Virus record (IMG/VR): IMGVR_UViG_3300042507_005553
Location: 1 to 53,703 of that record
DNA: 53,703 nucleotides
DNA from: a virus
Direction: 5' to 3' (one strand)
This document shows, in pieces, positions 1 to 53,703 of the stretch. Under the pieces are notes generated by a model, which was not told the DNA's origin, searched no databases, and was given only the letters and a program-made list of their open reading frames with translations. The translations under genes and the position numbers were made by a program. The stretch's first letter is position 1. Each line of letters starts with the position of its first letter.

Positions 1-309
1 CCCATATAATATTTCTCCGGTTTCATTATCAAATATAGATGTAATTAATCCTCTATCTTGTAAAGATTCTAGACAACATTCTATAATTACTAAATTAATA
101 ATCTCACTAAATTCATTTTCCTGAATTGTTGGTGAATTATATTTATCCATTAATTCTAATGATTTTAATGTTATTCTAAATTCAAATAATTCTTTAAATT
201 TTTCCTCATCTATTTCATGTTCTTTACAAATATCTTTAAAAATATTATCTTCATCCATTCTAGATATAAAATATTTTACATATTCATCTATAGTTTCTAA
301 TCTATCCAT
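1..309 (-). CDS. Hypothetical protein, C-terminus cut by window edge
   Basis: Open minus-strand frame of 103 codons from an ATG at 309 running off the left edge with no stop. The visible part (MDRLETIDEYVKYFISRMDED...) is acidic and predicted mostly helical. I do not recognise it. It is the last visible member of the small-gene operon that appears to start at the promoter element near 2.3 kb; the next gene upstream ends 13 bp away. Confidence 0.6.
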   Translation of the reverse strand, partial: MDRLETIDEYVKYFISRMDEDNIFKDICKEHEIDEEKFKELFEFRITLKSLELMDKYNSPTIQENEFSEIINLVIIECCLESLQDRGLITSIFDNETGEILYG

Positions 310-322
310 AATCTTTATTTTA

Positions 323-652
323 TTAAATATAATAATCTTCTTTTAATTTCCCATTTTTCATATCTCTATTTTTAAGTTTTAATTTTTTATCTAAATCTCT
401 ACTAATATATAATATTGTATTACTATTTGTTGAAATTGCTAAATTATTAGTACGATGAAAATAAATAGGTCCTTGATAATTAGTGCATATTTCTTCTCCA
501 TTAACCCAGTGGGTAATTCTTCTATCACCATCAAAACTTCTAAAATCTTCACAAGTTACTCTAAACCATTGATTATTTATTAATACTTCTAATACTGATG
601 AAGTATTGAAATCATAAATACTTTTATTTGTCCAACCTTTTTTTTCTGACAT
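323..652 (-). CDS. Hypothetical protein (109 aa)
   Basis: Complete ORF of 109 residues. The middle (IHWVNGEE-like and PIYFHRTNNLAIS segments) looks like a small beta-rich fold with aromatic residues; no catalytic motif is visible. Its start codon overlaps the stop of the upstream gene by one base (TAATG), so translation is probably coupled. Function unknown. Confidence 0.7.
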   Translation of the reverse strand: MSEKKGWTNKSIYDFNTSSVLEVLINNQWFRVTCEDFRSFDGDRRITHWVNGEEICTNYQGPIYFHRTNNLAISTNSNTILYISRDLDKKLKLKNRDMKNGKLKEDYYI

Positions 653-942
653 TATATTATATTTAATGCTTTAGCTCTTTGATATGAAATTATTTTATTA
701 TTTTCTTCATTAATAAATTTTCGTTTAGTTAATGGTAATTTTTCTTGATCTTGTTCAAATGTGGTTGGAATTTTTTTATAAAACGTTTCTGTTTTTATCG
801 GTCCGTTAGAATTTTTAGTTAAATCAAACGTCCAAATTGAATAATCTCCATTTTCATCATCAAATCTTCTAGTAAATTTAGACGCGATGATATTACTTTC
901 ATGTGATGGTCTACCTCTTTTTGGTTGCTGTATATTGCTCAT
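652..942 (-). CDS. Small AT-hook-like protein (96 aa)
   Basis: 96 residues starting MSNIQQPKRGRPSHES. The KRGRPS stretch at residues 8-13 matches the AT-hook core (RGRP), a minor-groove DNA-binding motif. The rest (FTRRFDDENGDYSIWTFD...) looks like a small beta domain. One of at least four RGRP-carrying proteins in this window. It overlaps the upstream gene by about 30 bp and the downstream one by 1 bp, so it is tightly packed in an operon. DNA binding is inferred from the motif only. Confidence 0.7.
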   Translation of the reverse strand: MSNIQQPKRGRPSHESNIIASKFTRRFDDENGDYSIWTFDLTKNSNGPIKTETFYKKIPTTFEQDQEKLPLTKRKFINEENNKIISYQRAKALNII

Positions 943-1132
943 ATGCTATTTTTTCAAGATTTTTATAAATTTCTTCATTGCTATCAATTGCTACTCTATT
1001 TCTTTCCTTCATAATAACTTCTATATTTTCTTTATCTGAAAGAAGATCTTCGGTAATTATTGAAAAATAATTTTCTCCTCTATATGTAAAGTCTACTCTA
1101 TAAACTTTTTGAACTAATTGTGTTGTTTCCAT
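911..1132 (-). CDS. Hypothetical protein (73 aa)
   Basis: 73 residues, METTQLVQKVYRVDFTYRGE..., with one beta-strand-like segment followed by a helical C-terminus ending KKR. No recognised family. It starts 1 bp after the stop of the SWIM-finger gene and its 3' end overlaps the AT-hook gene by about 32 bp, which fits a dense phage operon. Confidence 0.65.
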   Translation of the reverse strand: METTQLVQKVYRVDFTYRGENYFSIITEDLLSDKENIEVIMKERNRVAIDSNEEIYKNLEKIAYEQYTATKKR

Positions 1133-1133
1133 T

Positions 1134-1562
1134 TTATTTTAATTTACATTCTTTAATATGTTTACATTCTTTTGTAAAGGAACGATAATATCCAGGACAA
1201 GTACATTTAAACTGATTACCTGTTTTTCTAACAAAATATTTAGTAACACTATCAGATCCTATAAATTCCCATTGTTCTTTTTCAATAATTACCTTATCTG
1301 ATTTTGGTTTAGACCAAATAATATCAGAAATCTCAGTATTAGGATGAACAGGTTGCCAATTAGGAATAATATATTTTTGGTCTTTTACTTTAAGTAATTG
1401 AGGTGCTATTATTGATTCTACCTCATAGAAAAAACGTTTAATATATGATAATGATATTTCTTGTTTTTTAGGTTGTAAAGTTAAAGGACCTTCTGAATAT
1501 ATTATCTGGTTAACTTCACTACTAAACATGTCGTATTTTATTATGCAATCGTATAAAGCCAT
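1134..1562 (-). CDS. SWIM zinc-finger-like protein (142 aa)
   Basis: The C-terminus holds CTCPGYYRSFTKECKHI (residues about 119-135), which fits the SWIM pattern C-x-C-x(n)-C-x-H, a zinc-binding module for nucleic acid or protein contact. The N-terminal 110 residues show no recognised domain. It sits between two unknown genes with 1-bp gaps. The zinc ligands are visible; the biological role is not known. Confidence 0.7.
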   Translation of the reverse strand: MALYDCIIKYDMFSSEVNQIIYSEGPLTLQPKKQEISLSYIKRFFYEVESIIAPQLLKVKDQKYIIPNWQPVHPNTEISDIIWSKPKSDKVIIEKEQWEFIGSDSVTKYFVRKTGNQFKCTCPGYYRSFTKECKHIKECKLK

Positions 1563-1563
1563 A

Positions 1564-1809
1564 TTATTTAGATAATTCTTGTGTTGAAAATATTCTTAAA
1601 CCTAATTTTTGATTATATATAAATCTAGTAGTTGATTTACCATTTTCAAAAACTTCAGCCCAAAGTTCACCATCAATTTTTTTCTTAGAAGCACACTTGT
1701 GTTTAAATGTACTTAAAACATACTTATTTAATTGTTTAACTTCGTTCGCTGAATTAACAGTATAAAATTCAACTGAACCTTCGTAGTATTTAATTGTTGT
1801 TTGTGTCAT
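1564..1809 (-). CDS. Hypothetical protein (81 aa)
   Basis: 81 residues starting MTQTTIKYYEG. It has alternating polar and aromatic beta-strand-like segments (VEFYTVNS, LWAEVFENG, TRFIYNQK). It carries the leader AAATAAAGGTTATG that recurs in front of several genes here. It shares the initial MTQT with the next gene upstream, possibly only because of this common leader. Function unknown. Confidence 0.7.
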   Translation of the reverse strand: MTQTTIKYYEGSVEFYTVNSANEVKQLNKYVLSTFKHKCASKKKIDGELWAEVFENGKSTTRFIYNQKLGLRIFSTQELSK

Positions 1810-1814
1810 AACCT

Positions 1815-2291
1815 TTATTTATTTATTATATTTAAAATAGAATCTTTAACATAAGATACTAGTAGATTTTTAATATTACTATCTACTATATTAAATTGAA
1901 GAAGCTCAGATGGAATTTCTTGATGGTTATGATGAGAATATAATACTTTTAAATGTTTAATTTCTTTAGTTTTTATATTAAATGTAAAGTCAAATGCGTA
2001 CTTAAAAGTTAAATATATATGGTCTGGAAGGGGGGATGTTGGTAACATCCATTCAGCAGATTTTATTGGTTTTTTATTAGTATTTACTGTTGAAAATATA
2101 TGAGTATAACACAAAACATCTCCATTTTTTCTTTTTTGGTACGTAGCCCAATTAATGTGAGTTTTGACAATTTTTAAATTTAAACTATTACTAGTATGTT
2201 CAACAATATTTAAAAATTCTTTAGGGGATAAATATCCCATTTTAGTAATCTCATTTTCAATAATTTCGATGTTTTCTTTTGTTTGTGTCAT
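1815..2291 (-). CDS. Hypothetical protein (158 aa), first gene of promoter-1 operon
   Basis: 158 residues, MTQTKENIEIIENEITKMG..., with a helical N-terminus and a mixed beta-rich centre. No family recognised. It follows the 65-bp promoter-like element at 2315-2379 by 23 bp and has the AAAGGTTATG leader, so it is probably the first gene of the operon reaching the left edge. Confidence 0.7.
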   Translation of the reverse strand: MTQTKENIEIIENEITKMGYLSPKEFLNIVEHTSNSLNLKIVKTHINWATYQKRKNGDVLCYTHIFSTVNTNKKPIKSAEWMLPTSPLPDHIYLTFKYAFDFTFNIKTKEIKHLKVLYSHHNHQEIPSELLQFNIVDSNIKNLLVSYVKDSILNIINK

Positions 2292-2314
2292 AACCTTTAT
2301 TTATTTATTTATTT

Positions 2315-2379
2315 ATTATACATCAATATACGAACATCGTTTTGCTTCGCCAACCTTTTCATATGACGCTGTTGTGACG
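2315..2379 (-). promoter_or_regulatory. Promoter-like element 1 of the 65-bp family
   Basis: Minus-strand reading: CGTCACAACAGCGTCATATG, then TTGGCGAAGC, GTTCGTATATTGATG and TATAAT. The TTGG...TATATTG spacing is about 18 nt, close to a Bacteroidota -33/-7 pair. One of 15 near-identical 65-bp copies. It sits immediately upstream of the gene ending at 1815. Confidence 0.75.
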
Positions 2380-2396
2380 TCTTTATATGATAATTA

Positions 2397-2744
2397 TTAT
2401 TTTTTTACTACTTTGAATAGTGCCCTCTCTATATTATATCCATTATTAATAAAGTGTTTTAAACTATCTACATTACAATGAGCATATATTGTTTTTGAAG
2501 AATCTTTGATTTTCGAATCTCTATAATTCCATAACATCTTATAAATCCCCATTCCCCTATATTCTTTTTTAACGTAAGCATGACATAAGTAAAAACATGT
2601 AGGGTGTTCTACATAAGATACTATTCCTACTAGTTCATCTTGAATAAAACATCCATAATAAGTAGCAGTAAGATCTAATAAGTCTGGTTTAATACTCCCC
2701 AATGATCTCTCTATTTCAATATATGATACATTTTTAATTTCCAT
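2397..2744 (-). CDS. GNAT-family N-acetyltransferase
   Basis: 115 residues with the GNAT core: a strand CFIQDELVGIVSYVEHP, then CHAYVKKEYRGMGIYKMLW, which carries the Q/RxxGxG/A acetyl-CoA pyrophosphate loop (RGMGIY), and a C-terminal strand pattern NNGYNIERALFKV typical of the fold. It probably transfers an acetyl group from acetyl-CoA to a small molecule or a protein terminus; the substrate cannot be told. It lies upstream of promoter element 1 with its own unknown promoter. Confidence 0.8.
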   Translation of the reverse strand: MEIKNVSYIEIERSLGSIKPDLLDLTATYYGCFIQDELVGIVSYVEHPTCFYLCHAYVKKEYRGMGIYKMLWNYRDSKIKDSSKTIYAHCNVDSLKHFINNGYNIERALFKVVKK

Positions 2745-2905
2745 AATTATTGATTTGTAATATTATATATCTTCATCTTCACTATTAATAATACTTTCTA
2801 ACATAATAATTTATATATCTTAATTTTTCTTGATAAATTTTAAGAATTTTCATGTTAAACCCGTTGATTTTATTGATATTTAGATATGGTTGCATATATA
2901 TAACC

Positions 2906-2934
2906 GTTATAAAACATTAAAACGATTTTATAAC
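2906..2934 (-). repeat. Minimal attC-like hairpin, copy identical to 29227-29255
   Basis: A 29-bp inverted repeat, GTTATAAAA arms around CATTAAAACGA. An identical 29-mer occurs at 29227-29255. The same loop CATTAAAACGA is found in the sites at 6394 and 6686. It marks the distal (downstream) end of array 1 and overlaps the R' box of the next site. Confidence 0.65.
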
Positions 2935-3062
2935 AAAAGATATATGAAATGGGAGGTGGGAGTCGAACCCACTATCTCCACTACTCACACTTATACCATA
3001 GTTCTCCTGAGGAATCGAACCTCCTTGATGCTCCCACTTCATATATCTTCAACCGTTATAAG
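2928..3062 (-). repeat. attC-like site 2, with tRNA-like loop
   Basis: R'' box ACTTATAAC (3055-3062) and R' box GTTATAA (2928-2934). The two 19-bp arms (2937-2955 and 3031-3049; AAGATATATGAARTGGGAG) pair with a single mismatch. The about 75-nt loop contains a T-arm-like GTGGGTTCGACTCCCAC hairpin and a second TTCGATT loop, so a tRNA-derived element seems embedded in the site. The stop codon of the neighbouring gene lies in R''. Confidence 0.65.
2953..3036 (-). ncRNA. tRNA-like fragment inside attC-like site 2
   Basis: On the minus strand GTGGGAG can pair with CTCCCAT as an acceptor stem, and GTGGG-TTCGACT-CCCAC forms a perfect T-arm. A second AGGA..TCCT hairpin could serve as D-arm. I cannot fold a normal anticodon arm, so this may be a decayed tRNA or a look-alike rather than a functional tRNA. 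Confidence 0.3.
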
Positions 3063-3292
3063 TCAGTTTGCTCTTTTATCGTTTTTAAGCAATACCAACA
3101 GTAATTAGTTTTAGTTTCGATTTCCCCATGAACATTATCACATGAGCAAACCGAACTTATAACAGGGGGTATAAGAAATAATTTTACTACCTTTTCTGCT
3201 ATATCATCAATGTTACTCAATCCAATAACATACCTATCTTTCTCCATCTCCCAAGCATTGTCTTTTAATATTTGCTTTATTTCTTCTTTCAT
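3056..3292 (-). CDS. Cassette gene: chimeric small zinc-ribbon-like protein (78 aa)
   Basis: 78 residues. The N-terminal 42 (MKEEIKQILKDNAWEMEKDR...VVKLFLIP) are encoded inside the preceding attC-like stem-loop. The cassette proper starts at the GTTATAAG box (3156-3163, codons for V-I-S) and gives the C-terminal half with CSCDN...YCWYC, four cysteines that could bind zinc. The stop codon overlaps the terminal R'' box. So the protein appears to be a fusion created by cassette insertion. Function unknown. Confidence 0.65.
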   Translation of the reverse strand: MKEEIKQILKDNAWEMEKDRYVIGLSNIDDIAEKVVKLFLIPPVISSVCSCDNVHGEIETKTNYCWYCLKTIKEQTDL

Positions 3293-3359
3293 ACTTTTAA
3301 ATTTGTTTAGTGCTATTAATCCGTAAAATTACTTCTCATACCCCCGATACGTTATAAAT
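3156..3359 (-). repeat. attC-like site 3 (long; contains a start codon)
   Basis: R'' ATTTATAAC (3351-3359), right arm GGGGGTATGAGAAGTAATTT, left arm near 3164-3187 (GGGGGTATAAGAAATAATTT on the same reading) and R' GTTATAAG (3156-3163). The arms match over more than 20 bp with two mismatches. The 130-bp interior carries the first 42 codons of the gene ending at 3056. Confidence 0.7.
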
Positions 3360-3366
3360 AATGTTT

Positions 3367-3478
3367 GTTCTTGACAAGGACTCGAACCTTATAATCCACC
3401 TCTTTCGGAAGTTTCACCGCAATCAAATCGGATATAGGACTTACTCACTGCCTGTGTTTACCGTTTCACCACAAGAAC
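3367..3478 (-). tRNA. tRNA-like gene carried as a cassette (112 nt)
   Basis: A 7-bp acceptor stem GTTCTTG/CAAGAAC, a canonical-looking D-arm GTGAAACGGTAAACAC and a T-arm AAGGTTCGAGTCCTT are all present in order on the minus strand. The centre is too long for an ordinary tRNA; one possible anticodon hairpin ACTT-CCGAAAG-AGGT would read GAA (Phe), but U33 is replaced by C. It lies between matching boxes GTTATAAAT (3488-3495 side) and ATTTATAAC (3351), so the whole cassette holds RNA and no ORF. May be non-functional or an unusual class II/intron-containing tRNA. Confidence 0.45.
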
Positions 3479-3487
3479 AAACACATA

Positions 3488-3574
3488 TTTATAACAACAA
3501 ATATAAGAAATAAATTTTTAAATAAAAAATTTTAAAGGTAAAATTTACTTCTCATATTTGCAACCGTTAGTGGC
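3488..3574 (-). repeat. attC-like site 4
   Basis: R'' GCCACTAAC (3566-3574) and R' GTTATAAA (3488-3495). Arms CAAATATGAGAAGTAAATTT and its partner at about 3500-3520 pair over 20 bp with two mismatches. It separates the 3577 gene from the tRNA-like cassette. Confidence 0.7.
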
Positions 3575-3576
3575 AA

Positions 3577-3897
3577 TTATCGGAACGACACCTCTTCGTA
3601 ATAACATTTGGTTATATTTTGAAGACTATTCCACCTATTAAAGTGCTTTTCAATGTGTTCATCTGCAATCCATTTCATTCCAAATTTATCTGTTTCAAAT
3701 TGCTTGTAATGGTCTTTCCATTTTTTCAGCATCTTATTAAACTTGGTGCAGTATTTGGTTGCAGTTGATTTTTTATTGGTAACAAAAACCACAGCACTAT
3801 AATAGTCATCATACGAGCCGCCATAATATCTAACCAAATAATAACTGCCACTAACACGGGTTTGGCAAAATGGCTGTTCAGTAATTCTATCAATCAT
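3577..3897 (-). CDS. Cassette gene: hypothetical protein (106 aa), start inside attC
   Basis: 106 residues. Residues 1-17 (MIDRITEQPFCQTRVSG) are encoded in the attC-like site at 3847-3976; the cassette junction GTTAGTGGC reads V-S-G. The remainder (SYYLVRYYGGSYDDYYSAVVFVTN...) looks beta-rich then helical with many aromatics. The stop lies directly before the terminal TGCCACTAAC box, the reverse complement of the starting GTTAGTGGCA. Unknown function. Confidence 0.65.
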   Translation of the reverse strand: MIDRITEQPFCQTRVSGSYYLVRYYGGSYDDYYSAVVFVTNKKSTATKYCTKFNKMLKKWKDHYKQFETDKFGMKWIADEHIEKHFNRWNSLQNITKCYYEEVSFR

Positions 3898-3976
3898 TCG
3901 TTTTTAATTTTAAAGTTTTGTAATTCTATTTAAGTTCCGGTTCAGCCACTTCGCCAAGCCCGAAAACGTTATATGC
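3847..3976 (-). repeat. attC-like site 5 (contains start codon of 3577 gene)
   Basis: R'' GCATATAAC (3968-3976), spacer GTTTT, arm CGGGCTTGGCGAAGTGGCTG, and partner arm at 3857-3876 just before R' GTTAGTGGC (3847-3855). The arms pair with three mismatches or wobbles. The start codon at 3897 and 17 codons lie within the site. Confidence 0.7.
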
Positions 3977-4046
3977 AATACTACGTTTGTGCTTCGTATT
4001 ATGTTTTGTGGTTATAATCTTTTTGTTTTATTTTTCCCAACTTAAA

Positions 4047-4334
4047 TTAAATACTATAATACACATCATCAAAATTATTAGAATTAGCAATAATTGAGTT
4101 CCATAATTGATAGTAATAAGTATCCTCATTGTTCTGCGTTAATTCTGTATATTTTGCTTGTAGTTTGCCATAAAAAGTAAAACAAACATTAATCTCAGGG
4201 TATTTGTTTTTTACTTTTTTATTTATTTTATTTAATTGTGCTTGTGTAACTTTAAATGAAGATTCATTCTGTTCATTCAAATATTCACGTATAGTAGTTG
4301 CTATAAATTTTCGTAGTTTCATATCTTTCTCCAT
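4047..4334 (-). CDS. Cassette gene: small protein with conserved N-terminal helix tag
   Basis: 95 residues; an internal ATG at 4322 preceded by GGAGAAAG may be the true start, giving MKLRKFIATTIREYLNEQ. This N-terminal amphipathic helix is nearly the same as in the 6765-7184 product (KKFIATTIKEYLNEQ) although the rest differs. The remainder is polar with no recognised motif. The cassette is bounded by GTTATATGCA/TGCATATAAC. Its 3' untranslated end (GTAGTATTG with GAAGCAC) is also shared with the 6765 cassette. Confidence 0.65.
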   Translation of the reverse strand: MEKDMKLRKFIATTIREYLNEQNESSFKVTQAQLNKINKKVKNKYPEINVCFTFYGKLQAKYTELTQNNEDTYYYQLWNSIIANSNNFDDVYYSI

Positions 4335-4377
4335 ATATTTTGCTTTATATATAAATATTCAATTTTTAATTTTCCAC

Positions 4378-4450
4378 CCACAAAAAATAAAACAAAAAGG
4401 TTCAGTTCTTCGTAGGTAGTTTAGTGGTTAATTTCCGCACTGCATATAAC
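4378..4450 (-). repeat. Shared cassette leader, copy 1
   Basis: About 73 bp after the R' box GTTATATGC, including AACCACTAAACTACCTACG and AACTGAACC, is nearly identical to 28367-28440 in array 2. It is the 5' untranslated leader of the 4047 cassette here and precedes the 28090 gene in array 2. This suggests duplication or exchange of cassette leaders between the arrays. Confidence 0.75.
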
Positions 4451-4539
4451 AAGGTGTATAAGAAAGTTTGCCATCAATAGTTTCGGTAATTTGAAAGTTT
4501 CTACAAGCAAACCTTCTCATACACCCAACCGTTAGTGGC
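4442..4539 (-). repeat. attC-like site 6
   Basis: R'' GCCACTAAC (4531-4539), spacer GGTTG, arm GGTGTATGAGAAGGTTTGC, partner arm GCAAACTTTCTTATACACC, then R' GTTATATGC (4442-4450). A 19-bp stem with two mismatches. Same stem sequence as sites 12 and 13. Confidence 0.8.
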
Positions 4540-4542
4540 AAG

Positions 4543-5025
4543 TTAACATACGTTACAAATAAACTGACCACTTTCTAATTCTATATGTTTACAACCTTTT
4601 TGATTTTTTAATTCATCAAGCCATAAATCCCAATTATTTGAAATTAGATTTATAAAATTATCTGTAGAACCTCTTTCTTTGTATCGTTTTAAATATTCTT
4701 CTTTCAGTTCTTTTTTAGGGTAAACTAATATAAATTCTAATCCGTTTTTAACTAAAGCATCTCTTACCTCTTTATGGCTTGATATAAAAATTCTTGAGTA
4801 ACCTTCTGCTATTTTTTCTTTAATATGTTGAATATAATTTTGCGGAAAATTAGATTTATCAAATTTACTACTATCACTATCAGTTGCGAATCCTTGTGGT
4901 ACATATTGAGACCAATCACCATTAGAACAGTAATATGATTTACCAGTACCAGGGAAACCAGCCACTAACAGGTGTTTGGCAATATTGCCTTTTTCGTCTT
5001 CTAAAAACTCTTTTTCTTTATTCAT
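4543..5025 (-). CDS. Cassette gene: P-loop NTPase / nucleotide-kinase-like protein
   Basis: 160 residues. A Walker A motif GFPGTGKS lies at residues 23-30, just after the strand HLLVA. Later features (FISSHKEVRDAL, FILVYPKKELKEEYLKRYKERG) resemble the lid and Walker-B regions of small phage nucleotide or polynucleotide kinases. The first 19 codons lie inside the attC-like site at 4961-5091, and the junction GTTAGTGGC reads L-V-A at the start of the P-loop strand. The stop precedes the TGCCACTAAC box by a few bases. ATP binding is well supported; the substrate is unknown. Confidence 0.75.
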   Translation of the reverse strand: MNKEKEFLEDEKGNIAKHLLVAGFPGTGKSYYCSNGDWSQYVPQGFATDSDSSKFDKSNFPQNYIQHIKEKIAEGYSRIFISSHKEVRDALVKNGLEFILVYPKKELKEEYLKRYKERGSTDNFINLISNNWDLWLDELKNQKGCKHIELESGQFICNVC

Positions 5026-5091
5026 TATATTTGTGTTATCAATTAATATTTGTGAGGGGCAACATCGCCAAGCACCAAAACGTTAGCAAAC
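4961..5091 (-). repeat. attC-like site 7 (contains start codon of 4543 gene)
   Basis: R'' GTTTGCTAAC (5082-5091), spacer GTTTT, arm GGTGCTTGGCGATGTTGCC (5058-5076), partner arm 4971-4989 (GGTGTTTGGCAATATTGCC read as plus strand), then R' GTTAGTGGC (4961-4969). Sixteen of 19 arm positions match. The loop holds the start codon at 5025. Confidence 0.7.
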
Positions 5092-5391
5092 ATTTAACTC
5101 ACGTACTATCTTCATTCTCTGTGCCAATACCCAAGTTCCACCCTGCGATTCGGGTCTATCATAAAGTTCAGTATCTTCTACTTCAACTTCCACCCAAATT
5201 CTGTCTTTAGTTGAAAGATGTGGGGCAATAGGTTTTAATGTGCAATGCCAACCCTTCCTAAAAGCGAAACCTTTAGTTGGATGCGATTCTGCTTCTATCC
5301 ATTTACCAATCGGTATCCTACTTTTCTTATTTATAAATAATGGAGATAAACTACCATCTTTTAACTTTCTAATTAGTTTATATGCTATCAT
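5083..5391 (-). CDS. Cassette gene: conserved hypothetical phage protein (102 aa)
   Basis: 102 residues, MIAYKLIRKLKDGSLSPLF..., with the pattern HPTKGFAFRKGWHC and RPESQGGTWVLA. I recall similar small proteins of unknown function in bacterial and phage genomes. The stop codon TAA lies inside the terminal R'' box GTTTGCTAAC, and the starting box is its exact 10-base complement GTTAGCAAAC. Confidence 0.75.
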   Translation of the reverse strand: MIAYKLIRKLKDGSLSPLFINKKSRIPIGKWIEAESHPTKGFAFRKGWHCTLKPIAPHLSTKDRIWVEVEVEDTELYDRPESQGGTWVLAQRMKIVRELNVC

Positions 5392-5398
5392 TTAAAAC

Positions 5399-5495
5399 GT
5401 TTGCTAACAAGCAATATATGTAATTGCCTATTAAGGTTTATACTAATTTTTAAGTTCGTGCAAGGCAACTACATATATTGCCAGTCGTTATAAGC
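5399..5495 (-). repeat. attC-like site 8
   Basis: R'' GCTTATAAC (5487-5495) and R' GTTAGCAAAC (5399-5408), with arms GGCAATATATGTAGTTGCC-type (5411-5428 and 5464-5481) pairing over about 18 bp with one mismatch. The central loop is AT-rich. Confidence 0.8.
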
Positions 5496-5504
5496 AAATA
5501 AAAA

Positions 5505-5744
5505 TTACTCGCTTTTCGTTTCATCAACAACTTTTTGGTTTCTAATTTCGCCTTCCAACTCCATCATTTCCATAAAGCAATCTCTTAAATGCGAGTGCAT
5601 CCTACCTAACTCAAATCCGTAAACAACATCGTCTTTTTCAGAGTTGCATAACTCTCTAACTAAATCAGCATTTAATTCAAACATTCTTTTGTAATGCTCA
5701 ATTTGTTCTAATTGTTCTTGTGTAATCAAATATTTTCGTTCCAT
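5505..5744 (-). CDS. Cassette gene: small helical protein (79 aa)
   Basis: 79 residues, MERKYLITQEQLEQIEHYKRMFEL..., charged and probably almost fully alpha-helical. Unknown family. The cassette is bounded by GTTATAAGC and GCTTATAAC. Its leader (GTTATAAGCTGTAAAAATTACGGA) is shared with the 29702 cassette in array 2. Confidence 0.7.
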   Translation of the reverse strand: MERKYLITQEQLEQIEHYKRMFELNADLVRELCNSEKDDVVYGFELGRMHSHLRDCFMEMMELEGEIRNQKVVDETKSE

Positions 5745-5761
5745 AATCCGTAATTTTTACA

Positions 5762-5860
5762 GCTTATAACAGCGTATATGTGCAATACGCTAATAAGCAT
5801 TTGTTGTTAATTTAAAGTTTCGTTCTTGCATACTGCACATATACGCAAAACGTTAGGTGC
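5762..5860 (-). repeat. attC-like site 9
   Basis: R'' GCACCTAAC (5852-5860), which fits the integron consensus RYYYAAC; spacer GTTTT; stem GCGTATATGTGCA/TGCACATATACGC (13 bp perfect); one-base spacer; R' GTTATAAGC (5762-5770). One of the clearest sites. Confidence 0.85.
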
Positions 5861-6368
5861 AAGTTTTATTTAAAATTCCCACCGCACCCTTAACATCATC
5901 ATTCGTCAATCCGATTTCACTATTGGTTCTTATAAAATTGTCTTTATGTTCCAATAACATATCACAATCATCATCCAATATCACATAGGTAAAATCCTTG
6001 CCTAATTTCTTTCGTTCCCAATTTTTACCATTATCTGAATGAATATGAGTGTCAACCCATTGTTTTATCTCTACACCTCTTGGGATTGATAAGTGTATTC
6101 CTGTTCCACGTTCAAGCCATTGGTATGCTCTAATTGTAACACCAATCAATTTATCGTTAAACAAAAAACCTTCATTTTCCATGTGTTCTTTCGTTTTTTC
6201 TAAAGTCGCATACCTCCATGAAGAAGATAAAACAATTTTAGCATCCGTTTGGGCAAGTATTTCACCTAACAGCTTTTGTTTTTCGGGGTTTAAAGCCCAT
6301 TGTCCATCTTTCAAATATTCGGGAGTTGCTAAAACTCCATCAATATCTAAGAATATAATTTTTTCCAT
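5853..6368 (-). CDS. Cassette gene: HAD-superfamily phosphatase-like protein
   Basis: 171 residues with HAD motif I IFLDIDGVL (D6, D8), motif II VLSSSWR, and a C-terminal motif ILDDDCDM. The order and the SSSWR signature resemble the HAD domains found in phage and RNA-repair proteins. Probable Mg-dependent phosphohydrolase; the substrate is unknown. The stop TAA is inside the R'' box GCACCTAAC and the leader begins with the complementary GTTAGGTG, so this is a textbook cassette. Confidence 0.8.
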   Translation of the reverse strand: MEKIIFLDIDGVLATPEYLKDGQWALNPEKQKLLGEILAQTDAKIVLSSSWRYATLEKTKEHMENEGFLFNDKLIGVTIRAYQWLERGTGIHLSIPRGVEIKQWVDTHIHSDNGKNWERKKLGKDFTYVILDDDCDMLLEHKDNFIRTNSEIGLTNDDVKGAVGILNKTCT

Positions 6369-6393
6369 CTCTCAAATTTTAAATAAAACCAGA

Positions 6394-6450
6394 CACCTAA
6401 CAGCGTATAAAAAACATTAAAACGATTTTTTATACGCAAAACGTTATAAG
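6394..6450 (-). repeat. attC-like site 10 (short form)
   Basis: 57 bp: R'' CTTATAAC (6443-6450), spacer GTTTT, stem GCGTATAAAAAA / TTTTTTATACGC around the loop ATCGTTTTAATG, single-base spacer, R' GTTAGGTG (6394-6401). It shares its loop with sites 1, 11 and 15. Confidence 0.8.
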
Positions 6451-6464
6451 TAATAAAACAAAAA

Positions 6465-6662
6465 TTATGAATTTATTAGCTCAATTTCTTCTCTGATACA
6501 AGGTAAAATTCTACCATCATCAAGTTTTATCATAATCTTTTCAAATTCACTACCATCTAAACATTTCTGATTATCAATGGAAAGAATTTTACCTTCCAAG
6601 AAATTCCTTTCGTTAGTTATACTTAAACCAACAGTTGTTTTTATTCTATCTTCTTTTTTCAT
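6465..6662 (-). CDS. Cassette gene: hypothetical protein (65 aa)
   Basis: The frame is open from 6710, but those codons run through the attC-like site; the internal ATG at 6662 (MKKEDRIKTTVG) after AAACAAAAATTATACAAT is preferred. The product looks like a small beta-barrel (VGLSITNER, KILSIDNQK, IMIKLDDGRILPC). Unknown function. It lies between boxes GTTATAA and TTATAAC. Confidence 0.6.
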   Translation of the reverse strand: MKKEDRIKTTVGLSITNERNFLEGKILSIDNQKCLDGSEFEKIMIKLDDGRILPCIREEIELINS

Positions 6663-6685
6663 ATTGTATAATTTTTGTTTTACAT

Positions 6686-6743
6686 AGTTATAACAAATGA
6701 TAAACAACATTAAAACGATTGTTTATCATCGGACGTTAGCACC
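6686..6743 (-). repeat. attC-like site 11 (short form)
   Basis: 58 bp: R'' GGTGCTAAC (6735-6743), spacer GTCC, stem GATGATAAACA/TGTTTATCATT around ATCGTTTTAATG, R' GTTATAACT (6686-6694). Confidence 0.8.
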
Positions 6744-6764
6744 AATACTACGAAAGTGCTTCGA

Positions 6765-7184
6765 TTAAGCATTTAATGGTTCATCAAAGATTACATTCCA
6801 ACTATCTAATGGTTGCCAACCGCCACCCATAGTCATTACTTCTAAATCTGATGATGGTACATTCTTGAACGTAATATATTCATCACCTTTATTATTCACT
6901 ATTCTTGGTGATAGTTGATAATCATCAGTCAATTTTGTTCTCAAAATACACATTTTACTAATTCCAGCCTTTGATTTTGCATAGTATTTAGCATAATCTA
7001 AATCATTTGTGAAACTAATTGATGGTTGCTCTTCACCAGTTCTATTTGGTTTCATATATCCATCGTTCTGTATATTCATTGCTTGTCCTTTACCAGTTCC
7101 GTGATAAATATAACCATCATTTTTTACTTGTTCGTTTAAGTATTCTTTGATGGTTGTCGCTATAAATTTCTTCAAATCTTTCAT
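6765..7184 (-). CDS. Cassette gene: ADP-ribosyltransferase-like protein with N-terminal tag
   Basis: 139 residues. The N-terminus MKDLKKFIATTIKEYLNEQ is the tag shared with the 4047 gene. The body YIYHGTGKGQAMNIQ...PSISFTNDLDYAKYYAK resembles the fold start of ART-like or toxin-type proteins: a YHGT strand, then SISFTxD with Y-A repeats. By analogy with phage T4 Alt this could modify host proteins, but the catalytic glutamate is not certain. The cassette is bounded by GTTAGCACC/GGTGCTAAC. Confidence 0.55.
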   Translation of the reverse strand: MKDLKKFIATTIKEYLNEQVKNDGYIYHGTGKGQAMNIQNDGYMKPNRTGEEQPSISFTNDLDYAKYYAKSKAGISKMCILRTKLTDDYQLSPRIVNNKGDEYITFKNVPSSDLEVMTMGGGWQPLDSWNVIFDEPLNA

Positions 7185-7241
7185 AGTTTTCTTTTATATA
7201 TAAATATTACAAATTTAAATTTCTACCAAATAAACCGTACT

Positions 7242-7339
7242 GGTGCTAACAAGGTGTATAAGAAAGTTTGCTATTAGCAGTTGTGGTAATTTGAAAGTTC
7301 AACTAAGCAAACCTTCTCATACACCCAACCGTTAGCAGT
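7242..7339 (-). repeat. attC-like site 12
   Basis: R'' ACTGCTAAC (7331-7339), spacer GGTTG, stem GGTGTATGAGAAGGTTTGC with its partner (same as site 6), R' GTTAGCACC (7242-7250). It closes the first cassette of array 1. Confidence 0.8.
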
Positions 7340-7343
7340 AATG

Positions 7344-7688
7344 CTAAGAAACCAGCTCAACCTCATCATCCGAAAAGAAAGAAAGTATTAAATTTGACAG
7401 AGCATGTGCCTTTTTGAAATCTCTATCATATCTACTATAAAACTCGACAATAACGAAATTTTCACCTCTACCACGAATAAACGCTTTATCATTATTAGCC
7501 GTTGGTAAAAGTTCAAATTTTTCTTCTTTAAGATTTTCATACCAATACAATCCAGTTCTTTCAGACTCTTGCATATCATATTCAGTAGGAATGTTTCCTT
7601 TTCTAAAAGCTACACAAGCTAAATTCATTACAGCTTTTAAAGTTTCTTCATAATGCTCTTGGTTGCGACCCTTAATTTTAATTAACAT
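7344..7688 (-). CDS. Promoter-proximal cassette gene: hypothetical protein (114 aa)
   Basis: 114 residues, MLIKIKGRNQEHYEETLKAVMNLACVAFRKG..., with an N-terminal strand-helix unit and KAFIRGRGENFVIVEFYSRYDRDF. No recognised family. It is the first gene of array 1: a 65-bp promoter-like element lies 25 bp upstream and an attC-like site directly downstream. Unlike the other cassettes it lacks a matching GTTAGCAGT box at its 5' end. Confidence 0.7.
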   Translation of the reverse strand: MLIKIKGRNQEHYEETLKAVMNLACVAFRKGNIPTEYDMQESERTGLYWYENLKEEKFELLPTANNDKAFIRGRGENFVIVEFYSRYDRDFKKAHALSNLILSFFSDDEVELVS

Positions 7689-7713
7689 CTTTTGTCATTT
7701 TTAATTGGTTTTT

Positions 7714-7778
7714 ATTATACGTCAATATACGAACCCTGTTCCGATTCGCCAAATTTTTCATATGACGCTGTTGTGACG
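7714..7778 (-). promoter_or_regulatory. Promoter-like element 2, drives array 1
   Basis: 65-bp family member with AGCGTCACAACAGCGTCATA, TTTGGCGAATCGG and TATATTGACGTATAAT. It is placed directly before the first cassette of array 1, the position held by the cassette promoter in integrons. Confidence 0.75.
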
Positions 7779-7780
7779 CT

Positions 7781-8050
7781 TTATAAAAAATCAATAACAC
7801 GTTGCTCTTTATCTAATATTTTAATTATATTAAATTCAATATCCATTTCATTAAATAAAGAATATCCAGTAGAATGTAAATATATTTGAAAAGCATGTGA
7901 AAATAAATTTATATCTAATGGTGGTTTTGTAGTTTTTTGTAGGTAAATTTCATAAAAAAAATCTATATGAATCATATTATTTTTCCTCATTTTAATATAA
8001 TCTATTCTCATTTCTTCTTTATTTTGATATTTCATTTTGTATTTGTTCAA
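7781..8050 (-). CDS. Hypothetical protein (89 aa)
   Basis: 89 residues; an alternative start at 8035 (MKYQNKEEMRIDYIK) would reduce overlap with the upstream gene, which ends at 8019. Helical and charged; FFYEIYLQKTTKPPLDINLF is the only low-charge part. No family recognised. Its stop lies next to promoter-like element 2. Confidence 0.6.
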   Translation of the reverse strand: MNKYKMKYQNKEEMRIDYIKMRKNNMIHIDFFYEIYLQKTTKPPLDINLFSHAFQIYLHSTGYSLFNEMDIEFNIIKILDKEQRVIDFL

Positions 8051-8321
8051 TTATTTCTTTAGTTAGTATTTCTCCTGATAATAAAGCAAATCTATTAATA
8101 TTAAAAGTCGGCTCTATTATTATTTGTGTAAGGACTGAATGTTTTATTGGGATAGTTGGATTAATAATTTCATTTACTCTAATCCCTATTCTTCCATTAG
8201 TGTGTCTTTGAGAAGTCCTTAATGAATATATTTTATCCTTAATAGGGTAATTAACTCCATACTCTTCCCAAAACTTAAGAGTCTCTAATGGATAAATATC
8301 ATTAATACAAATTAAATCCAT
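8019..8321 (-). CDS. Hypothetical protein (100 aa)
   Basis: 100 residues, MDLICINDIYPLETLKFWEEYG.... The layout (short strand CIND, a central RTSQRHTNGRIGIRVNEIINP, and ERF-like ending FNINRFALL) resembles small beta-rich phage proteins that begin KVICIND, but this is a loose impression. It overlaps its downstream gene, indicating coupled translation. Confidence 0.65.
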   Translation of the reverse strand: MDLICINDIYPLETLKFWEEYGVNYPIKDKIYSLRTSQRHTNGRIGIRVNEIINPTIPIKHSVLTQIIIEPTFNINRFALLSGEILTKEIIEQIQNEISK

Positions 8322-8324
8322 AAT

Positions 8325-8765
8325 TTATTTTCCTAAATGTTTAATATATAAATATAAAAACTTAATACTATACTTATTATAATCGTTTATATCTAAATAT
8401 AGATTAAGTTTAATAGCTAAATTTCTTCCAGCTTCCCAAGCATCAAATTCTTCTCTCATAACATCTACTTTATATGCAAGCCTTCTTCTATATTTATATA
8501 TTTTATTTAAGGCATATTCTTCCCCTATAGAAGTAAAGTGATATTTTTGTTTATATAAATCCCAATCTCTCATTAATTCCCAATGACCTAATTCATGTAA
8601 TAATAAATAATATTGATGAGTTGAGTTAGTATTTATAATTTTAATTTTACTAGGAACATTTAATGTACCTCGTCTAATAATCATCTCAGAAGATTTCGAG
8701 TTCAAATTTACTTTGAACCCGAAACTCTCAGCATATTTTTTTAATATTTCTAACTCAATTTTCAT
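8325..8765 (-). CDS. ImmA/IrrE-like zinc metallopeptidase
   Basis: 146 residues with HELGH at about 57-61 (YYLLLHELGHWELM), a gluzincin HExxH zinc motif, and a downstream EEFDAWEAGRNLA helix that could give the third ligand, as in ImmA/IrrE (COG2856) proteins. Such peptidases often cleave repressors. The neighbour is the RadA-like ATPase 2 bp upstream, so it belongs to the promoter-3 operon. The specific target is unknown. Confidence 0.75.
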   Translation of the reverse strand: MKIELEILKKYAESFGFKVNLNSKSSEMIIRRGTLNVPSKIKIINTNSTHQYYLLLHELGHWELMRDWDLYKQKYHFTSIGEEYALNKIYKYRRRLAYKVDVMREEFDAWEAGRNLAIKLNLYLDINDYNKYSIKFLYLYIKHLGK

Positions 8766-8767
8766 TT

Positions 8768-9565
8768 TTAATCATTAAATGTTTCATAAGTATACTGAAC
8801 ACCATCCCCATGAAATGAAAAATACATTTTAAAATCCTTATCACAATCCCGGTTTTTGCTAAAATACATTGAACGTTGTAAACCATCCTTTGATCTCTCA
8901 ACTAAAGCCATTCCGTCAGTCATGTGTTTTAACCTATTCGAACCAGCAAAATCACCTTGTTTAGTTACTTGTTGTATATTTAGAAATGTGGTATTATAAC
9001 CACCTTTATTTTCACCTTTTTTATTTTTATCTTGTACTTGTAAAAACCAATATTCAGCTGCACTTTCAGTAGTACGATAAGCATCTTTATACATATCTAT
9101 CACTTCAGCAATTGAATCAATACCAATAACATCATATCCCATATCAAATACATGTTCAATTGTTTCTTTTACACAATGTGAATAATTTTTCAAAAACAGT
9201 GTTTGAACACAATTAAATTTAGGTAAACGTTTACAATACTTATAGTGAGCTATTTCATCCATTTCACCACTAACAAATAAACATTTGTATCCTTGTTGTG
9301 TTAAATTAGATAATATATCTAATACTATTGTTGATTTACCTGAACCTGGACCACCAGCAAAAACTAAATTAGTACCTGGCATTAAACCACCTTCAGTTGA
9401 TAAAATAGTATCAACTTCACTATTTGTTTTCATTGGTATAAATAACGCATCATTAAATTTAAGTTCGTTTCCTCTAATTAATTTAATTGAATCTGCGTTA
9501 AATAAACTTTCAATTGGTAATTGTGTTTTTGAAGGACGACCTCTTCTTTTTTGTAATTGTTGCAT
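8768..9565 (-). CDS. RadA/RecA-like ATPase with N-terminal AT-hook
   Basis: 265 residues. KRRGRPSK at residues 6-13 is an AT-hook core. A RecA-fold ATPase follows: GGLMPGTNLVFAGGPGSGKST (Walker A at about 68-80), LFVSGEMDE, Walker B DVIGIDS, and NIQQVTKQGDFAGSNRLKHMTD, which matches the RadA-type loop (VTKxGxxAGxxxLxHMVD). Probably a recombination or DNA-repair ATPase of the RadA/KaiC type working on DNA. Controlled by promoter-like element 3 and an AAAGGTTATG leader. Confidence 0.8.
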   Translation of the reverse strand: MQQLQKRRGRPSKTQLPIESLFNADSIKLIRGNELKFNDALFIPMKTNSEVDTILSTEGGLMPGTNLVFAGGPGSGKSTIVLDILSNLTQQGYKCLFVSGEMDEIAHYKYCKRLPKFNCVQTLFLKNYSHCVKETIEHVFDMGYDVIGIDSIAEVIDMYKDAYRTTESAAEYWFLQVQDKNKKGENKGGYNTTFLNIQQVTKQGDFAGSNRLKHMTDGMALVERSKDGLQRSMYFSKNRDCDKDFKMYFSFHGDGVQYTYETFND

Positions 9566-9586
9566 AACCTTTATTTTTTATTTTTA

Positions 9587-9651
9587 ATTATACATAAATA
9601 TACGAAAGATCTGGCAATATGCCAAATCTCTCGTATGACTCAGTTATGACG
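9587..9651 (-). promoter_or_regulatory. Promoter-like element 3
   Basis: 65-bp family member with a divergent middle (GCCAATATGCC-type inverted repeat) but the same CGTCATAACTGAGTCATACG, TTTGGC and TATATTTATGTATAAT parts. Upstream of the RadA-like gene. Confidence 0.7.
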
Positions 9652-9656
9652 CTGTG

Positions 9657-10445
9657 TTAAGCGTATGAATGTACTAACTGAAATAACTCTTTGTTGATAC
9701 GTGTATCTTCATATACATTATTAACACCACCTAATAATTTTTTGTTCACATCTTTAATACGATTAGATTGTGTTAAATTTTCTTGAATTCGATTAAACAC
9801 TGTCCAAATGTCATTACCTTTATCTTCGTCACGTACTACATTAAGTAATTGTGCTGCATTTATTTTATTACCTACACCAAAACGAATATTTACTGCATCA
9901 CTAGCTAAAGCCATCATTTCACGAGCAGATAAATCTTTATATTTTAATTTATCGAATTCATCAATTACACCTTGTGTACGAATACCTAAATCACAAAGAA
10001 TTTCATTTAATGAATACAAATCTTTTTCAGTATGAGATACTTTAGCATTACTATAAGATGTATGAGCAATAGCACCATTTGAACAAATCATACGATATAC
10101 ACCTAAATCCATCTCTAAAGGTTTAGAACCATCACAACTGTTTTGAATATTCATATTAGCAACAGCATCAATTTTACCTTTTTTATCACGAATCATAAAA
10201 TCAGGGTGTTCCATTTTGATAAAGTGATTTTTAACTTTTCGACTTTTATCTCTAATTTCATTTGCACCTTTTATATACCATCCTTGTTGTTGAAACTCTC
10301 TGATAGCATCTAAAGATTCGATTTGAAATGGTTTTGATTTAATTAATTGATTGTTTCGCCAATCTTTGTTAAGAGAGGGAATAAACGCTACTAACTTATC
10401 AATATTATTATTTAACGGGATAAGATTTAAATTATTTCGTATCAT
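9657..10445 (-). CDS. DUF932-like protein (262 aa)
   Basis: The frame is open from 10481, but ATG 10445 (MIRNNLNLIPL) is preferred because the 43-aa gene upstream ends at 10447. The product has the DUF932 hallmark YRMICSNGAIAHTSYSNAKVSHTE and an EDKGNDIWTVFNRIQENL helix. It is paralogous to 27210-28013. Members of this family are common in phages and plasmids and their function is not established. Ends right beside promoter-like element 3. Confidence 0.75.
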   Translation of the reverse strand: MIRNNLNLIPLNNNIDKLVAFIPSLNKDWRNNQLIKSKPFQIESLDAIREFQQQGWYIKGANEIRDKSRKVKNHFIKMEHPDFMIRDKKGKIDAVANMNIQNSCDGSKPLEMDLGVYRMICSNGAIAHTSYSNAKVSHTEKDLYSLNEILCDLGIRTQGVIDEFDKLKYKDLSAREMMALASDAVNIRFGVGNKINAAQLLNVVRDEDKGNDIWTVFNRIQENLTQSNRIKDVNKKLLGGVNNVYEDTRINKELFQLVHSYA

Positions 10446-10446
10446 A

Positions 10447-10578
10447 TTATTTTGTTTTAGGTGAATAAATTGGTTTAACATTACCTTTTGAATCGATTGT
10501 GTACGATATAGGTTGTTTGAAATTGTTCGCTTTATTATAGCGACCTTTTTTTGTTGATTTACCTCCTGAACAGCTCAT
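10447..10578 (-). CDS. Small basic protein (43 aa)
   Basis: A 43-codon ORF, MSCSGGKSTKKGRYNKANNF...YSPKTK, basic and glycine-rich, directly after promoter-like element 4 and 1 bp before the DUF932 start. The spacing from the promoter (about 16 bp) and from the next gene supports it being real. Function unknown. Confidence 0.6.
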   Translation of the reverse strand: MSCSGGKSTKKGRYNKANNFKQPISYTIDSKGNVKPIYSPKTK

Positions 10579-10594
10579 AATTTTATATTTTTTG

Positions 10595-10659
10595 ATTATA
10601 CGTCAATATACGAAAGATTTGATACAAGACCAAACCTTTCATATTACACTTAAATTACG
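10595..10659 (-). promoter_or_regulatory. Promoter-like element 4 (divergent)
   Basis: Keeps the TATATTGACGTATAAT end and TTTGG box of the 65-bp family, but the distal part reads CGTAATTTAAGTGTAATATG with degenerate TGACG half-sites. Upstream of the 43-aa gene. Confidence 0.6.
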
Positions 10660-10668
10660 TTAATTATT

Positions 10669-10893
10669 TTACTCTTCGATATTATATTTTTCTTTCATTC
10701 GTTTGTAAAATTCTGGAGTTTCGGGAGCGTATTTTTTAAGTAACTCTAGATGATATTGATGTTTATATTCTTCATCATCAATTGTTTCATACTTAATTAA
10801 ATCTCTTAATTTAGCAGCCATTTCATAATGTTCTGTTTCAACACACCGCTCTAAACGCTCTTGCATTATATCAACCAAATCACTTTGTGTCAT
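10669..10893 (-). CDS. UVR-motif small protein (74 aa)
   Basis: 74 residues; ERLERCVETEHYEMAAKLRDLIKYE (residues 11-36) fits the UVR motif found at the UvrB/UvrC interface (L...VxxExYExAAxLRDxI). It may interact with a host UvrABC-type partner or simply form a helical hairpin. It follows the SprT-like gene by 4 bp. Confidence 0.65.
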   Translation of the reverse strand: MTQSDLVDIMQERLERCVETEHYEMAAKLRDLIKYETIDDEEYKHQYHLELLKKYAPETPEFYKRMKEKYNIEE

Positions 10894-10897
10894 AATA

Positions 10898-11431
10898 TTA
10901 TCTTTTATAAAGATTAATAAACATGGTCATATATTTTTCTTCCTCTAAAACATTATCAAAAATTTTATTTTGAGGTGTTCGTATATTAACCATATTACCT
11001 GAAATTTTAAACATAGCTTTTTTATTTCCTTCAATATAAAGATCAAACATTCCATTCCCTACTTTTAGTAATTCATTTGATTTAGGATTTGATTGATGAA
11101 TTCCTTGAGCTTTTACATTAACATAGCCAAAAACCTGGTCCATCATCATTTTCCAAGCAATACCATGAGGTGCAGGATCGTTGTTATGTGGTAATGGTTT
11201 AAAATAATGATGATCATAAGCATGACAAAGTTCATGACATATAGTATCTTTTTCTAATTCAGTATTTAATATAAATGAAGATAAATTTATTAAATAATGA
11301 CCATGTTCTATATAACGACAATGACCAAATTTGGATTTTGCTTTTTCAGATACCTTATATGTAATTTTTAATTTAGGAACTTTTAAAGTATTTGATATCT
11401 TACTATTCATTTGTTCTAATATAATGCTCAT
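10898..11431 (-). CDS. SprT-like zinc metalloprotease
   Basis: 177 residues. HELCHAYDHHYF (residues about 68-79) is an HExxH zinc motif, followed by a third histidine in APHGIAWKMMM, the SprT/Spartan arrangement. The N-terminal KLKITYKVSEKAKSKFGHCRY pattern also fits. SprT proteins act on DNA-bound or damaged proteins; a role in phage DNA metabolism is inferred. Active-site residues appear intact. Confidence 0.8.
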   Translation of the reverse strand: MSIILEQMNSKISNTLKVPKLKITYKVSEKAKSKFGHCRYIEHGHYLINLSSFILNTELEKDTICHELCHAYDHHYFKPLPHNNDPAPHGIAWKMMMDQVFGYVNVKAQGIHQSNPKSNELLKVGNGMFDLYIEGNKKAMFKISGNMVNIRTPQNKIFDNVLEEEKYMTMFINLYKR

Positions 11432-11494
11432 ATTATTTATTATTTATTATTTCTATTAAATAATTTTGTTTCATAACTTATGTTTTTTATGTTA

Positions 11495-12004
11495 TTAAAT
11501 ATATTCTATAAAATTTATAGGTATATCGTATTTTTCGAATTCTTTTTTTTCTATATTATTTAATGGTCTATCTTTTATAAAATTATAATTAGTAATATCT
11601 ATTTGTTTTATATAAGGTAAAATATCTATTTTATTATTATATTTTTCAACAGGTATTATAACTTCAGCTTCAAAACTTTTATCTGATTTTTTAAAAATAT
11701 TAGGATTTCTTTTAAAAAGATAATCATCAAATTTTGTTTCTGGAGATGTTTGAGTGTAGGGGATTATTTTGTATTTAGTTGATAATTTATTTCCGTCTAT
11801 TGTTATTTTAACCTCATGCTTTTCATTGCCTAAAGTTGCTAAATTTTTATTTCTAGTAAATGAAATATATTTTCTTTCTTTAGACGGAATTAATATTTTT
11901 GATTTTAGGATTTCTTTTAAATTAGCCATTGATGTAAAATGATATATATCTCCTACTTGTTTTCCTTCAGTGATCTCTTTCAATAACTCTACTAATTTTT
12001 TCAT
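11495..12004 (-). CDS. ART-like / DarT-like phage protein (169 aa)
   Basis: 169 residues. After a helix MKKLVELLKEITEG it has GDIYHFTSMANLKEILKSKILIPS and YISFTRN..., the N-terminal strand-helix-strand pattern of ADP-ribosyltransferase-like folds. The remainder has ITIDGNKLSTKYKIIPY. Whether it modifies DNA, RNA or protein cannot be told, and the catalytic residues are not certain. The N-terminal helix resembles the tag shared by several small proteins in this window. Confidence 0.5.
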   Translation of the reverse strand: MKKLVELLKEITEGKQVGDIYHFTSMANLKEILKSKILIPSKERKYISFTRNKNLATLGNEKHEVKITIDGNKLSTKYKIIPYTQTSPETKFDDYLFKRNPNIFKKSDKSFEAEVIIPVEKYNNKIDILPYIKQIDITNYNFIKDRPLNNIEKKEFEKYDIPINFIEYI

Positions 12005-12025
12005 GTTTGTATTTTGTTATAAATA

Positions 12026-12120
12026 TTAATCTATTGATTCAGGTTCAAAAACAGCAACGTTATTTTTAAACAATGCCTTTTCTTTATTATCTAATTCAGA
12101 AAAAATACCTAATTTTATTA
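12026..12120 (-). pseudogene. Orphan short frame lacking ATG, behind promoter 5
   Basis: A frame encoding KLGIFSELDNKEKALFKNN...ESID ends at a TAA, but no ATG, GTG or TTG is in frame. At the place expected from other promoter-5-like leaders there is ATA ATA. It may be a small gene whose start mutated, or use a rare start. It lies right after promoter-like element 5. Confidence 0.3.
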
Positions 12121-12140
12121 TTTTTGTTTTTTTATTTTTA

Positions 12141-12205
12141 ATTATACATAAATATACGAACGAAATTTAGGGTTGCCAACCATATTGTATGACGCAGTCA
12201 TGACG
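12141..12205 (-). promoter_or_regulatory. Promoter-like element 5
   Basis: 65-bp family member with GGCGTCATGACTGCGTCATA, TTGGC and TATATTTATGTATAAT. Its downstream target would be the ATG-less frame at 12026-12120 and perhaps the ART-like gene behind it. Confidence 0.65.
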
Positions 12206-12209
12206 CCTA

Positions 12210-12484
12210 TATAAGTATATATGACTATCGACATGAAAGGGATGTATAAAGAATTTTTTGTAGGGGATGTGAAAATGACGTGAAATGGTATTTCGGAAAT
12301 TGCGGATATGCTATGGTGTATATATGGATATATGAGATCGATGTGGAAAGGTCGTTTGCGATAGGGTTGTACATGTAAGCACCTTTTCCGTCGCCCGCCG
12401 TATCGATGGATAACGGCGCACGTGGGAGCATATATAGTACCTGGGCGGCCATACGATATGCCCACCCAAGTACCTCATACGTTC
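12210..12484 (-). ncRNA. GC-richer structured intergenic region, candidate noncoding RNA
   Basis: This 275-bp stretch is richer in G+C than its surroundings and contains strong hairpins. One is at 12437-12473 (GTACYTGGGYGG-type arms of 17 bp with three wobbles), another at 12396-12418 (CGCCGTTATC/GATACGGCG with a bulge). ORFs in it have atypical residue content and run into promoter 5, so I do not call them. It could be a structured RNA or leader; no known family recognised. Confidence 0.4.
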
Positions 12485-12485
12485 T

Positions 12486-12529
12486 AAGTACGTTGTCCTA
12501 TCCTACCAAGTACGTTGTCCTATCCTACC
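12486..12529 (-). repeat. Tandem 22-bp direct repeat at gene end
   Basis: Two perfect 22-bp copies, beginning AAGTACGTTGTCCTATCC on the plus strand, at 12486-12507 and 12508-12529. The second copy includes the stop codon of the HTH gene. Looks like a recent tandem duplication. Confidence 0.9.
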
Positions 12530-12806
12530 ACGACATTACGAATTCTAAATCGTAATCTGCCATCTCTGGTTTCTCACTATTCTTCATTCTACGGCTTGAT
12601 ATTTTATACATTGCATTTGCAATTGTATCGTTGACTTTTCTTCTACCAGCCATTACATTTGAAATGTGTGAAACTGAATAACCTGTTGTCTCAGCAATAC
12701 GAGTAGCATCTCCACTACGTTTACGTGCTGTGTAAAATGCTTGTTTCGCACTTCGGTTCAAGTAATTTACTCTTACTCTCATTTTATTTAAATTAATTGA
12801 TGACAT
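12525..12806 (-). CDS. Helix-turn-helix DNA-binding protein (93 aa)
   Basis: TRIAETTGYSVSHISNVMAGRRKVNDTIANAMYKI (residues 35-69) is a Cro/CI-like HTH with the usual recognition-helix pattern SVSHISNVMAGRR. Start at 12806 or at the internal ATG 12782 (MRVRVNYLN). Possibly a transcription regulator of the phage. It has a long structured 5' region (12.81-13.0 kb) between it and the tRNA-like gene upstream. Confidence 0.75.
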   Translation of the reverse strand: MSSINLNKMRVRVNYLNRSAKQAFYTARKRSGDATRIAETTGYSVSHISNVMAGRRKVNDTIANAMYKISSRRMKNSEKPEMADYDLEFVMSW

Positions 12807-12877
12807 TTAATTTGCTCTACTACCACAAAACAACCTTATAATACACGTCCAGGGGGGGAACAATGGTATTTAAGTAA

Positions 12878-12963
12878 CAACTAATGGCCGCAGAGACTTT
12901 GAATTAGTTGATTATTGGAATGTGGTAAGGGAGGATACTACCTCCCGGCATACCATGTCCAAT
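12878..12963 (-). ncRNA. Two hairpins upstream of the HTH gene
   Basis: A perfect 8-bp stem CAACTAAT/ATTAGTTG (12878-12910), and next to it an extended hairpin at 12914-12963 with ATTGGA, TGGTA and GGGAGG arms pairing to CCTCCC, TACCA and TCCAAT. Together they look like a structured 5' leader or small RNA in the 200-bp gap 12807-13007. No known riboswitch recognised. Confidence 0.45.
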
Positions 12964-13007
12964 TAAGTGTTGGAATCATTCCATAATAAAAAATAAAAAA
13001 CAATAGT

Positions 13008-13081
13008 AGTCAGGACAGGATTCGAACCTATATCTCTCAAGAGTCACCCCTTGAGTGCTTTACCAATTCCACCACCTGACT
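13008..13081 (-). tRNA. tRNA-like gene 1 (74 nt), anticodon uncertain
   Basis: Acceptor AGTCAGG/CCTGACT, D-arm GTGGAATTGGTAAAGCAC, T-arm ATAGG-TTCGAAT-CCTGT. The anticodon stem is a 6-bp CTCAAG/CTTGAG enclosing an 8-nt loop GGGTGACT instead of 7 nt, so the decoding triplet cannot be assigned. Confidence 0.55.
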
Positions 13082-13164
13082 GTTTGCTTGTCTTTCCAAG
13101 CTGCCAGGTAAGTTCTCCAGCTTAACGGACTGGATGCCATATAGGAAGATTACCATTTCTTCGT

Positions 13165-13289
13165 AGTCAGGACAGGATTCGAACCTGCATCGCTTCCGCA
13201 CTTCTGCGTTGATACCCTTTTTGTTTAATGTGAGGATTGGAAATACCTCATTACAGTTTTTCATCGTCTTCCATTTCCGCCACCTGACT
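13165..13289 (-). tRNA. tRNA-like gene 2 (125 nt), expanded centre
   Basis: Same acceptor (AGTCAGG/CCTGACT) and T-arm (CAGG-TTCGAAT-CCTG) as tRNA-like gene 1, with D-arm GGCGGAAATGGAAGACG. The centre is about 75 nt and folds into TAATGAGG/CCTCACATTA and a CGCAGAAGTGCG hairpin, not a normal anticodon arm. May contain an intron or be a tRNA-derived RNA. Confidence 0.4.
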
Positions 13290-13512
13290 ATTCTGTTGGC
13301 ACTGTAAAAATCCCGATATCAGGTAATAATACCTCTTTACCTATAAGATCATCTATATAATAAATATTCCCTTCAGAATCTTCAAACTGCATATCATCAT
13401 TAAAGTTTTCAACATCATTTAATACTGAAAATATAACTTGTCCTTTTGTGGAAGACTCTTGTCTACCAAAGTTATCAATAACCTCAGAATAATATGTTAT
13501 TTTTATAGCCAT
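13288..13512 (-). CDS. Hypothetical protein (74 aa)
   Basis: 74 residues, acidic, with strand-like repeats (MAIKITYYSEV, QVIFSVLND, NIYYIDDLIGKEVLLPDIGIFTV). Small beta-barrel-like protein of unknown function. It starts 3 bp after the AT-hook gene stop and ends at the tRNA-like gene. Confidence 0.65.
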   Translation of the reverse strand: MAIKITYYSEVIDNFGRQESSTKGQVIFSVLNDVENFNDDMQFEDSEGNIYYIDDLIGKEVLLPDIGIFTVPTE

Positions 13513-13515
13513 AAT

Positions 13516-13980
13516 TTATTCTCCTATATTTAATTCTTTAATATCATCTTCTGTTGGAACAAATTCATCCACAACTATATCTTCAATTTCTAATTCATCA
13601 TCTTGAGCTACATCTTCAAATCCTTTACCAGCCGCTTGTATTGTATCAACTGAACGGATATAAGTAACTGGTTTACCTGTTGGATGAGAAACGGTCTTAT
13701 GGTTTGTACCCTCACTCAACACAACTGTTTCTACAGTTTTTACTTCGCTTGATTTCGCTTTTTTCACTTTAGGTTCTTTAGGTACCTTAACCTTAGGTGC
13801 TTTAACAACTACTGGGGCATTTGGATCCACTACTTTAGCTGGTCTACCTCTTTTAATTACTACACCATTTGCTTTTAATTCAGCAAATTTATTTAATCTC
13901 ATTTGACGGGCACTATCAGATTTAACTGGTCTACCTCTACGTTCTGTCTTTGTTTCTATTACTATTTTTTTCTTACTCAT
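13516..13980 (-). CDS. Double AT-hook protein, lysine-rich (154 aa)
   Basis: 154 residues with RRGRPVKS (about 14-21) and KRGRPAKV (about 42-49), two AT-hook cores, followed by a Lys/Pro/Val-rich linker (VVKAPKVKVPKEPKVKK) like histone H1-type tails, and an acidic C-terminus (DELEIEDIVVDEFVPTEDD). Likely binds AT-rich DNA and could organise the phage genome. Driven by promoter-like element 6. Confidence 0.75.
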   Translation of the reverse strand: MSKKKIVIETKTERRGRPVKSDSARQMRLNKFAELKANGVVIKRGRPAKVVDPNAPVVVKAPKVKVPKEPKVKKAKSSEVKTVETVVLSEGTNHKTVSHPTGKPVTYIRSVDTIQAAGKGFEDVAQDDELEIEDIVVDEFVPTEDDIKELNIGE

Positions 13981-14005
13981 AACCTTTATTTTTATTTAAT
14001 TTTTA

Positions 14006-14070
14006 ATTATACATTAATATACGAACCATTTTTATAACTGCCAACTCTTCGGGATGACTTAGTTATGACG
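14006..14070 (-). promoter_or_regulatory. Promoter-like element 6
   Basis: 65-bp family member (CGTCATAACTAAGTCATCCC, GTTGGCAG, GTTCGTATATTAATGTATAAT), in front of the double AT-hook gene, whose ATG follows the leader AAAGGTTATG. Confidence 0.7.
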
Positions 14071-14074
14071 CTTT

Positions 14075-14293
14075 TTATGCGATAATTTCTTTATACTCTA
14101 CTCTCCAGATATTACCACTAGAGTCCTTTACAGTGACTGTTTTAGGATTAATTCTGATAATCTCACCTGAATAGTTCCATGTTTCATAACTACGACCATC
14201 ATGGAATAATTTACTCCATTTAACCACTTCGCCAATTTCAAATTTACGAATGTCTTGTACTTTTACTGCTGCTTTTTTAATTAATGTTGCCAT
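14075..14293 (-). CDS. Small SH3-like protein (72 aa)
   Basis: 72 residues: basic N-terminus (MATLIKKAAVKVQDIRKF) then five strand-like segments (GEVVKWSKLF, WNYSGEIIRINP, TVTVKDSSGNIWRVEY) that look like an SH3/Tudor-like barrel. Stop lies in promoter-like element 6. Function unknown. Confidence 0.65.
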   Translation of the reverse strand: MATLIKKAAVKVQDIRKFEIGEVVKWSKLFHDGRSYETWNYSGEIIRINPKTVTVKDSSGNIWRVEYKEIIA

Positions 14294-14315
14294 GTTTTTT
14301 ATTTTTTATTTTTTT

Positions 14316-14380
14316 ATTATACATCAATATACGAATCCTGTTTCGCCTCGCCAAATTTTTCGTATGACTTAGTTATGACA
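14316..14380 (-). promoter_or_regulatory. Promoter-like element 7, overlapping upstream stop
   Basis: 65-bp family member whose GTCATAACTAAGTCAT end supplies the last codons and stop (CAT AAC TAA) of the gene ending at 14369. Upstream of the SH3-like gene. Confidence 0.7.
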
Positions 14381-14716
14381 CTGTTCAATTAATTTAGTAA
14401 TTACTTCAATAATTTGTTGTGGATTTAAAGATTCCAATTGCTCAATAATTTGATCAGGAGTTAATTTATTATGTTTAGGTCTGTTGTCTTCTACATACCC
14501 ACTACTATCTTCATAATAAATTTCTTTACCATTTGAATCGTATTCGGTTTTACGCCAAAATCCATCACTCGTTTCATAATAAATTTCTTTACCATTTGAA
14601 TCATATTCTCTTTGATCCCAATATCCATCACTCATTTCAAAATAAATTTCTTTACCATTTTTATCTTTTATTTCAAAAGGAAACTCTTTAATTTTTAATT
14701 GTTGTGCTATTGTCAT
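14369..14716 (-). CDS. Tandem-repeat protein (115 aa)
   Basis: Three tandem units of about 18 residues, GKEIYFEMSDGYWDQREYDS, GKEIYYETSDGFWRKTEYDS and GKEIYYEDSSGYV, resembling short YD- or MORN-like hairpin repeats. N-terminus MTIAQQLKIKEF and a helical, Gln-rich C-terminus. The repeats are also visible in the DNA (about 14500-14660). Possibly a binding scaffold; function unknown. Confidence 0.7.
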   Translation of the reverse strand: MTIAQQLKIKEFPFEIKDKNGKEIYFEMSDGYWDQREYDSNGKEIYYETSDGFWRKTEYDSNGKEIYYEDSSGYVEDNRPKHNKLTPDQIIEQLESLNPQQIIEVITKLIEQCHN

Positions 14717-14730
14717 TTTTTTTTATTTTT

Positions 14731-15318
14731 TTATTTCTTAATATTATATATTTTATCCCATAAACTAGTATCAAATTCTTCATTACATTCAGTATAATCT
14801 CTCCATTTTCCATTTTTAAAACATCCATCATTATCATGAAGCTTCATTAATGGACAATTATAATCATGGTTCCAAGAATATTTAAAACGAATCTCTTCCT
14901 CTCCATCTACCAAATAACTCCCTTGATAAACACCACTCTTACATTTTTTATGTCTATAATATCTTTTTCCAGGTATTAATCCTAATAAATCATCGATTTT
15001 CTTTTCACCTTCCTCATATTCAAATAATTCAAAAATAACCATTCCTCTACCTCTACCTTTACCTGGTTTCTCAACATATCCTTCTGCTAAATTAAGAATT
15101 GGATCATTTTCTTGTAGATATTTTATTCCTCCTAATTTATCCATTTTTTCTTTGTCATCAAAATCAAATCCACACCATTTAAATATTATTCTAAGAGCAT
15201 CATCTCCTTCAACTAAATAACATGGATTATTAGGATTATCATGTTTAATAAAATACCATTTTTCAGATTTAATATCACTTACATCTACTAATTTTAGTTT
15301 CTTTTTAATTTTACTCAT
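14731..15318 (-). CDS. Hypothetical protein with two similar halves (195 aa)
   Basis: Residues about 20-50 (KWYFIKHDNPNNPCYLVEGDDALRI...) and 118-150 (KRYYRHKKCKSGVYQGSYLVDGEEEIRF) share a pattern Y-x-H-x-K...YLV-x-G-x-(D/E)..I.F-x-W, so the protein seems to be an internal duplication. A GKGRGRG stretch lies between. Function unknown. Driven by promoter-like element 8. Confidence 0.65.
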   Translation of the reverse strand: MSKIKKKLKLVDVSDIKSEKWYFIKHDNPNNPCYLVEGDDALRIIFKWCGFDFDDKEKMDKLGGIKYLQENDPILNLAEGYVEKPGKGRGRGMVIFELFEYEEGEKKIDDLLGLIPGKRYYRHKKCKSGVYQGSYLVDGEEEIRFKYSWNHDYNCPLMKLHDNDGCFKNGKWRDYTECNEEFDTSLWDKIYNIKK

Positions 15319-15334
15319 AATTTTTTATTTTTTT

Positions 15335-15399
15335 ATTATACATAAATGTACGAACGAAATTAGGGAAAGCCAACCATTTCATATGACTCAGTTATGACG
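15335..15399 (-). promoter_or_regulatory. Promoter-like element 8
   Basis: 65-bp family member (CGTCATAACTGAGTCATATG, GTTGGC, GTTCGTACATTTATGTATAAT) in front of the duplicated-half gene. Confidence 0.7.
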
Positions 15400-15648
15400 T
15401 AGTCAAAGGTAGCCGTTCATGGGTATGAACAGCGTATACGTAAGGGGCGATAAGGCAGAAGTAGTTAAGTAGTTGCGTTTACATTTAGATATATTTCGTT
15501 TGTGATGGTGAGGTTCGTATCATTCTTATACACACTTGGTGGGATCTACTACTCACTACGCCGTGGCCAACACCGGAAATCGTCTCGTTCAACGTAATTG
15601 CTACTAATACATATGTTAAGGGGGTGTTAAAGTCAATTTTTCATGTAA
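15400..15648 (-). other. GC-richer gap, no gene seen
   Basis: A 249-bp gap richer in G+C than the neighbouring genes. It contains a perfect hairpin GTTCAT-GGGT-ATGAAC (15416-15431). No convincing ORF on either strand. It resembles the composition of 12210-12484 and may hold an RNA or degraded sequence. Confidence 0.35.
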
Positions 15649-16239
15649 TTATTTTGATTTTTTTGATTTAGCAGGACGACCTCTTTTACCGCCGGATTTC
15701 TTTGCTTTTGCATTTAATTCTGCTTGACGAATTATTTTTTCTTCATCACTAAGTGATGGTCTACCACGTTTACCACCTTTACTAACTTTAGGTGTTTTAG
15801 GTGTTAAAGATGCAGGACGACCTCTTTTACCACCAGTAGGAATATATACAACTTTTTCTTTTACATCTAATCCAAGTGATGGTCTACCTCTTTTACGTTT
15901 AATTCCATCATTTACAGTTTCATTTGCTACAACAACATTATCTTCTTTTTCAAAAAATTTCATCATTTTTAATTCAAATGGATGTACAATAACTTGATCA
16001 TAGTCAAAATTTCTTATTTCACCTGATGGACCATATACTTCGAATCCACCATCAATGAAATATTTATTTTCACCTGGTTCATATTTTTGTTTTAAGGTAA
16101 ATATTGTAGTATGTTCATTTTCAAAAAATGGTGAAGGTAAAACTCTACAACCTTTAGTAAAATTCATAAATTTATTATCTACATCTTTGTAAACTTTAAA
16201 TATTATATCATCTGTTATTTTTCTAGTACTTATATACAT
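15649..16239 (-). CDS. Four-AT-hook protein (196 aa)
   Basis: A 115-residue N-terminal domain (MYISTRKITDDIIFKVYKDVDNKF...) is followed by four RGRP units: KRKRGRPSLG, GGKRGRPASL, GGKRGRPSLS and GGKRGRPAKS, ending KSKKSK. This is a classic multi-AT-hook tail for AT-rich DNA. Likely a DNA-packaging or nucleoid-like factor, or an effector tethered to DNA. Driven by promoter-like element 9. Confidence 0.75.
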   Translation of the reverse strand: MYISTRKITDDIIFKVYKDVDNKFMNFTKGCRVLPSPFFENEHTTIFTLKQKYEPGENKYFIDGGFEVYGPSGEIRNFDYDQVIVHPFELKMMKFFEKEDNVVVANETVNDGIKRKRGRPSLGLDVKEKVVYIPTGGKRGRPASLTPKTPKVSKGGKRGRPSLSDEEKIIRQAELNAKAKKSGGKRGRPAKSKKSK

Positions 16240-16253
16240 ATTTTTTATTTTTT

Positions 16254-16318
16254 ATTATACGTCAATATACGAACCCTGTTTCGCTTCGCCAAACTTCTCA
16301 TATGAAGCTGTTGTGACA
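16254..16318 (-). promoter_or_regulatory. Promoter-like element 9, with a decayed neighbour
   Basis: 65-bp family member (GATGTCACAACAGCTTCATA, TTTGGCGAAGCG, TATATTGACGTATAAT). Immediately upstream, 16333-16375 contains a degenerate copy (GCCAAATTTATTAAATGAAG), suggesting an older duplicated promoter. Confidence 0.7.
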
Positions 16319-16433
16319 TCTTAATAATTAATGTATATTTAAATATTTTACTTAGCCAAATTTATTAAATGAAGCATTCACTATATCGTTATAATGTATT
16401 GGTAATTAATGTATTATAAAAAGAGTTGAGGTG

Positions 16434-16455
16434 CACCTAAACTTTCTTTTAGGTG
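16434..16455 (-). terminator. Hairpin terminator after 16449 ORF
   Basis: Perfect 8-bp stem CACCTAAA/TTTAGGTG with a 6-nt loop; on the minus strand it is followed by CACCTCAACTCTTTTTAT, a T-run displaced by about 12 nt. It includes the stop codon of the 16449 ORF. Moderate evidence for a terminator. Confidence 0.45.
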
Positions 16456-16655
16456 TATCGACGAAAGAGTTGAGGGCGCACGAAAAATGGGTTATATTCT
16501 ACACACCTCCCCACGGTCCATATTAATCTACAGGTAACATATGCTCTTTCCTTTCCGCATTTACCTGCTCTAATCCAACAGACGATTTCCACATATAATA
16601 ATTCATTATCCTTATTTTTACCGCCGTATTCTAACCTATAACGCGTTGATTTCAC
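16449..16655 (-). CDS. Possible small protein, GTG start (68 aa)
   Basis: A 68-codon ORF starting with GTG 7 bp after the upstream gene: KSTRYRLEYGGKNKDNELL...VTCRLIWTVGRCVEY. It has a hairpin at its stop. The base composition is more GC-rich than its neighbours, so it may be spurious or foreign. Function unknown. Confidence 0.35.
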   Translation of the reverse strand: MKSTRYRLEYGGKNKDNELLYVEIVCWIRAGKCGKERAYVTCRLIWTVGRCVEYNPFFVRPQLFRRYT

Positions 16656-16662
16656 CCCATAC

Positions 16663-17280
16663 TTAATTTAGCCGACGTACACCCTCTTTATAATAACTAA
16701 GTGAAGTTCTACCATCTACCATTATTACCTCAATCAATAATTCTTTATAATCATTTATACTACACCCTGTAATTATGGCTTCAATCCACATACCTCCATT
16801 ATCTCCAATATCACCCGTTTTTTCCCATTTTTGACCATCGAATACTTGGATTTTTTGTCCTATATTATATCCATTTTCATTTAACATTTGTTTTGCCTCT
16901 GGTGTCGGACTGAATTGTTCTATGATATCTCCATTATATAATCTACTTACCGACCAATATTCTACTCCCTCCATTGTATCTACTTGTTTCAGAAATTCTT
17001 CATAATCTTCTTTAGTTTCTAAAGTACCACAATGTGTTCCTATACAATCAATAAGTTTTATTCTAGATGAACCGAATGGATTTTTTATTTCTACTATTTC
17101 CCAATCATCTTGGGTTATTTGAGTTAATAATTTATTTCTACTATTATGTTTTATTGTTTCACTATAATAATAACCACAATTATTACAGATAATATAAGAT
17201 TCCCCTGTTTTATAATAATAATCTGTTTGAGCCTCTGTTTTACAATTAGGACATTCTATTATATCTATTACACTTCCCAT
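16663..17280 (-). CDS. Zinc-ribbon protein (205 aa)
   Basis: Start placed at 17280 (MGSVIDIIECPNCK), directly after the stop of the upstream gene, rather than at the far ATG 17379 that overlaps it. The N-terminus has CPNCKTE..YIICNNCG, a C-x2-C...C-x2-C zinc ribbon, followed by a beta-rich region with two KIQVFDGQKW-like strands. Function unknown. Confidence 0.7.
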   Translation of the reverse strand: MGSVIDIIECPNCKTEAQTDYYYKTGESYIICNNCGYYYSETIKHNSRNKLLTQITQDDWEIVEIKNPFGSSRIKLIDCIGTHCGTLETKEDYEEFLKQVDTMEGVEYWSVSRLYNGDIIEQFSPTPEAKQMLNENGYNIGQKIQVFDGQKWEKTGDIGDNGGMWIEAIITGCSINDYKELLIEVIMVDGRTSLSYYKEGVRRLN

Positions 17281-17281
17281 T

Positions 17282-18172
17282 TTATTTCTTTTTAAATTGT
17301 TCAAACCATTCATTAAAGTCATAGTAATAAGGTTCTTGTGTTTCTTGATTAATATCTGTCCAAGACATTTTACCACCACCTTTAAAGGCTTCTCTTAAAT
17401 CTTCCTCACTATACATTCTTTTAGCTTGCCATTTGGCACCAAATTCAACCAACTTTAGAAAAGTTATATCATGGGCATTTTCTTCATAAAAATCTTCAGC
17501 AGCTTCTTCAATTGTTTCTTTATAGTCAGGGTGTCCTTTTTGAACAGGTTTATCTATCCAAAAAGTTTTATCATCTTTACCACCAAAAACTCTTGCTTCT
17601 TGTTTAGGTTCTTCTTTTGGAATCCATCTGCCTTTATTTTTCAAAGCTAGTTCTTCACTCCAAATATGTTTGCTTTCAAATCTATCATTCATTTCCACAG
17701 ATTTACCATATAAATGTTTATACATTTCAAATGATTCTTCTTGTGGAATGATGATTTTGTAAATAAATTCTCTTGGGGTAAACTGAATCATATTAACCAT
17801 TGATTCAACCTCAACCTCCTTACAACTTGGATTCTTAACAAACCATTCTAAAAACTCATCATCAATAGCTTGTACTTCATCTAAATCTTGGTCTGTTGTT
17901 AGTATGATTTTTCTTAATCCTTTATTCAGATGATGTCCTTTTTCAATACCTAAATATTGTTGCGGTTTATCACACAAGAATAAATTTCCAAAATCATCAA
18001 ACATTAAAGTCCAATCACCTTCTTTAATTTCTTCATCAGAAGTGATGTAGATGTGTTTTGCAATATTGTTTGGATGTTGTTCAGGAAATTCATCCAATTC
18101 TAATCTCCTTCTTAAATTGTTTGTCCATAACCTACTTGGTTTATCTGTTGGTAATAAATAAATATTTTTCAT
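17282..18172 (-). CDS. Bacteroidota-phage hypothetical protein (296 aa)
   Basis: Begins MKNIYLLPTDKPSRLW and contains HIYITSDEEIKEGDW, patterns I recognise from uncharacterised proteins of Bacteroidota phages. Its C-terminal about 80 residues (TIEEAAEDFYEE...GAKWQAKRMYSEEDLREAF...NEWFEQFKKK) are shared with the 18522-18785 product. Function unknown. Confidence 0.75.
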   Translation of the reverse strand: MKNIYLLPTDKPSRLWTNNLRRRLELDEFPEQHPNNIAKHIYITSDEEIKEGDWTLMFDDFGNLFLCDKPQQYLGIEKGHHLNKGLRKIILTTDQDLDEVQAIDDEFLEWFVKNPSCKEVEVESMVNMIQFTPREFIYKIIIPQEESFEMYKHLYGKSVEMNDRFESKHIWSEELALKNKGRWIPKEEPKQEARVFGGKDDKTFWIDKPVQKGHPDYKETIEEAAEDFYEENAHDITFLKLVEFGAKWQAKRMYSEEDLREAFKGGGKMSWTDINQETQEPYYYDFNEWFEQFKKK

Positions 18173-18175
18173 ATA

Positions 18176-18319
18176 TTATTTTTTAAATTCTTTTGTAATT
18201 AATTTTCTAGCAATTTCATATTTTTTATCTGAAAGAGTTCCGTATATTCTATGAGTGTTAAGAATGCTAATTGCTTCAGTTTTGGAAGATGCACTACTAA
18301 TTATCTTTTTAATGTTCAT
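18176..18319 (-). CDS. Small helical protein (47 aa)
   Basis: The reading frame extends to 18391 but those codons are promoter-like element 10; the ATG at 18319 (MNIKKIISSASSKTEA) fits the usual spacing. Product is basic and helical. Unknown function. Confidence 0.6.
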   Translation of the reverse strand: MNIKKIISSASSKTEAISILNTHRIYGTLSDKKYEIARKLITKEFKK

Positions 18320-18334
18320 AGTTATTTGTTTTTT

Positions 18335-18399
18335 ATTATACGTCAATATATGAACCCTGTTCCGTTTCGCCAAATTTCCCATATGACACAATTATGACG
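18335..18399 (-). promoter_or_regulatory. Promoter-like element 10
   Basis: 65-bp family member (CGTCATAATTGTGTCATATG, TTTGGCGAAACGG, TATATTGACGTATAAT); its upstream flank is the terminator at 18405-18432. Confidence 0.7.
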
Positions 18400-18404
18400 T
18401 CTTT

Positions 18405-18432
18405 ACATTAAAAGAGGCCCGATTCTACGGGC
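18405..18432 (-). terminator. Rho-independent terminator
   Basis: Minus strand GGCCCG-TAGAAT-CGGGCC followed by TCTTTTAA. The stem is 6 bp, GC-rich, with a T-run; the loop holds the stop codon of the 30-aa ORF. Placed just before promoter-like element 10. Confidence 0.75.
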
Positions 18433-18517
18433 CTATTACTTTATTAAATTGTTTTATAATTACCAATATGATTGATCCAAGCATTAAAGAAATTCCTATT
18501 ATTCCAAATATTCCCAT
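18425..18517 (-). CDS. Tiny membrane peptide (30 aa)
   Basis: MGIFGIIGISLMLGSIILV... then a short basic/polar tail: a single transmembrane segment. The stop is inside the terminator loop. The start is 4 bp downstream of the 18522 gene. Possibly a membrane-active phage peptide. Confidence 0.5.
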   Translation of the reverse strand: MGIFGIIGISLMLGSIILVIIKQFNKVIGP

Positions 18518-18521
18518 AATG

Positions 18522-18785
18522 TTATTTCTTTTTAAATTGTTCAAACCATTCTTTAAATCCTTCAGAAAATTTATCTTCTATATTAGGATTATTACCTTCG
18601 GCATATTCCCCATTCCAACCTTCACCAGTTATTTTAATAGCTGAAAAATATGCTTCTCTTATATCTTCCTCACTATACATTCTATCTGCTTGCCATTTAG
18701 CACCTTCAATAAAAGCATCTTCATTATAAGGTTGCTTGGCCCAATATTTTTCAGCAGCTTCTTCAATTGTTTCTTTATTTTTCAT
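18522..18785 (-). CDS. Small protein sharing the 17282 C-terminal domain (87 aa)
   Basis: 87 residues: ETIEEAAEKYWAKQPY...GAKWQADRMYSEEDIREAYF...FKEWFEQFKKK. Almost the same domain as the C-terminus of the 296-aa neighbour, so one probably derives from the other by duplication. The GAKWQAxRMYSEED pattern is frequent in small Bacteroidota phage ORFs. Unknown function. Driven by promoter-like element 11. Confidence 0.7.
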   Translation of the reverse strand: MKNKETIEEAAEKYWAKQPYNEDAFIEGAKWQADRMYSEEDIREAYFSAIKITGEGWNGEYAEGNNPNIEDKFSEGFKEWFEQFKKK

Positions 18786-18798
18786 TTTATCTGTTTTT

Positions 18799-18863
18799 AT
18801 TATACGTCAATATACGAACATCGTTTTGCTTCGCCAACCTTTTCATATGACGCTGTTGTGACG
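18799..18863 (-). promoter_or_regulatory. Promoter-like element 11
   Basis: 65-bp family member (CGTCACAACAGCGTCATATG, GTTGGCGAAGC, TATATTGACGTATAAT), preceded by the second GGCCCG terminator. Confidence 0.75.
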
Positions 18864-18869
18864 TTTTAC

Positions 18870-18900
18870 ATTAAGATAGGCCCGATTTTACGGGCCTATT
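18870..18900 (-). terminator. Rho-independent terminator 2
   Basis: Minus strand GGCCCG-TAAAAT-CGGGCC followed by TATCTTAATG; near-identical stem to the terminator at 18405. It ends the short transcript of the 18923 gene, before promoter-like element 11. Confidence 0.6.
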
Positions 18901-18922
18901 ACTTTATTAAATTATTTTATTT

Positions 18923-19162
18923 TTATATCTCGCGTATTTCATCGAATGTTTTTAATACCATCTCTATTACTTTCTTACCATCAATATTATTGGTTTTAGA
19001 TAATTGCTTTAGTGTTTTCTCCAAAACAGTTAACTTAGATATAATTAATCCTTCAGGACCCGTTTTGTTTTGGAATTTACCTATTATATTTTTAGATATA
19101 TTTTCATTAAGTATAGACTGTATTTCTTCCTTAATAATTTGTTGTAAGTCTGATTTTTTCAT
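18923..19162 (-). CDS. Small protein with N-terminal helix tag (79 aa)
   Basis: 79 residues starting MKKSDLQQIIKEEIQSILNE, which resembles the N-terminal amphipathic tag in the 4047, 6765 and 48903 products. The rest (KLTVLEKTLKQLSKT...VIEMVLKTFDEIREI) is helical. Ends at terminator 2. Function unknown. Confidence 0.65.
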   Translation of the reverse strand: MKKSDLQQIIKEEIQSILNENISKNIIGKFQNKTGPEGLIISKLTVLEKTLKQLSKTNNIDGKKVIEMVLKTFDEIREI

Positions 19163-19285
19163 TTTATAATAAATATGTATTAGTTTGATAAAGATGATTC
19201 TATTAGAACAAACTCACCTAATTCAGATATACTCTTTATAATTGTTGGTTTATAAATAGTGAATTTTGAGGTTCAGTATGTATCA

Positions 19286-20842
19286 TTAATTATCTTGATT
19301 ATCTTCTAAATTTGTTTCCTCTTTTTCTTGAGCATCTGATTCCATAAGAATAAATCTTTTACTTTTTAATTTATAAGCTTCGTAGTATTCTAATTTTTCT
19401 ACTCTTAATACAATCCCTTCTTCAGGAACTTTATTTGCACACATATAGCAATCTTTTTCGTTATAGGATTCTTCTAAGTGTTCTAAAAATTCTACTCTCC
19501 AAGTTTCTACATCTTTATAAGATAGCATTTCTTCATTTGTAACAATTTTTGCTTTACCTCTATCATAATAATTAGAAGCTTTACCATAATAAATAAAAGT
19601 ATCTTTATATAATAATCCTACTTTTTCACAATATTCTTCTATTTGTTTATCAGTAAGATATATTACCTTACCATCAGAATTAACTACAGATATTTTATAA
19701 ACATAAAATTTGTGTCTTGGTTTTTGTAAAGATTTAAGGTTATTAAAATCTTCTAAAGTAGCACCATGATTTTTTATTAAATTATCAATAGTAGGAACAT
19801 ACTTCCAATTTATATCAAAAAATAAATTATTATCTTGTAAATATTTTAGTTTTTCTTTTTTATTTATAGAATCCCACAATGTTTGATAACTTCTTTTAGA
19901 AGTTTCTTCTGAAGGAGAACAACCGTAATCATATTTACCTTGAATAGGACCTCCTCCAGGAATAAAGCCCAATACTTCACCATATAGTGTCCAATTTTTA
20001 GGAATTAAATGGCCTATTTCTTTAGCTACCACTCCCCAAATATCATCTCCATAATAACCTACACCAGTTTCTTCATTTAAATATTGATTTTTTATTACTT
20101 TTCTTGAACTGTAAACAATATCATATTGAGTATCAATTACTTGTATTCCTAATTTTTTGGCAACTCTTTCATACCACTTTAAATTTTTCTTTACTAATAC
20201 ATTTCCTACTACAATAGAAGTTCCATGTTTTTTGTAGTGGATTCCAATAATATCATCAGGATTAATTTTATGTATATTTTTCCTTAAATTATCAGTATCA
20301 TTATGAAAATAAAATTGATTTTCTACTAATCTATCGATTTTTTTAGATTGTTTAGGAGCACTTCCTCCAGGATTACCATTTCTACAAGGAACAAAATACT
20401 TTTCACAAATAGTAATATCATTAATAATATTAAATTCATCTCCAACTTTTAATTCTCTTTCATAATCTTTACCCCACATTTCTAAGTCTATACCCATATT
20501 TAAACTTTCTAAAGGCATTAATATACCATCACTGATAATACCTTTTAGTTTAATAGCTTTTACCCTAAATTGTTTATGTGATATATAACCTTTTACTTTA
20601 TTTCTGTTCATTTCTGCATCTGTAAGTAAATCATTATATTTACAGTAATCTACATTTAATTTAGTACCAGATACAAAATAAAGCATAATATCACCTATTT
20701 TAACATTTTTAGAAACAACTACATCATTTCCATTTACTAAACATCCTTGTATTTTATCAGCTCCTTCAATAGGATATAAATGTTCTATTTTTATTACTGA
20801 ACATGCATAGTTTTCACTACCTTCTTTAATTTTTAATTTCAT
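19286..20842 (-). CDS. RNA ligase, DraRnl/Rnl5-like (518 aa)
   Basis: N-terminal OB-like part SVIKIEHLYPIEGADKIQG and a nucleotidyltransferase domain. Motif I is YKKHGTS (lysine nucleophile at about residue 206), motif IIIa around LYGEVLG, motif IV EEGIVLRVE, motif V YKLKSKRF. The order and the extra N-terminal OB domain resemble the Deinococcus RNA ligase family. Probably ligates or repairs cleaved RNA, perhaps tRNAs attacked by host defences. No overlap with neighbours; own promoter not obvious. Confidence 0.8.
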   Translation of the reverse strand: MKLKIKEGSENYACSVIKIEHLYPIEGADKIQGCLVNGNDVVVSKNVKIGDIMLYFVSGTKLNVDYCKYNDLLTDAEMNRNKVKGYISHKQFRVKAIKLKGIISDGILMPLESLNMGIDLEMWGKDYERELKVGDEFNIINDITICEKYFVPCRNGNPGGSAPKQSKKIDRLVENQFYFHNDTDNLRKNIHKINPDDIIGIHYKKHGTSIVVGNVLVKKNLKWYERVAKKLGIQVIDTQYDIVYSSRKVIKNQYLNEETGVGYYGDDIWGVVAKEIGHLIPKNWTLYGEVLGFIPGGGPIQGKYDYGCSPSEETSKRSYQTLWDSINKKEKLKYLQDNNLFFDINWKYVPTIDNLIKNHGATLEDFNNLKSLQKPRHKFYVYKISVVNSDGKVIYLTDKQIEEYCEKVGLLYKDTFIYYGKASNYYDRGKAKIVTNEEMLSYKDVETWRVEFLEHLEESYNEKDCYMCANKVPEEGIVLRVEKLEYYEAYKLKSKRFILMESDAQEKEETNLEDNQDN

Positions 20843-20855
20843 GATTGATTTATTT

Positions 20856-21095
20856 TTATATTAATTTAGCAAATTTTCGGGTACTCCCATCTTCATATAA
20901 TTCATCAATAATCTCAAATTCGACTATATTATTATCTTGAATTCTCGCTTCAAAATTATCAAATATTTTCCCTAACGAGTCAAAGTCTTCAACGTTTCTT
21001 GGATGAAGAGGTAATGAATTTTGATTTTTCTTTATGATATTTTCCCCAATAGACTCATCATAAGTTATAAACCATCCAATATTTGTTTTTTTCAA
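20856..21095 (-). CDS. Hypothetical protein (79 aa)
   Basis: 79 residues, MKKTNIGWFITYDESIGEN..., acidic with strand-like ends (VEFEIIDELYEDGS, KFAKLI). It overlaps the phosphoesterase gene by 4 bp (ATGA-like coupling), so probably co-translated. Unknown function. Confidence 0.65.
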   Translation of the reverse strand: MKKTNIGWFITYDESIGENIIKKNQNSLPLHPRNVEDFDSLGKIFDNFEARIQDNNIVEFEIIDELYEDGSTRKFAKLI

Positions 21096-21832
21096 TTCTC
21101 CCCTTCATAAAATTTAATTTTGATTTCTAAAATATTCCCATTACTACTCAATGTACCAAACTTTCCATCAGTAACCACACTCCCATTACTAAAAATAGTA
21201 TCATACTTTGATAGTTGTAAAACCCCAGCATTGATAATATCTTTACAATTATGGATATGACCAAATAAACACATTTTAGGTTGTATTTTAATTACTCTTT
21301 TCATCAAAGCACTACAACCACATCTTTCCAAATCACCATTTTTATTATACGAAAAATCAAGTATTCCTTTAGGTGGTCCATGTACTACTATAATATCAGT
21401 ATCATCAGGAATATGTTCCCACACTCTACTAATCTTATCTCTTGCCTTCATAAAATGCCAATTACCAAAAGTAGGCGTAAATGGTGAACCCCATATTTTA
21501 ATACCTTCTACTATAACATAATCATTTTCAAGATATATTATACCTAAATCATTAAATGTTTCCTTATCAATTAATCCTTTTTCAATAGCATACTCATGAT
21601 TACCAGCAACAAATATTTTATACTTAATATTTAATGAATAAAACCAAGTTAAAAACTTTCTCACTTCAGTTTCATTATCATATAGACCTGTAAGCAAAGT
21701 ACAATCACCTGAGAATATTACCATATCTATCCCTTTAGGGACTTGTAATAAGTCGTGGTAGGTGTGTGTATCGCTTATATGCCATATTTTCATAATGGCT
21801 TCTCTCGGACTATTTATGTTTATTTTATTCAT
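21092..21832 (-). CDS. Calcineurin-like metallophosphoesterase
   Basis: Start at 21832 (MNKININSPREAIMKIWHISDTH); the earlier ATG lies in promoter-like element 12. All motifs of the family are present: ISDTH (D-x-H), IFSGDCT (GD), VAGNHEYA (GNHE), VVHGPP, and LFGHIH. Metal-dependent phosphodiesterase or phosphatase acting in the cytoplasm; substrate unknown. It resembles a class of phage-encoded phosphoesterases found beside ligases. Confidence 0.85.
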   Translation of the reverse strand: MNKININSPREAIMKIWHISDTHTYHDLLQVPKGIDMVIFSGDCTLLTGLYDNETEVRKFLTWFYSLNIKYKIFVAGNHEYAIEKGLIDKETFNDLGIIYLENDYVIVEGIKIWGSPFTPTFGNWHFMKARDKISRVWEHIPDDTDIIVVHGPPKGILDFSYNKNGDLERCGCSALMKRVIKIQPKMCLFGHIHNCKDIINAGVLQLSKYDTIFSNGSVVTDGKFGTLSSNGNILEIKIKFYEGEN

Positions 21833-21847
21833 AATATTTATTTCTTT

Positions 21848-21912
21848 ATTATACGTCAATATACGAACACCGTTTTGATTTGCCAAATTTCTCGCATGAC
21901 GCTTACATGACG
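21848..21912 (-). promoter_or_regulatory. Promoter-like element 12
   Basis: 65-bp family member (ACGTCATGTAAGCGTCATGCG, TTTGGC, TATATTGACGTATAAT). Drives the phosphoesterase gene. Confidence 0.7.
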
Positions 21913-21919
21913 TTTTATA

Positions 21920-22600
21920 TTACTCGTAAGATTCTATGTCTATTTTGTATTTCCAAACATATCCATAAGCTGTTTTTTGTCTTCCGGATGCACAATCTGC
22001 TATACTATTATTTGATTTACCAAGATATCTACATGCTTCTTTAGCAGAGGGAAATGTTTGAATTTTTTCTCCATTAAGGGAAAATTGTGTTATTTCTTTT
22101 TTAAAGGGTGAATTTTTTCTTAAGTTTTTAGAACGTTCAGGATTTGAATAACATTCATGTCCTTGTTTAGCTTGTGATATCTTTTTCTTAGTTTCTTCCG
22201 AACGTTTTAATCCTGTTAATAATTTACTTTTGTTTTTCCTCCCCTCTTCGGTCATTTTATATTCCATACCTGTTTTAGCTAAACTTATTTTTTGTTTAGT
22301 TTCTTCACAACAGTGTCCTCTTCCATCTCCCAGTTTACAATTTAAACCTTCTTCTAATGAACAGTAATGTTCTCCCCAATATATTTCTCTTTCATTTAAT
22401 TGATCCAAACAACATTCTTCAATTATTTCAAATATGTGTTGTTCCCAACCGTGTTTTTGAAGTGAATTATACATTTTAGGTCCTATATTATTTTTATTGG
22501 TTTTAAAATTTGTATAATTCTTCTTTCTATTTTCTATATTAACAGATTGACCAATATAAACTTTATTACTCGGGCTTGTTATTTTGTAAATACCTATCAT
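21920..22600 (-). CDS. GIY-YIG homing endonuclease 1
   Basis: Start at 22600 (MIGIYKITSPSNKVYIGQS); the open frame further upstream overlaps the ligase gene. GIYKI...VYIGQS is the GIY-YIG pair, followed by Glu in EREIYWGEHY and Arg/Lys-rich NUMOD3-like repeats (EETKQKISLAK, SEETKKKISQAK), and a NUMOD1/HTH-like end (SAKEACRYLGKSNNSIADCASG). Located directly downstream of the DNA ligase gene. Mobile intron-type endonuclease, probably free-standing. Confidence 0.85.
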   Translation of the reverse strand: MIGIYKITSPSNKVYIGQSVNIENRKKNYTNFKTNKNNIGPKMYNSLQKHGWEQHIFEIIEECCLDQLNEREIYWGEHYCSLEEGLNCKLGDGRGHCCEETKQKISLAKTGMEYKMTEEGRKNKSKLLTGLKRSEETKKKISQAKQGHECYSNPERSKNLRKNSPFKKEITQFSLNGEKIQTFPSAKEACRYLGKSNNSIADCASGRQKTAYGYVWKYKIDIESYE

Positions 22601-22646
22601 TTTATGATAAATATTACTAAAAATACGAAGTACGCTGTCTGGGGAT

Positions 22647-23726
22647 TTATTCGTAATCTTCCCTCGCAATTTTTATAACAAATCCAAATCTCGGTATATG
22701 ATCTGGAGTTAGGTTGAAATATTTAACTGTTGCTGTTTTTCCGATTAGTTGGTGTTTTGTATTCCACATTTTTGTACATTCTTCCCAATTAAATTTAGGA
22801 CTAGCTTTAAAGCGTTTACCATCTCTATTTTCAAATACAAATGCTCCTACCATCCCACTTTTATTCCCAATTCCTTCTTCAATATCTAAAATTGTATATT
22901 CTTCATCAATAAATGACTTGTGCTTTAAAAGCGATTTACTACGTTTATTCTCATATTTGCTATTTAAACGAACCATTTGTCCTTCATAGTTGTTAACAAC
23001 ATAGTTCTCATAATAAGCCATTAGTTCCGTTTCGTTATTAGCAATGCGGGTTTCAACTAATTTACAACATTTTGGTAAAATTAATTCAAGTAATATTTCA
23101 TACCTATCAGAAAACACACCACTACAACTTGGTAAGTCATAAATGTGATATTCAATAGATTTAGCACTATCTTCTAAATCTTGTGGTGTTGGTTTTGTTT
23201 TCTTTACTAACGAACATATAGCATTAAAGTCGGTTGCAAATTTATCAGCATATAACTCTCCATCAAATATAAGATTTGGATTAATTTCAAATAATGGTTT
23301 TAACGCTTCAAATATGTGTGGGGCTGAAATTATTGGTTTGCCTGTTCTTGACCACATTCCGTCTCGTTTCACCAAACAGCGAATACCATCTAGTTTCGGT
23401 TGACTATAAAGGGGATATTTGATTTTGTGCTTTTCCTTATTGAAATCGTGAGCGAGCATCGGTTCAAAAAATGTCTCATTATCTATATCGGAAACATTTT
23501 CGAATGAACCGCTTTCCATTTTCTTTCGATGAATTGCTGTGGCTTCTTTTATTGCTTGCTCTTCAGCAGTACAATACGTTTTGGCATTACATACTGTTGG
23601 AAGAGATGTAGTTTTAACTCCATCTGAAAATCCGGTTACAGTATAATACTTGTTTCCTTCAATGTGAATTGTGAATGTATTTATCTTGCCGTTTACCGAC
23701 CTAGAATACAGTGTTGATAATTTCAT
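22647..23726 (-). CDS. ATP-dependent DNA ligase
   Basis: 359 residues. Motif I YSQPKLDGIRC (adenylated lysine K at about 131), motif III LIFDGELYADKF, motif IV YEGQMVRL, motif V LLKHKSF, and an OB domain (GMVGAFVFENRDGKRFKASPKF, GKTATVKYFNLT). T7/T4-like adenylating ligase for joining nicks. Driven by promoter-like element 13 with an AAAGGTTATG leader. A homing endonuclease follows it. Confidence 0.88.
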   Translation of the reverse strand: MKLSTLYSRSVNGKINTFTIHIEGNKYYTVTGFSDGVKTTSLPTVCNAKTYCTAEEQAIKEATAIHRKKMESGSFENVSDIDNETFFEPMLAHDFNKEKHKIKYPLYSQPKLDGIRCLVKRDGMWSRTGKPIISAPHIFEALKPLFEINPNLIFDGELYADKFATDFNAICSLVKKTKPTPQDLEDSAKSIEYHIYDLPSCSGVFSDRYEILLELILPKCCKLVETRIANNETELMAYYENYVVNNYEGQMVRLNSKYENKRSKSLLKHKSFIDEEYTILDIEEGIGNKSGMVGAFVFENRDGKRFKASPKFNWEECTKMWNTKHQLIGKTATVKYFNLTPDHIPRFGFVIKIAREDYE

Positions 23727-23746
23727 AACCTTTATTTTTTATTTTA

Positions 23747-23811
23747 ATTATACATCAATATACGAACGTTATTTGGATTTGCCAAATTTTTCATATGACG
23801 CTGTGGTGACG
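23747..23811 (-). promoter_or_regulatory. Promoter-like element 13
   Basis: 65-bp family member (CGTCACCACAGCGTCATATG, TTTGGC, GTTCGTATATTGATGTATAAT), upstream of the DNA ligase. Confidence 0.75.
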
Positions 23812-23814
23812 CCT

Positions 23815-24078
23815 TTACATTAAGAATTTATTTGCTATTTTTACAATTATATTCTCTTCTTCCATAGATAATAACATTTTGTTATATGGTCTTCTTAATT
23901 TTCTTAGTGCTTCATAATATTCATATTCACATATTATTTGTGATTCAAATATATTTTCTCTTTCTTTTAAAATAAACTCTAGTATATTATTTACTATTAA
24001 TTCATTTTTATCATGGGATAATTCAAAGTTACCATATCTTCTCCAAATTTCTTCCTTTAATTCTTCAGGTGTTTTCAT
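23815..24078 (-). CDS. Hypothetical helical protein (87 aa)
   Basis: 87 residues, MKTPEELKEEIWRRYGNFELSHDKNELIV..., mainly helical. Contains EIWRRYG and YEYYEALRKLRR. No family recognised. Start of a run of small genes reaching 26.5 kb, with its 3' end touching promoter-like element 13. Confidence 0.6.
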   Translation of the reverse strand: MKTPEELKEEIWRRYGNFELSHDKNELIVNNILEFILKERENIFESQIICEYEYYEALRKLRRPYNKMLLSMEEENIIVKIANKFLM

Positions 24079-24090
24079 TTTTTGTTATAT

Positions 24091-24255
24091 TTATTTAGTT
24101 TTTATATAAATTGTATCTATTTTTGATTTTGTTTCTAAAACAGATTTATGTTTTATATATTCTTCTGAAGGAATAGCTAACCAAGCTGTAAAAATAATAA
24201 ATGATACACTTAGTATTGATCCTACTATTTCTTTTATATAATAACTATTTTCCAT
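24091..24255 (-). CDS. Small membrane protein (54 aa)
   Basis: MENSYYIKEIVGSILSVSFIIFTAWLAIP followed by a charged tail (SEEYIKHKSVLETKSK). One transmembrane segment, outward or inward tail. Identified from sequence; short ORF with a consistent place in the small-gene operon. Confidence 0.5.
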   Translation of the reverse strand: MENSYYIKEIVGSILSVSFIIFTAWLAIPSEEYIKHKSVLETKSKIDTIYIKTK

Positions 24256-24276
24256 TTTTATTTTTTTTTAATTTAT

Positions 24277-24447
24277 TTATAAATCTTCTTTTACTATTCT
24301 ATTGTAGTACACTTGTAAAAAGAACTCTAATAATATAAAATATAACCAATCTCTTACTAAAGGAGTATTTGTTAAATCTTTCATTATTAGAGTTATAAAT
24401 ATTATACAAGGTATTAATAATAGATGTTTTAAATTGTTTTTAGCCAT
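24277..24447 (-). CDS. Small membrane protein (56 aa)
   Basis: MAKNNLKHLLLIPCIIFITLIM, then a short loop and a second hydrophobic stretch (WLYFILLEFFLQVYY). Two putative transmembrane segments. Adjoins the genes at 24255 and 24450. Phage membrane peptides of this size can act in lysis or exclusion, but that is only a possibility. Confidence 0.5.
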   Translation of the reverse strand: MAKNNLKHLLLIPCIIFITLIMKDLTNTPLVRDWLYFILLEFFLQVYYNRIVKEDL

Positions 24448-24449
24448 TT

Positions 24450-24683
24450 TTATTTATTTTGTTTCTCCAAGTTGGATGAAACTTCATTAAGAAGTTGTCC
24501 CAATTTAATTTTTCTTCTTTCTTCATAATTTTTTGTAAATTGACTTAATTCTCCTAAAAAATCCCCATTATATTTACTATATAGAGTATTTATGTTAGTT
24601 ATTTGTTGTAATAATAACTCTTTTTGAGTTTCATACTCAGTATCTATTGATTTTTTTTGTTTTAATGTATCTAGATAATTCAT
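24450..24683 (-). CDS. Hypothetical coiled-coil protein (77 aa)
   Basis: 77 residues rich in E, K, L, Q (MNYLDTLKQKKSIDTEYETQKELLLQQI...FTKNYEERRKIKLGQLLNEVSSNLEKQNK). Probably a helical hairpin or coiled coil. No further call. Confidence 0.6.
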   Translation of the reverse strand: MNYLDTLKQKKSIDTEYETQKELLLQQITNINTLYSKYNGDFLGELSQFTKNYEERRKIKLGQLLNEVSSNLEKQNK

Positions 24684-24687
24684 AATT

Positions 24688-24744
24688 TTATATTTTTTGT
24701 TTTACGGGTATAAATTCTATACCATTAATTGTTCTTATCCACAT
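24688..24744 (-). CDS. Very short ORF (18 aa)
   Basis: MWIRTINGIEFIPVKQKI between two genes, ending just before the 24683 start and beginning inside the 24748 gene end. Real translation is uncertain. Confidence 0.25.
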   Translation of the reverse strand: MWIRTINGIEFIPVKQKI

Positions 24745-24747
24745 TGT

Positions 24748-25011
24748 TTAATATTTTAACATTTCTTGTATTTGTTTCTTTTTTATAAGTCTTGATTGAA
24801 TAACTTTACCTCTAATAACATTTTCTTTGTCTTCACTATCTTTAAACCAAATCCATCTTAAATCTTTTTCATCTAATGAATCATCTTTAGAAACAAATCT
24901 TAAATATCTCATATTATTAGAATCACCAGGATATTCTTTATCCTCATATTTATCATAATCAAGTTTAAAATCCATAGATTCTGCTAGAGATATTATTTCT
25001 TCTTTATTCAT
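24748..25011 (-). CDS. Hypothetical protein (87 aa)
   Basis: 87 residues, MNKEEIISLAESMDFKLDYDKYEDKEY..., with WIWFKDSED in the middle. The beginning resembles many small Bacteroidota phage ORFs. It overlaps the next gene by 8 bp. Unknown function. Confidence 0.65.
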   Translation of the reverse strand: MNKEEIISLAESMDFKLDYDKYEDKEYPGDSNNMRYLRFVSKDDSLDEKDLRWIWFKDSEDKENVIRGKVIQSRLIKKKQIQEMLKY

Positions 25012-25237
25012 CTTGTAATTTTTTTAATTGTTCTTGAAGTTCTTCCACATATATTTTACGAATATCCCAATTAATAGCAACCATTTCATTTGTAATAAAA
25101 TCTATTTGTGCTTGTAATATTTGTTGCTTTACATATTTAGAATTAGCTCCTGCTATAAAACATTGCTCTACTAATCCATCTTCACTTCTTTCAATATCAT
25201 CTGAATAATTTTGTGCTTCTTTATTTATATCTATCAT
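25004..25237 (-). CDS. Hypothetical protein (77 aa)
   Basis: 77 residues, MIDINKEAQNYSDDIERSEDGLVEQCFIAGANSKYVK..., two helices. The FIAGANSKYVKQQILQAQIDF pattern occurs in small phage ORFs of unknown function. Overlaps both neighbours by a few bases, so part of a coupled operon. Confidence 0.65.
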   Translation of the reverse strand: MIDINKEAQNYSDDIERSEDGLVEQCFIAGANSKYVKQQILQAQIDFITNEMVAINWDIRKIYVEELQEQLKKLQDE

Positions 25238-25602
25238 AATTGTGTATTTTTAATTTTATTAATTGCATATCTTATAGCTCCATCATAAGATTGTTCTTGT
25301 ACATAATAACTATCTACATGATATACCCATCTTTTAGGAGTTTTACCATCATCATAACAAGTTCTACCTATGAATATGTTATGTTCTTTTTTAAACCAAT
25401 CTATTACTTGTTGATAAAGTGGTGCTATATATTGAAATCTAGTAGTATTGTTATTGTCTTTTTCTCTTCCCAATTGAAATATAATTTCTCCTGTAGGGTT
25501 TTCCCATTCTGTAACAATTACCCATCTACCTAAACAAGATTCATTAAATCCTAATTTTTCTATTTCTGAAGCTAAATCATAAGATAAAAAGTATTTTTCC
25601 AT
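25234..25602 (-). CDS. Conserved phage hypothetical protein (122 aa)
   Basis: 122 residues. The pattern LASEIEKLGFNESCLGRW...APLYQQVIDWFKKEHNIFIG...YDGAIRYAINKI is one I associate with widespread uncharacterised phage proteins. Small alpha/beta protein; no catalytic motif visible. Confidence 0.7.
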   Translation of the reverse strand: MEKYFLSYDLASEIEKLGFNESCLGRWVIVTEWENPTGEIIFQLGREKDNNNTTRFQYIAPLYQQVIDWFKKEHNIFIGRTCYDDGKTPKRWVYHVDSYYVQEQSYDGAIRYAINKIKNTQL

Positions 25603-25622
25603 TTTTATAAGTTTTATTTTTA

Positions 25623-26207
25623 TTAATAATACCCTTCTATAATAGCTATTTCTTTAGATAGTTTTTTAATATCTAAGTCTTTTATCTTAGTAGTAGAAGG
25701 TTTTTTTAGTTTGTTACAAATATCTTGTATATATTTAGAGGTATTGTTTTCACAAGGAGGAGCATATTTTTGTATACATTCTTGTATAGTATTTTCTGCA
25801 TATTTAGTTTGTAGAAGAATTTCAAGAGCTTTAAATCCTTGTTCTTCACTAGGAAAGTATAAAAACTCCCCATTTATAGAACTTATTGTACCTATTGCTA
25901 AAGCATCTATTTGTTTATTTCCTGGTCTTATATTACCTGGATTATAGCAAAATTTAGCTATATTTTTATTTCTGTCTAGGGTTATTTCTGTTAAACCTGA
26001 TCTGAGCACAACTAATTGTTGTAAAGTATCATGTATTATTGTAGTATTTGTTGTTGTTTTAGTTATTACTCTAGGGTTTGAAGAACCTATTGCTATAAAT
26101 AGTAAGAAAAGTACTATAGATATAGGTATATTTATTAAAATTAACTCTATAAAAGTTAACTTTTGTAAACCTATTTCTTTATTGTTTATTTTATATAATT
26201 TAATCAT
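25623..26207 (-). CDS. Membrane-anchored virion-like protein with NPGNIR motif (194 aa)
   Basis: N-terminal transmembrane segment IPISIVLFLLFIAIG (residues about 28-42), then KFCYNPGNIRPG, EEQGFKALEIL and QKYAPPCENNTSKYIQDI. The NPGNIR...APPxENNT pattern occurs in phage structural or cell-wall-active proteins of Bacteroidota phages. A muralytic or structural role is inferred from this pattern. The membrane anchor suggests action at the inner membrane or virion surface. Confidence 0.6.
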   Translation of the reverse strand: MIKLYKINNKEIGLQKLTFIELILINIPISIVLFLLFIAIGSSNPRVITKTTTNTTIIHDTLQQLVVLRSGLTEITLDRNKNIAKFCYNPGNIRPGNKQIDALAIGTISSINGEFLYFPSEEQGFKALEILLQTKYAENTIQECIQKYAPPCENNTSKYIQDICNKLKKPSTTKIKDLDIKKLSKEIAIIEGYY

Positions 26208-26215
26208 TTTGTTTT

Positions 26216-26452
26216 TTATTTTGGATAAGTAAGAAATCTATTACCTACATCTAAGCCTGATATTCTAGAGTTTAGGTATTCTTTTTTAATTTCGTCTTGA
26301 ATATTATTAAATGATTCCATATCTTTCTCATAATAATCAGTAAACATAATATACAATCCTTTATCAGTGTCAAGTATATTAAATCTATGACCATCATAAA
26401 TTCCTGATGTTACTATTACTATATAATTTGGTTTATCTTCAATTTTTAACAT
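26216..26452 (-). CDS. Hypothetical protein (78 aa)
   Basis: 78 residues, MLKIEDKPNYIVIVTSGIYDGHRFNILDTDKGLYIMFTDYYEKD..., beta-rich N-terminal half then helical. No family recognised. First gene of the small-gene run, next to the tRNA cluster. Confidence 0.6.
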   Translation of the reverse strand: MLKIEDKPNYIVIVTSGIYDGHRFNILDTDKGLYIMFTDYYEKDMESFNNIQDEIKKEYLNSRISGLDVGNRFLTYPK

Positions 26453-26483
26453 TTTATTTATTTATTTAGATGATTTAATTAAG

Positions 26484-26558
26484 TGGACCAATCTGGATTC
26501 GAACCAGAGACCTACTGATTATGAGTCAGGTGCTACTAACCAACTGAGCTACAAGTCC
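26484..26558 (-). tRNA. tRNA-Met (CAU)
   Basis: GGACTTG...TTGGTCC acceptor, D-arm GTAGCTCAGTTGGTTAGTAGC, anticodon hairpin CTGA-CTCATAA-TCAG with anticodon CAT, T-arm CTCTGGTTCGAATCCAGA. CAU could serve Met or, after lysidine modification, Ile. Acceptor pairs include a U-U mismatch and wobbles but the cloverleaf is otherwise normal. Confidence 0.8.
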
Positions 26559-26699
26559 ATTTTCCCTAACTTCATCTAATACGTCTATTAGAGAGTGGTT
26601 AGGTAATCCATTCTAACTTATACCTTGGGTTATTCGTTTATATGGAAAAAAACCACAGGAAGTGTGCTGTTCTTATGATAAGCATCGTGGTATTATTGT

Positions 26700-26802
26700 A
26701 GTCAGGACAGGAATCGAACCTGTATGATGAATTTATAGAGAATTTCGTTGTACTTCCTATTTCACCTACTCTGTATAGCGTCTACCGTTCCGCCACCTGA
26801 CT
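26700..26802 (-). tRNA. tRNA-like gene 3 (103 nt)
   Basis: Acceptor AGTCAGG/CCTGACT, D-arm GGCGGAACGGTAGACGC, T-arm ACAGG-TTCGATT-CCTGT as in the other AGTCAGG genes. The middle folds as a long TATACAGAG/CTCTATA hairpin in place of an anticodon arm. Confidence 0.4.
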
Positions 26803-26967
26803 ATATTAAAAATAAAACTCCAACTCAGAGGGGTATTTGTTGTACCGTCACAATCGGTGCCTGTACTCTGGTTAATTACTCCGTCTGTACTCAACAGCTT
26901 TATGTTGACTTATAATTGGCTATTTCAATACAACTCACAACTTTATTTGTTGAGGCTTTATTTTTGC

Positions 26968-27063
26968 CGTCAGGACAGGATTCGAACCTGTAATCTAACT
27001 AAAGATACCAATCACGTCTTTTTAGTTCCTTAGAATGTGCGTTACCAATTCCGCCACCTGACT
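26968..27063 (-). tRNA. tRNA-like gene 4 (96 nt)
   Basis: AGTCAGG/CCTGACG acceptor (terminal A-G mismatch), D-arm GCGGAATTGGTAACGC, T-arm ACAGG-TTCGAAT-CCTGT. The centre forms AACTAAA/TTTAGTT around a 17-nt loop, not a normal anticodon arm. The gaps 26559-26699, 26803-26967 and 27064-27209 contain further small hairpins but no ORF that I support. Confidence 0.4.
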
Positions 27064-27209
27064 ATTTACGGCTACATTTTTTTATAAGGTTGCCCGATGC
27101 TTTCCTTATTGTTCCTTATTCTCCTACCCTTTTATTTCGAACTAACCTGCTTTACTTAAACGAGTTTACATTAATTTTTATTAATTTCAAGGGTACAGGT
27201 TATTAATTT

Positions 27210-28013
27210 CTAATTACAAAATTCTTCGGCCACTGCCCAAAGTTTTTCATTTAAAATCATATCTTGCTTAAAGTTTTTAATTTTACGAGCTTTTCTAATT
27301 TTAGTACCTGTAGTATAATTAAACATACCATGTACTAATTTTTCTTGGACTACATTTAATATACTCCATAAATTATTTCCTTTATCTTCAGGACGAGTTG
27401 GAGTTAATAAATCTTCCCAATCAATTTCAACATTTTCAATTTCTTCTTCTGTAAAACGACAACCTACAGCAAGCTTAGCAAATTCTACTGCTTGTTTTGG
27501 TTTAAGTTCAATTGTTTTAAATTTATTCATAGATTCAACAGTTAAAGGTAATTTTTCTACAATAGATTTAATTGTTTCTTGTAATACTTCTAAATTATAT
27601 CCATAATGACGGATTTTTAAATTTTCAAATTCCTGACTACATACTACTAGTCCATTTTCACAAATCATCCTAAACATCCCAGCAGTAAAAGTAAATGCAT
27701 TTTTTCCATCATGAGAATTTGTTAATAAAATTTGAGGATATATAACATCTCCATCATCACCCGTAACCATAATATCTTCATTTCTGAAAACTATTAGGTG
27801 TTTTTGGAATCCTACTTGTTTACGAGCCTTAACTTCTTTAGCATCTATAACACCCCATCCTAAAGTTTCCATATCTTGGATAACTCTATCTGTTGGTATA
27901 TGAATATATTTTTCAGATGTATCATTCGATCCCTTTTTAGTAAAAATCGAAGGTGCTAATTGTCTTAATTCTTTTTGAGTCTTAAATTGACTATCTTTGT
28001 TAATGTTTAACAT
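27210..28013 (-). CDS. DUF932-like protein, paralog 2 (267 aa)
   Basis: Shares GMFRMICENGLVVCSQEF and RPEDKGNNLWSILNVVQEKL with the 9657-10445 product (YRMICSNGAIAHTS; EDKGNDIWTVFNRIQENL). DUF932 family, function unknown. Upstream, 28036-28089 has a TTTGGC...TATATTATA promoter-like pair that differs from the 65-bp family. Confidence 0.75.
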   Translation of the reverse strand: MLNINKDSQFKTQKELRQLAPSIFTKKGSNDTSEKYIHIPTDRVIQDMETLGWGVIDAKEVKARKQVGFQKHLIVFRNEDIMVTGDDGDVIYPQILLTNSHDGKNAFTFTAGMFRMICENGLVVCSQEFENLKIRHYGYNLEVLQETIKSIVEKLPLTVESMNKFKTIELKPKQAVEFAKLAVGCRFTEEEIENVEIDWEDLLTPTRPEDKGNNLWSILNVVQEKLVHGMFNYTTGTKIRKARKIKNFKQDMILNEKLWAVAEEFCN

Positions 28014-28035
28014 ATTTTTTATTATTTTTGTTTTT

Positions 28036-28089
28036 TAATTTTTCCTATGTAATAAATATAATATAGGTTTCCTGGGTAGCCAAATTTTC
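28036..28089 (-). promoter_or_regulatory. Divergent -33/-7 promoter-like sequence
   Basis: Minus strand TTTGGCTACCCAGGAAACC followed by TATATTATATTTATTA. The spacing equals that of the 65-bp family core, but the TGACG half-sites are missing. Upstream of the second DUF932 gene. Confidence 0.4.
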
Positions 28090-28329
28090 CTACAAGTACT
28101 CTTCTATATCATAGTAAGATACATCTTCATAACACATAATATCAACTATATTAGGATCCATCTTATATTTCTCCATTAATTCGTTAAACTCTTCTTCGCT
28201 GTGAGTGGGAATATCCCATTCATCACCATTTTTCATTTTTTTAACAATTCTTACTATATCATAGTATTCAATGGTTCCTAGTCTTCTAGCTCCTAGATAT
28301 TCAGCTTGAGTTTTAAATGTAAATTTCAT
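28090..28329 (-). CDS. Hypothetical protein (79 aa), last cassette-like gene of array 2
   Basis: 79 residues, MKFTFKTQAEYLGARRLGTIEYYDIVRI..., acidic C-terminal half. Its leader after the R' box GTTATATGC is the same as that of the 4047 cassette, so it probably was a cassette, but no R'' box follows its stop (array edge). Unknown function. Confidence 0.6.
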   Translation of the reverse strand: MKFTFKTQAEYLGARRLGTIEYYDIVRIVKKMKNGDEWDIPTHSEEEFNELMEKYKMDPNIVDIMCYEDVSYYDIEEYL

Positions 28330-28366
28330 ATTATTTTATTTAAATTTTTCAAATTTATTTTATCCA

Positions 28367-28440
28367 ACCCACAAAAATAAAACAAAAAGGTTCAGTTCTT
28401 CGTAGGTAGTTTAGTGGTTAATTTCCGCACTGCATATAAC
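28367..28440 (-). repeat. Shared cassette leader, copy 2
   Basis: Near-identical to 4378-4450, including the R' box GTTATATGC and AACCACTAAACTACCTACG. The plus-strand reading GTAGTTTAGTGGTTAA resembles a tRNA D-arm, possibly by chance. Confidence 0.75.
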
Positions 28441-28531
28441 AAGGTGTATAAGAAAGTTTGCTATCAGCAGTAGTGGTTAATTTGAAAGTTCATCAAAGCA
28501 AACCTTCTCATACACCCAAACGTTAGCAAAC
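28432..28531 (-). repeat. attC-like site 13
   Basis: R'' GTTTGCTAAC (28522-28531), 19-bp stem GGTGTATGAGAAGGTTTGC with partner (as in sites 6 and 12), R' GTTATATGC (28432-28440). Confidence 0.8.
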
Positions 28532-28532
28532 A

Positions 28533-28730
28533 TTACCTTTTGACCTCGTTCAAATAACGTTTATAGGCATTGCTAATCTGTTCCTCTTTCATTCCTGAGT
28601 ACCATATTACAAAGTCAAAAGGTAACGACCTTTCAGTTTTGCTAACATCAGATAAACGCAATTTTAATTTTTCGTTCTCGTCTGTTAGTCGCCTTATTTT
28701 GTCTTGTAAAAAATTGTCAAATCCTTCCAT
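28533..28730 (-). CDS. Cassette gene: coiled-coil-like protein (65 aa), start inside attC
   Basis: MEGFDNFLQDKIRRLTDENEKLKLRLSDVSKTERSLPFD.... A leucine-rich heptad stretch lies in the first 30 residues, which are encoded inside the attC-like site at 28638-28780; the junction GTTAGCAAA reads V-S-K. The stop is 1 bp before the GTTTGCTAAC box. A chimera of attC loop and cassette. Confidence 0.6.
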   Translation of the reverse strand: MEGFDNFLQDKIRRLTDENEKLKLRLSDVSKTERSLPFDFVIWYSGMKEEQISNAYKRYLNEVKR

Positions 28731-28780
28731 ATATTTGTTATTAAAAATTAAAACTTCGCTTATCTGTGTCCGTTATACAC
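28638..28780 (-). repeat. attC-like site 14 (contains start codon of 28533 gene)
   Basis: R'' GTGTATAAC (28772-28780), arm CAGATAAGCGAAGTTTTAAT, partner arm CAGATAAACGCAATTTTAAT read from the plus strand near 28648-28672, R' GTTAGCAAA (28638-28646). About 21 of 25 arm positions match. Confidence 0.7.
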
Positions 28781-28784
28781 AATA

Positions 28785-29177
28785 CTAAAGACCATCTATC
28801 GCTTCGACTTTTATTGTTCCTAAAGTGCCACTTGGTAACGATGATGAAGAATAAACATTATTCCAATTATTATCTATTGCAAGTTGATGTAAAATAGTTC
28901 TGTAAATTTGATATGTATTTCCAATAAATTCAGAACCATTATACCCTTTACTTCCATTGTCAGGTAAATCAGGTAATAATATTCTTTTCACTTGTTTTAA
29001 AAGACCTTCAACTTCATCACGCCTTTTCATTTGTTCATCAAACGGTAAACCACGCAACATTTGTTCAATGGTATATCTCATTTCCGATTGACCTCCAGCA
29101 AATCTTGAAACATCTTCAAGACAAAAAGAAACTAATCTCATTTGTTCCTCTGATAATTCTATTTTATATTTTCTCAT
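28785..29177 (-). CDS. Cassette gene: hypothetical protein (130 aa)
   Basis: Start placed at 29177 (MRKYKIELSEEQMRLVSFC); an earlier ATG at 29216 would read through the site junction. Helical protein with FCLEDVSRFAGGQSEMRYT, DEVEGLLKQVKRILLPDL. I have seen similar sequences in small Bacteroidota phage proteins. The 3' box GTGTATAAC has only a degenerate 5' partner (GTTGTACGC). Confidence 0.65.
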   Translation of the reverse strand: MRKYKIELSEEQMRLVSFCLEDVSRFAGGQSEMRYTIEQMLRGLPFDEQMKRRDEVEGLLKQVKRILLPDLPDNGSKGYNGSEFIGNTYQIYRTILHQLAIDNNWNNVYSSSSLPSGTLGTIKVEAIDGL

Positions 29178-29226
29178 ATTCCAATTTTTAAATTTGTGGT
29201 TAGGCGTACAACACATATACCCAACC

Positions 29227-29255
29227 GTTATAAAACATTAAAACGATTTTATAAC
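29227..29255 (-). repeat. Minimal attC-like hairpin, identical to 2906-2934
   Basis: The same 29-bp sequence (GTTATAAAA arms, loop CATTAAAACGA) as in array 1. In both arrays it sits directly next to a tRNA-like-loop attC site. Confidence 0.75.
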
Positions 29256-29373
29256 AAAGAATATAAGAAATAGGGGTGTGGAATGTCATACCACTAAGCA
29301 ATCGCTATCAACCTTCTAGCTTACACGAAACCATCTATTTACACTACTTCTTATATTCTCAACCGTTAGGTGC
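29247..29373 (-). repeat. attC-like site 16
   Basis: R'' GCACCTAAC (29365-29373), arm AGAATATAAGAAGTAG, partner arm CTATTTCTTATATTCT, R' GTTATAAAA (29247-29255). The about 75-nt loop has GTGG...CCAC pairs that weakly recall a T-arm, as in site 2. Confidence 0.75.
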
Positions 29374-29377
29374 AATG

Positions 29378-29566
29378 CTATGACTGCAACTCCTTACGCA
29401 AATCTTCTTCTATTAATTTGAATGTTCTCATTTTAATATCACACTTCATTGCATTTTCATAATTACCAGCTTCTTTGTATTCATCAACACTTTTTTGAAG
29501 CATTTCAACTCTACCAACTATTCGGCAAAGCATATTTTCCATTCGTTCTCTTAATGTTTGTTTCAT
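29378..29566 (-). CDS. Cassette gene: helical protein (62 aa)
   Basis: Start at 29566 (MKQTLRERMENML) after AAATAAAG; the frame upstream includes the cassette junction. EDEYKEAGNYENAMKCDIKMRTFKLIEEDLRKELQS-like helices. Cassette boxes GTTAGGTGCA and TGCACCTAAC pair over 10 bases. Unknown function. Confidence 0.65.
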   Translation of the reverse strand: MKQTLRERMENMLCRIVGRVEMLQKSVDEYKEAGNYENAMKCDIKMRTFKLIEEDLRKELQS

Positions 29567-29592
29567 CTTTATTTTAGTTTGTGAGAAGCACT

Positions 29593-29690
29593 GCACCTAA
29601 CAGCACATAGGCAATAGTTGCCAGAAACTTCTCGGTTAATAATTTAATTTATCGTAGGCAACCGTCGCCTATCTGCAAAACGTTATAAGC
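29593..29690 (-). repeat. attC-like site 17
   Basis: R'' GCTTATAAC (29682-29690), spacer GTTTT, arms GGCAACTATTGCCTATGTG-like pairing 29605-29620 with 29656-29672 over 16 bp with mismatches, R' GTTAGGTGC (29593-29601). Confidence 0.75.
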
Positions 29691-29701
29691 AATAAAAATT
29701 A

Positions 29702-29938
29702 CTACTGCTCACGTTCAAGTTTCTCGTTAATCGCTTCGGCAATAAACTTTCCTACCTTGTCTTGAAATTCGGTTGCCTTATCCATGTCTAATTTAAACAA
29801 GTTTTGCAGTTCTCCCCATCCTCTTACATCAGCAACATGATGTAAATAGTCGGCATCCTTAGTTTTTTCGATAGCCCATATTTGAGTGCCTTCGCTATCA
29901 TATTGCACTCCGCTTTTAAACCATTCTTTTATTGTCAT
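29702..29938 (-). CDS. Cassette gene: conserved small protein (78 aa)
   Basis: MTIKEWFKSGVQYDSEGTQIW...VADVRGWGELQNLFK...FQDKVGKFIAEAINEKL, a pattern I recognise from small Bacteroidota phage and mobile-element ORFs of unknown function. Cassette boxes GTTATAAGC/GCTTATAAC. Its leader and flanking bases closely match the 5505 cassette. Confidence 0.7.
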   Translation of the reverse strand: MTIKEWFKSGVQYDSEGTQIWAIEKTKDADYLHHVADVRGWGELQNLFKLDMDKATEFQDKVGKFIAEAINEKLEREQ

Positions 29939-29954
29939 GTCCGTAATTTTTACA

Positions 29955-30054
29955 GCTTATAACAGCGTATATACAAGATACGCCTACAAGCATTTGTTTA
30001 TAATTTAAAGTTTATCGTTTGGCGTACCTCGTATATACGCAAAACGTTATAACC
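29955..30054 (-). repeat. attC-like site 18
   Basis: R'' GGTTATAAC (30046-30054), spacer GTTTT, stem GCGTATATACGAGGTACGCC with its partner 29965-29985 (GCGTATATACAAGATACGCC), R' GTTATAAGC (29955-29963). Closely resembles site 9. Confidence 0.85.
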
Positions 30055-30448
30055 AATTAGACAAACGACACCCCATTTGAAGTAATATATGTTTTTTATC
30101 TTTTTCTGAAATTTCTGTTTCCTCTATTATTTCTGTTAATGAAAGTTCGAGTATAAGTTTAATGTTTGCTATTTCAAACTTATGTTCAGTTTTAGAGAAA
30201 ACAGAAAAATCATCTGTTAATAAATCTCTACAAACAACTTGATGCTCATTAACATCTATTACTTCAAAACAATTACGTCTGTTCGTTGTAATTTTATTTC
30301 CCTTTTCAAATATATTTTCCATAACTAACTGGTTATAACAAAGTGTATAAGCAATATAATCCAAAAATGGACTACTATCTTCTGCATAATCAAACTGCTT
30401 TGCATATTCAGTAGCCATCTTTTCTATTTGTTCTTTTGTTATGTCCAT
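30047..30448 (-). CDS. First cassette gene of array 2: chimeric hypothetical protein (133 aa)
   Basis: The box GTTATAACC (30331-30339), complementary to its own terminal GGTTATAAC, lies in the coding sequence (residues about 37-39, C-Y-N). So the first about 37 residues (MDITKEQIEKMATEYAKQFDYAED...) come from sequence upstream of the cassette and the rest (MENIFEKGNKITTNRRNCFEVIDVNEHQVVC...) from the cassette. An alternative start at 30321 would give the cassette-only form. Unknown function; driven by promoter-like element 14. Confidence 0.6.
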   Translation of the reverse strand: MDITKEQIEKMATEYAKQFDYAEDSSPFLDYIAYTLCYNQLVMENIFEKGNKITTNRRNCFEVIDVNEHQVVCRDLLTDDFSVFSKTEHKFEIANIKLILELSLTEIIEETEISEKDKKHILLQMGCRLSNWL

Positions 30449-30510
30449 TTTTTTATTTTTAGTTTGGTATTAATTCGCCACAACGACAACAAAGCCGCAG
30501 GACGTTATAC
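30331..30510 (-). repeat. attC-like or attI-like junction 19 at head of array 2
   Basis: R' GTTATAACC (30331-30339) and a GTATAAC box (30504-30510) that is part of promoter-like element 14. The left arm CTTATACACTTT is related to sites 6/12/13, but the right side (TGCGGCTTTGTTGTCG) does not pair with it. Either a hybrid site or a recombination entry point next to the promoter. Confidence 0.45.
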
Positions 30511-30568
30511 GTCAATATACGAACATCGTTTTGCTTTGCCAACCTTTTTATATGACGCAGTTGTGACA
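30504..30568 (-). promoter_or_regulatory. Promoter-like element 14, drives array 2
   Basis: 65-bp family member (ATGTCACAACTGCGTCATAT, GTTGGC, TATATTGACGTATAAC). The final TATAAT has become TATAAC, which joins it to the array head. Confidence 0.7.
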
Positions 30569-30570
30569 TT

Positions 30571-30678
30571 TTAAATATTACCTTGTAATATTGCGACTAT
30601 CCATAATATAGCGATTAAACCACCAATTATTGATATTACTAATAACGAACCTACGATAATTTTTAATGTATTTTTCAT
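30571..30678 (-). CDS. Small membrane peptide (35 aa)
   Basis: MKNTLKIIVGSLLVISIIGGLIAILWIVAIL..., a single long hydrophobic segment. It sits between promoter-like elements 14 and 15, with the AAAGGTTATG leader. Likely a membrane peptide; role unknown. Confidence 0.6.
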   Translation of the reverse strand: MKNTLKIIVGSLLVISIIGGLIAILWIVAILQGNI

Positions 30679-30693
30679 AACCTTTATTTCTTT

Positions 30694-30758
30694 ATTATAC
30701 GTCAATATACGAACCCTGTTCCGATTCGCCAAACTTTTCATATGACGCAGTTATGACG
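30694..30758 (-). promoter_or_regulatory. Promoter-like element 15
   Basis: 65-bp family member with an extra upstream half-site (CGTTACAACAGCGTCATAAC up to about 30769). Upstream of the membrane peptide. Confidence 0.75.
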
Positions 30759-30776
30759 CTGTTGTAACGCTTTATA

Positions 30777-31085
30777 CTAACGTTTAGATGATATAATATT
30801 AATAGCTTTTATAATACTATCACATCCTTCATAATCTTCAAATTTTTCAAGGATTTTTAAATTTACTTGAAGAGTATTTAACATATTTTTTCTATCTAGG
30901 GTAATATCATATATTTCTCCATTATCATTTATTTCAATTTCTAATATAGGAATAAAACGTTTTTTAGTATTAAGATTCTCTAGTATTTTATTAACTATTG
31001 ATTTTGATATATCATAATTTTGACATTTCATCATCTCTTCCCATTCATCTAAATTGTTAATTTTTATTTTATAAACATTACTCAT
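30777..31085 (-). CDS. Hypothetical protein (102 aa)
   Basis: 102 residues, MSNVYKIKINNLDEWEEMMKC..., alternating strands and helices; ends with LEKFEDYEGCDSIIKAINI. The start abuts the stop of the 52-aa gene upstream (TAA-ATG). No known family. The C-terminal EDYEGCDSII pattern resembles that of the 32540 product (KEENYDKCIYLTQLI). Confidence 0.6.
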   Translation of the reverse strand: MSNVYKIKINNLDEWEEMMKCQNYDISKSIVNKILENLNTKKRFIPILEIEINDNGEIYDITLDRKNMLNTLQVNLKILEKFEDYEGCDSIIKAINIISSKR

Positions 31086-31244
31086 TTAAAATAAATTTAA
31101 GAAGTTAGAATTAATTTGTTTCTCTTTTAATTTTTGATTTATTTCATCTTGTTTTAAAAGTTGAGTTGCAATTTTTTCTAGATGTTTTCGTTTTTGAGTA
31201 GAATAATCAGAGACTATTTTATCATGTTTTTTATGTTTAGCCAT
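31086..31244 (-). CDS. Small basic protein (52 aa)
   Basis: MAKHKKHDKIVSDYSTQKRKHLEKIATQLLKQDEI..., basic and helical. It sits between the HNH gene and the 30777 gene with 0-6 bp gaps, so is probably translated. Function unknown. Confidence 0.5.
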   Translation of the reverse strand: MAKHKKHDKIVSDYSTQKRKHLEKIATQLLKQDEINQKLKEKQINSNFLNLF

Positions 31245-31249
31245 TTTCT

Positions 31250-31903
31250 TTATATTTTAGAAATAAATTCAGATCCATCATTTGGTTTATCATCTATTAA
31301 TCCTAATTCTTTTAGTTTTTGTAGATTATATTCATCCAATTCTAATTCAACATGTTCTGAGGTTTTAAAGGTTACATCTAAATTATCTTCTAATGCTGAG
31401 AGATCTTTTGTATTAAATAAATCAGTTACGTATAGGAAATAACAATTATAACATAATAATTCTAGATTGCTTACTCCAAAATTTCTTTTATTTTTATCTT
31501 TAAAATGTAATACTAATGGAATTTTATAATCCACTACTCTATATTCATGAAATCCACATCTATAACATTCATCTTTTAAAATACCATCATTAATTAATCT
31601 AGTCTTTATTCTTTTAGCAGTATAATGAGAAGGATCTATTCTTCCTTCCATTAAATCTACCATAGCTATTTCTTGTTTTGAGTGGGGGTGTTTATTAGGA
31701 TCAGTAACAAATTTTCTAATACCTTTACCTGCAGGGTTAGAATGTATATCTAGAAGAGATTTACCCTCTTCATTTTTATATAATAATGCAAATTTTCTAT
31801 AATGTTGATATGATACTCCTAGATATCGGGCAGCTGCTCGATTTGATTTAGTATGCCTCATTGCTCGTAAGCAATCTTCTTTAGTTATATGTTTTACTCT
31901 CAT
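31250..31903 (-). CDS. HNH-type nuclease-like protein (217 aa)
   Basis: N-terminal HTH-like part (SNRAAARYLGVSYQHYRKFA, residues 20-39). Middle: DECYRCGFHEYRV ... PLVLHFKDKNKRNFGVSNLELLCYNCYFLY, which fits an HNH/zinc-finger core with C-x2-C...C-x2-C and the H-x(n)-N-x(n) spacing. Possibly a free-standing homing endonuclease or a DNA-binding regulator. The last part is acidic. Confidence 0.7.
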   Translation of the reverse strand: MRVKHITKEDCLRAMRHTKSNRAAARYLGVSYQHYRKFALLYKNEEGKSLLDIHSNPAGKGIRKFVTDPNKHPHSKQEIAMVDLMEGRIDPSHYTAKRIKTRLINDGILKDECYRCGFHEYRVVDYKIPLVLHFKDKNKRNFGVSNLELLCYNCYFLYVTDLFNTKDLSALEDNLDVTFKTSEHVELELDEYNLQKLKELGLIDDKPNDGSEFISKI

Positions 31904-32385
31904 TATTCTTCCTCTTCATCTTCATCATCTTCATCAACCTCTTCCAACCCAATAACTTCCAGATCATCTACTTTAATAGTATTATTTATAATTTCCTGAA
32001 TTAAGCCCCAAAATTTTTCAGTTGTGGAGATATCTATTTCATTACCATTTTTTGAATTGTATAATTTAGCATATTCCTCTTCCCCACCAAATATATTTTT
32101 TCTCTCATAAACATACCATAATATTAAATCAGACAATCTTGAGTTTTTAAAATATAACATAACAAAAGCATCAATTATTTCATATAAACTTTCATCATAA
32201 CCTTGGAGATCAATTTGATATAGTTCATAGATGTATTGTTGTTTCTCCCAAGACGCGATCCACGATTCTAAAATACCACAAAATGTTTCTTTATCACTGT
32301 CTATGGTGTGTTCTTCTAAAGTGATTTGGGCCCCAATAATTTGTTGGAGTAATTCTTGAATGTTTTTCTTTGGATCCATTATCAT
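31903..32385 (-). CDS. Hypothetical acidic protein (160 aa)
   Basis: 160 residues, helical, with an extremely acidic tail (EEVDEDDEDEEEE). The start at 32385 overlaps the stop of the upstream gene (ATGA). Unknown function. Confidence 0.65.
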   Translation of the reverse strand: MIMDPKKNIQELLQQIIGAQITLEEHTIDSDKETFCGILESWIASWEKQQYIYELYQIDLQGYDESLYEIIDAFVMLYFKNSRLSDLILWYVYERKNIFGGEEEYAKLYNSKNGNEIDISTTEKFWGLIQEIINNTIKVDDLEVIGLEEVDEDDEDEEEE

Positions 32386-32543
32386 ATTTTAATTACAGAA
32401 TATAATGATTTAAAAGTATCCACACTTAAATTCTTCATTTGAGCAAATAACTTAACAGCATTTTCTTTACTTGTACTTCTAATTTTATAAATAATTTCTA
32501 TTACAGCACCGTTTTTTGAAAAAAATCCGTATTCTTCGTTCAT
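32382..32543 (-). CDS. Hypothetical protein (53 aa)
   Basis: Start at 32543 (MNEEYGFFSKNG), overlapping the upstream stop (ATGA). Small alpha/beta protein; unknown function. Confidence 0.55.
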   Translation of the reverse strand: MNEEYGFFSKNGAVIEIIYKIRSTSKENAVKLFAQMKNLSVDTFKSLYSVIKI

Positions 32544-32851
32544 ATCTTTTTTATTAATTGAGTTAAATAAATACATTTATCATAATTTTCCTCTTTCTCA
32601 TATTTTTTCAAAACATTATTAATAGCTGGCTCAAATTGATCTCTATTAATGGTGATTTTAAACTTATGATTGGATATATTAATTATATGTGCTTCGGTTT
32701 TGTTAGTTTCAATAGCTTCTTCTATTGCTTCTAAGGTTTCACTTAATATAAAATCTGAAAATACATCTGAAGTACACAGTTCATTCAAATCAATTTCATT
32801 ATTATAATTAATAACTAACTCCTTTGGTTTTCTTACTTTTACCTCTCCCAT
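32540..32851 (-). CDS. Hypothetical protein (103 aa)
   Basis: MGEVKVRKPKELVINYNNEIDLNELCTSDVF..., acidic helix-rich, then IINISNHKFKITINRDQF and KEENYDKCIYLTQLIKKI. No recognised family. First small gene below the glycan locus. Confidence 0.6.
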   Translation of the reverse strand: MGEVKVRKPKELVINYNNEIDLNELCTSDVFSDFILSETLEAIEEAIETNKTEAHIINISNHKFKITINRDQFEPAINNVLKKYEKEENYDKCIYLTQLIKKI

Positions 32852-32863
32852 AATATTGGTTTA

Positions 32864-33622
32864 TTATAAATATTTAAGATTAGTATTTGGGTTATGTTTT
32901 ATATAATTCCCCCATTTATATTTAGCATATTCGTGACCTTGAATTTCAGCTTGTCTTCTTTTTTCTCCATTAACTGAAACTGAAGCAAAATGGTAAAAAT
33001 GACAATTATATGTTCTAAGCATTTTAAGACCTGAGAGTTGGCATTTTAAAAAGAAATCCCAGTCTGCTACTAGTCCAAATTCATAATTTTCATCCCATCC
33101 CCCTACTCTTAAGTAATCTATTTTAGACATGAATATAGGGAGTGTAGAACCACTTTCATCAGGAAAAAGTCCACGTAATGGTTCCTCATATTTCCAATAA
33201 TTTTCTAAACTAAATGTTTTAGGATCACGTCCACAATCCCTAATATGGAATTGCTTAAATATACTAGGTGTAGGTTCAATTTGATTTGGAGAAATGACTG
33301 AGTTAGGTTCATATACCTCTAAAAGAGAAATATCATAATTTATAGAAGCTACATTGTCATCATTTACTATTAAAATCAGCTCATTAGAGGCATTATAAAC
33401 GCCCAAATTAGTAGCTCGACATAGACCTACATTCTCGTCTAAATTTAGAATTTCAATTGATTTAGCATATTTTTCCAATACGTTTTTATTAATATCATAA
33501 TAACCATCTACTACTACAATAATTTCATTTTTATTTTGTTGTCCTTCAATGCATGATTTAAGACATAAATCAAGATATTCTGGGGATTTATATGTTGGGA
33601 TAATTACAGATGTTTTTTCCAT
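32864..33622 (-). CDS. GT-A family 2 glycosyltransferase
   Basis: 252 residues. SVIIPTYKSPEYLDLCLKSC and ELILIVNDDN (a DxD-type nucleotide-sugar site) are the family-2 hallmarks; GGWDENYEFGLVADWDFFLKCQ matches the later W/E acceptor region. Probably transfers a sugar to a phage or host surface glycan. First of a run of glycan genes from 32.9 to 42.2 kb. The start overlaps the end of the next gene by 19 bp. Confidence 0.85.
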   Translation of the reverse strand: MEKTSVIIPTYKSPEYLDLCLKSCIEGQQNKNEIIVVVDGYYDINKNVLEKYAKSIEILNLDENVGLCRATNLGVYNASNELILIVNDDNVASINYDISLLEVYEPNSVISPNQIEPTPSIFKQFHIRDCGRDPKTFSLENYWKYEEPLRGLFPDESGSTLPIFMSKIDYLRVGGWDENYEFGLVADWDFFLKCQLSGLKMLRTYNCHFYHFASVSVNGEKRRQAEIQGHEYAKYKWGNYIKHNPNTNLKYL

Positions 33623-34326
33623 TCTTCAACTAGATTTTCTTGTTTTATTTTATATAAAGGGGCCAACCACATTGTTTCTCCATGAGTGCTAAATGTATTT
33701 AAAGGACATAATAATGCATTTCCTTTATCTCTTAATTCAAGAAACATTCTAAAATCATCAGGATGAGTTCCATTTGTCCATTTTCTTAATATTTCCTCAT
33801 CTTCTTTTAATGTTTTTACTTTAGCAGCAAAAGTCATAGTTGTACTATTAAACATTCCAAATAACTGTGTTTCTCCTCTATATATTCTAGTTAAATACCC
33901 ACCATCATTACCTACTTCAGGATTCCCCCCACTTGTAGATGGGATGAATTTATCAGGATGAAGATATAAAGTTACATATGGAGCTCCTAATTTAAACCCT
34001 TCTTCTAGTATTTGGGGAGAGCCTTTTAAATGGATATAATCATTTTCTACAAAATAAACTATTTCATCATTATCCCATTTTAAAGCCATATCTAGGGCTA
34101 AATTAAATGTTCCTGCTCCATGACCCACTGATACTGAGGATATTTTGTTAGGATGAATATATTTAGTAATCATTTGTAGTGTTTCTTTACTACAATTATC
34201 TGCTATTATTTCAAGATTTTGATTACCAAATACTGAAATAAAGTTTTTTAAACAATTTTCATTAGTAATGTAATCTGGTTTTACTTTATTATAACCAGCA
34301 TCTGATATTCTATATACTATTTTCAT
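33604..34326 (-). CDS. GT-A-like glycosyltransferase (240 aa)
   Basis: MKIVYRISDAGYNKVKPDYI..., with VYFVENDYIHLKGSPQIL (an ED-x-type loop) and DFRMFLEL. Looks like a GT-A fold protein lacking an obvious DxD triplet. Overlaps the next gene by 4 bp (ATGA), so translationally coupled. Substrate unknown. Confidence 0.65.
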   Translation of the reverse strand: MKIVYRISDAGYNKVKPDYITNENCLKNFISVFGNQNLEIIADNCSKETLQMITKYIHPNKISSVSVGHGAGTFNLALDMALKWDNDEIVYFVENDYIHLKGSPQILEEGFKLGAPYVTLYLHPDKFIPSTSGGNPEVGNDGGYLTRIYRGETQLFGMFNSTTMTFAAKVKTLKEDEEILRKWTNGTHPDDFRMFLELRDKGNALLCPLNTFSTHGETMWLAPLYKIKQENLVEEWKKHL

Positions 34327-34877
34327 TTAATTCTTTCTATAATTAATAATCCATTATTATTTAAGAATTTTTCTTTAATTTGCCATTCATTATTATTTTC
34401 TAAAAATTCATCAATAGCATAATTAATTCCTTTATAACCTCCAGTTTCACCATGTTTTCCCCAAGAAACAATATCATGAAATCCTATATATTTTCTAACT
34501 TTTGGAGAATGTAATTTTAATTCATCTCTTACTTGTTCATATACATGCCATGTATCTAAAAATAAAAAGTCAGTTTCTTCAATTTCTATTTCTAAAACAT
34601 TAGCTTTAATAAATTTAAAATCTAACCCATATGATTCAGCTGTTTCATATACATTATTAATATTTCCTCCCCAATTTGATGGATCTTCTAAATCATAACT
34701 TATTAATTTTTTAGGAGCCGCAGCTAAAAAAGCCCATGTTGAACATATTCCTCTAACACCCATTTCGGTTATATGCTCACATTCTTGTCCATATTTAATT
34801 AATGTTGGGATATGCTCATTTATATCTGAGGGAGTTTGGTAAAGTTGATTTACTAATTGTTCTAAATTATATTTCAT
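34323..34877 (-). CDS. Class I SAM methyltransferase-like (184 aa)
   Basis: TEMGVRGICSTWAFLAAAP resembles the SAM-binding motif I, followed by LFLDTWHVYEQVRDEL and KYIGFHDIVSWG, as in the Methyltransf_24 / cephalosporin-hydroxylase-like group. Probably a sugar or small-molecule methyltransferase acting with the neighbouring glycosyltransferases. Confidence 0.65.
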   Translation of the reverse strand: MKYNLEQLVNQLYQTPSDINEHIPTLIKYGQECEHITEMGVRGICSTWAFLAAAPKKLISYDLEDPSNWGGNINNVYETAESYGLDFKFIKANVLEIEIEETDFLFLDTWHVYEQVRDELKLHSPKVRKYIGFHDIVSWGKHGETGGYKGINYAIDEFLENNNEWQIKEKFLNNNGLLIIERIK

Positions 34878-35668
34878 ATTTTTATTATTTGTTGATTACT
34901 ATGTTGAAAATGGCAAATTCCTTCTACCATTATATTTTTATGACTGCAATCGTGGATATTATTATTTTTAATAACTTGAAGTAAATATAAATACTTTTCT
35001 TCAGGTATCAAATGGTATTTTGTAAGATTATTTCTTTCTGTACATTCTTTTAGTAATGTTTCACAACTTCTAAATCCATATTCCCATGCTTTTCCATTAT
35101 ATCCTGGTATAGTTTGGACTTTGTTATAAATTTCATTTACATGTTCTTTATCATTTAAATAATCTGTTTTAAAGACATTTATAAAGTAAAAATTGGTTTG
35201 CGGATAAAAATCTTCATTTATAATTCGATTAAAATCAAAATTATATTTAACCATTCCTCCATATCCAATTCCATTTAAATAATAAAAATTAGCTTCTTCA
35301 ATTTCTTTATTTAATATTTCTTCTTGTAATATAATATCAGTAGCTGATTTGCATAACCATTCAATACCGTTTTCTTTACAGTAATCAAAAATAGCATCAT
35401 CTAAATCCGCTGTTCCAAAATTATGACCTCGATTTATTTTTGAATCTATAATAACACAATTAGGAAAATATGTTTTCCACATTTGAGTATTTTCTTCTAT
35501 AAATTCAGGGTAATTTTTATAATTAGTAGCGATTACTATTTTTTGAAATTCTTTTAAAACTGGTAAGTTATAAAGAATATATTGTTCTAAAAGATCTAAA
35601 TCATTTTGAGATGAAATATATCCTACAACTCCATAAACTGATTTATTAATAAGTTGTTTTAAATTCAT
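34874..35668 (-). CDS. Glycosyltransferase-like protein (264 aa)
   Basis: 264 residues, VYGVVGYISSQNDLDLLEQYILYN..., with a GT-A-like start and KSATDIILQEEILNKEI. I cannot place it in a known GT family. Membership of the glycan locus supports a carbohydrate role. Ends 4 bp into the neighbouring gene. Confidence 0.55.
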   Translation of the reverse strand: MNLKQLINKSVYGVVGYISSQNDLDLLEQYILYNLPVLKEFQKIVIATNYKNYPEFIEENTQMWKTYFPNCVIIDSKINRGHNFGTADLDDAIFDYCKENGIEWLCKSATDIILQEEILNKEIEEANFYYLNGIGYGGMVKYNFDFNRIINEDFYPQTNFYFINVFKTDYLNDKEHVNEIYNKVQTIPGYNGKAWEYGFRSCETLLKECTERNNLTKYHLIPEEKYLYLLQVIKNNNIHDCSHKNIMVEGICHFQHSNQQIIKI

Positions 35669-36296
35669 CCCAAGTAATTAAGTTTAATAATTGCTTTTTA
35701 TTTGTAGCAAAATATTCCCATTCCCAAATGTTTGCTTGTAAAGTGCAGGTTTTTTCTCCTACTTTAATTACTCCAACTCCAAAATCTGTATCTATAACAC
35801 TACATTCCATATTTAGATAACGTGATTTAAAATCAACAAATGCTTTCCAGGTATCTCCATTCCACGCTATTGTTTCTCTAGGAATTAATTGTGCGTCGTA
35901 GCTTACTGGATTACAATCATGTAATACAATAAATCCACCATCAACAACATGATTTAAAGCATTTTCAATATCTTTTGCTACTTGATCAGCATGATGTAAT
36001 CCATCAATGAATATGATATCATATTTTATTTCATCATGACCTTTAATTAAATCAAAAAATGCATCTGAAGTCATTGGGTAATTTACTTCTGGGGGTGTGT
36101 ATCCTTCTACTCCTGGGTCTACTCCATCTTTGTGAGAGGCTTTAATTTCTCTAATATTTTCTCCTTTAAATACTCCTATTTCAAGATAATTAATTAATTT
36201 ATATTTTTCAATTAAATAATTAATGATGTCATATCGTTTAATGGTACTGTTTAAGTTACGTTGAACTTCAGATTCATCTAAATTGTTTTTATACAT
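35646..36296 (-). CDS. Class I SAM methyltransferase (216 aa)
   Basis: INYLEIGVFKGENIREI (motif I), DIIFIDGLHHADQVAKDIENAL, and GGFIVLHDCNP are classic for Methyltransf_24 enzymes. Probably methylates a sugar in the phage glycan. It overlaps its neighbours at both ends by 8-23 bp. Confidence 0.8.
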   Translation of the reverse strand: MYKNNLDESEVQRNLNSTIKRYDIINYLIEKYKLINYLEIGVFKGENIREIKASHKDGVDPGVEGYTPPEVNYPMTSDAFFDLIKGHDEIKYDIIFIDGLHHADQVAKDIENALNHVVDGGFIVLHDCNPVSYDAQLIPRETIAWNGDTWKAFVDFKSRYLNMECSVIDTDFGVGVIKVGEKTCTLQANIWEWEYFATNKKQLLNLITWDEFKTTY

Positions 36297-37149
36297 AATT
36301 TAAAATATATTTGGCTAGTGATTTTGTGGTTAAATTTTCTTTGGTGTATGAATGTAATATTTTTAATATATCAAAATATTTTTGCTCATCAAAATTAAAA
36401 GCTAATTCTCTAGCTTCTAATAATAATTCTTTTGGAAGATTAGTTAAGGTGTTTTTAGGACATTCATGTAAGTCTACAAAATATGGAATACAATTATTAG
36501 CTAGTATTTCATAATGTCTCATACAATCCCATCCAGCTTTTTTCATTGTTATCCCAAAATAAGATCTATTATAATCATTATAATATTCTTGTTCTATATC
36601 AAATTTATATCCGTCTTGTCCTGGAATTATAGTACCATATTCTTGAGTCTTATTTAATTGATTTAAAGCTATTTTACATTCTGGTATTGCAAAATGAATA
36701 GGAATAAATTTATTTGATGTTAATTCTCGTTTAAAATATGGATGGGTATTACTAAGAGGATGTATAGATGTGTCATCTGCTCCATCAATTAAAAATACTT
36801 TATTGTTAGGGTATGTTTTAGAAACTATATCATAGTAATCTAAGCATCTATTTATTGTTCCATAAATTATTAAGTCAAAGTATTTATCTTTGATTTTTTC
36901 CTCTATGTTAGTTCTATTAACATTATCTTTATCTATAAGATAAGTAGAAGTAAAACCTTTACCCCATAATAAATTTTGTGGTATTTTGTCTTGATTTTCT
37001 TTATATAAATGAACAATAGGAGTACTATCTACTACTTCAACATTTTCTAATTCAGTTAAACCATAAAAAACAATATCATTTAAATAATCATTTAAAAATC
37101 CACCTGATTTAAGGATACTTTGATGGTTAGTTATATATAATATTTTCAT
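36289..37149 (-). CDS. Exostosin-like glycosyltransferase (286 aa)
   Basis: The C-terminal half has SYFGITMKKAGWDCMRHYEILANNCIPYFVDLHECPKNT, which matches the GT47/exostosin-type pattern (xGxTxKxxGWDxxRHxEI.A..C.P.). Likely a transferase for a phage surface or DNA-modifying sugar. The start ATG is also an ATGA overlap with its upstream neighbour. Confidence 0.7.
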   Translation of the reverse strand: MKILYITNHQSILKSGGFLNDYLNDIVFYGLTELENVEVVDSTPIVHLYKENQDKIPQNLLWGKGFTSTYLIDKDNVNRTNIEEKIKDKYFDLIIYGTINRCLDYYDIVSKTYPNNKVFLIDGADDTSIHPLSNTHPYFKRELTSNKFIPIHFAIPECKIALNQLNKTQEYGTIIPGQDGYKFDIEQEYYNDYNRSYFGITMKKAGWDCMRHYEILANNCIPYFVDLHECPKNTLTNLPKELLLEARELAFNFDEQKYFDILKILHSYTKENLTTKSLAKYILNYV

Positions 37150-38066
37150 ATTAAAAATACTTTATTAAATTGTTTTATTATATTTTCTGGGGTGAAATCT
37201 TGATAACAATTCCATTCTTTATTTTCTATATCCGATTTCTGAATGTTTAATAATATGTTATATAATGAGCCATAATCATTGTAATATATTCCTTTATCTC
37301 CTAATACATTTATATGATTACGTTCTTCGGAATTAAAATATGTAATTACAGGCTTGTTTTTAGTTGAAAATTCCCCTATTGCTAAACCAAATGTTTCTCC
37401 TCTTTCACGAGCATGAATCATAGTATCACATGTGTTTATAAAAGCTACTTTTTGCTCTTGATCAGTAGTGCCATCAATAAATAAAACATTATCTATATCA
37501 CAAAATGGTTTTTGATTCATAAAAAGAAATATAATATCTTTTCTAATCTTAGCTATATCTGTAACAGCTTTTTGAGCAAAAGGTATTTCAAAATTGCTTC
37601 CACCATACCATCCTATTACTAATTTATCTTTAACATTAAAAAATTCTTTAAAATCTTCTTTAACATCAGGTAAATTTATCATATGGGGGACATATGGGGA
37701 ATTATTTCCATGATTTTTAGCTAGCCATTCAGAAACATAAGCATAAACACTACCATGTGGATCATAAGATGGAAATACTACATGAACTAAATTTTTAGCA
37801 TCTAAATGTGATTGATTATCATTAAATCCATATTTTAAAGAATAAAAATAATCACAAGGAAAAGTTTGAATATCTTTAAATGAGTCAAATAATAATGTTG
37901 AAAATCTATTTTTAAATTTTTCATAACTTTTTAATTCTGCTGTTTTTAATGATACAATAATAGATTTATTTCCTAAAATAGTTTCATTAAAATGAGCATA
38001 ATCATATGTAGCTATACTAGTTCCCCTTTCATTTAAATTAGGGTCAAAAAATAAAACTGTTTTCAT
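37146..38066 (-). CDS. GT-B group 1 glycosyltransferase (306 aa)
   Basis: LVIGWYGGSNFEIPF... and RERGETFGLAIGEFSTKNKPVITYFN fit GT4-type E-x7-E region (GETFGLAIGE). Nucleotide-sugar-dependent transferase. It lacks a long N-terminal domain. Coupled to the 36289 gene by an ATGA overlap. Confidence 0.75.
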   Translation of the reverse strand: MKTVLFFDPNLNERGTSIATYDYAHFNETILGNKSIIVSLKTAELKSYEKFKNRFSTLLFDSFKDIQTFPCDYFYSLKYGFNDNQSHLDAKNLVHVVFPSYDPHGSVYAYVSEWLAKNHGNNSPYVPHMINLPDVKEDFKEFFNVKDKLVIGWYGGSNFEIPFAQKAVTDIAKIRKDIIFLFMNQKPFCDIDNVLFIDGTTDQEQKVAFINTCDTMIHARERGETFGLAIGEFSTKNKPVITYFNSEERNHINVLGDKGIYYNDYGSLYNILLNIQKSDIENKEWNCYQDFTPENIIKQFNKVFLI

Positions 38067-38067
38067 A

Positions 38068-38256
38068 TTATTTTCTTATAAATAAAATATCTTGTTGATG
38101 AACTGTAGGGTGATTATTTTCGTCTAACATTTCTGCTTTTTTAAATCCAAAATTATCCATAAATTTTATTACTTCATCTACTCCAGGTAAATATCTAATA
38201 TCAATATTAGTATAACCTTCGATATGTTTTGTTCCGCAACCTAAATGTAATTTCAT
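38068..38256 (-). CDS. Truncated SAM methyltransferase (62 aa)
   Basis: KLHLGCGTKHIEGYTNIDIRYLPGVDEV is motif I of a class I methyltransferase, immediately followed by GFKKAEMLDENNHPT..ILFIRK, which looks like the extreme C-terminus of such proteins. The central 100 or so residues are missing, so it is likely an internal-deletion remnant; still intact in frame. Confidence 0.6.
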   Translation of the reverse strand: MKLHLGCGTKHIEGYTNIDIRYLPGVDEVIKFMDNFGFKKAEMLDENNHPTVHQQDILFIRK

Positions 38257-38906
38257 ATTGTTTCGTAAAATTTATTTTGTATTTCTTGCCTTTGGATCGT
38301 TTTTGTGTGGTTTAGACTCCATTTTTCATCTAAAGGTAATGCAGTATATGTTTTATAGTTGATTAAAACTTCATGAACTTTATTTTTCCAACATATTCCT
38401 TTATTTAATCGAAAAACTCTCATTTGTAAGTCAGGCCAGCAATTTCTTCCTTTCTCATCTATACTCCATCCCCATTCTTGTAAATGTTTACCTTCTATCC
38501 CTATAGTAAAATTTTCTCTAGGAAGAACAAACATATCTATTTCAGGATTTTCTTCTATTATTATTGGTAAGTGTTTAATTAAAAATGGATGTGGAATTTC
38601 ATCAGCATCTAATTGTATTAAAACATCTCCACTAGCATTGCGTATTAATTCATTTTTAAACGAAGCAAAGTCGTTATTTAGTGGGAATATATACCATTTA
38701 CTATTAAGTATGGATTGAGATTCAATATGTCCTTCATGATTAAAATTAGTAAATAAATTACAAACCTCTAACACTTCAGGAGTATATGTTGAGTCTAGTT
38801 GAATTATTACTTCGTCCTCTTCTCGGATATTTTCCTTTAAAAAATGAAGTAATTTTTCTAATTCAGCTGCTTCATTATGAGCACAAATACAATATGATAA
38901 TTTCAT
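38253..38906 (-). CDS. Family 2 glycosyltransferase (217 aa)
   Basis: LSYCICAHNEAAELEKLLHFL, LIQLDADEIPHPFLI (DxD) and NKVHEVLINY are hallmarks of WaaE-like GT2 enzymes. Sugar transfer, substrate unknown. Coupled to the methyltransferase remnant by ATGA overlap. Confidence 0.82.
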   Translation of the reverse strand: MKLSYCICAHNEAAELEKLLHFLKENIREEDEVIIQLDSTYTPEVLEVCNLFTNFNHEGHIESQSILNSKWYIFPLNNDFASFKNELIRNASGDVLIQLDADEIPHPFLIKHLPIIIEENPEIDMFVLPRENFTIGIEGKHLQEWGWSIDEKGRNCWPDLQMRVFRLNKGICWKNKVHEVLINYKTYTALPLDEKWSLNHTKTIQRQEIQNKFYETI

Positions 38907-38929
38907 AGAGTTAATATAATAAATATATC

Positions 38930-39403
38930 TTAGTTTTCCACACCTCTAGGCATAACTCCAATAAACTCTAAAGAATCTATAAATCCTTTTTTACCAAATT
39001 TCTTCATAGTTTTCATATCCATTTTATATTCATAAAACTCACCTTTTTTACCTGGAATTGGGTATTTTTCTTTTTCTTCATCAGTAACCTTAGTTGCTAA
39101 TACTCCTACCCATTCCCAATCTTCAGTTGAAGTTCCATTTATAAACACCATTCCTGATGCTGGTAGATTAATACTTTGTGGTAACCAAATCATTTCAGTT
39201 TCAGGATCTTTCCAAGCTAATTGTTTATATAATTCAGGTAGAAGTTCAATTTGTTCGTTATAAAAATCTTCTCCTTCTTTCATTAATGAGTTAGTGAAAT
39301 AACCCGAAGCTAAACTCATATAATTACTAATACCAGGAGCTACTTCAGTTACGTAACATAATGGTTCTTTAGTCATTGGACATGTAATTAAATTATCTTT
39401 CAT
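38930..39403 (-). CDS. Conserved phage hypothetical protein (157 aa)
   Basis: MKDNLITCPMTKEPLCYVTEVAPGISNYMSLASGYFTNSLMKEG... Sequences starting with a CPxTKEPLCY motif occur in large marine/T4-like phages. Function unknown. Sits between two glycosyltransferase genes. Confidence 0.7.
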   Translation of the reverse strand: MKDNLITCPMTKEPLCYVTEVAPGISNYMSLASGYFTNSLMKEGEDFYNEQIELLPELYKQLAWKDPETEMIWLPQSINLPASGMVFINGTSTEDWEWVGVLATKVTDEEKEKYPIPGKKGEFYEYKMDMKTMKKFGKKGFIDSLEFIGVMPRGVEN

Positions 39404-39409
39404 TTTATT

Positions 39410-40735
39410 TTATTTTTGTGGTTCAATTTTAGTGAGTTTTGGAAGCTCTATTTTACGAAGTTGAGGTAACTTAAGAGCTACAGCACGAGGAATTTTAGAA
39501 TCAATTTCATCAAAAATGATCTTCATTTTATCCTTCATAGCATCCCAACTAAATTCCTTTCTATTCTTAAATCCAAGTCTTTTACCTTTTACAGCTGCGT
39601 CTTTGTAATTTTCAAATACTGCTCTAAATGCATTTCCTATTTCTCCATGATTTGGAGAAAACCACTGAGACTCAGCTAATATCATATTTGGAACAACTGT
39701 AGAAGGATGTACATTTTTTAATTCACCATTAACCAAATAACTAAATTCAGGATCAAGAAAATCAATATGTCCACTCCAATTAGATGCTATGATTGGTTTA
39801 TTAATCATACTAAATTCAAGTAATGGTCTTCCAAATCCCTCACCTTTAGTAAGACTAACCATTGCTTTTATTTTTGGATGGTTATACAGTTCATTCATTT
39901 CACTATCAGAAAATTCACCATGTAATAAATAAACAGGTGGAATTTTGTTAGAATTAACGGATTTTCGAAGACTATCTAATTTCTTAAGTATTTCTCTTCT
40001 ATCCATATAAGATGAGGCACCACCACTAGTTTTTAGGATAAGAGCAGGTTGATTGGTTTTGTTTTTAAATGTCTCGTAAAATGCTTTAACTAATAAAGAT
40101 ACATTTTTGCGATCTTCCCCAAATTCTGCGCTTAAATTTATCCAATGTCCACAAAATAAGAAAGCAAATTGTTCTTTAACTGAGCTTAGGTCAATATTTT
40201 TAACATCTTCTGAGGGGATTGGTTTATATACTGATAAATCAGCCCCTTCAAATAGTACTTCCATCTTAGTTGATAATTCAACTTTACCTTCTAGTTGTTG
40301 GGTTTGTGGGTTTTGTCTATTGAATTTAGTATTTTTAAATACTGTTTTAGCATGTTCAGATGAAACTAATACTAAATCCATTCTGTTACAACCTTCAATC
40401 CAAGAACCATCACATATTGTTGTTTCTATTCCCGCTGTAATACCTACGTTAAATTTTCCTACTTTTTGAAATTCAGATGGAATTGTTATCCATATCATTA
40501 TATCAGGTTGATATTGTAATTGTGGAGTTGTTAGCGAATATTCTTCTAAGAATTTCCATTCAGGATTATCATCTGAAAATCCTTGAGGTGTGTTTCCCCA
40601 TCTACAAGGAAATATTTTTATATCCCAAGTGTCTTTATAAAGATCAATTAATGCTTTAACAACATCACGGCTACGACTTCCGTATCCTGAGTAAGTTTGT
40701 ACTGGTGCGTAAATTACACATTTTAATTTGTTCAT
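39410..40735 (-). CDS. GT-B glycosyltransferase (441 aa)
   Basis: GYGSRSRDVVKALI (N-terminal GT-B loop), KLVVVSSEHAKTVFK-type helix, SLTKGEGFGRPLLEFSMINKPIIASNWSGHIDF (E-x7-E region). GT4-like. The C-terminal tail has repeats LPQLRKIE and LPKLTKIE. Probably acts on a phage surface glycan or nucleotide-linked sugar. Confidence 0.82.
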   Translation of the reverse strand: MNKLKCVIYAPVQTYSGYGSRSRDVVKALIDLYKDTWDIKIFPCRWGNTPQGFSDDNPEWKFLEEYSLTTPQLQYQPDIMIWITIPSEFQKVGKFNVGITAGIETTICDGSWIEGCNRMDLVLVSSEHAKTVFKNTKFNRQNPQTQQLEGKVELSTKMEVLFEGADLSVYKPIPSEDVKNIDLSSVKEQFAFLFCGHWINLSAEFGEDRKNVSLLVKAFYETFKNKTNQPALILKTSGGASSYMDRREILKKLDSLRKSVNSNKIPPVYLLHGEFSDSEMNELYNHPKIKAMVSLTKGEGFGRPLLEFSMINKPIIASNWSGHIDFLDPEFSYLVNGELKNVHPSTVVPNMILAESQWFSPNHGEIGNAFRAVFENYKDAAVKGKRLGFKNRKEFSWDAMKDKMKIIFDEIDSKIPRAVALKLPQLRKIELPKLTKIEPQK

Positions 40736-40746
40736 ATAACTTTTAT

Positions 40747-42189
40747 TTAGTAAGTAAGTTTGTGTTTAAGAATTCTTGGTTCGTAATCTGTATCTTTTAA
40801 TAACTCATATTTTTCTCTAGGTTTCCAAGTATTAAATAACTCATCAATACTTTCAATGACTCTATTACTCATTTTTTCTGCTGTAAATCCAGCTTCATCA
40901 CTTATTGCCCATTCCCTTGCTGCATCACTCATTTCTTTCTTTTCATCTTTAGATTTTTTATACAATTCCATAATTGCTTGAGCTGCATCTTCTGATTGAC
41001 ATTTATCATCAAAAATATATGGAGTAGGAACTGAACCTACTAATGAGTTATTTGTTGGGAATACTGGAATTGCCCATTTACCACATTTTTTATATGTTCC
41101 TTTATGATTAGAAGGTACATTTTCATTTGGAGTAAACCAATTTCCATCTTCATCTTCAAATCTCATTTGATCTTGCATACCTCCAGTTACGTTTCCAATT
41201 ATCGGAGTACCTGCTAACATACTTTCAGTTAATGATAATCCCCAACCTTCATTTGAAGTTAACAAAATAGTACCATCAGCCATATTGTATAACCAATTCA
41301 TTTGATCTATAGATGCTTTGGATTCATCAATAACAACATTGTTTTCTTCACTACATAAATATTCAATTACTGCTGGTAAATCAGTTCCATTCTCATCAAT
41401 TGCATTAGTATGAAGGATAAGTAAACATTTCTTTTTCTCGGCTTCTGTGAGTTGATCATTAAACATCTTCCAAGCTAAGATAGTATCTGGAATGCTTTTT
41501 CTTCTAATATTTCTAGAGTTGAATAATAAAATAAAATCATATTCTTTACCCTTGGTAATATTATTTTTATATTCTATATATTCTTTAGAATTTAATTCTT
41601 CTTCACTTAATGGACGGAAAGACTTATGATTTAAACCATGTGGTACGTATGATATAATTTTATTTTTAACTTTACTACCTAAAACGTTCTTATTAATAAA
41701 GACAGTTTGTTTAGATATACCTAATAAAGCATCACAACTTTCATAAAATTCTTTATTATACATTGGAGCAGGAACACTATCCCATATATTAAGATAAACT
41801 ATAGGAATTTGTTTTCTAAGCTCATTCTCCATTTGGAATAACCAAACAAAATACCTTGGATCAGTTATAAGCATTATAGCATCAGGTTTATCTAATTTTA
41901 TAATTGCTCTTAATAATTCAGGATTCCCATAACCATCAGTTGGATACATTATTACACTAGAATCATTTATCCCAGCTAAATTATTTGTATCTGCAGATAA
42001 GTCTAATCTTTTACCTTTTTCAGGATGAGTAATTGCTCCACCTAATGTTACCCAATCATAGTGATGACATGTATTTATTACTATTTCACGAGCAACATTC
42101 CCCACGCCTGAGTAAGCTCTTATATCGTCCGATATTAGTAATATTTTTTTTCTTTGATTTGAAGGTAAATAACCTAATTTTTCTTCCAT
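40747..42189 (-). CDS. GT-B glycosyltransferase (480 aa)
   Basis: AYSGVGNVAREIVIN, FILLFNSRNIRRKS, and TSNEGWGLSLTESMLAGTPIIGNVTGGMQDQM make it a clear GT4-like enzyme. Ends near the 39410 start. Followed on the upstream side by the second GIY-YIG endonuclease. Confidence 0.85.
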   Translation of the reverse strand: MEEKLGYLPSNQRKKILLISDDIRAYSGVGNVAREIVINTCHHYDWVTLGGAITHPEKGKRLDLSADTNNLAGINDSSVIMYPTDGYGNPELLRAIIKLDKPDAIMLITDPRYFVWLFQMENELRKQIPIVYLNIWDSVPAPMYNKEFYESCDALLGISKQTVFINKNVLGSKVKNKIISYVPHGLNHKSFRPLSEEELNSKEYIEYKNNITKGKEYDFILLFNSRNIRRKSIPDTILAWKMFNDQLTEAEKKKCLLILHTNAIDENGTDLPAVIEYLCSEENNVVIDESKASIDQMNWLYNMADGTILLTSNEGWGLSLTESMLAGTPIIGNVTGGMQDQMRFEDEDGNWFTPNENVPSNHKGTYKKCGKWAIPVFPTNNSLVGSVPTPYIFDDKCQSEDAAQAIMELYKKSKDEKKEMSDAAREWAISDEAGFTAEKMSNRVIESIDELFNTWKPREKYELLKDTDYEPRILKHKLTY

Positions 42190-42214
42190 ATGTGTTGATT
42201 TATCTTTAATATAA

Positions 42215-42952
42215 TTAATTTTCTTTATATTTCCAAATATAATTACCTGCTCGTTTAACTTTCCCTAATAAATTAGCACTAATGTTAGTGATTTTAGTTT
42301 CACTTTTAGCCTGTTTAATAGAATCCCATTCTCTAACAAAACTCCCACTTAAATCATATTGAATAATACACTTAGATAATGATTTAATTTTTTGTTGAAT
42401 AGCTTTATCACTGTGTTTTCCTCCTTTTGGAGCACCCATATTCTTCCTTTTTTCTTCTGAATGTTTTCTTCCGCTATTTGCTTTACTTATTTTTTCTTTG
42501 GATTCTACTGTGTGTATTATTCCTTTTCTATAGGTATTACCTAAATTTGTCATTCTGGCAGATGGAAACGGTTTTCCTAATTTAGATTTCCTTATATTTT
42601 CTATTCTATTTGGTGAATTAGATATTTTTTGTTTGGTTTCTTCACTACATAACCCTTTTGATCCTCCTAATTTACAATTTAGACCACCCCACCCTAATGT
42701 ATTATATAGTAGTCCCCAATATATTTCTCTTTCATTTAATTGTTCTACTAAGCATTCTTCTATAATTTCAAACTTGTGATTTTCCCATCCATGTTTTTTA
42801 AGAGAATTATATATTTTAGGCTGTTGTTTACATGATAATATTCTATATGTATCATATCTTTTCCAAACATTAGTTGATTGCCCAACATAAACTTCACCCA
42901 TTATGTTTGTTATTTTGTAAATTCCTATGATAACGTTGTCTTGCTTTTTCAT
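42215..42952 (-). CDS. GIY-YIG homing endonuclase 2
   Basis: Start at 42952 (MKKQDNVIIGIYKITN). GIYKIT...VYVGQS, then EREIYWGLLYN, NUMOD3 repeats (SEETKQKISNSP, SKEKISKANSG, HSEEKRKNMGAP) and SIKQAKSETKITNISANLLG. Homing endonuclease upstream of the glycosyltransferase gene. Confidence 0.83.
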   Translation of the reverse strand: MKKQDNVIIGIYKITNIMGEVYVGQSTNVWKRYDTYRILSCKQQPKIYNSLKKHGWENHKFEIIEECLVEQLNEREIYWGLLYNTLGWGGLNCKLGGSKGLCSEETKQKISNSPNRIENIRKSKLGKPFPSARMTNLGNTYRKGIIHTVESKEKISKANSGRKHSEEKRKNMGAPKGGKHSDKAIQQKIKSLSKCIIQYDLSGSFVREWDSIKQAKSETKITNISANLLGKVKRAGNYIWKYKEN

Positions 42953-43049
42953 CTTCTTGCTCTTTATTTTTCCAATAATAATCACGAGCACGTTGTCTTT
43001 TAACATTATTTTTTTCTTCTAATGTTTGATATTTTTTTAAACGGCCCAT
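42894..43049 (-). CDS. Small basic ORF overlapping the GIY-YIG gene (51 aa)
   Basis: MGRLKKYQTLEEKNNVKRQRARDYYWKNKEQEDEKARQRYHRN... a very basic, helical ORF with no relation to the GIY-YIG frame, overlapping it by about 58 bp. This MGRxKKY...ARDYYWKNKE pattern is often seen at the start of genes carrying homing-type nucleases. It may be a separate gene interrupted by the endonuclease insertion or the true N-terminus after a frameshift. Confidence 0.5.
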   Translation of the reverse strand: MGRLKKYQTLEEKNNVKRQRARDYYWKNKEQEDEKARQRYHRNLQNNKHNG

Positions 43050-43089
43050 TTTATTATAAATATATAAAGATCCAAAAAAGATACAATTA

Positions 43090-43272
43090 CTATTTGGATG
43101 TTGTGGAATTATTAATCATCTTTCGGAATTCTTCATCGTTTATGTACAAATTCATACACACATCTACTAATTTATTTAGACTGCTTTTATATTTTATACT
43201 TAAAATTTTAAATTCCTCAAATTGATCAGGATTTACTTTTACACTTGTGAGTTTTTGTTCTGAAGATCTCAT
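43090..43272 (-). CDS. Ribbon-helix-helix-like small protein (60 aa)
   Basis: LTSVKVNPDQFEEFKILSIKYKSSLNKLVDVCMNLYI fits a ribbon-helix-helix (Arc/MetJ-type) DNA-binding fold. Possibly a transcription regulator near the replication genes. It lies between the GIY-YIG locus and the nuclease gene. Confidence 0.55.
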   Translation of the reverse strand: MRSSEQKLTSVKVNPDQFEEFKILSIKYKSSLNKLVDVCMNLYINDEEFRKMINNSTTSK

Positions 43273-43304
43273 TTTTATTGTTTATATATACATATATGAG
43301 TATT

Positions 43305-44249
43305 CTAAGAGACTCCAGAGTTGCAAAACTTAGTGTTAAGAAATGAACAAAATTTACATCCCCATTCACTTGGGTTAGGGAGATTATTAGATGTTTTATA
43401 ACCATTATTATCAAAACATTCATTTATAAATGAATCTAATGCGTTAACTGCTTTAGTTATTTTCCCTTTCCCAGAAGCTGGGATGAATTCTTGGATCCTC
43501 TTTTGAGGAAATTCAGATTGTTCAGGTAATTTTCGTTTTAATATCATAAACTCTACTTCGATTTTATTTATATCTATATTAAATTGAGTAGAAAAGAAAT
43601 GTTTATATAATAATAATTGATTTATTTTATTTTCATCTTTCTTCTGGTAATCACCCCATGATCCTTTTGATGTTTTAAAATCATATATTTTAAAGGTTTC
43701 AGTAGGTTCATGATACATTACTAAATCTATAAGACCCTTGAATATAACGTTGTTATATTGTTTGTTTGGAGTTGTTAATATTGGTACTTCAACTCCAATT
43801 AGATGCCATCCTCTTTTGCTAAAATATAAACTTTTTTTCTTTTTTAGAAAATTTAATATTTCTACTCCATCATCATAATATTCTCTCATTTCATCAGAAT
43901 TACTAAAATGTGTGTTATTATTCTTTTCATAAACTGTTTTATATTCAGATCTAAAATTTTCGGAAAATTCTTCTTCTAAATCTAATCTATCGGCAGCGGC
44001 CGCACTTTGAGTATACATTATAGTAATATATTTTTGAATAGTATTATGCATACTTGTTCCAAATATTGAATTTATGCTAGCATCAAATAAATAATTTCCA
44101 TCTTTATATTTTAATTCCCATTGTTTTGGGCAATTAGTAAAAGTAGATAATTGACTATATGAAATAGACTTTTGATAAGCATAATTTAATTCAGGTAATT
44201 TATACTTTTGTATAGACTTAACTATTGAAGGGATTTTTTTACCTGCCAT
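43305..44249 (-). CDS. RecB/Cas4-type PD-(D/E)xK nuclease with Fe-S cysteines
   Basis: SQLSTFTNCPKQWELKY (N-terminal Cys), GTSMHNTIQKYI, VIFKGLIDLVMYHEPTETFKIYDFKTSKG (D...DFKT, PD-x-DxK-type core) and the C-terminal WGCKFCSFLNTKFC. These four cysteines frame a likely Fe-S cluster as in Cas4/AddB. Probably a DNA exonuclease for end processing or recombination. Next to the replication genes. Confidence 0.8.
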   Translation of the reverse strand: MAGKKIPSIVKSIQKYKLPELNYAYQKSISYSQLSTFTNCPKQWELKYKDGNYLFDASINSIFGTSMHNTIQKYITIMYTQSAAAADRLDLEEEFSENFRSEYKTVYEKNNNTHFSNSDEMREYYDDGVEILNFLKKKKSLYFSKRGWHLIGVEVPILTTPNKQYNNVIFKGLIDLVMYHEPTETFKIYDFKTSKGSWGDYQKKDENKINQLLLYKHFFSTQFNIDINKIEVEFMILKRKLPEQSEFPQKRIQEFIPASGKGKITKAVNALDSFINECFDNNGYKTSNNLPNPSEWGCKFCSFLNTKFCNSGVS

Positions 44250-44463
44250 CTTTTTCTTTAAACATTTGTTGGGCTTTTTTCAAATATAAAATTGCATCCA
44301 TGTGTTCTTCTAAAGCATGGTTAATATAGTCTTCAAATGATAAATCACTTCTATCAAGTGTTTGACCATACTTTTCTTTCCCCATCTTAGCTCTATCAAT
44401 AAACTTTTCAATAATAGACTGAACTATAGAATCTGGGGTAAATTCATCATATTTTACTGGCAT
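44239..44463 (-). CDS. MazG-like (dATP/dGTP diphosphohydrolase-like) protein (74 aa)
   Basis: Start at 44463 (MPVKYDEFTPDSIVQSI). RAKMGKEKYGQTLDRSDLSFEDYINHALEEHMDAILYL carries an EExxD-like helix (HALEEHMDA) typical of all-alpha NTP pyrophosphatases. Could cleave dNTPs in phage nucleotide control; assignment by pattern only. Confidence 0.55.
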   Translation of the reverse strand: MPVKYDEFTPDSIVQSIIEKFIDRAKMGKEKYGQTLDRSDLSFEDYINHALEEHMDAILYLKKAQQMFKEKDGR

Positions 44464-44905
44464 TCTTCTTTGATTTTTTAGGTTGAGATTCATTTATCCC
44501 CATACTATCTAGAATATCTTTTACCTCATCTTTAGATAAGAGTTCTAAATATTCTGAAGCCTCTCTATTAGAACATTCATAGTACTTAGATATATTATCT
44601 AATAATTCAGGGTCTTGTGGCTTTTTAGTAGTTTTAATATATGGGAAATAAGTCTTTTGGGATTTTGGAATCATAGAACAATATACTATATATGATTTTT
44701 CTTTATCTTGGATATTCAGTTTCTGAACATAGTTAACTATATCCAAATAACCTTGATTCATTGAAAGAAACTTATTAATCATAAATACATTATATGTCTT
44801 TTTATCTTCCTCAGAGAAATCATTCCAATTTTTCTTAAAACTAATTATTTGTTTTATCCAATCAAATAATGATAATGAACTATTTTGTTGGATCTTCTTT
44901 TTCAT
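44447..44905 (-). CDS. gp62: Clamp loader small subunit (T4 gp62-like)
   Basis: 152 residues, SLSLFDWIKQIISFKKNWNDFSEEDKKTYNVFMINKFLSMNQGYLDIVNYVQKL, a pattern used by T4-like gp62 (W.-F..ED.K.Y..FM(I/V)NRxLSM). With gp44 it loads the sliding clamp. Neighbouring gp44 homologue two genes upstream supports this. Confidence 0.7.
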   Translation of the reverse strand: MKKKIQQNSSLSLFDWIKQIISFKKNWNDFSEEDKKTYNVFMINKFLSMNQGYLDIVNYVQKLNIQDKEKSYIVYCSMIPKSQKTYFPYIKTTKKPQDPELLDNISKYYECSNREASEYLELLSKDEVKDILDSMGINESQPKKSKKNASKI

Positions 44906-45146
44906 ATAAGTCTCTAAATTCTTGTTGTAATTCTTTAGGTAATAATTCTATTAGTACTTTTTTAGTTACTAAATCATAGAAGCAAGGTACTGGAATAATA
45001 ACATCCTCTGGGGAACCTGCTACGAATTTAGATAATTTTTTTAACACTACTCCTTCTGTAAATACACAATTTCCTTCAGGTGAAAATACAGTTGTTGCTA
45101 ATTTAATATCAATTTTTGGTTGGTTTACTTGTGATGGTCCGTTCAT
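44880..45146 (-). CDS. Hypothetical protein (88 aa)
   Basis: MNGPSQVNQPKIDIKLATTVFSPEGNCVFTEGVVLKKLSKFVAGSPEDVIIPVPCFYDL..., a small beta-rich protein located between gp62- and gp44-like genes. Its place in the replisome cluster suggests a replication role, but nothing in the sequence shows it. Confidence 0.65.
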   Translation of the reverse strand: MNGPSQVNQPKIDIKLATTVFSPEGNCVFTEGVVLKKLSKFVAGSPEDVIIPVPCFYDLVTKKVLIELLPKELQQEFRDLYEKEDPTK

Positions 45147-45147
45147 T

Positions 45148-46083
45148 TTATATAATTTGTTTTTGTTTAATTGTTTCTAATATACGAGATATACATCCCA
45201 TAATGTTAATTTCTTTATCTAAGACAAATGATGAATGATACATATATTCTTCAAGAATTATTGTTATCATTCCTTCTCTATTAAGAGCGTAGTTCTCAAT
45301 CTGCTCATATAAGAACCGATAAACGTCTTCATATGAAGATAAATCAGCGTCTGCCAATAGTTGTCTAATGTTTGTAAAACTGCTGATTGTGGGCTTTTTT
45401 AATTCATTTAATATACTATTTAAATAAGCATCGTTTGAATTTAATTCTCTTACATTAAGTACAAGCTTTCCATTAGTGCTATATTTTTGAAACGCATTGA
45501 TTGTTTTTCTAAGATCTGGATAGTATTTTTTAATAATAATAACTAAATCCTCTTTTTCATACTGAATATTTTCTTGTGTAAGAATACTGTCTATAAAGAG
45601 TGCGATATCTTTCTTAGATGGAGCTACTAAATCAAATTCAGTACATCTACTTCTTAATGGATCAATTAATCTTTCAGCATAATTACCTGTTAAAATAAAT
45701 CTAACATTGAAGCTATAAGTCTCCATCATATTAAGTAATAATACTTGTGATGCTTGGAGTAAATGAGTAGCTTCATCAAGTATCACTATTTTTAAAGGCT
45801 TGAATGTTGCAGATGAAGCAAATGAACCTACTTTATCTTTAATATCATCCATGCTTCTATGTTCAGTAGCATTTAAATATATGTAATCACAATCAATATT
45901 ATTTACTAAAATTTTAGCTAATGTAGTTTTTCCAGAACCCGGTTTACCAGCAAAAAGTAACATTGGGATATTTTGAGTATCAATAAATTCCTTAAATTTT
46001 AGTTTATGTTCTGAAGAACATATGAAAGTATCTAAAGTATCAGGTCTAAATTTCTCATTCCAGATTGTATGGTTTCTTTTCAT
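45148..46083 (-). CDS. gp44: Clamp loader large subunit, AAA+ ATPase (T4 gp44-like)
   Basis: 311 residues. WNEKFRPDTLDTFICSSEH, Walker A LLFAGKPGSGKTTLA, Walker B IVILDEATHL, sensor region FILTGNYAERLIDPLRSRCTEF (with SRC arginine finger). RFC/gp44 family. Loads the sliding clamp onto primed DNA. Confidence 0.9.
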   Translation of the reverse strand: MKRNHTIWNEKFRPDTLDTFICSSEHKLKFKEFIDTQNIPMLLFAGKPGSGKTTLAKILVNNIDCDYIYLNATEHRSMDDIKDKVGSFASSATFKPLKIVILDEATHLLQASQVLLLNMMETYSFNVRFILTGNYAERLIDPLRSRCTEFDLVAPSKKDIALFIDSILTQENIQYEKEDLVIIIKKYYPDLRKTINAFQKYSTNGKLVLNVRELNSNDAYLNSILNELKKPTISSFTNIRQLLADADLSSYEDVYRFLYEQIENYALNREGMITIILEEYMYHSSFVLDKEINIMGCISRILETIKQKQII

Positions 46084-46105
46084 AACTTTTTATTTAATAT
46101 AAGAT

Positions 46106-46134
46106 AAAAAAGGGAGTTAGTAAAACCAACTCCC
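46106..46134 (-). terminator. Rho-independent terminator after groEL clamp-loader junction
   Basis: Minus strand stem GGGAGTT/AACTCCC with 9-nt loop followed by TTTTTTATCTT; perfect terminator shape. It is 11 bp after the groEL stop (46146), so it separates groEL from gp44. Confidence 0.85.
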
Positions 46135-46145
46135 CATATTTATTT

Positions 46146-47750
46146 TTAATAAAACTGTTGTGGATCAACAGCGGTATTCTTTTCTTCAGGAATATCTATA
46201 ATAGCTCCTTCAGTTAATAATACAATACCAGCTACTGAAGCTGCGTTTTCTAAAGCACATCTTACTACTTTAGCAGGATCAATAATACCTTTATCTTTCA
46301 TATTTACATACTTATCATTTTTTAAATCATAACCTCCCCAAACTAATTTATCAGGTAAACTAGTCATAATTTTATAAATGTTTTCGTCACTATACCCTGC
46401 GTTTGATAATATTTTTCTAAATGGAGCAGAACATGCTTCATATACTATTTGAGATCCTATACTTTTACCAGTAATACTTTTACGTGCTTTAATTAAAGCA
46501 ATACCACCACCCGGAACGATGCCTTCATCAATAGCTGCTTTAGTAGCATGTAAAGCATCATCTACTCTGTCTTTTTTCTCTTTCATCTCGGTTTCTGTAT
46601 TGCCACCAACATGAATAATTGCTACTCCACCTGTAAATTTAGCTAAACGTTCTTGTAATTTTTCAGTTTCAAAAGCGGTTGTTGATTTTTCAATTTGGAG
46701 TTTTAATTCTTCAATACGTGAAGAAATACTTGTCTCATTACCTTTACCATCAACAATTGTAGTTTGTTCTTTTTTAACAGTAACAATTCTAGCTTCACCA
46801 AACCAATCCCAATTAAATTTCTCTAATTTCATTCCTTTTTCTTTGCTAAACACTTGTCCTCCTGTTAGAACCGCAATGTCTTCTAGAATTAATTTACGTC
46901 TATCTCCAAAGTCAGGGGCTTTAACAGCACATACTTTAATTGTACCTCTCATTTTATTAACAATAAGAGTAGCTAATGCTTCATTATCAATATCTTCAGC
47001 GATAATTAAAAGAGAACGACCAGTACTTGAAACTCCTTCCAAAATTGGTAAAAGTTCTTTTACTGTATTAAATCTACTATCTGCTATTAGGATATATGGA
47101 TTATCTAATAAACAAGACATAGTGTTATTATCAGTAACAAAATAATGAGATTTATAACCTCTATCAAATTGCATACCTTCTACTGTTTCTAGATATGTTT
47201 CTCCGGTTTTACTTTCTTCAATATGTACTACTCCTTCAATCCCTACCTTACTCATAGCGGTTGCTATTAATTTTCCAGTTTCAATATCATTATTAGCTGA
47301 AATAGTAGCAATTTGCTCAAGTTGATCTTCTGATGAAATTGTTGATTTAATATCATTATGGATATGTTCTACTACCTGTTTAACAGCAATATCAATATCT
47401 CTTTTAATTTGAACGGCATTTTCACCATTATTAAGGTATTTAAAACCCTCATTAATCATTTTACTAGCTAATAAAGTAGATGTTGTTGTACCATCACCAG
47501 CTGCATCTGCTGTTTTGATTGATGCTTGTTTAATTAATTTAATACCTAAGGTTTCCATGGGGTCCTCAGTTCCTTGCATTTTTTTTGCTAAACTCACCCC
47601 ATCCTTAGTAGATAATACTTGACCATTCTCTTCATAGAGAACATTTCGACCATTTGGGCCTAATGTTGAAGTAACAATATCTGATAGGGTATTTACCCCT
47701 TTTACTAATTTGTCTCTAGATTCCTTACCTAATTTTACTTGTTGTTTCAT
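46146..47750 (-). CDS. groEL: GroEL chaperonin (534 aa)
   Basis: Full-length HSP60: [35 protein letters not shown], a long apical domain and [13 protein letters not shown]. 534 residues compared with about 545 in E. coli; it ends ...VDPQQFY without the usual GGM tail. Folds phage or host proteins, most likely the capsid or replication complexes. Follows groES, with a homing endonuclease gene in between. Confidence 0.95.
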
Positions 47751-47771
47751 AATTTGTTTTATTTATAAATT

Positions 47772-48458
47772 TTATTTTAATTTTTTCCATTCAAACCCCT
47801 TATATATACCTCCATATAAAACACAAGTGTTTATATTTGATTGAGATAAATTTAATGTTCTTGAGGCGTAAGCTACACTTCTCCATTCTTTAATAATTTC
47901 TCCGTTTAATATTTGAACTATTGGTCTTTTAGATTTTGATATACTTAGATTTTCTTTATGTTGATCAGTTTTAGGTTTTTGTAATTTTTCAGAAAAACCA
48001 AATGGTTTGGGAATGCTATTTTTTTTACCTATTTTTTTCTTAGATTCTTCAGTATGTTTAGTTTTTCCTTTCATTTTTTCTCTTTTCTTTTGGGATGCCT
48101 CTTCTGTTTGTTTTTTTCCTAGATGCGAAATTCTCAATTTTTCTCTTTGTTCTTTAGTTACTATTGTCCACCCTCTAGTTCTGTTAGTTCTATTATAGAA
48201 TTTGGGATTATTAGCAGCATCATATTTCTTTAACCAAAATTCCTCTCGTTCATTTAACTTAGAAATATCCTCAACATATTCTAATATAATTTCTTTTAGA
48301 TCACTTTCAGGTTCAATTACATATTCTTTATAAGCTATTATCCAATCTATCCCTGAACCCCTATAGTAATTACCCTTATTCCCATTGTGTTTCCCAATAT
48401 ATGATTTTCCTGTTTTTAATATTGTTCTTAAGTAAATGTGTGGTTTGTTGAAATCCAT
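47772..48458 (-). CDS. GIY-YIG-type homing endonuclase 3 between groES and groEL
   Basis: YLRTILKTGKSYIGKHNG (divergent GIY-YIG), EREEFWLKKYD, three NUMOD3-like units (TEEASQKKREKMKGK, HTEESKKKIGKK, KENLSISKSK) and SVAYASRTLNLSQSNINTCVLYG. Mobile endonuclease splitting the usual groES-groEL operon. Confidence 0.8.
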   Translation of the reverse strand: MDFNKPHIYLRTILKTGKSYIGKHNGNKGNYYRGSGIDWIIAYKEYVIEPESDLKEIILEYVEDISKLNEREEFWLKKYDAANNPKFYNRTNRTRGWTIVTKEQREKLRISHLGKKQTEEASQKKREKMKGKTKHTEESKKKIGKKNSIPKPFGFSEKLQKPKTDQHKENLSISKSKRPIVQILNGEIIKEWRSVAYASRTLNLSQSNINTCVLYGGIYKGFEWKKLK

Positions 48459-48474
48459 AATAATATTTTATTAT

Positions 48475-48519
48475 ACATATCAACAAAAGACATATCAATA
48501 AAAGACATATCAACAAAAG
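48475..48519 (-). repeat. Three 15-bp tandem repeats, possible leader/operator
   Basis: Three copies of the 15-mer ACATATCAAYAAAAG (48475-48489, 48490-48504, 48505-48519) in the gap between groES and the homing endonuclease. On the minus strand the units read CTTTTGTTGATATGT and end in TATAATAAAA. May bind a regulator or set a promoter. Confidence 0.75.
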
Positions 48520-48527
48520 ATAACTTT

Positions 48528-48821
48528 TTAATTAATTTTAGCAAGTATATTGTTTTCACATCCAATAAAATATTCTTCACCTTCAAATTCTAACTTTGTA
48601 AATCCCATAGAAGGCAATATTACTTTATCTCCTACTTTAAGTATAGTTTTAATAAAATTATCTCCAGTGATTGAATATTTTCCCGGACCTATAGCTACTA
48701 CTGTAGCTTGTTTATTTTTTTCATTCCCCATATCAGGGACTACTATTGAACCGAATTTGGACTCATCTTCCTCAATTGGTTTAACGATAACTGCATCGAA
48801 TAATGCTTCTAATTTTTTCAT
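48528..48821 (-). CDS. groES: GroES co-chaperonin (97 aa)
   Basis: 97 residues: LFDAVIVKPIEED, GSIVVPDM, ATVVAIGPGKYSITGD, KVGDKVILPSMGFTKLEFEGEEYFIG, NNILAKI. Complete 10-kDa co-chaperonin with the mobile loop region present. Acts with the phage GroEL. Confidence 0.92.
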   Translation of the reverse strand: MKKLEALFDAVIVKPIEEDESKFGSIVVPDMGNEKNKQATVVAIGPGKYSITGDNFIKTILKVGDKVILPSMGFTKLEFEGEEYFIGCENNILAKIN

Positions 48822-48902
48822 AACTGTTTTTTTTGTTTAATTAAATATAATAAAGGTAAATTGAATTACCAAATCACCTTTCTGAATTCTGTTGATTTCA
48901 TA

Positions 48903-49148
48903 TTATTTGGCTTTATCGATCTTATTGTAAAGTGCTTCTAAGTATTCTAGGGCATCAACAATATCCTCACTCAATGGACCATCTTCTTCGATTCTATCAT
49001 TCAATACTTGTAGTGTTTTAATCACTCGAGAAACATCTTTTATATACGGCTTCATGTAAGCAAATGATACACCATAATCATCATCTTGTTCTTTAACTAC
49101 CTTTCTAACTTCTTCTCTAATTAGTTTTCTGAATTCTGTGATTTTCAT
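48903..49148 (-). CDS. Small helical protein with N-terminal tag (81 aa)
   Basis: Starts MKITEFRKLIREEVRKVVKEQDD, resembling the tag in the 4047, 6765 and 18923 products. The rest is helical (VIKTLQVLNDRIEEDGPL, DALEYLEALYNKID). Located between groES and the clamp gene. Unknown function. Confidence 0.65.
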   Translation of the reverse strand: MKITEFRKLIREEVRKVVKEQDDDYGVSFAYMKPYIKDVSRVIKTLQVLNDRIEEDGPLSEDIVDALEYLEALYNKIDKAK

Positions 49149-49180
49149 TTTTGTTTAAGTTTAATTGTTTAATATACATA

Positions 49181-49918
49181 TTATGCTCCTTGTAATCTTA
49201 CCAAGAAATATTTAGTTTTAATTTCATTCTTTTCAAATTCCATTACCATTAATCCTTTTTCACTTATACTTATAACTCCACCTCCCATATCTTTATTTGC
49301 TACTAATATTTCTTTGAATATTTCTGAGTTAAATGGAATACTAATTCTACCTGAATTAACTTCTGCAGGTATATTATATGTTATTTTGTTTGAATGTTCA
49401 TTATCCTCTCCAAATGTAAATTCAACAATAGATTCTTTACTACCTAAATTAATATCACTTTTAATAGTCATAAAATCTACCCCAGGCAATGCATTTTTAG
49501 CTTTAATTAAAGAATCTATATTTTCAGCATTTAGTGGAATTTTGATTTCATATTCTTGAGGTTCAGTAACTTCACCTACTTTTGGTAATAAAAACTCATC
49601 AGCTAAAGCATATGATAGATTAAAATTAGTATCTGAAATATATAGTTTAGTAAATACTTTTTGTTTCTTTTCAATAAGAAGTGAAATATCATTACTAGTA
49701 ATACTTAATAACTTAAGTAATTGAGTAGTATTAAATATAGGTAGTGTACAATTAGAAATTGGGAAATTATTATGTTGTAAACTTCCAATCATATCTTTAT
49801 TAGGTGATACAAATTTAATTTGTAATTCATTATTCTCAATATTTAATTTAGCTGTTTCAATTATTCCACCTAAATAATATTTAGAAATAACACTCTGTAA
49901 AACGGATTTATGCATCAT
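49181..49918 (-). CDS. gp45: Sliding clamp (T4 gp45-like)
   Basis: Start at 49918 (MMHKSVLQSVISKYY); the frame above it lies in the polymerase end and leader. LNIENNELQIKFVSPNKDMIGSLQ, GVDFMTIKSDINLGSKES, and ISEKGLMVMEFEKNEIKTKYFLVRL match gp45-type clamps; 245 residues is close to T4 gp45 (228). Processivity factor for the polymerase. Confidence 0.78.
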   Translation of the reverse strand: MMHKSVLQSVISKYYLGGIIETAKLNIENNELQIKFVSPNKDMIGSLQHNNFPISNCTLPIFNTTQLLKLLSITSNDISLLIEKKQKVFTKLYISDTNFNLSYALADEFLLPKVGEVTEPQEYEIKIPLNAENIDSLIKAKNALPGVDFMTIKSDINLGSKESIVEFTFGEDNEHSNKITYNIPAEVNSGRISIPFNSEIFKEILVANKDMGGGVISISEKGLMVMEFEKNEIKTKYFLVRLQGA

Positions 49919-49949
49919 ATTTTTATTTTTAATTAATATACGAACTTTT

Positions 49950-50849
49950 TTAGAAGGAGAAAAACTTCCCAATGTTTGGATTTAAACTAGGAAAATCCCA
50001 TCTTAGGTCAAGATATAGTTCTTTCAACTTATTCAAAAGCATCGATTCAAATATTTTATCAACGTCAATGTATTCTTTAACGAACTTATCGATCTCATCA
50101 GGTACCTTTGAATTTGGGAGCCCTATGGTATCTATCTGATATGGATTTTGTTTTAGGTTAATGATAAGTATTTTATCCCCTTCTATTATTGTTTCGAATT
50201 TTTTATCTAATTTTCTAAATTTAAGTAAATCTGAATAACGTACTGCTGCCTTTGTATTACTTGGGGCTTTAAGTCTAAATCTACTAAATATCTCTCCAGA
50301 TGTTGGAGGAATTATATATGAATTTATTTGTTTAACACCAGTTGGTTTACCTAATAATCTCGGGTCTGTTTGTTTTAACGAATTGTAAAAATCTATTATA
50401 GAATTGTCTAATTCATGTTTTGGTGTGTTAAATAAAATATTTTTGATGAAATTTTCTCCGAATTTTTTAAAAATTGGATTCATATTAGACTTCATTATCT
50501 CCAAACCCTTTAGATCCAATGCATCTTTATGATCGGAAGGAATTGTAACTCCTTCCTTATTAGTAACCCACATCCCATATCTTCTCTTACCTGTAGCTAA
50601 TATAGTAGAAGCAATTACCTCTTGTTTTAATTGAAAGTATTTATTTTTTGGAATGTTAAATAACTCATTACAAACATCCTCTAAGTTATCGTTTGCTTTA
50701 GACTGAATCTTACTAGCTATTTTAAGTACAAAATCATTCTTATTCTCCTCAGTAATATCTATACCCTTAGATTTCATATAATCTAAAACAGGTTTAAGCT
50801 CTATGTACAAACTATCTGTATCACTTTGAATAATAAAGTTTTTATCCAT
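49950..50849 (-). CDS. gp43: DNA polymerase family B, C-terminal part (motif C)
   Basis: 299 residues starting MDKNFIIQSDTDSLYIEL, which is motif C (DTDS) of family-B polymerases, then ATGKRRYGMWVTN (motif with K-x-R/Y near the thumb). Completes the 585-residue upstream gene. The two pieces are separated by 6 bp, so the polymerase is split between motif B and motif C. Confidence 0.88.
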   Translation of the reverse strand: MDKNFIIQSDTDSLYIELKPVLDYMKSKGIDITEENKNDFVLKIASKIQSKANDNLEDVCNELFNIPKNKYFQLKQEVIASTILATGKRRYGMWVTNKEGVTIPSDHKDALDLKGLEIMKSNMNPIFKKFGENFIKNILFNTPKHELDNSIIDFYNSLKQTDPRLLGKPTGVKQINSYIIPPTSGEIFSRFRLKAPSNTKAAVRYSDLLKFRKLDKKFETIIEGDKILIINLKQNPYQIDTIGLPNSKVPDEIDKFVKEYIDVDKIFESMLLNKLKELYLDLRWDFPSLNPNIGKFFSF

Positions 50850-50855
50850 ATAAAT

Positions 50856-52613
50856 TTATTTTTTAAGATCTAATTCGAAATACTTTATTAATTCATCCTT
50901 AGACATTTCCATAACATTACCTAATTCACCATTTACATAATCGATAGAGGCTTTAGTAAGTCTTTGACCACTATTTGTAATAGCACAACTACATATCATA
51001 TGACCATCAGTATATCTCCAAACGTTTTTAGCAAATGTACCATACATAGCATTTTGGAGAATCTTAAATGCAAGTTGAAACGTATCATACAATGCAAACT
51101 TACTCCAATCCTCCGATTTACCAGCTTGTTTTTTCATTCCTCTATAATGTTCACGTTTCTCAAACCACTTTTCTAAAATAGTAGCTGTAACACTTTGTTT
51201 ATCAGTTCTAAACAATGCTCCGGATGCTGATATTGTGTATTTATTGTCCTTAATTATTTGTATAAGTTCTCCTAATTTAATCTCCTTTGAATCTAGAGTA
51301 TAATTAATTTTATTTAAACGTTGTATTATTATTTCTTCATTTGGATCCCTTTGTTCTAGCTTTTCTAATGAATAGTTTTGTTCGTATGTAGAATTTACTT
51401 CAATCCTTCCAACTAATGTTTCGATACCTAAATTAAGGGATTTAATAATACTAGGATATAGTGAGGTATAATCTAAATCTATACAATCATAATATAATCC
51501 AGGTACAGGATCTAAAAGATATCCTCCAGCGTATGTTTCTTCTCTATTTTTTCTTGATGGATTATGAGTAGTTGGTTTATTAGGAGAGATAATTTTTGAT
51601 CCTCGTAAGTATTTTAATATTGCCCCTTCACCTAAGACTGTGTTATAATAGATTTGATCATATGGAGTATTACAAATATGACTTATCATAATAGTTAACT
51701 CGATAAATTTAAGTTTTTCTTCTAATTTCTCAACAATCTCAACATCTCGAAGGTTATATTCAATAAATTTTTGTTTATCTGTTTTAAATAAAGTATTCAA
51801 ATTACTTTCATATTCTACTTTCCCTAATTTAACATATTTTTCTCCAATATCACCTAATTTATATGATGGTTCTTCCTTTGTTATATATTTTTTATGCAAC
51901 AGCATATAATCCAAATGATTAATACCACCTAATCTAACTGATAAAATAGCTGGATTATAATCTTGAACCTGAATTTTGCGGATTGGGGAAAGTCTAAGTC
52001 TATCTTCTTCATGTACTACATTTCCTAGTCTAAAGTATAAATAAGGCATATCGAAGTATTCACTATTCCATCCTACTACTATGGTTGGATCTATTTCTTC
52101 CCATTTATCCAAGAATTTTAATATTAATTCTCTTTCTGTTCTACAAGGAATGATGTGAGTATCTCCATCATTAATTTCTTCAATTTCTCTTGATTTATCA
52201 ACAATAAAACATATTTTAGTTTTAGTAGTTGAATCTATTAAAGCTATAGAAGTAATAGGAGCTTGAGCATCTTTTATATATTGAATTGTAAGCGCTCCCC
52301 CCATTTCAATCTCAATATCCAAAAATACAGTATTATGCCATTCCGGAATAACATCCTCTTCACTATAATATAATTCTCTCAAAGTATATAATTCAGGATT
52401 TATATCCTTTTCTAATAAATCAGGATCACTCCAATCCGCCTTCCCATTAACTGGAACACAATATCCTCCAGTTAGTACAGGTAAAGCACCGTCTTGTTGG
52501 TGCTTTACTCGTTTATAAAAAATAGGGTTATGTTTAAATTGATACCATCCTGACTTACAGTCTCTTAGAAAGATATTATATGTCGATCGGTCAAAGTATA
52601 TTGATTGGTACAA
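50856..52613 (-). CDS. gp43: DNA polymerase family B, N-terminal part (exonuclease and motifs A/B)
   Basis: 585 residues: NTVFLDIEIEMGG (exo I), VGWNSEYFDMPYL (exo II), EYNLRDVEIVEKL (exo III), DLDYTSLYPSIIKSLNLG (motif A), and ILQNAMYGTFAKNVWRY (motif B). The sequence ends DELIKYFELDLKK, 10-20 residues before where motif C would be. Requires the 49950-50849 product for a complete active site. Confidence 0.9.
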   Translation of the reverse strand: MYQSIYFDRSTYNIFLRDCKSGWYQFKHNPIFYKRVKHQQDGALPVLTGGYCVPVNGKADWSDPDLLEKDINPELYTLRELYYSEEDVIPEWHNTVFLDIEIEMGGALTIQYIKDAQAPITSIALIDSTTKTKICFIVDKSREIEEINDGDTHIIPCRTERELILKFLDKWEEIDPTIVVGWNSEYFDMPYLYFRLGNVVHEEDRLRLSPIRKIQVQDYNPAILSVRLGGINHLDYMLLHKKYITKEEPSYKLGDIGEKYVKLGKVEYESNLNTLFKTDKQKFIEYNLRDVEIVEKLEEKLKFIELTIMISHICNTPYDQIYYNTVLGEGAILKYLRGSKIISPNKPTTHNPSRKNREETYAGGYLLDPVPGLYYDCIDLDYTSLYPSIIKSLNLGIETLVGRIEVNSTYEQNYSLEKLEQRDPNEEIIIQRLNKINYTLDSKEIKLGELIQIIKDNKYTISASGALFRTDKQSVTATILEKWFEKREHYRGMKKQAGKSEDWSKFALYDTFQLAFKILQNAMYGTFAKNVWRYTDGHMICSCAITNSGQRLTKASIDYVNGELGNVMEMSKDELIKYFELDLKK

Positions 52614-52614
52614 T

Positions 52615-52887
52615 TTATTCTACTGGTTTTTCTTTCTTTTTAAAATGATAGTTTCTTTTTTTAGGAGCTTCTTCAGTAACTACTGGTTCTTCAGTTACCA
52701 CCTCTTCAATAGTTATTGGTTCTTGGGGTACTTCCACTATCTCTTCTTTAGGTTCTGATGCTTGTAAAGCATTTACTTCTTTTTCTAGCTCATTAATAAG
52801 AGCCATGGTTTCATCAAATTTCATATTAGGTTGAGACCATTCAGTAACATGTCTTAATTGACTTATAATTTCTAGTAATTTTTCCAT
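52615..52887 (-). CDS. Hypothetical protein with basic tail (90 aa)
   Basis: MEKLLEIISQLRHVTEWSQPNMKFDETMAL..., helix, then Pro/Val/Glu-rich linker (EVVTEEPVVTEEAPKK) and a basic C-terminus (YHFKKKEKP). Lies between the dUTPase and polymerase genes. Unknown function. Confidence 0.65.
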   Translation of the reverse strand: MEKLLEIISQLRHVTEWSQPNMKFDETMALINELEKEVNALQASEPKEEIVEVPQEPITIEEVVTEEPVVTEEAPKKRNYHFKKKEKPVE

Positions 52888-52898
52888 TTTATTTTTAT

Positions 52899-53357
52899 TT
52901 AATTTTTACCTGAACTTCCAAATCCTTTGTCGCCTCTAGATTGTGTGTTTTTTAATTCGTTAAATTCTTCATCATTCAATTCAATAATTTCATATTCTGG
53001 GATTGGGATTACTGCTATTTGAGCGTATCTTTCTCCTTCCTCAATAGTAACATCCACATCACCTACATTATATATTTTTACCCCTAAATCTCCAGTATAT
53101 CCTGGATCTATAGTTCCATAATGTGGGATTAAGTCATGTTTAAATCCTTTTGAACTACGTAATTGCACTTGTAACCAATACCTCTGAGAATCAGGGATTG
53201 TTAAATTTAATCCATTAGATACTACTGCTGATTTACCTGCAGGTATAACTGTTGTTTCAGTGCAAGTTATATCAAAACATGCACTTGTCGAATTATAGGC
53301 TATCGTTGGAATAACGGCCTTATCTGTGTTTTTATGAGCGTATATTGTTGTTATCAT
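52899..53357 (-). CDS. dut: dUTPase (152 aa)
   Basis: Motifs of the trimeric dUTPase: FDITCTETTVIPAGKSA (motif 1), RSSKGFKH (motif 2), GTIDPGYTGDLGVKIYN (motif 3), ERYAQIAVIPIPE (motif 4), and QSRGDKGFGSSG (motif 5). Removes dUTP and supplies dUMP. Full length. Confidence 0.9.
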   Translation of the reverse strand: MITTIYAHKNTDKAVIPTIAYNSTSACFDITCTETTVIPAGKSAVVSNGLNLTIPDSQRYWLQVQLRSSKGFKHDLIPHYGTIDPGYTGDLGVKIYNVGDVDVTIEEGERYAQIAVIPIPEYEIIELNDEEFNELKNTQSRGDKGFGSSGKN

Positions 53358-53374
53358 ACTATGAGATTTAATTA

Positions 53375-53703
53375 TTAAAATTTAGCACCATTTACTGAGA
53401 TGGCATGAAGGAATTCATCACGAACCATATTATTGGGTTCTATAAATACACCAGAGAATTTGTTAGTAGTCATCACAGAGCCATGTTTAATACCTCTTGA
53501 ACTACAACAAGTATGTTTACAAGCAATACTAACTGCTACTGATTGGCATTGCATTTTATCAGCAACATAATTATGGATTTGGGTGGTTAATGATTCTTGC
53601 ATTTGTGGGCGACGAGAAAACCATTCTACAATACGATTTAATTTACTTAAACCAATTACATTTTCAGCCGGAATATATGCTACAGTAGCAAACCCAGTGA
53701 ATG
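53375..53703 (-). CDS. folE: GTP cyclohydrolase I, N-terminus cut by window edge
   Basis: Open frame to the right edge; visible residues include GFATVAYIPAENVIGLSKLNRIVEWFSRRPQ, then QSVAVSIACKHTCCSSRGIKHGSVMTTNKFSG. The VAYIP...VIGLSKLxRIV and C(H/S)..RG regions define GTP cyclohydrolase I; ends ...AISVNGAKF. First step of folate or 7-deazaguanine/queuosine-type pathways; in phages this can relate to DNA base modification. Confidence 0.85.
   Translation of the reverse strand, partial: FTGFATVAYIPAENVIGLSKLNRIVEWFSRRPQMQESLTTQIHNYVADKMQCQSVAVSIACKHTCCSSRGIKHGSVMTTNKFSGVFIEPNNMVRDEFLHAISVNGAKF

What the first reader, a model, noticed from the sequence alone, without database searches (positions are those of the whole stretch)
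28638..28780. Same chimeric-start pattern in array 2 (28533 and 30047 genes)
The 28533 gene starts inside site 14 (arms CAGATAAGCG / CAGATAAACG) and crosses GTTAGCAAA as codons V-S-K. The 30047 gene crosses its box GTTATAACC at codons 37-39. Independent recurrence in the second array argues against coincidence.
Basis: partly seen in the sequence, partly recalled or inferred. Interest (0 to 1): 0.78.

Follow-up and report, generated by a model that had tools for sequence, protein, structure and literature searches.

The report
Genes starting inside phage cassette sites
In this phage, and in many related ones, small mobile genes begin inside the DNA hairpin that moves them, so the hairpin also encodes the first 13-50 amino acids of the protein; the same start modules recur on dozens of unrelated genes, which makes the mobile site part of the protein-building system.

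Summary
The window is a 53.7-kb piece of a large Bacteroidota-type phage with two integron-like cassette arrays: 16 attC-type sites, all on the minus strand. The 28533 observation is confirmed. Its ATG (28730) lies in the terminal loop of attC 28778-28640, and the frame runs through the right arm and across R' (GTT=Val) into a start-less ORF. Three array-1 genes do the same. The 30047 half is not an example: its own ATG (30322) follows the box, and homologues start there. Across about 500 related attC sites, in-loop starts in frame with start-less downstream ORFs are far above chance (independent set: odds ratio 84, p=1e-12). They have Bacteroidota-type initiation context, and the leader peptides look under purifying selection. 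Leaders are modules; one leader family sits on 31 payloads. R' is a module seam, but not the mobile boundary of recent events: isolated Polaribacter phages Freya_1-10 and 11 cassette pairs show [attC body + payload] moving as one unit cut at R'' (AAC), next to a tail-end tyrosine recombinase lacking the IntI-specific insert. So the start codon belongs to the gene's own cassette. Phage CALINs are known; this polarity, the translated loops and the tail recombinase were not found in papers searched.

The parts
28640..28778 (-). attC-type site of the 28533 cassette: R'' GTATAAC (28778-28772), spacer GGACA, arm CAGATAAGCG, loop with A-rich initiation region and ATG, arm CGTTTATCTG, AT, R' GTTAGCA (28646-28640)
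   Evidence: fold z -2.6; same site family in L002 2015-2166
28533..28730 (-). ORF P0001, 65 aa: leader MEGFDNFLQDKIRRLTDENEKLKLRLSD (28730-28647), seam V at R', payload SKTERSLPFDFVIWYSGMKEEQISNAYKRYLNEVKR
   Evidence: leader found with another payload in L002 2062-2466; payload has no ATG before +54
28522..28646 (-). 28533 payload from R' (GTTAGCA) to its own matching R'' (TGCTAAC 28528-28522)
   Evidence: R' and R'' complementary as in the other cassettes bounded by two intact sites
30047..30322 (-). real cassette gene of '30047' (91 aa, starts at Met43 of the long ORF)
   Evidence: homologues L001, L003, L004, LR756500 start or align here
30333..30354 (-). right half of a truncated attC (GCTTATACACTTT + R' GTTATAA); left half missing, so the ORF runs on from 30448 by chance
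   Evidence: compare intact site in L003 1170-1256 and L004 4942-5028
28434..30052 (-). array 2: attC sites (R''-R') 30052-29957, 29688-29595, 29371-29249, 28778-28640, 28528-28434
2928..7337 (-). array 1: attC sites 7337-7244, 6741-6688, 6449-6395, 5858-5764, 5493-5402, 5088-4963, 4537-4444, 3974-3849, 3572-3489, 3357-3157, 3061-2928
4543..5025 (-). leader MNKEKEFLEDEKGNIAKH | LLVAGFPGTGKS... P-loop protein starting in attC 5088-4963 (phase 2)
   Evidence: phrog_4182 E=2.7e-56; homologues in 224 phage records, best listed ones aligning from residues 12-20; Eps7 native Met 4 codons before the aligned start
3577..3897 (-). leader MIDRITEQPFCQTR | VSGSYYLVRYYGG... starting in attC 3974-3849 (phase 0)
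   Evidence: same leader on N6/N4 DNA methylase in L012 and isolated Flavobacterium phages tooticki/mumin
3056..3292 (-). 43-aa leader | VISSVCSCDNVHGE... starting in attC 3357-3157 (phase 0)

Best explanation
Gene 28533 belongs to a phage-borne integron-type cassette whose recombination site lies at the 5' side of the gene. The mobile unit is [AA|C - attC body - R' - payload - R'' ..TAA]. It is cut at the R'' AAC and moved by a tyrosine recombinase that in relatives sits at the downstream end of the array (boundary shown comparatively; enzyme inferred from position; not present in this contig). In a large class of these sites the loop of the attC hairpin carries an A-rich Bacteroidota-type translation-initiation region, an ATG and a 13-50-codon leader. 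The leader's frame runs through the right arm and R' into a downstream ORF that has no start of its own. The phase is usually GTT=Val (phase 0) and less often xxG-TTA (phase 2, which can complete a lipoprotein signal peptide). Translation therefore starts inside the recombination site (inferred). Over longer times attC bodies with leaders have been re-paired with unrelated payloads at R', so R' is a module seam where N-termini were swapped (shown by comparison; the mechanism of re-pairing, whether rare cutting at R' or cassette genesis, is inferred).
For: (1) 16 attC-like hairpins in the window; each intact cassette's R' is complementary to its own R''. (2) Start-less payloads and in-frame leaders go together: exploratory set OR 19, p=4e-12; independent set OR 84, p=1e-12, with 0 of 13 in the control phase 1; start-less vs own-start x leader OR 15.5, p=5e-26; phase-0 leaders 57 vs 30 expected from shuffled loops, maximum 45 in 200. 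(3) Leader ATG context: A 0.70 at -3, 0.68 at -6, 0.66-0.76 at -11 to -14, matching the F. johnsoniae determinants (PMC6847099). (4) Leader pN/pS 0.45 in frame vs 0.91 and 1.15 out of frame and 1.28 in the 5' region. (5) Modules: a 31-member leader family on 31 payloads; bodies >=90% identical with unrelated payloads in 235 of 249 pairs, identity ending about 5 nt past the G of R'. (6) Payload co-inherits with the upstream body 13:0. (7) Freya isolates: five different cassettes abut the same AAC|ACCCC site 49 nt before the integrase ATG; Freya_1 and Freya_10 identical over 1400/1400 nt from the integrase ATG; Freya_9 to Freya_10 is a +307-bp unit with leader-attC + payload. (8) 53 of 63 recombinase loci have the array directly upstream on the same strand, 1 downstream, 1 on the opposite strand. 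(9) Six lipobox payloads whose signal peptide spans R'.
Against: No protein or ribosome data. The 28533 payload itself has no homologue, so its own coding status rests on its leader (57% identical in L002, with a 21-nt in-frame length difference) and on the general pattern. The window has no recombinase and is a fragment. The attC finder is my own; IntegronFinder was not available. The pN/pS pairs were chosen by in-frame similarity, which biases the ratio downward. One payload pair (window cassette at 7244 vs L042) shares the downstream rather than the upstream body, but that body is a ubiquitous short one. Some leader attC carry payloads that also have an early ATG (59 cases).
Confidence: 0.82

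Rival explanations
1. One reading: the start codon is borrowed from the upstream cassette's attC, so each cassette insertion at R' creates a new chimeric protein (classical integron polarity, crossover G|TT at R').
For: Leaders and payloads are freely combined in evolution, with the seam at R'; L070/L071 have the same payload (99.5% DNA) with different leaders.
Against: Payload co-inherits with its upstream body 13:0 and not with the downstream body in other loci, apart from one ubiquitous short body. Freya insertions are cut at the R'' AAC and bring leader and payload together.
Confidence: 0.12
2. Artefact of ORF calling in AT-rich DNA: the long ORFs merely run back through R', and real starts lie inside the payload.
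For: True for 30047 and for phase-1 run-throughs such as MLFIICY.
Against: 97 payloads with no ATG within 45 nt have an in-frame leader. Methylase and P-loop payloads of 140-250 codons have no plausible internal start. There is a phase bias and a control phase without effect. Leaders show purifying selection and initiation context.
Confidence: 0.05
3. The leader is only a carrier: the attC loop supplies ATG and initiation region, and the leader peptide has no function beyond tolerating the hairpin's codons (a narrower version of the best explanation, compatible with it).
For: Leaders are short, mostly polar and variable in length; the last codons are dictated by the arm and R'.
Against: pN/pS 0.45 against about 1 out of frame; signal-peptide leaders paired with lipobox payloads (p=0.0017, only six cases).
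Confidence: 0.4

Closest known systems
CALINs (attC clusters lacking an integron integrase) in phages, Qi et al. 2023 (PMC9892861)
   Same: Phage-borne attC arrays, including a flavobacterial phage (Polaribacter P12002L) with DNA methyltransferase cassettes; [quoted passage not shown]
   Different: No mention of start codons in attC; here the attC lies 5' of its gene, its loop is apparently translated, and in relatives a tail-end recombinase is present.
Classical and sedentary chromosomal integrons (intI, attI, attC cassettes)
   Same: R''/L''...L'/R' hairpins, R'-R'' complementarity within each cassette, near-identical attC bodies on unrelated genes, growth next to an integrase-proximal site.
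   Different: Genes point toward the recombinase; cassettes are cut at the gene-side R'' so attC precedes the gene; the recombinase lacks the IntI-specific insert (I2 helix region, PMC7790495).
Fused gene cassettes and attI1 ORF-11 in class 1 integrons (reviewed in PMC8876359; PMC4670013)
   Same: A gene can use upstream sequence of the integron for translation.
   Different: Those arise by loss of attC or from attI; here intact attC loops carry leaders in a conserved phase across many cassettes.
Archaeal-type XerA / integron-integrase-like tyrosine recombinases (NF040815)
   Same: Best profile match of the array-tail recombinase (194 bits).
   Different: Below the family cut-off (220); sits at the end of attC arrays in most loci examined (53 of 63).

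Membership tests
Integron attC sites / CALIN | R'' (..AAC) and R' (GTT..) core boxes flanking a stem of paired L boxes, at least 2 sites in tandem with same orientation | tested here: met
   16 sites in two arrays, same strand
Integron attC sites / CALIN | R' at cassette start complementary to R'' at cassette end (same circular cassette) | tested here: met
   All cassettes bounded by two intact sites in the window
Integron attC sites / CALIN | Recognition by an integron integrase | not testable with these tools
   Other phage attC were recombined by IntI1 in PMC9892861; not these
Complete integron | Integron integrase IntI (TIGR02249 above cut-off, with the IntI-specific insert) | tested here: not met
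   No tyrosine recombinase in the window; tail recombinase of relatives 159 bits vs cut-off 265, insert absent
Complete integron | Gene cassettes with attC 3' of the gene, crossover at R' G|TT | tested here: not met
   Freya junctions at the R'' AAC; payload linked to the upstream body 13:0
Complete integron | Array grows next to an integrase-proximal site | tested here: met
   Freya variants share AAC|ACCCC before the integrase; shown in relatives, not in the window
Fused cassettes | Loss of part or all of the intervening attC | tested here: not met
   attC 28778-28640 is intact; for 30047 a half attC is indeed lost

The most novel reading that the evidence does not exclude
A separate lineage of phage integrons: cassettes are [attC then gene], cut at R'' beside a tail-end tyrosine recombinase without the IntI insert, and many attC loops are translated N-terminal modules (start signal plus leader or signal peptide) in a fixed reading phase, so that the recombination site works like an exon boundary for protein assembly.
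Probability: 0.6. Interest if true: 0.86.

Novelty: new variant of a known kind. Interest (0 to 1): 0.76.

Why it matters
In known integrons attC is treated as an untranslated, gene-distal site that tends to block translation. Here the site carries start codon, initiation context and N-terminus, with reading phase conserved across the seam; that is a natural system for swapping protein N-termini, including signal peptides that span the site. It also points to a common phage integron architecture (tail recombinase, reversed polarity) that an IntI-based search would miss, and it has cultivable representatives (Polaribacter phage Freya series, Flavobacterium Muminvirus phages) in which both the translation and the recombination claims can be tested directly. 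Gene callers would misplace starts in such cassettes, and the question of how attC sites become attached to new genes becomes testable.

Tried and rejected
Direct phage-database search with P0001 gave no hit. Pfam and PHROGs gave nothing useful for 28533. The tail recombinase was first hoped to be IntI; the profile and alignment show that it is not. Chromosomal IntI loci of Bacteroidota (105 of 396 genomes over cut-off) were fetched, but their flanks held no attC of this type with my finder. A pattern scan of 395 genomes of the class of G001 gave 10 scattered hits without arrays. The 'diff/same' co-inheritance cases were same-locus duplicates of one cassette and were discarded. Readings such as MLFIICY... 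(phase 1) and MINNRFNVVYH... in the ubiquitous short attC were treated as noise.

Full report
WHAT THE WINDOW IS. The window is the whole of one IMG/VR virus record, 28% GC. Nearly all substantial ORFs lie on the minus strand. It encodes a DNA polymerase, clamp loader, DNA and RNA ligases, a GroEL-type chaperonin and glycosyltransferases, so it is most likely a fragment of a large lytic phage. Related cassette arrays fall in other viral contigs and, rarely, in Bacteroidota MAGs; the host is inferred to be a Bacteroidota bacterium. No tyrosine recombinase was found in it.

THE ARRAYS. A search for R''(TAAC)-spacer-arm...arm-spacer-R'(GTTA) finds 16 strong sites, all on the minus strand, in two arrays (7337-2928 and 30052-28434). 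The remaining hits in the window score 18-19, near the threshold, and shuffled sequence gives 2-7 threshold hits per strand. Every cassette bounded by two intact sites has an R' complementary to its own R'' (for example GTTAGCA...TGCTAAC for 28533), which is the signature of integron cassettes. Spacers are asymmetric, about 5 nt after R'' and 1-2 nt before R'.

THE OBSERVATION. The 28533 ORF starts in the loop of attC 28778-28640 and crosses R' as D-V-S-K. From R' on, its frame has no ATG until +54. The 30047 ORF crosses R' at codons 37-39, but only because an upstream frame runs through a truncated half attC. The same cassette in L003 and L004 sits behind a complete attC and starts at ATGGAAAATATATTTG, that is Met43; the 88-aa homologue in the 462-kb phage LR756500 starts at the equivalent Met outside any attC array. 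So one of the two cases is real. In array 1 there are three further cases: 5025..4543, 3897..3577 and 3292..3056.

LEADERS AND PAYLOADS ARE MODULES. L002 has the 28533 leader (MFGYEDELQ...ENEKLKLRLSD, 57% identical, length differing by exactly seven codons) fused in frame to a different 134-aa ORF. The 3577 leader MIDRITEQPFCQTR precedes an unrelated N6/N4 methylase in L012 and in the isolated Flavobacterium phages tooticki6-1 and mumin6-4, where the annotated CDS already starts in the attC loop. The 4543 payload is a P-loop protein (phrog_4182) whose homologues occur in 224 phage records; the best listed alignments begin at residues 12-20, mostly 20, that is at the seam, and Eps7's own Met lies four codons before the aligned start. 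Pfam domains of methylase and DUF551 payloads lie wholly downstream of R'. One leader family (..IKRFNESEENLNISD|V) occurs on 31 different payloads, others on 10 and 7. The reverse also occurs: L070 and L071 share a payload at 99.5% DNA identity but have different leaders.

MORE THAN CHANCE. In 123 long-loop attC not used as search seeds, phase-0 leaders number 57, against 30 in shuffled loops (maximum 45 of 200). Leader and downstream open frame co-occur in phase 0 (OR 19, p=4e-12) and phase 2 (OR 9.7, p=5e-7), not significantly in phase 1. An independent set fetched by the recombinase, not by attC sequence, repeats this (phase 0: leader+open 31, leader only 7, open only 2, neither 38; OR 84, p=1e-12; phase 1: 0 of 13 leaders with an open frame). 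Start-less payloads have a leader in 97 of 115 cases, payloads with an early ATG in 59 of 229 (OR 15.5; this pooled set includes seed sites). Six payloads with a lipobox have leaders that supply the rest of the signal peptide, five of them in phase 2, where R' reads as hydrophobic residues (small numbers, and two of the six are the same cassette).

ARE THEY TRANSLATED? The loop ATG has the initiation context measured in Flavobacterium johnsoniae: A at -3, -6 and -11 to -14 (PMC6847099). Leader codons outside the arm have pN/pS 0.45 (0.39-0.58 in resampling with each leader used once), against 0.91 and 1.15 in the other frames and 1.28 in the 5' region. Pairs were picked by in-frame similarity, so the absolute value is biased; the contrast between frames is the useful part. 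There is no direct expression evidence.

WHERE IS THE CASSETTE BOUNDARY? For homologous payloads in different contigs the upstream attC body is shared while the downstream body differs in 10 pairs (plus 3 where the downstream body is intermediate), and the reverse occurs in none apart from one intermediate case with a ubiquitous short body. In 11 of the 13 the sequence before R'' is unrelated. The isolated phages Freya_1-10 give a direct before/after comparison. Their sequence is identical for 49-54 nt upstream of the integrase ATG, up to an AAC, beyond which five different cassettes are found. Freya_10 differs from Freya_9 by a 307-bp unit that begins after the AAC of the previous cassette and contains a leader attC (MKNTRENDKK...QLRIGG|VSNRRELLE), its payload and TGCTAAC. 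The mobile unit is therefore attC body + payload, cut within AAC. Bodies are nonetheless found with unrelated payloads on both sides in 235 of 249 pairs of >=90% identical bodies, with identity ending about 5 nt past the G of R' and 2 nt before TAAC, so re-pairing at R' also happens, on a slower scale and by an unknown route.

THE RECOMBINASE OF RELATIVES. A 265-aa tyrosine recombinase follows the array on the same strand in 53 of 63 testable loci (last R' 36-1022 nt away in all but one); one locus has an array downstream and one on the other strand; shuffled upstream sequence gives none. It keeps the tyrosine-recombinase motifs but lacks the IntI-specific insert and scores below the IntI and XerA cut-offs. 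The I2 helix is considered the innovation that allowed single-strand attC recombination (PMC7790495), so its absence here is worth testing. The window itself has no such gene.

LITERATURE. Phage CALINs are known, including a Polaribacter phage with methyltransferase cassettes and attC of divergent directions (PMC9892861). Ten full-text searches found no description of start codons or conserved leaders in attC loops, or of this tail recombinase; a review describes fused cassettes and leader peptides in cassette 5' UTRs. Subscription papers and preprints were not searchable.

VERDICT. Observation half confirmed (28533 yes, 30047 no). Interpretation partly supported: modular N-termini with the seam at R', but the start codon belongs to the gene's own cassette. 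New variant of a known kind, with a phage-integron architecture that may deserve its own class.

Noticed in passing
L047 7351-6557 and 17+ other viral loci (L004, L007, L044, L053, L064, L068, L071, L072, L081, L111, L116, L123; L184-L262): 265-aa tyrosine recombinase without the IntI insert directly at the downstream end of attC arrays; strong array association in the reciprocal search.
   Followed up: partly
window 2283-2383, 7682-7782, 12109-12209, 14284-14384, 16222-16322, 18767-18867, 21816-21916, 23715-23815, 30472-30762 and others: A repeated element of about 85-100 nt (GTCATATGA...TTCGTATATTGACGTATAAT), 13-15 copies, mostly just upstream of gene starts; imperfect stem-loop plus TATAAT. 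Reminiscent (from memory) of the promoter stem-loops of T4-like phages.
   Followed up: no
window 29219-29254 and 2898-2933: Gene-less mini-cassette TTATAAAATCGTTTTAATGTTTTATAAC between R' and R'', in both arrays.
   Followed up: no
window 4353-4506 and 28343-28496: The two arrays share an 84% identical cassette-start region, including the attC right half and the R' GTTATATGCAGTGCGG.
   Followed up: no
L120 6332-5844: A leader+payload ORF is fused in frame into the C-terminal half of the tail recombinase, apparently by a deletion at the array end.
   Followed up: no
LR745206 (L038) around 1468-1510: A P-loop homologue outside any array has an N-terminus (MMKINKFNEHKNT) resembling the common leader motif (..HIQSFNEHQENLN), so leaders may derive from a widespread phage N-terminal motif.
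   Followed up: no
Bacteroidota genomes (search of 396): 105 of 396 genomes carry a TIGR02249 integron integrase above cut-off; the 20 flanks fetched had no attC of this phage type with my finder.
   Followed up: partly
window 13006-13081: tRNA-like gene with a four-base anticodon call (gtga) from ARAGORN, supported by Rfam tRNA.
   Followed up: no
window 5853-6368: Array-1 cassette encoding a HAD_SAK_2 domain (RNA repair 'Swiss army knife' HAD), E=5e-23; the phage also has an RNA ligase (19286-20842).
   Followed up: no
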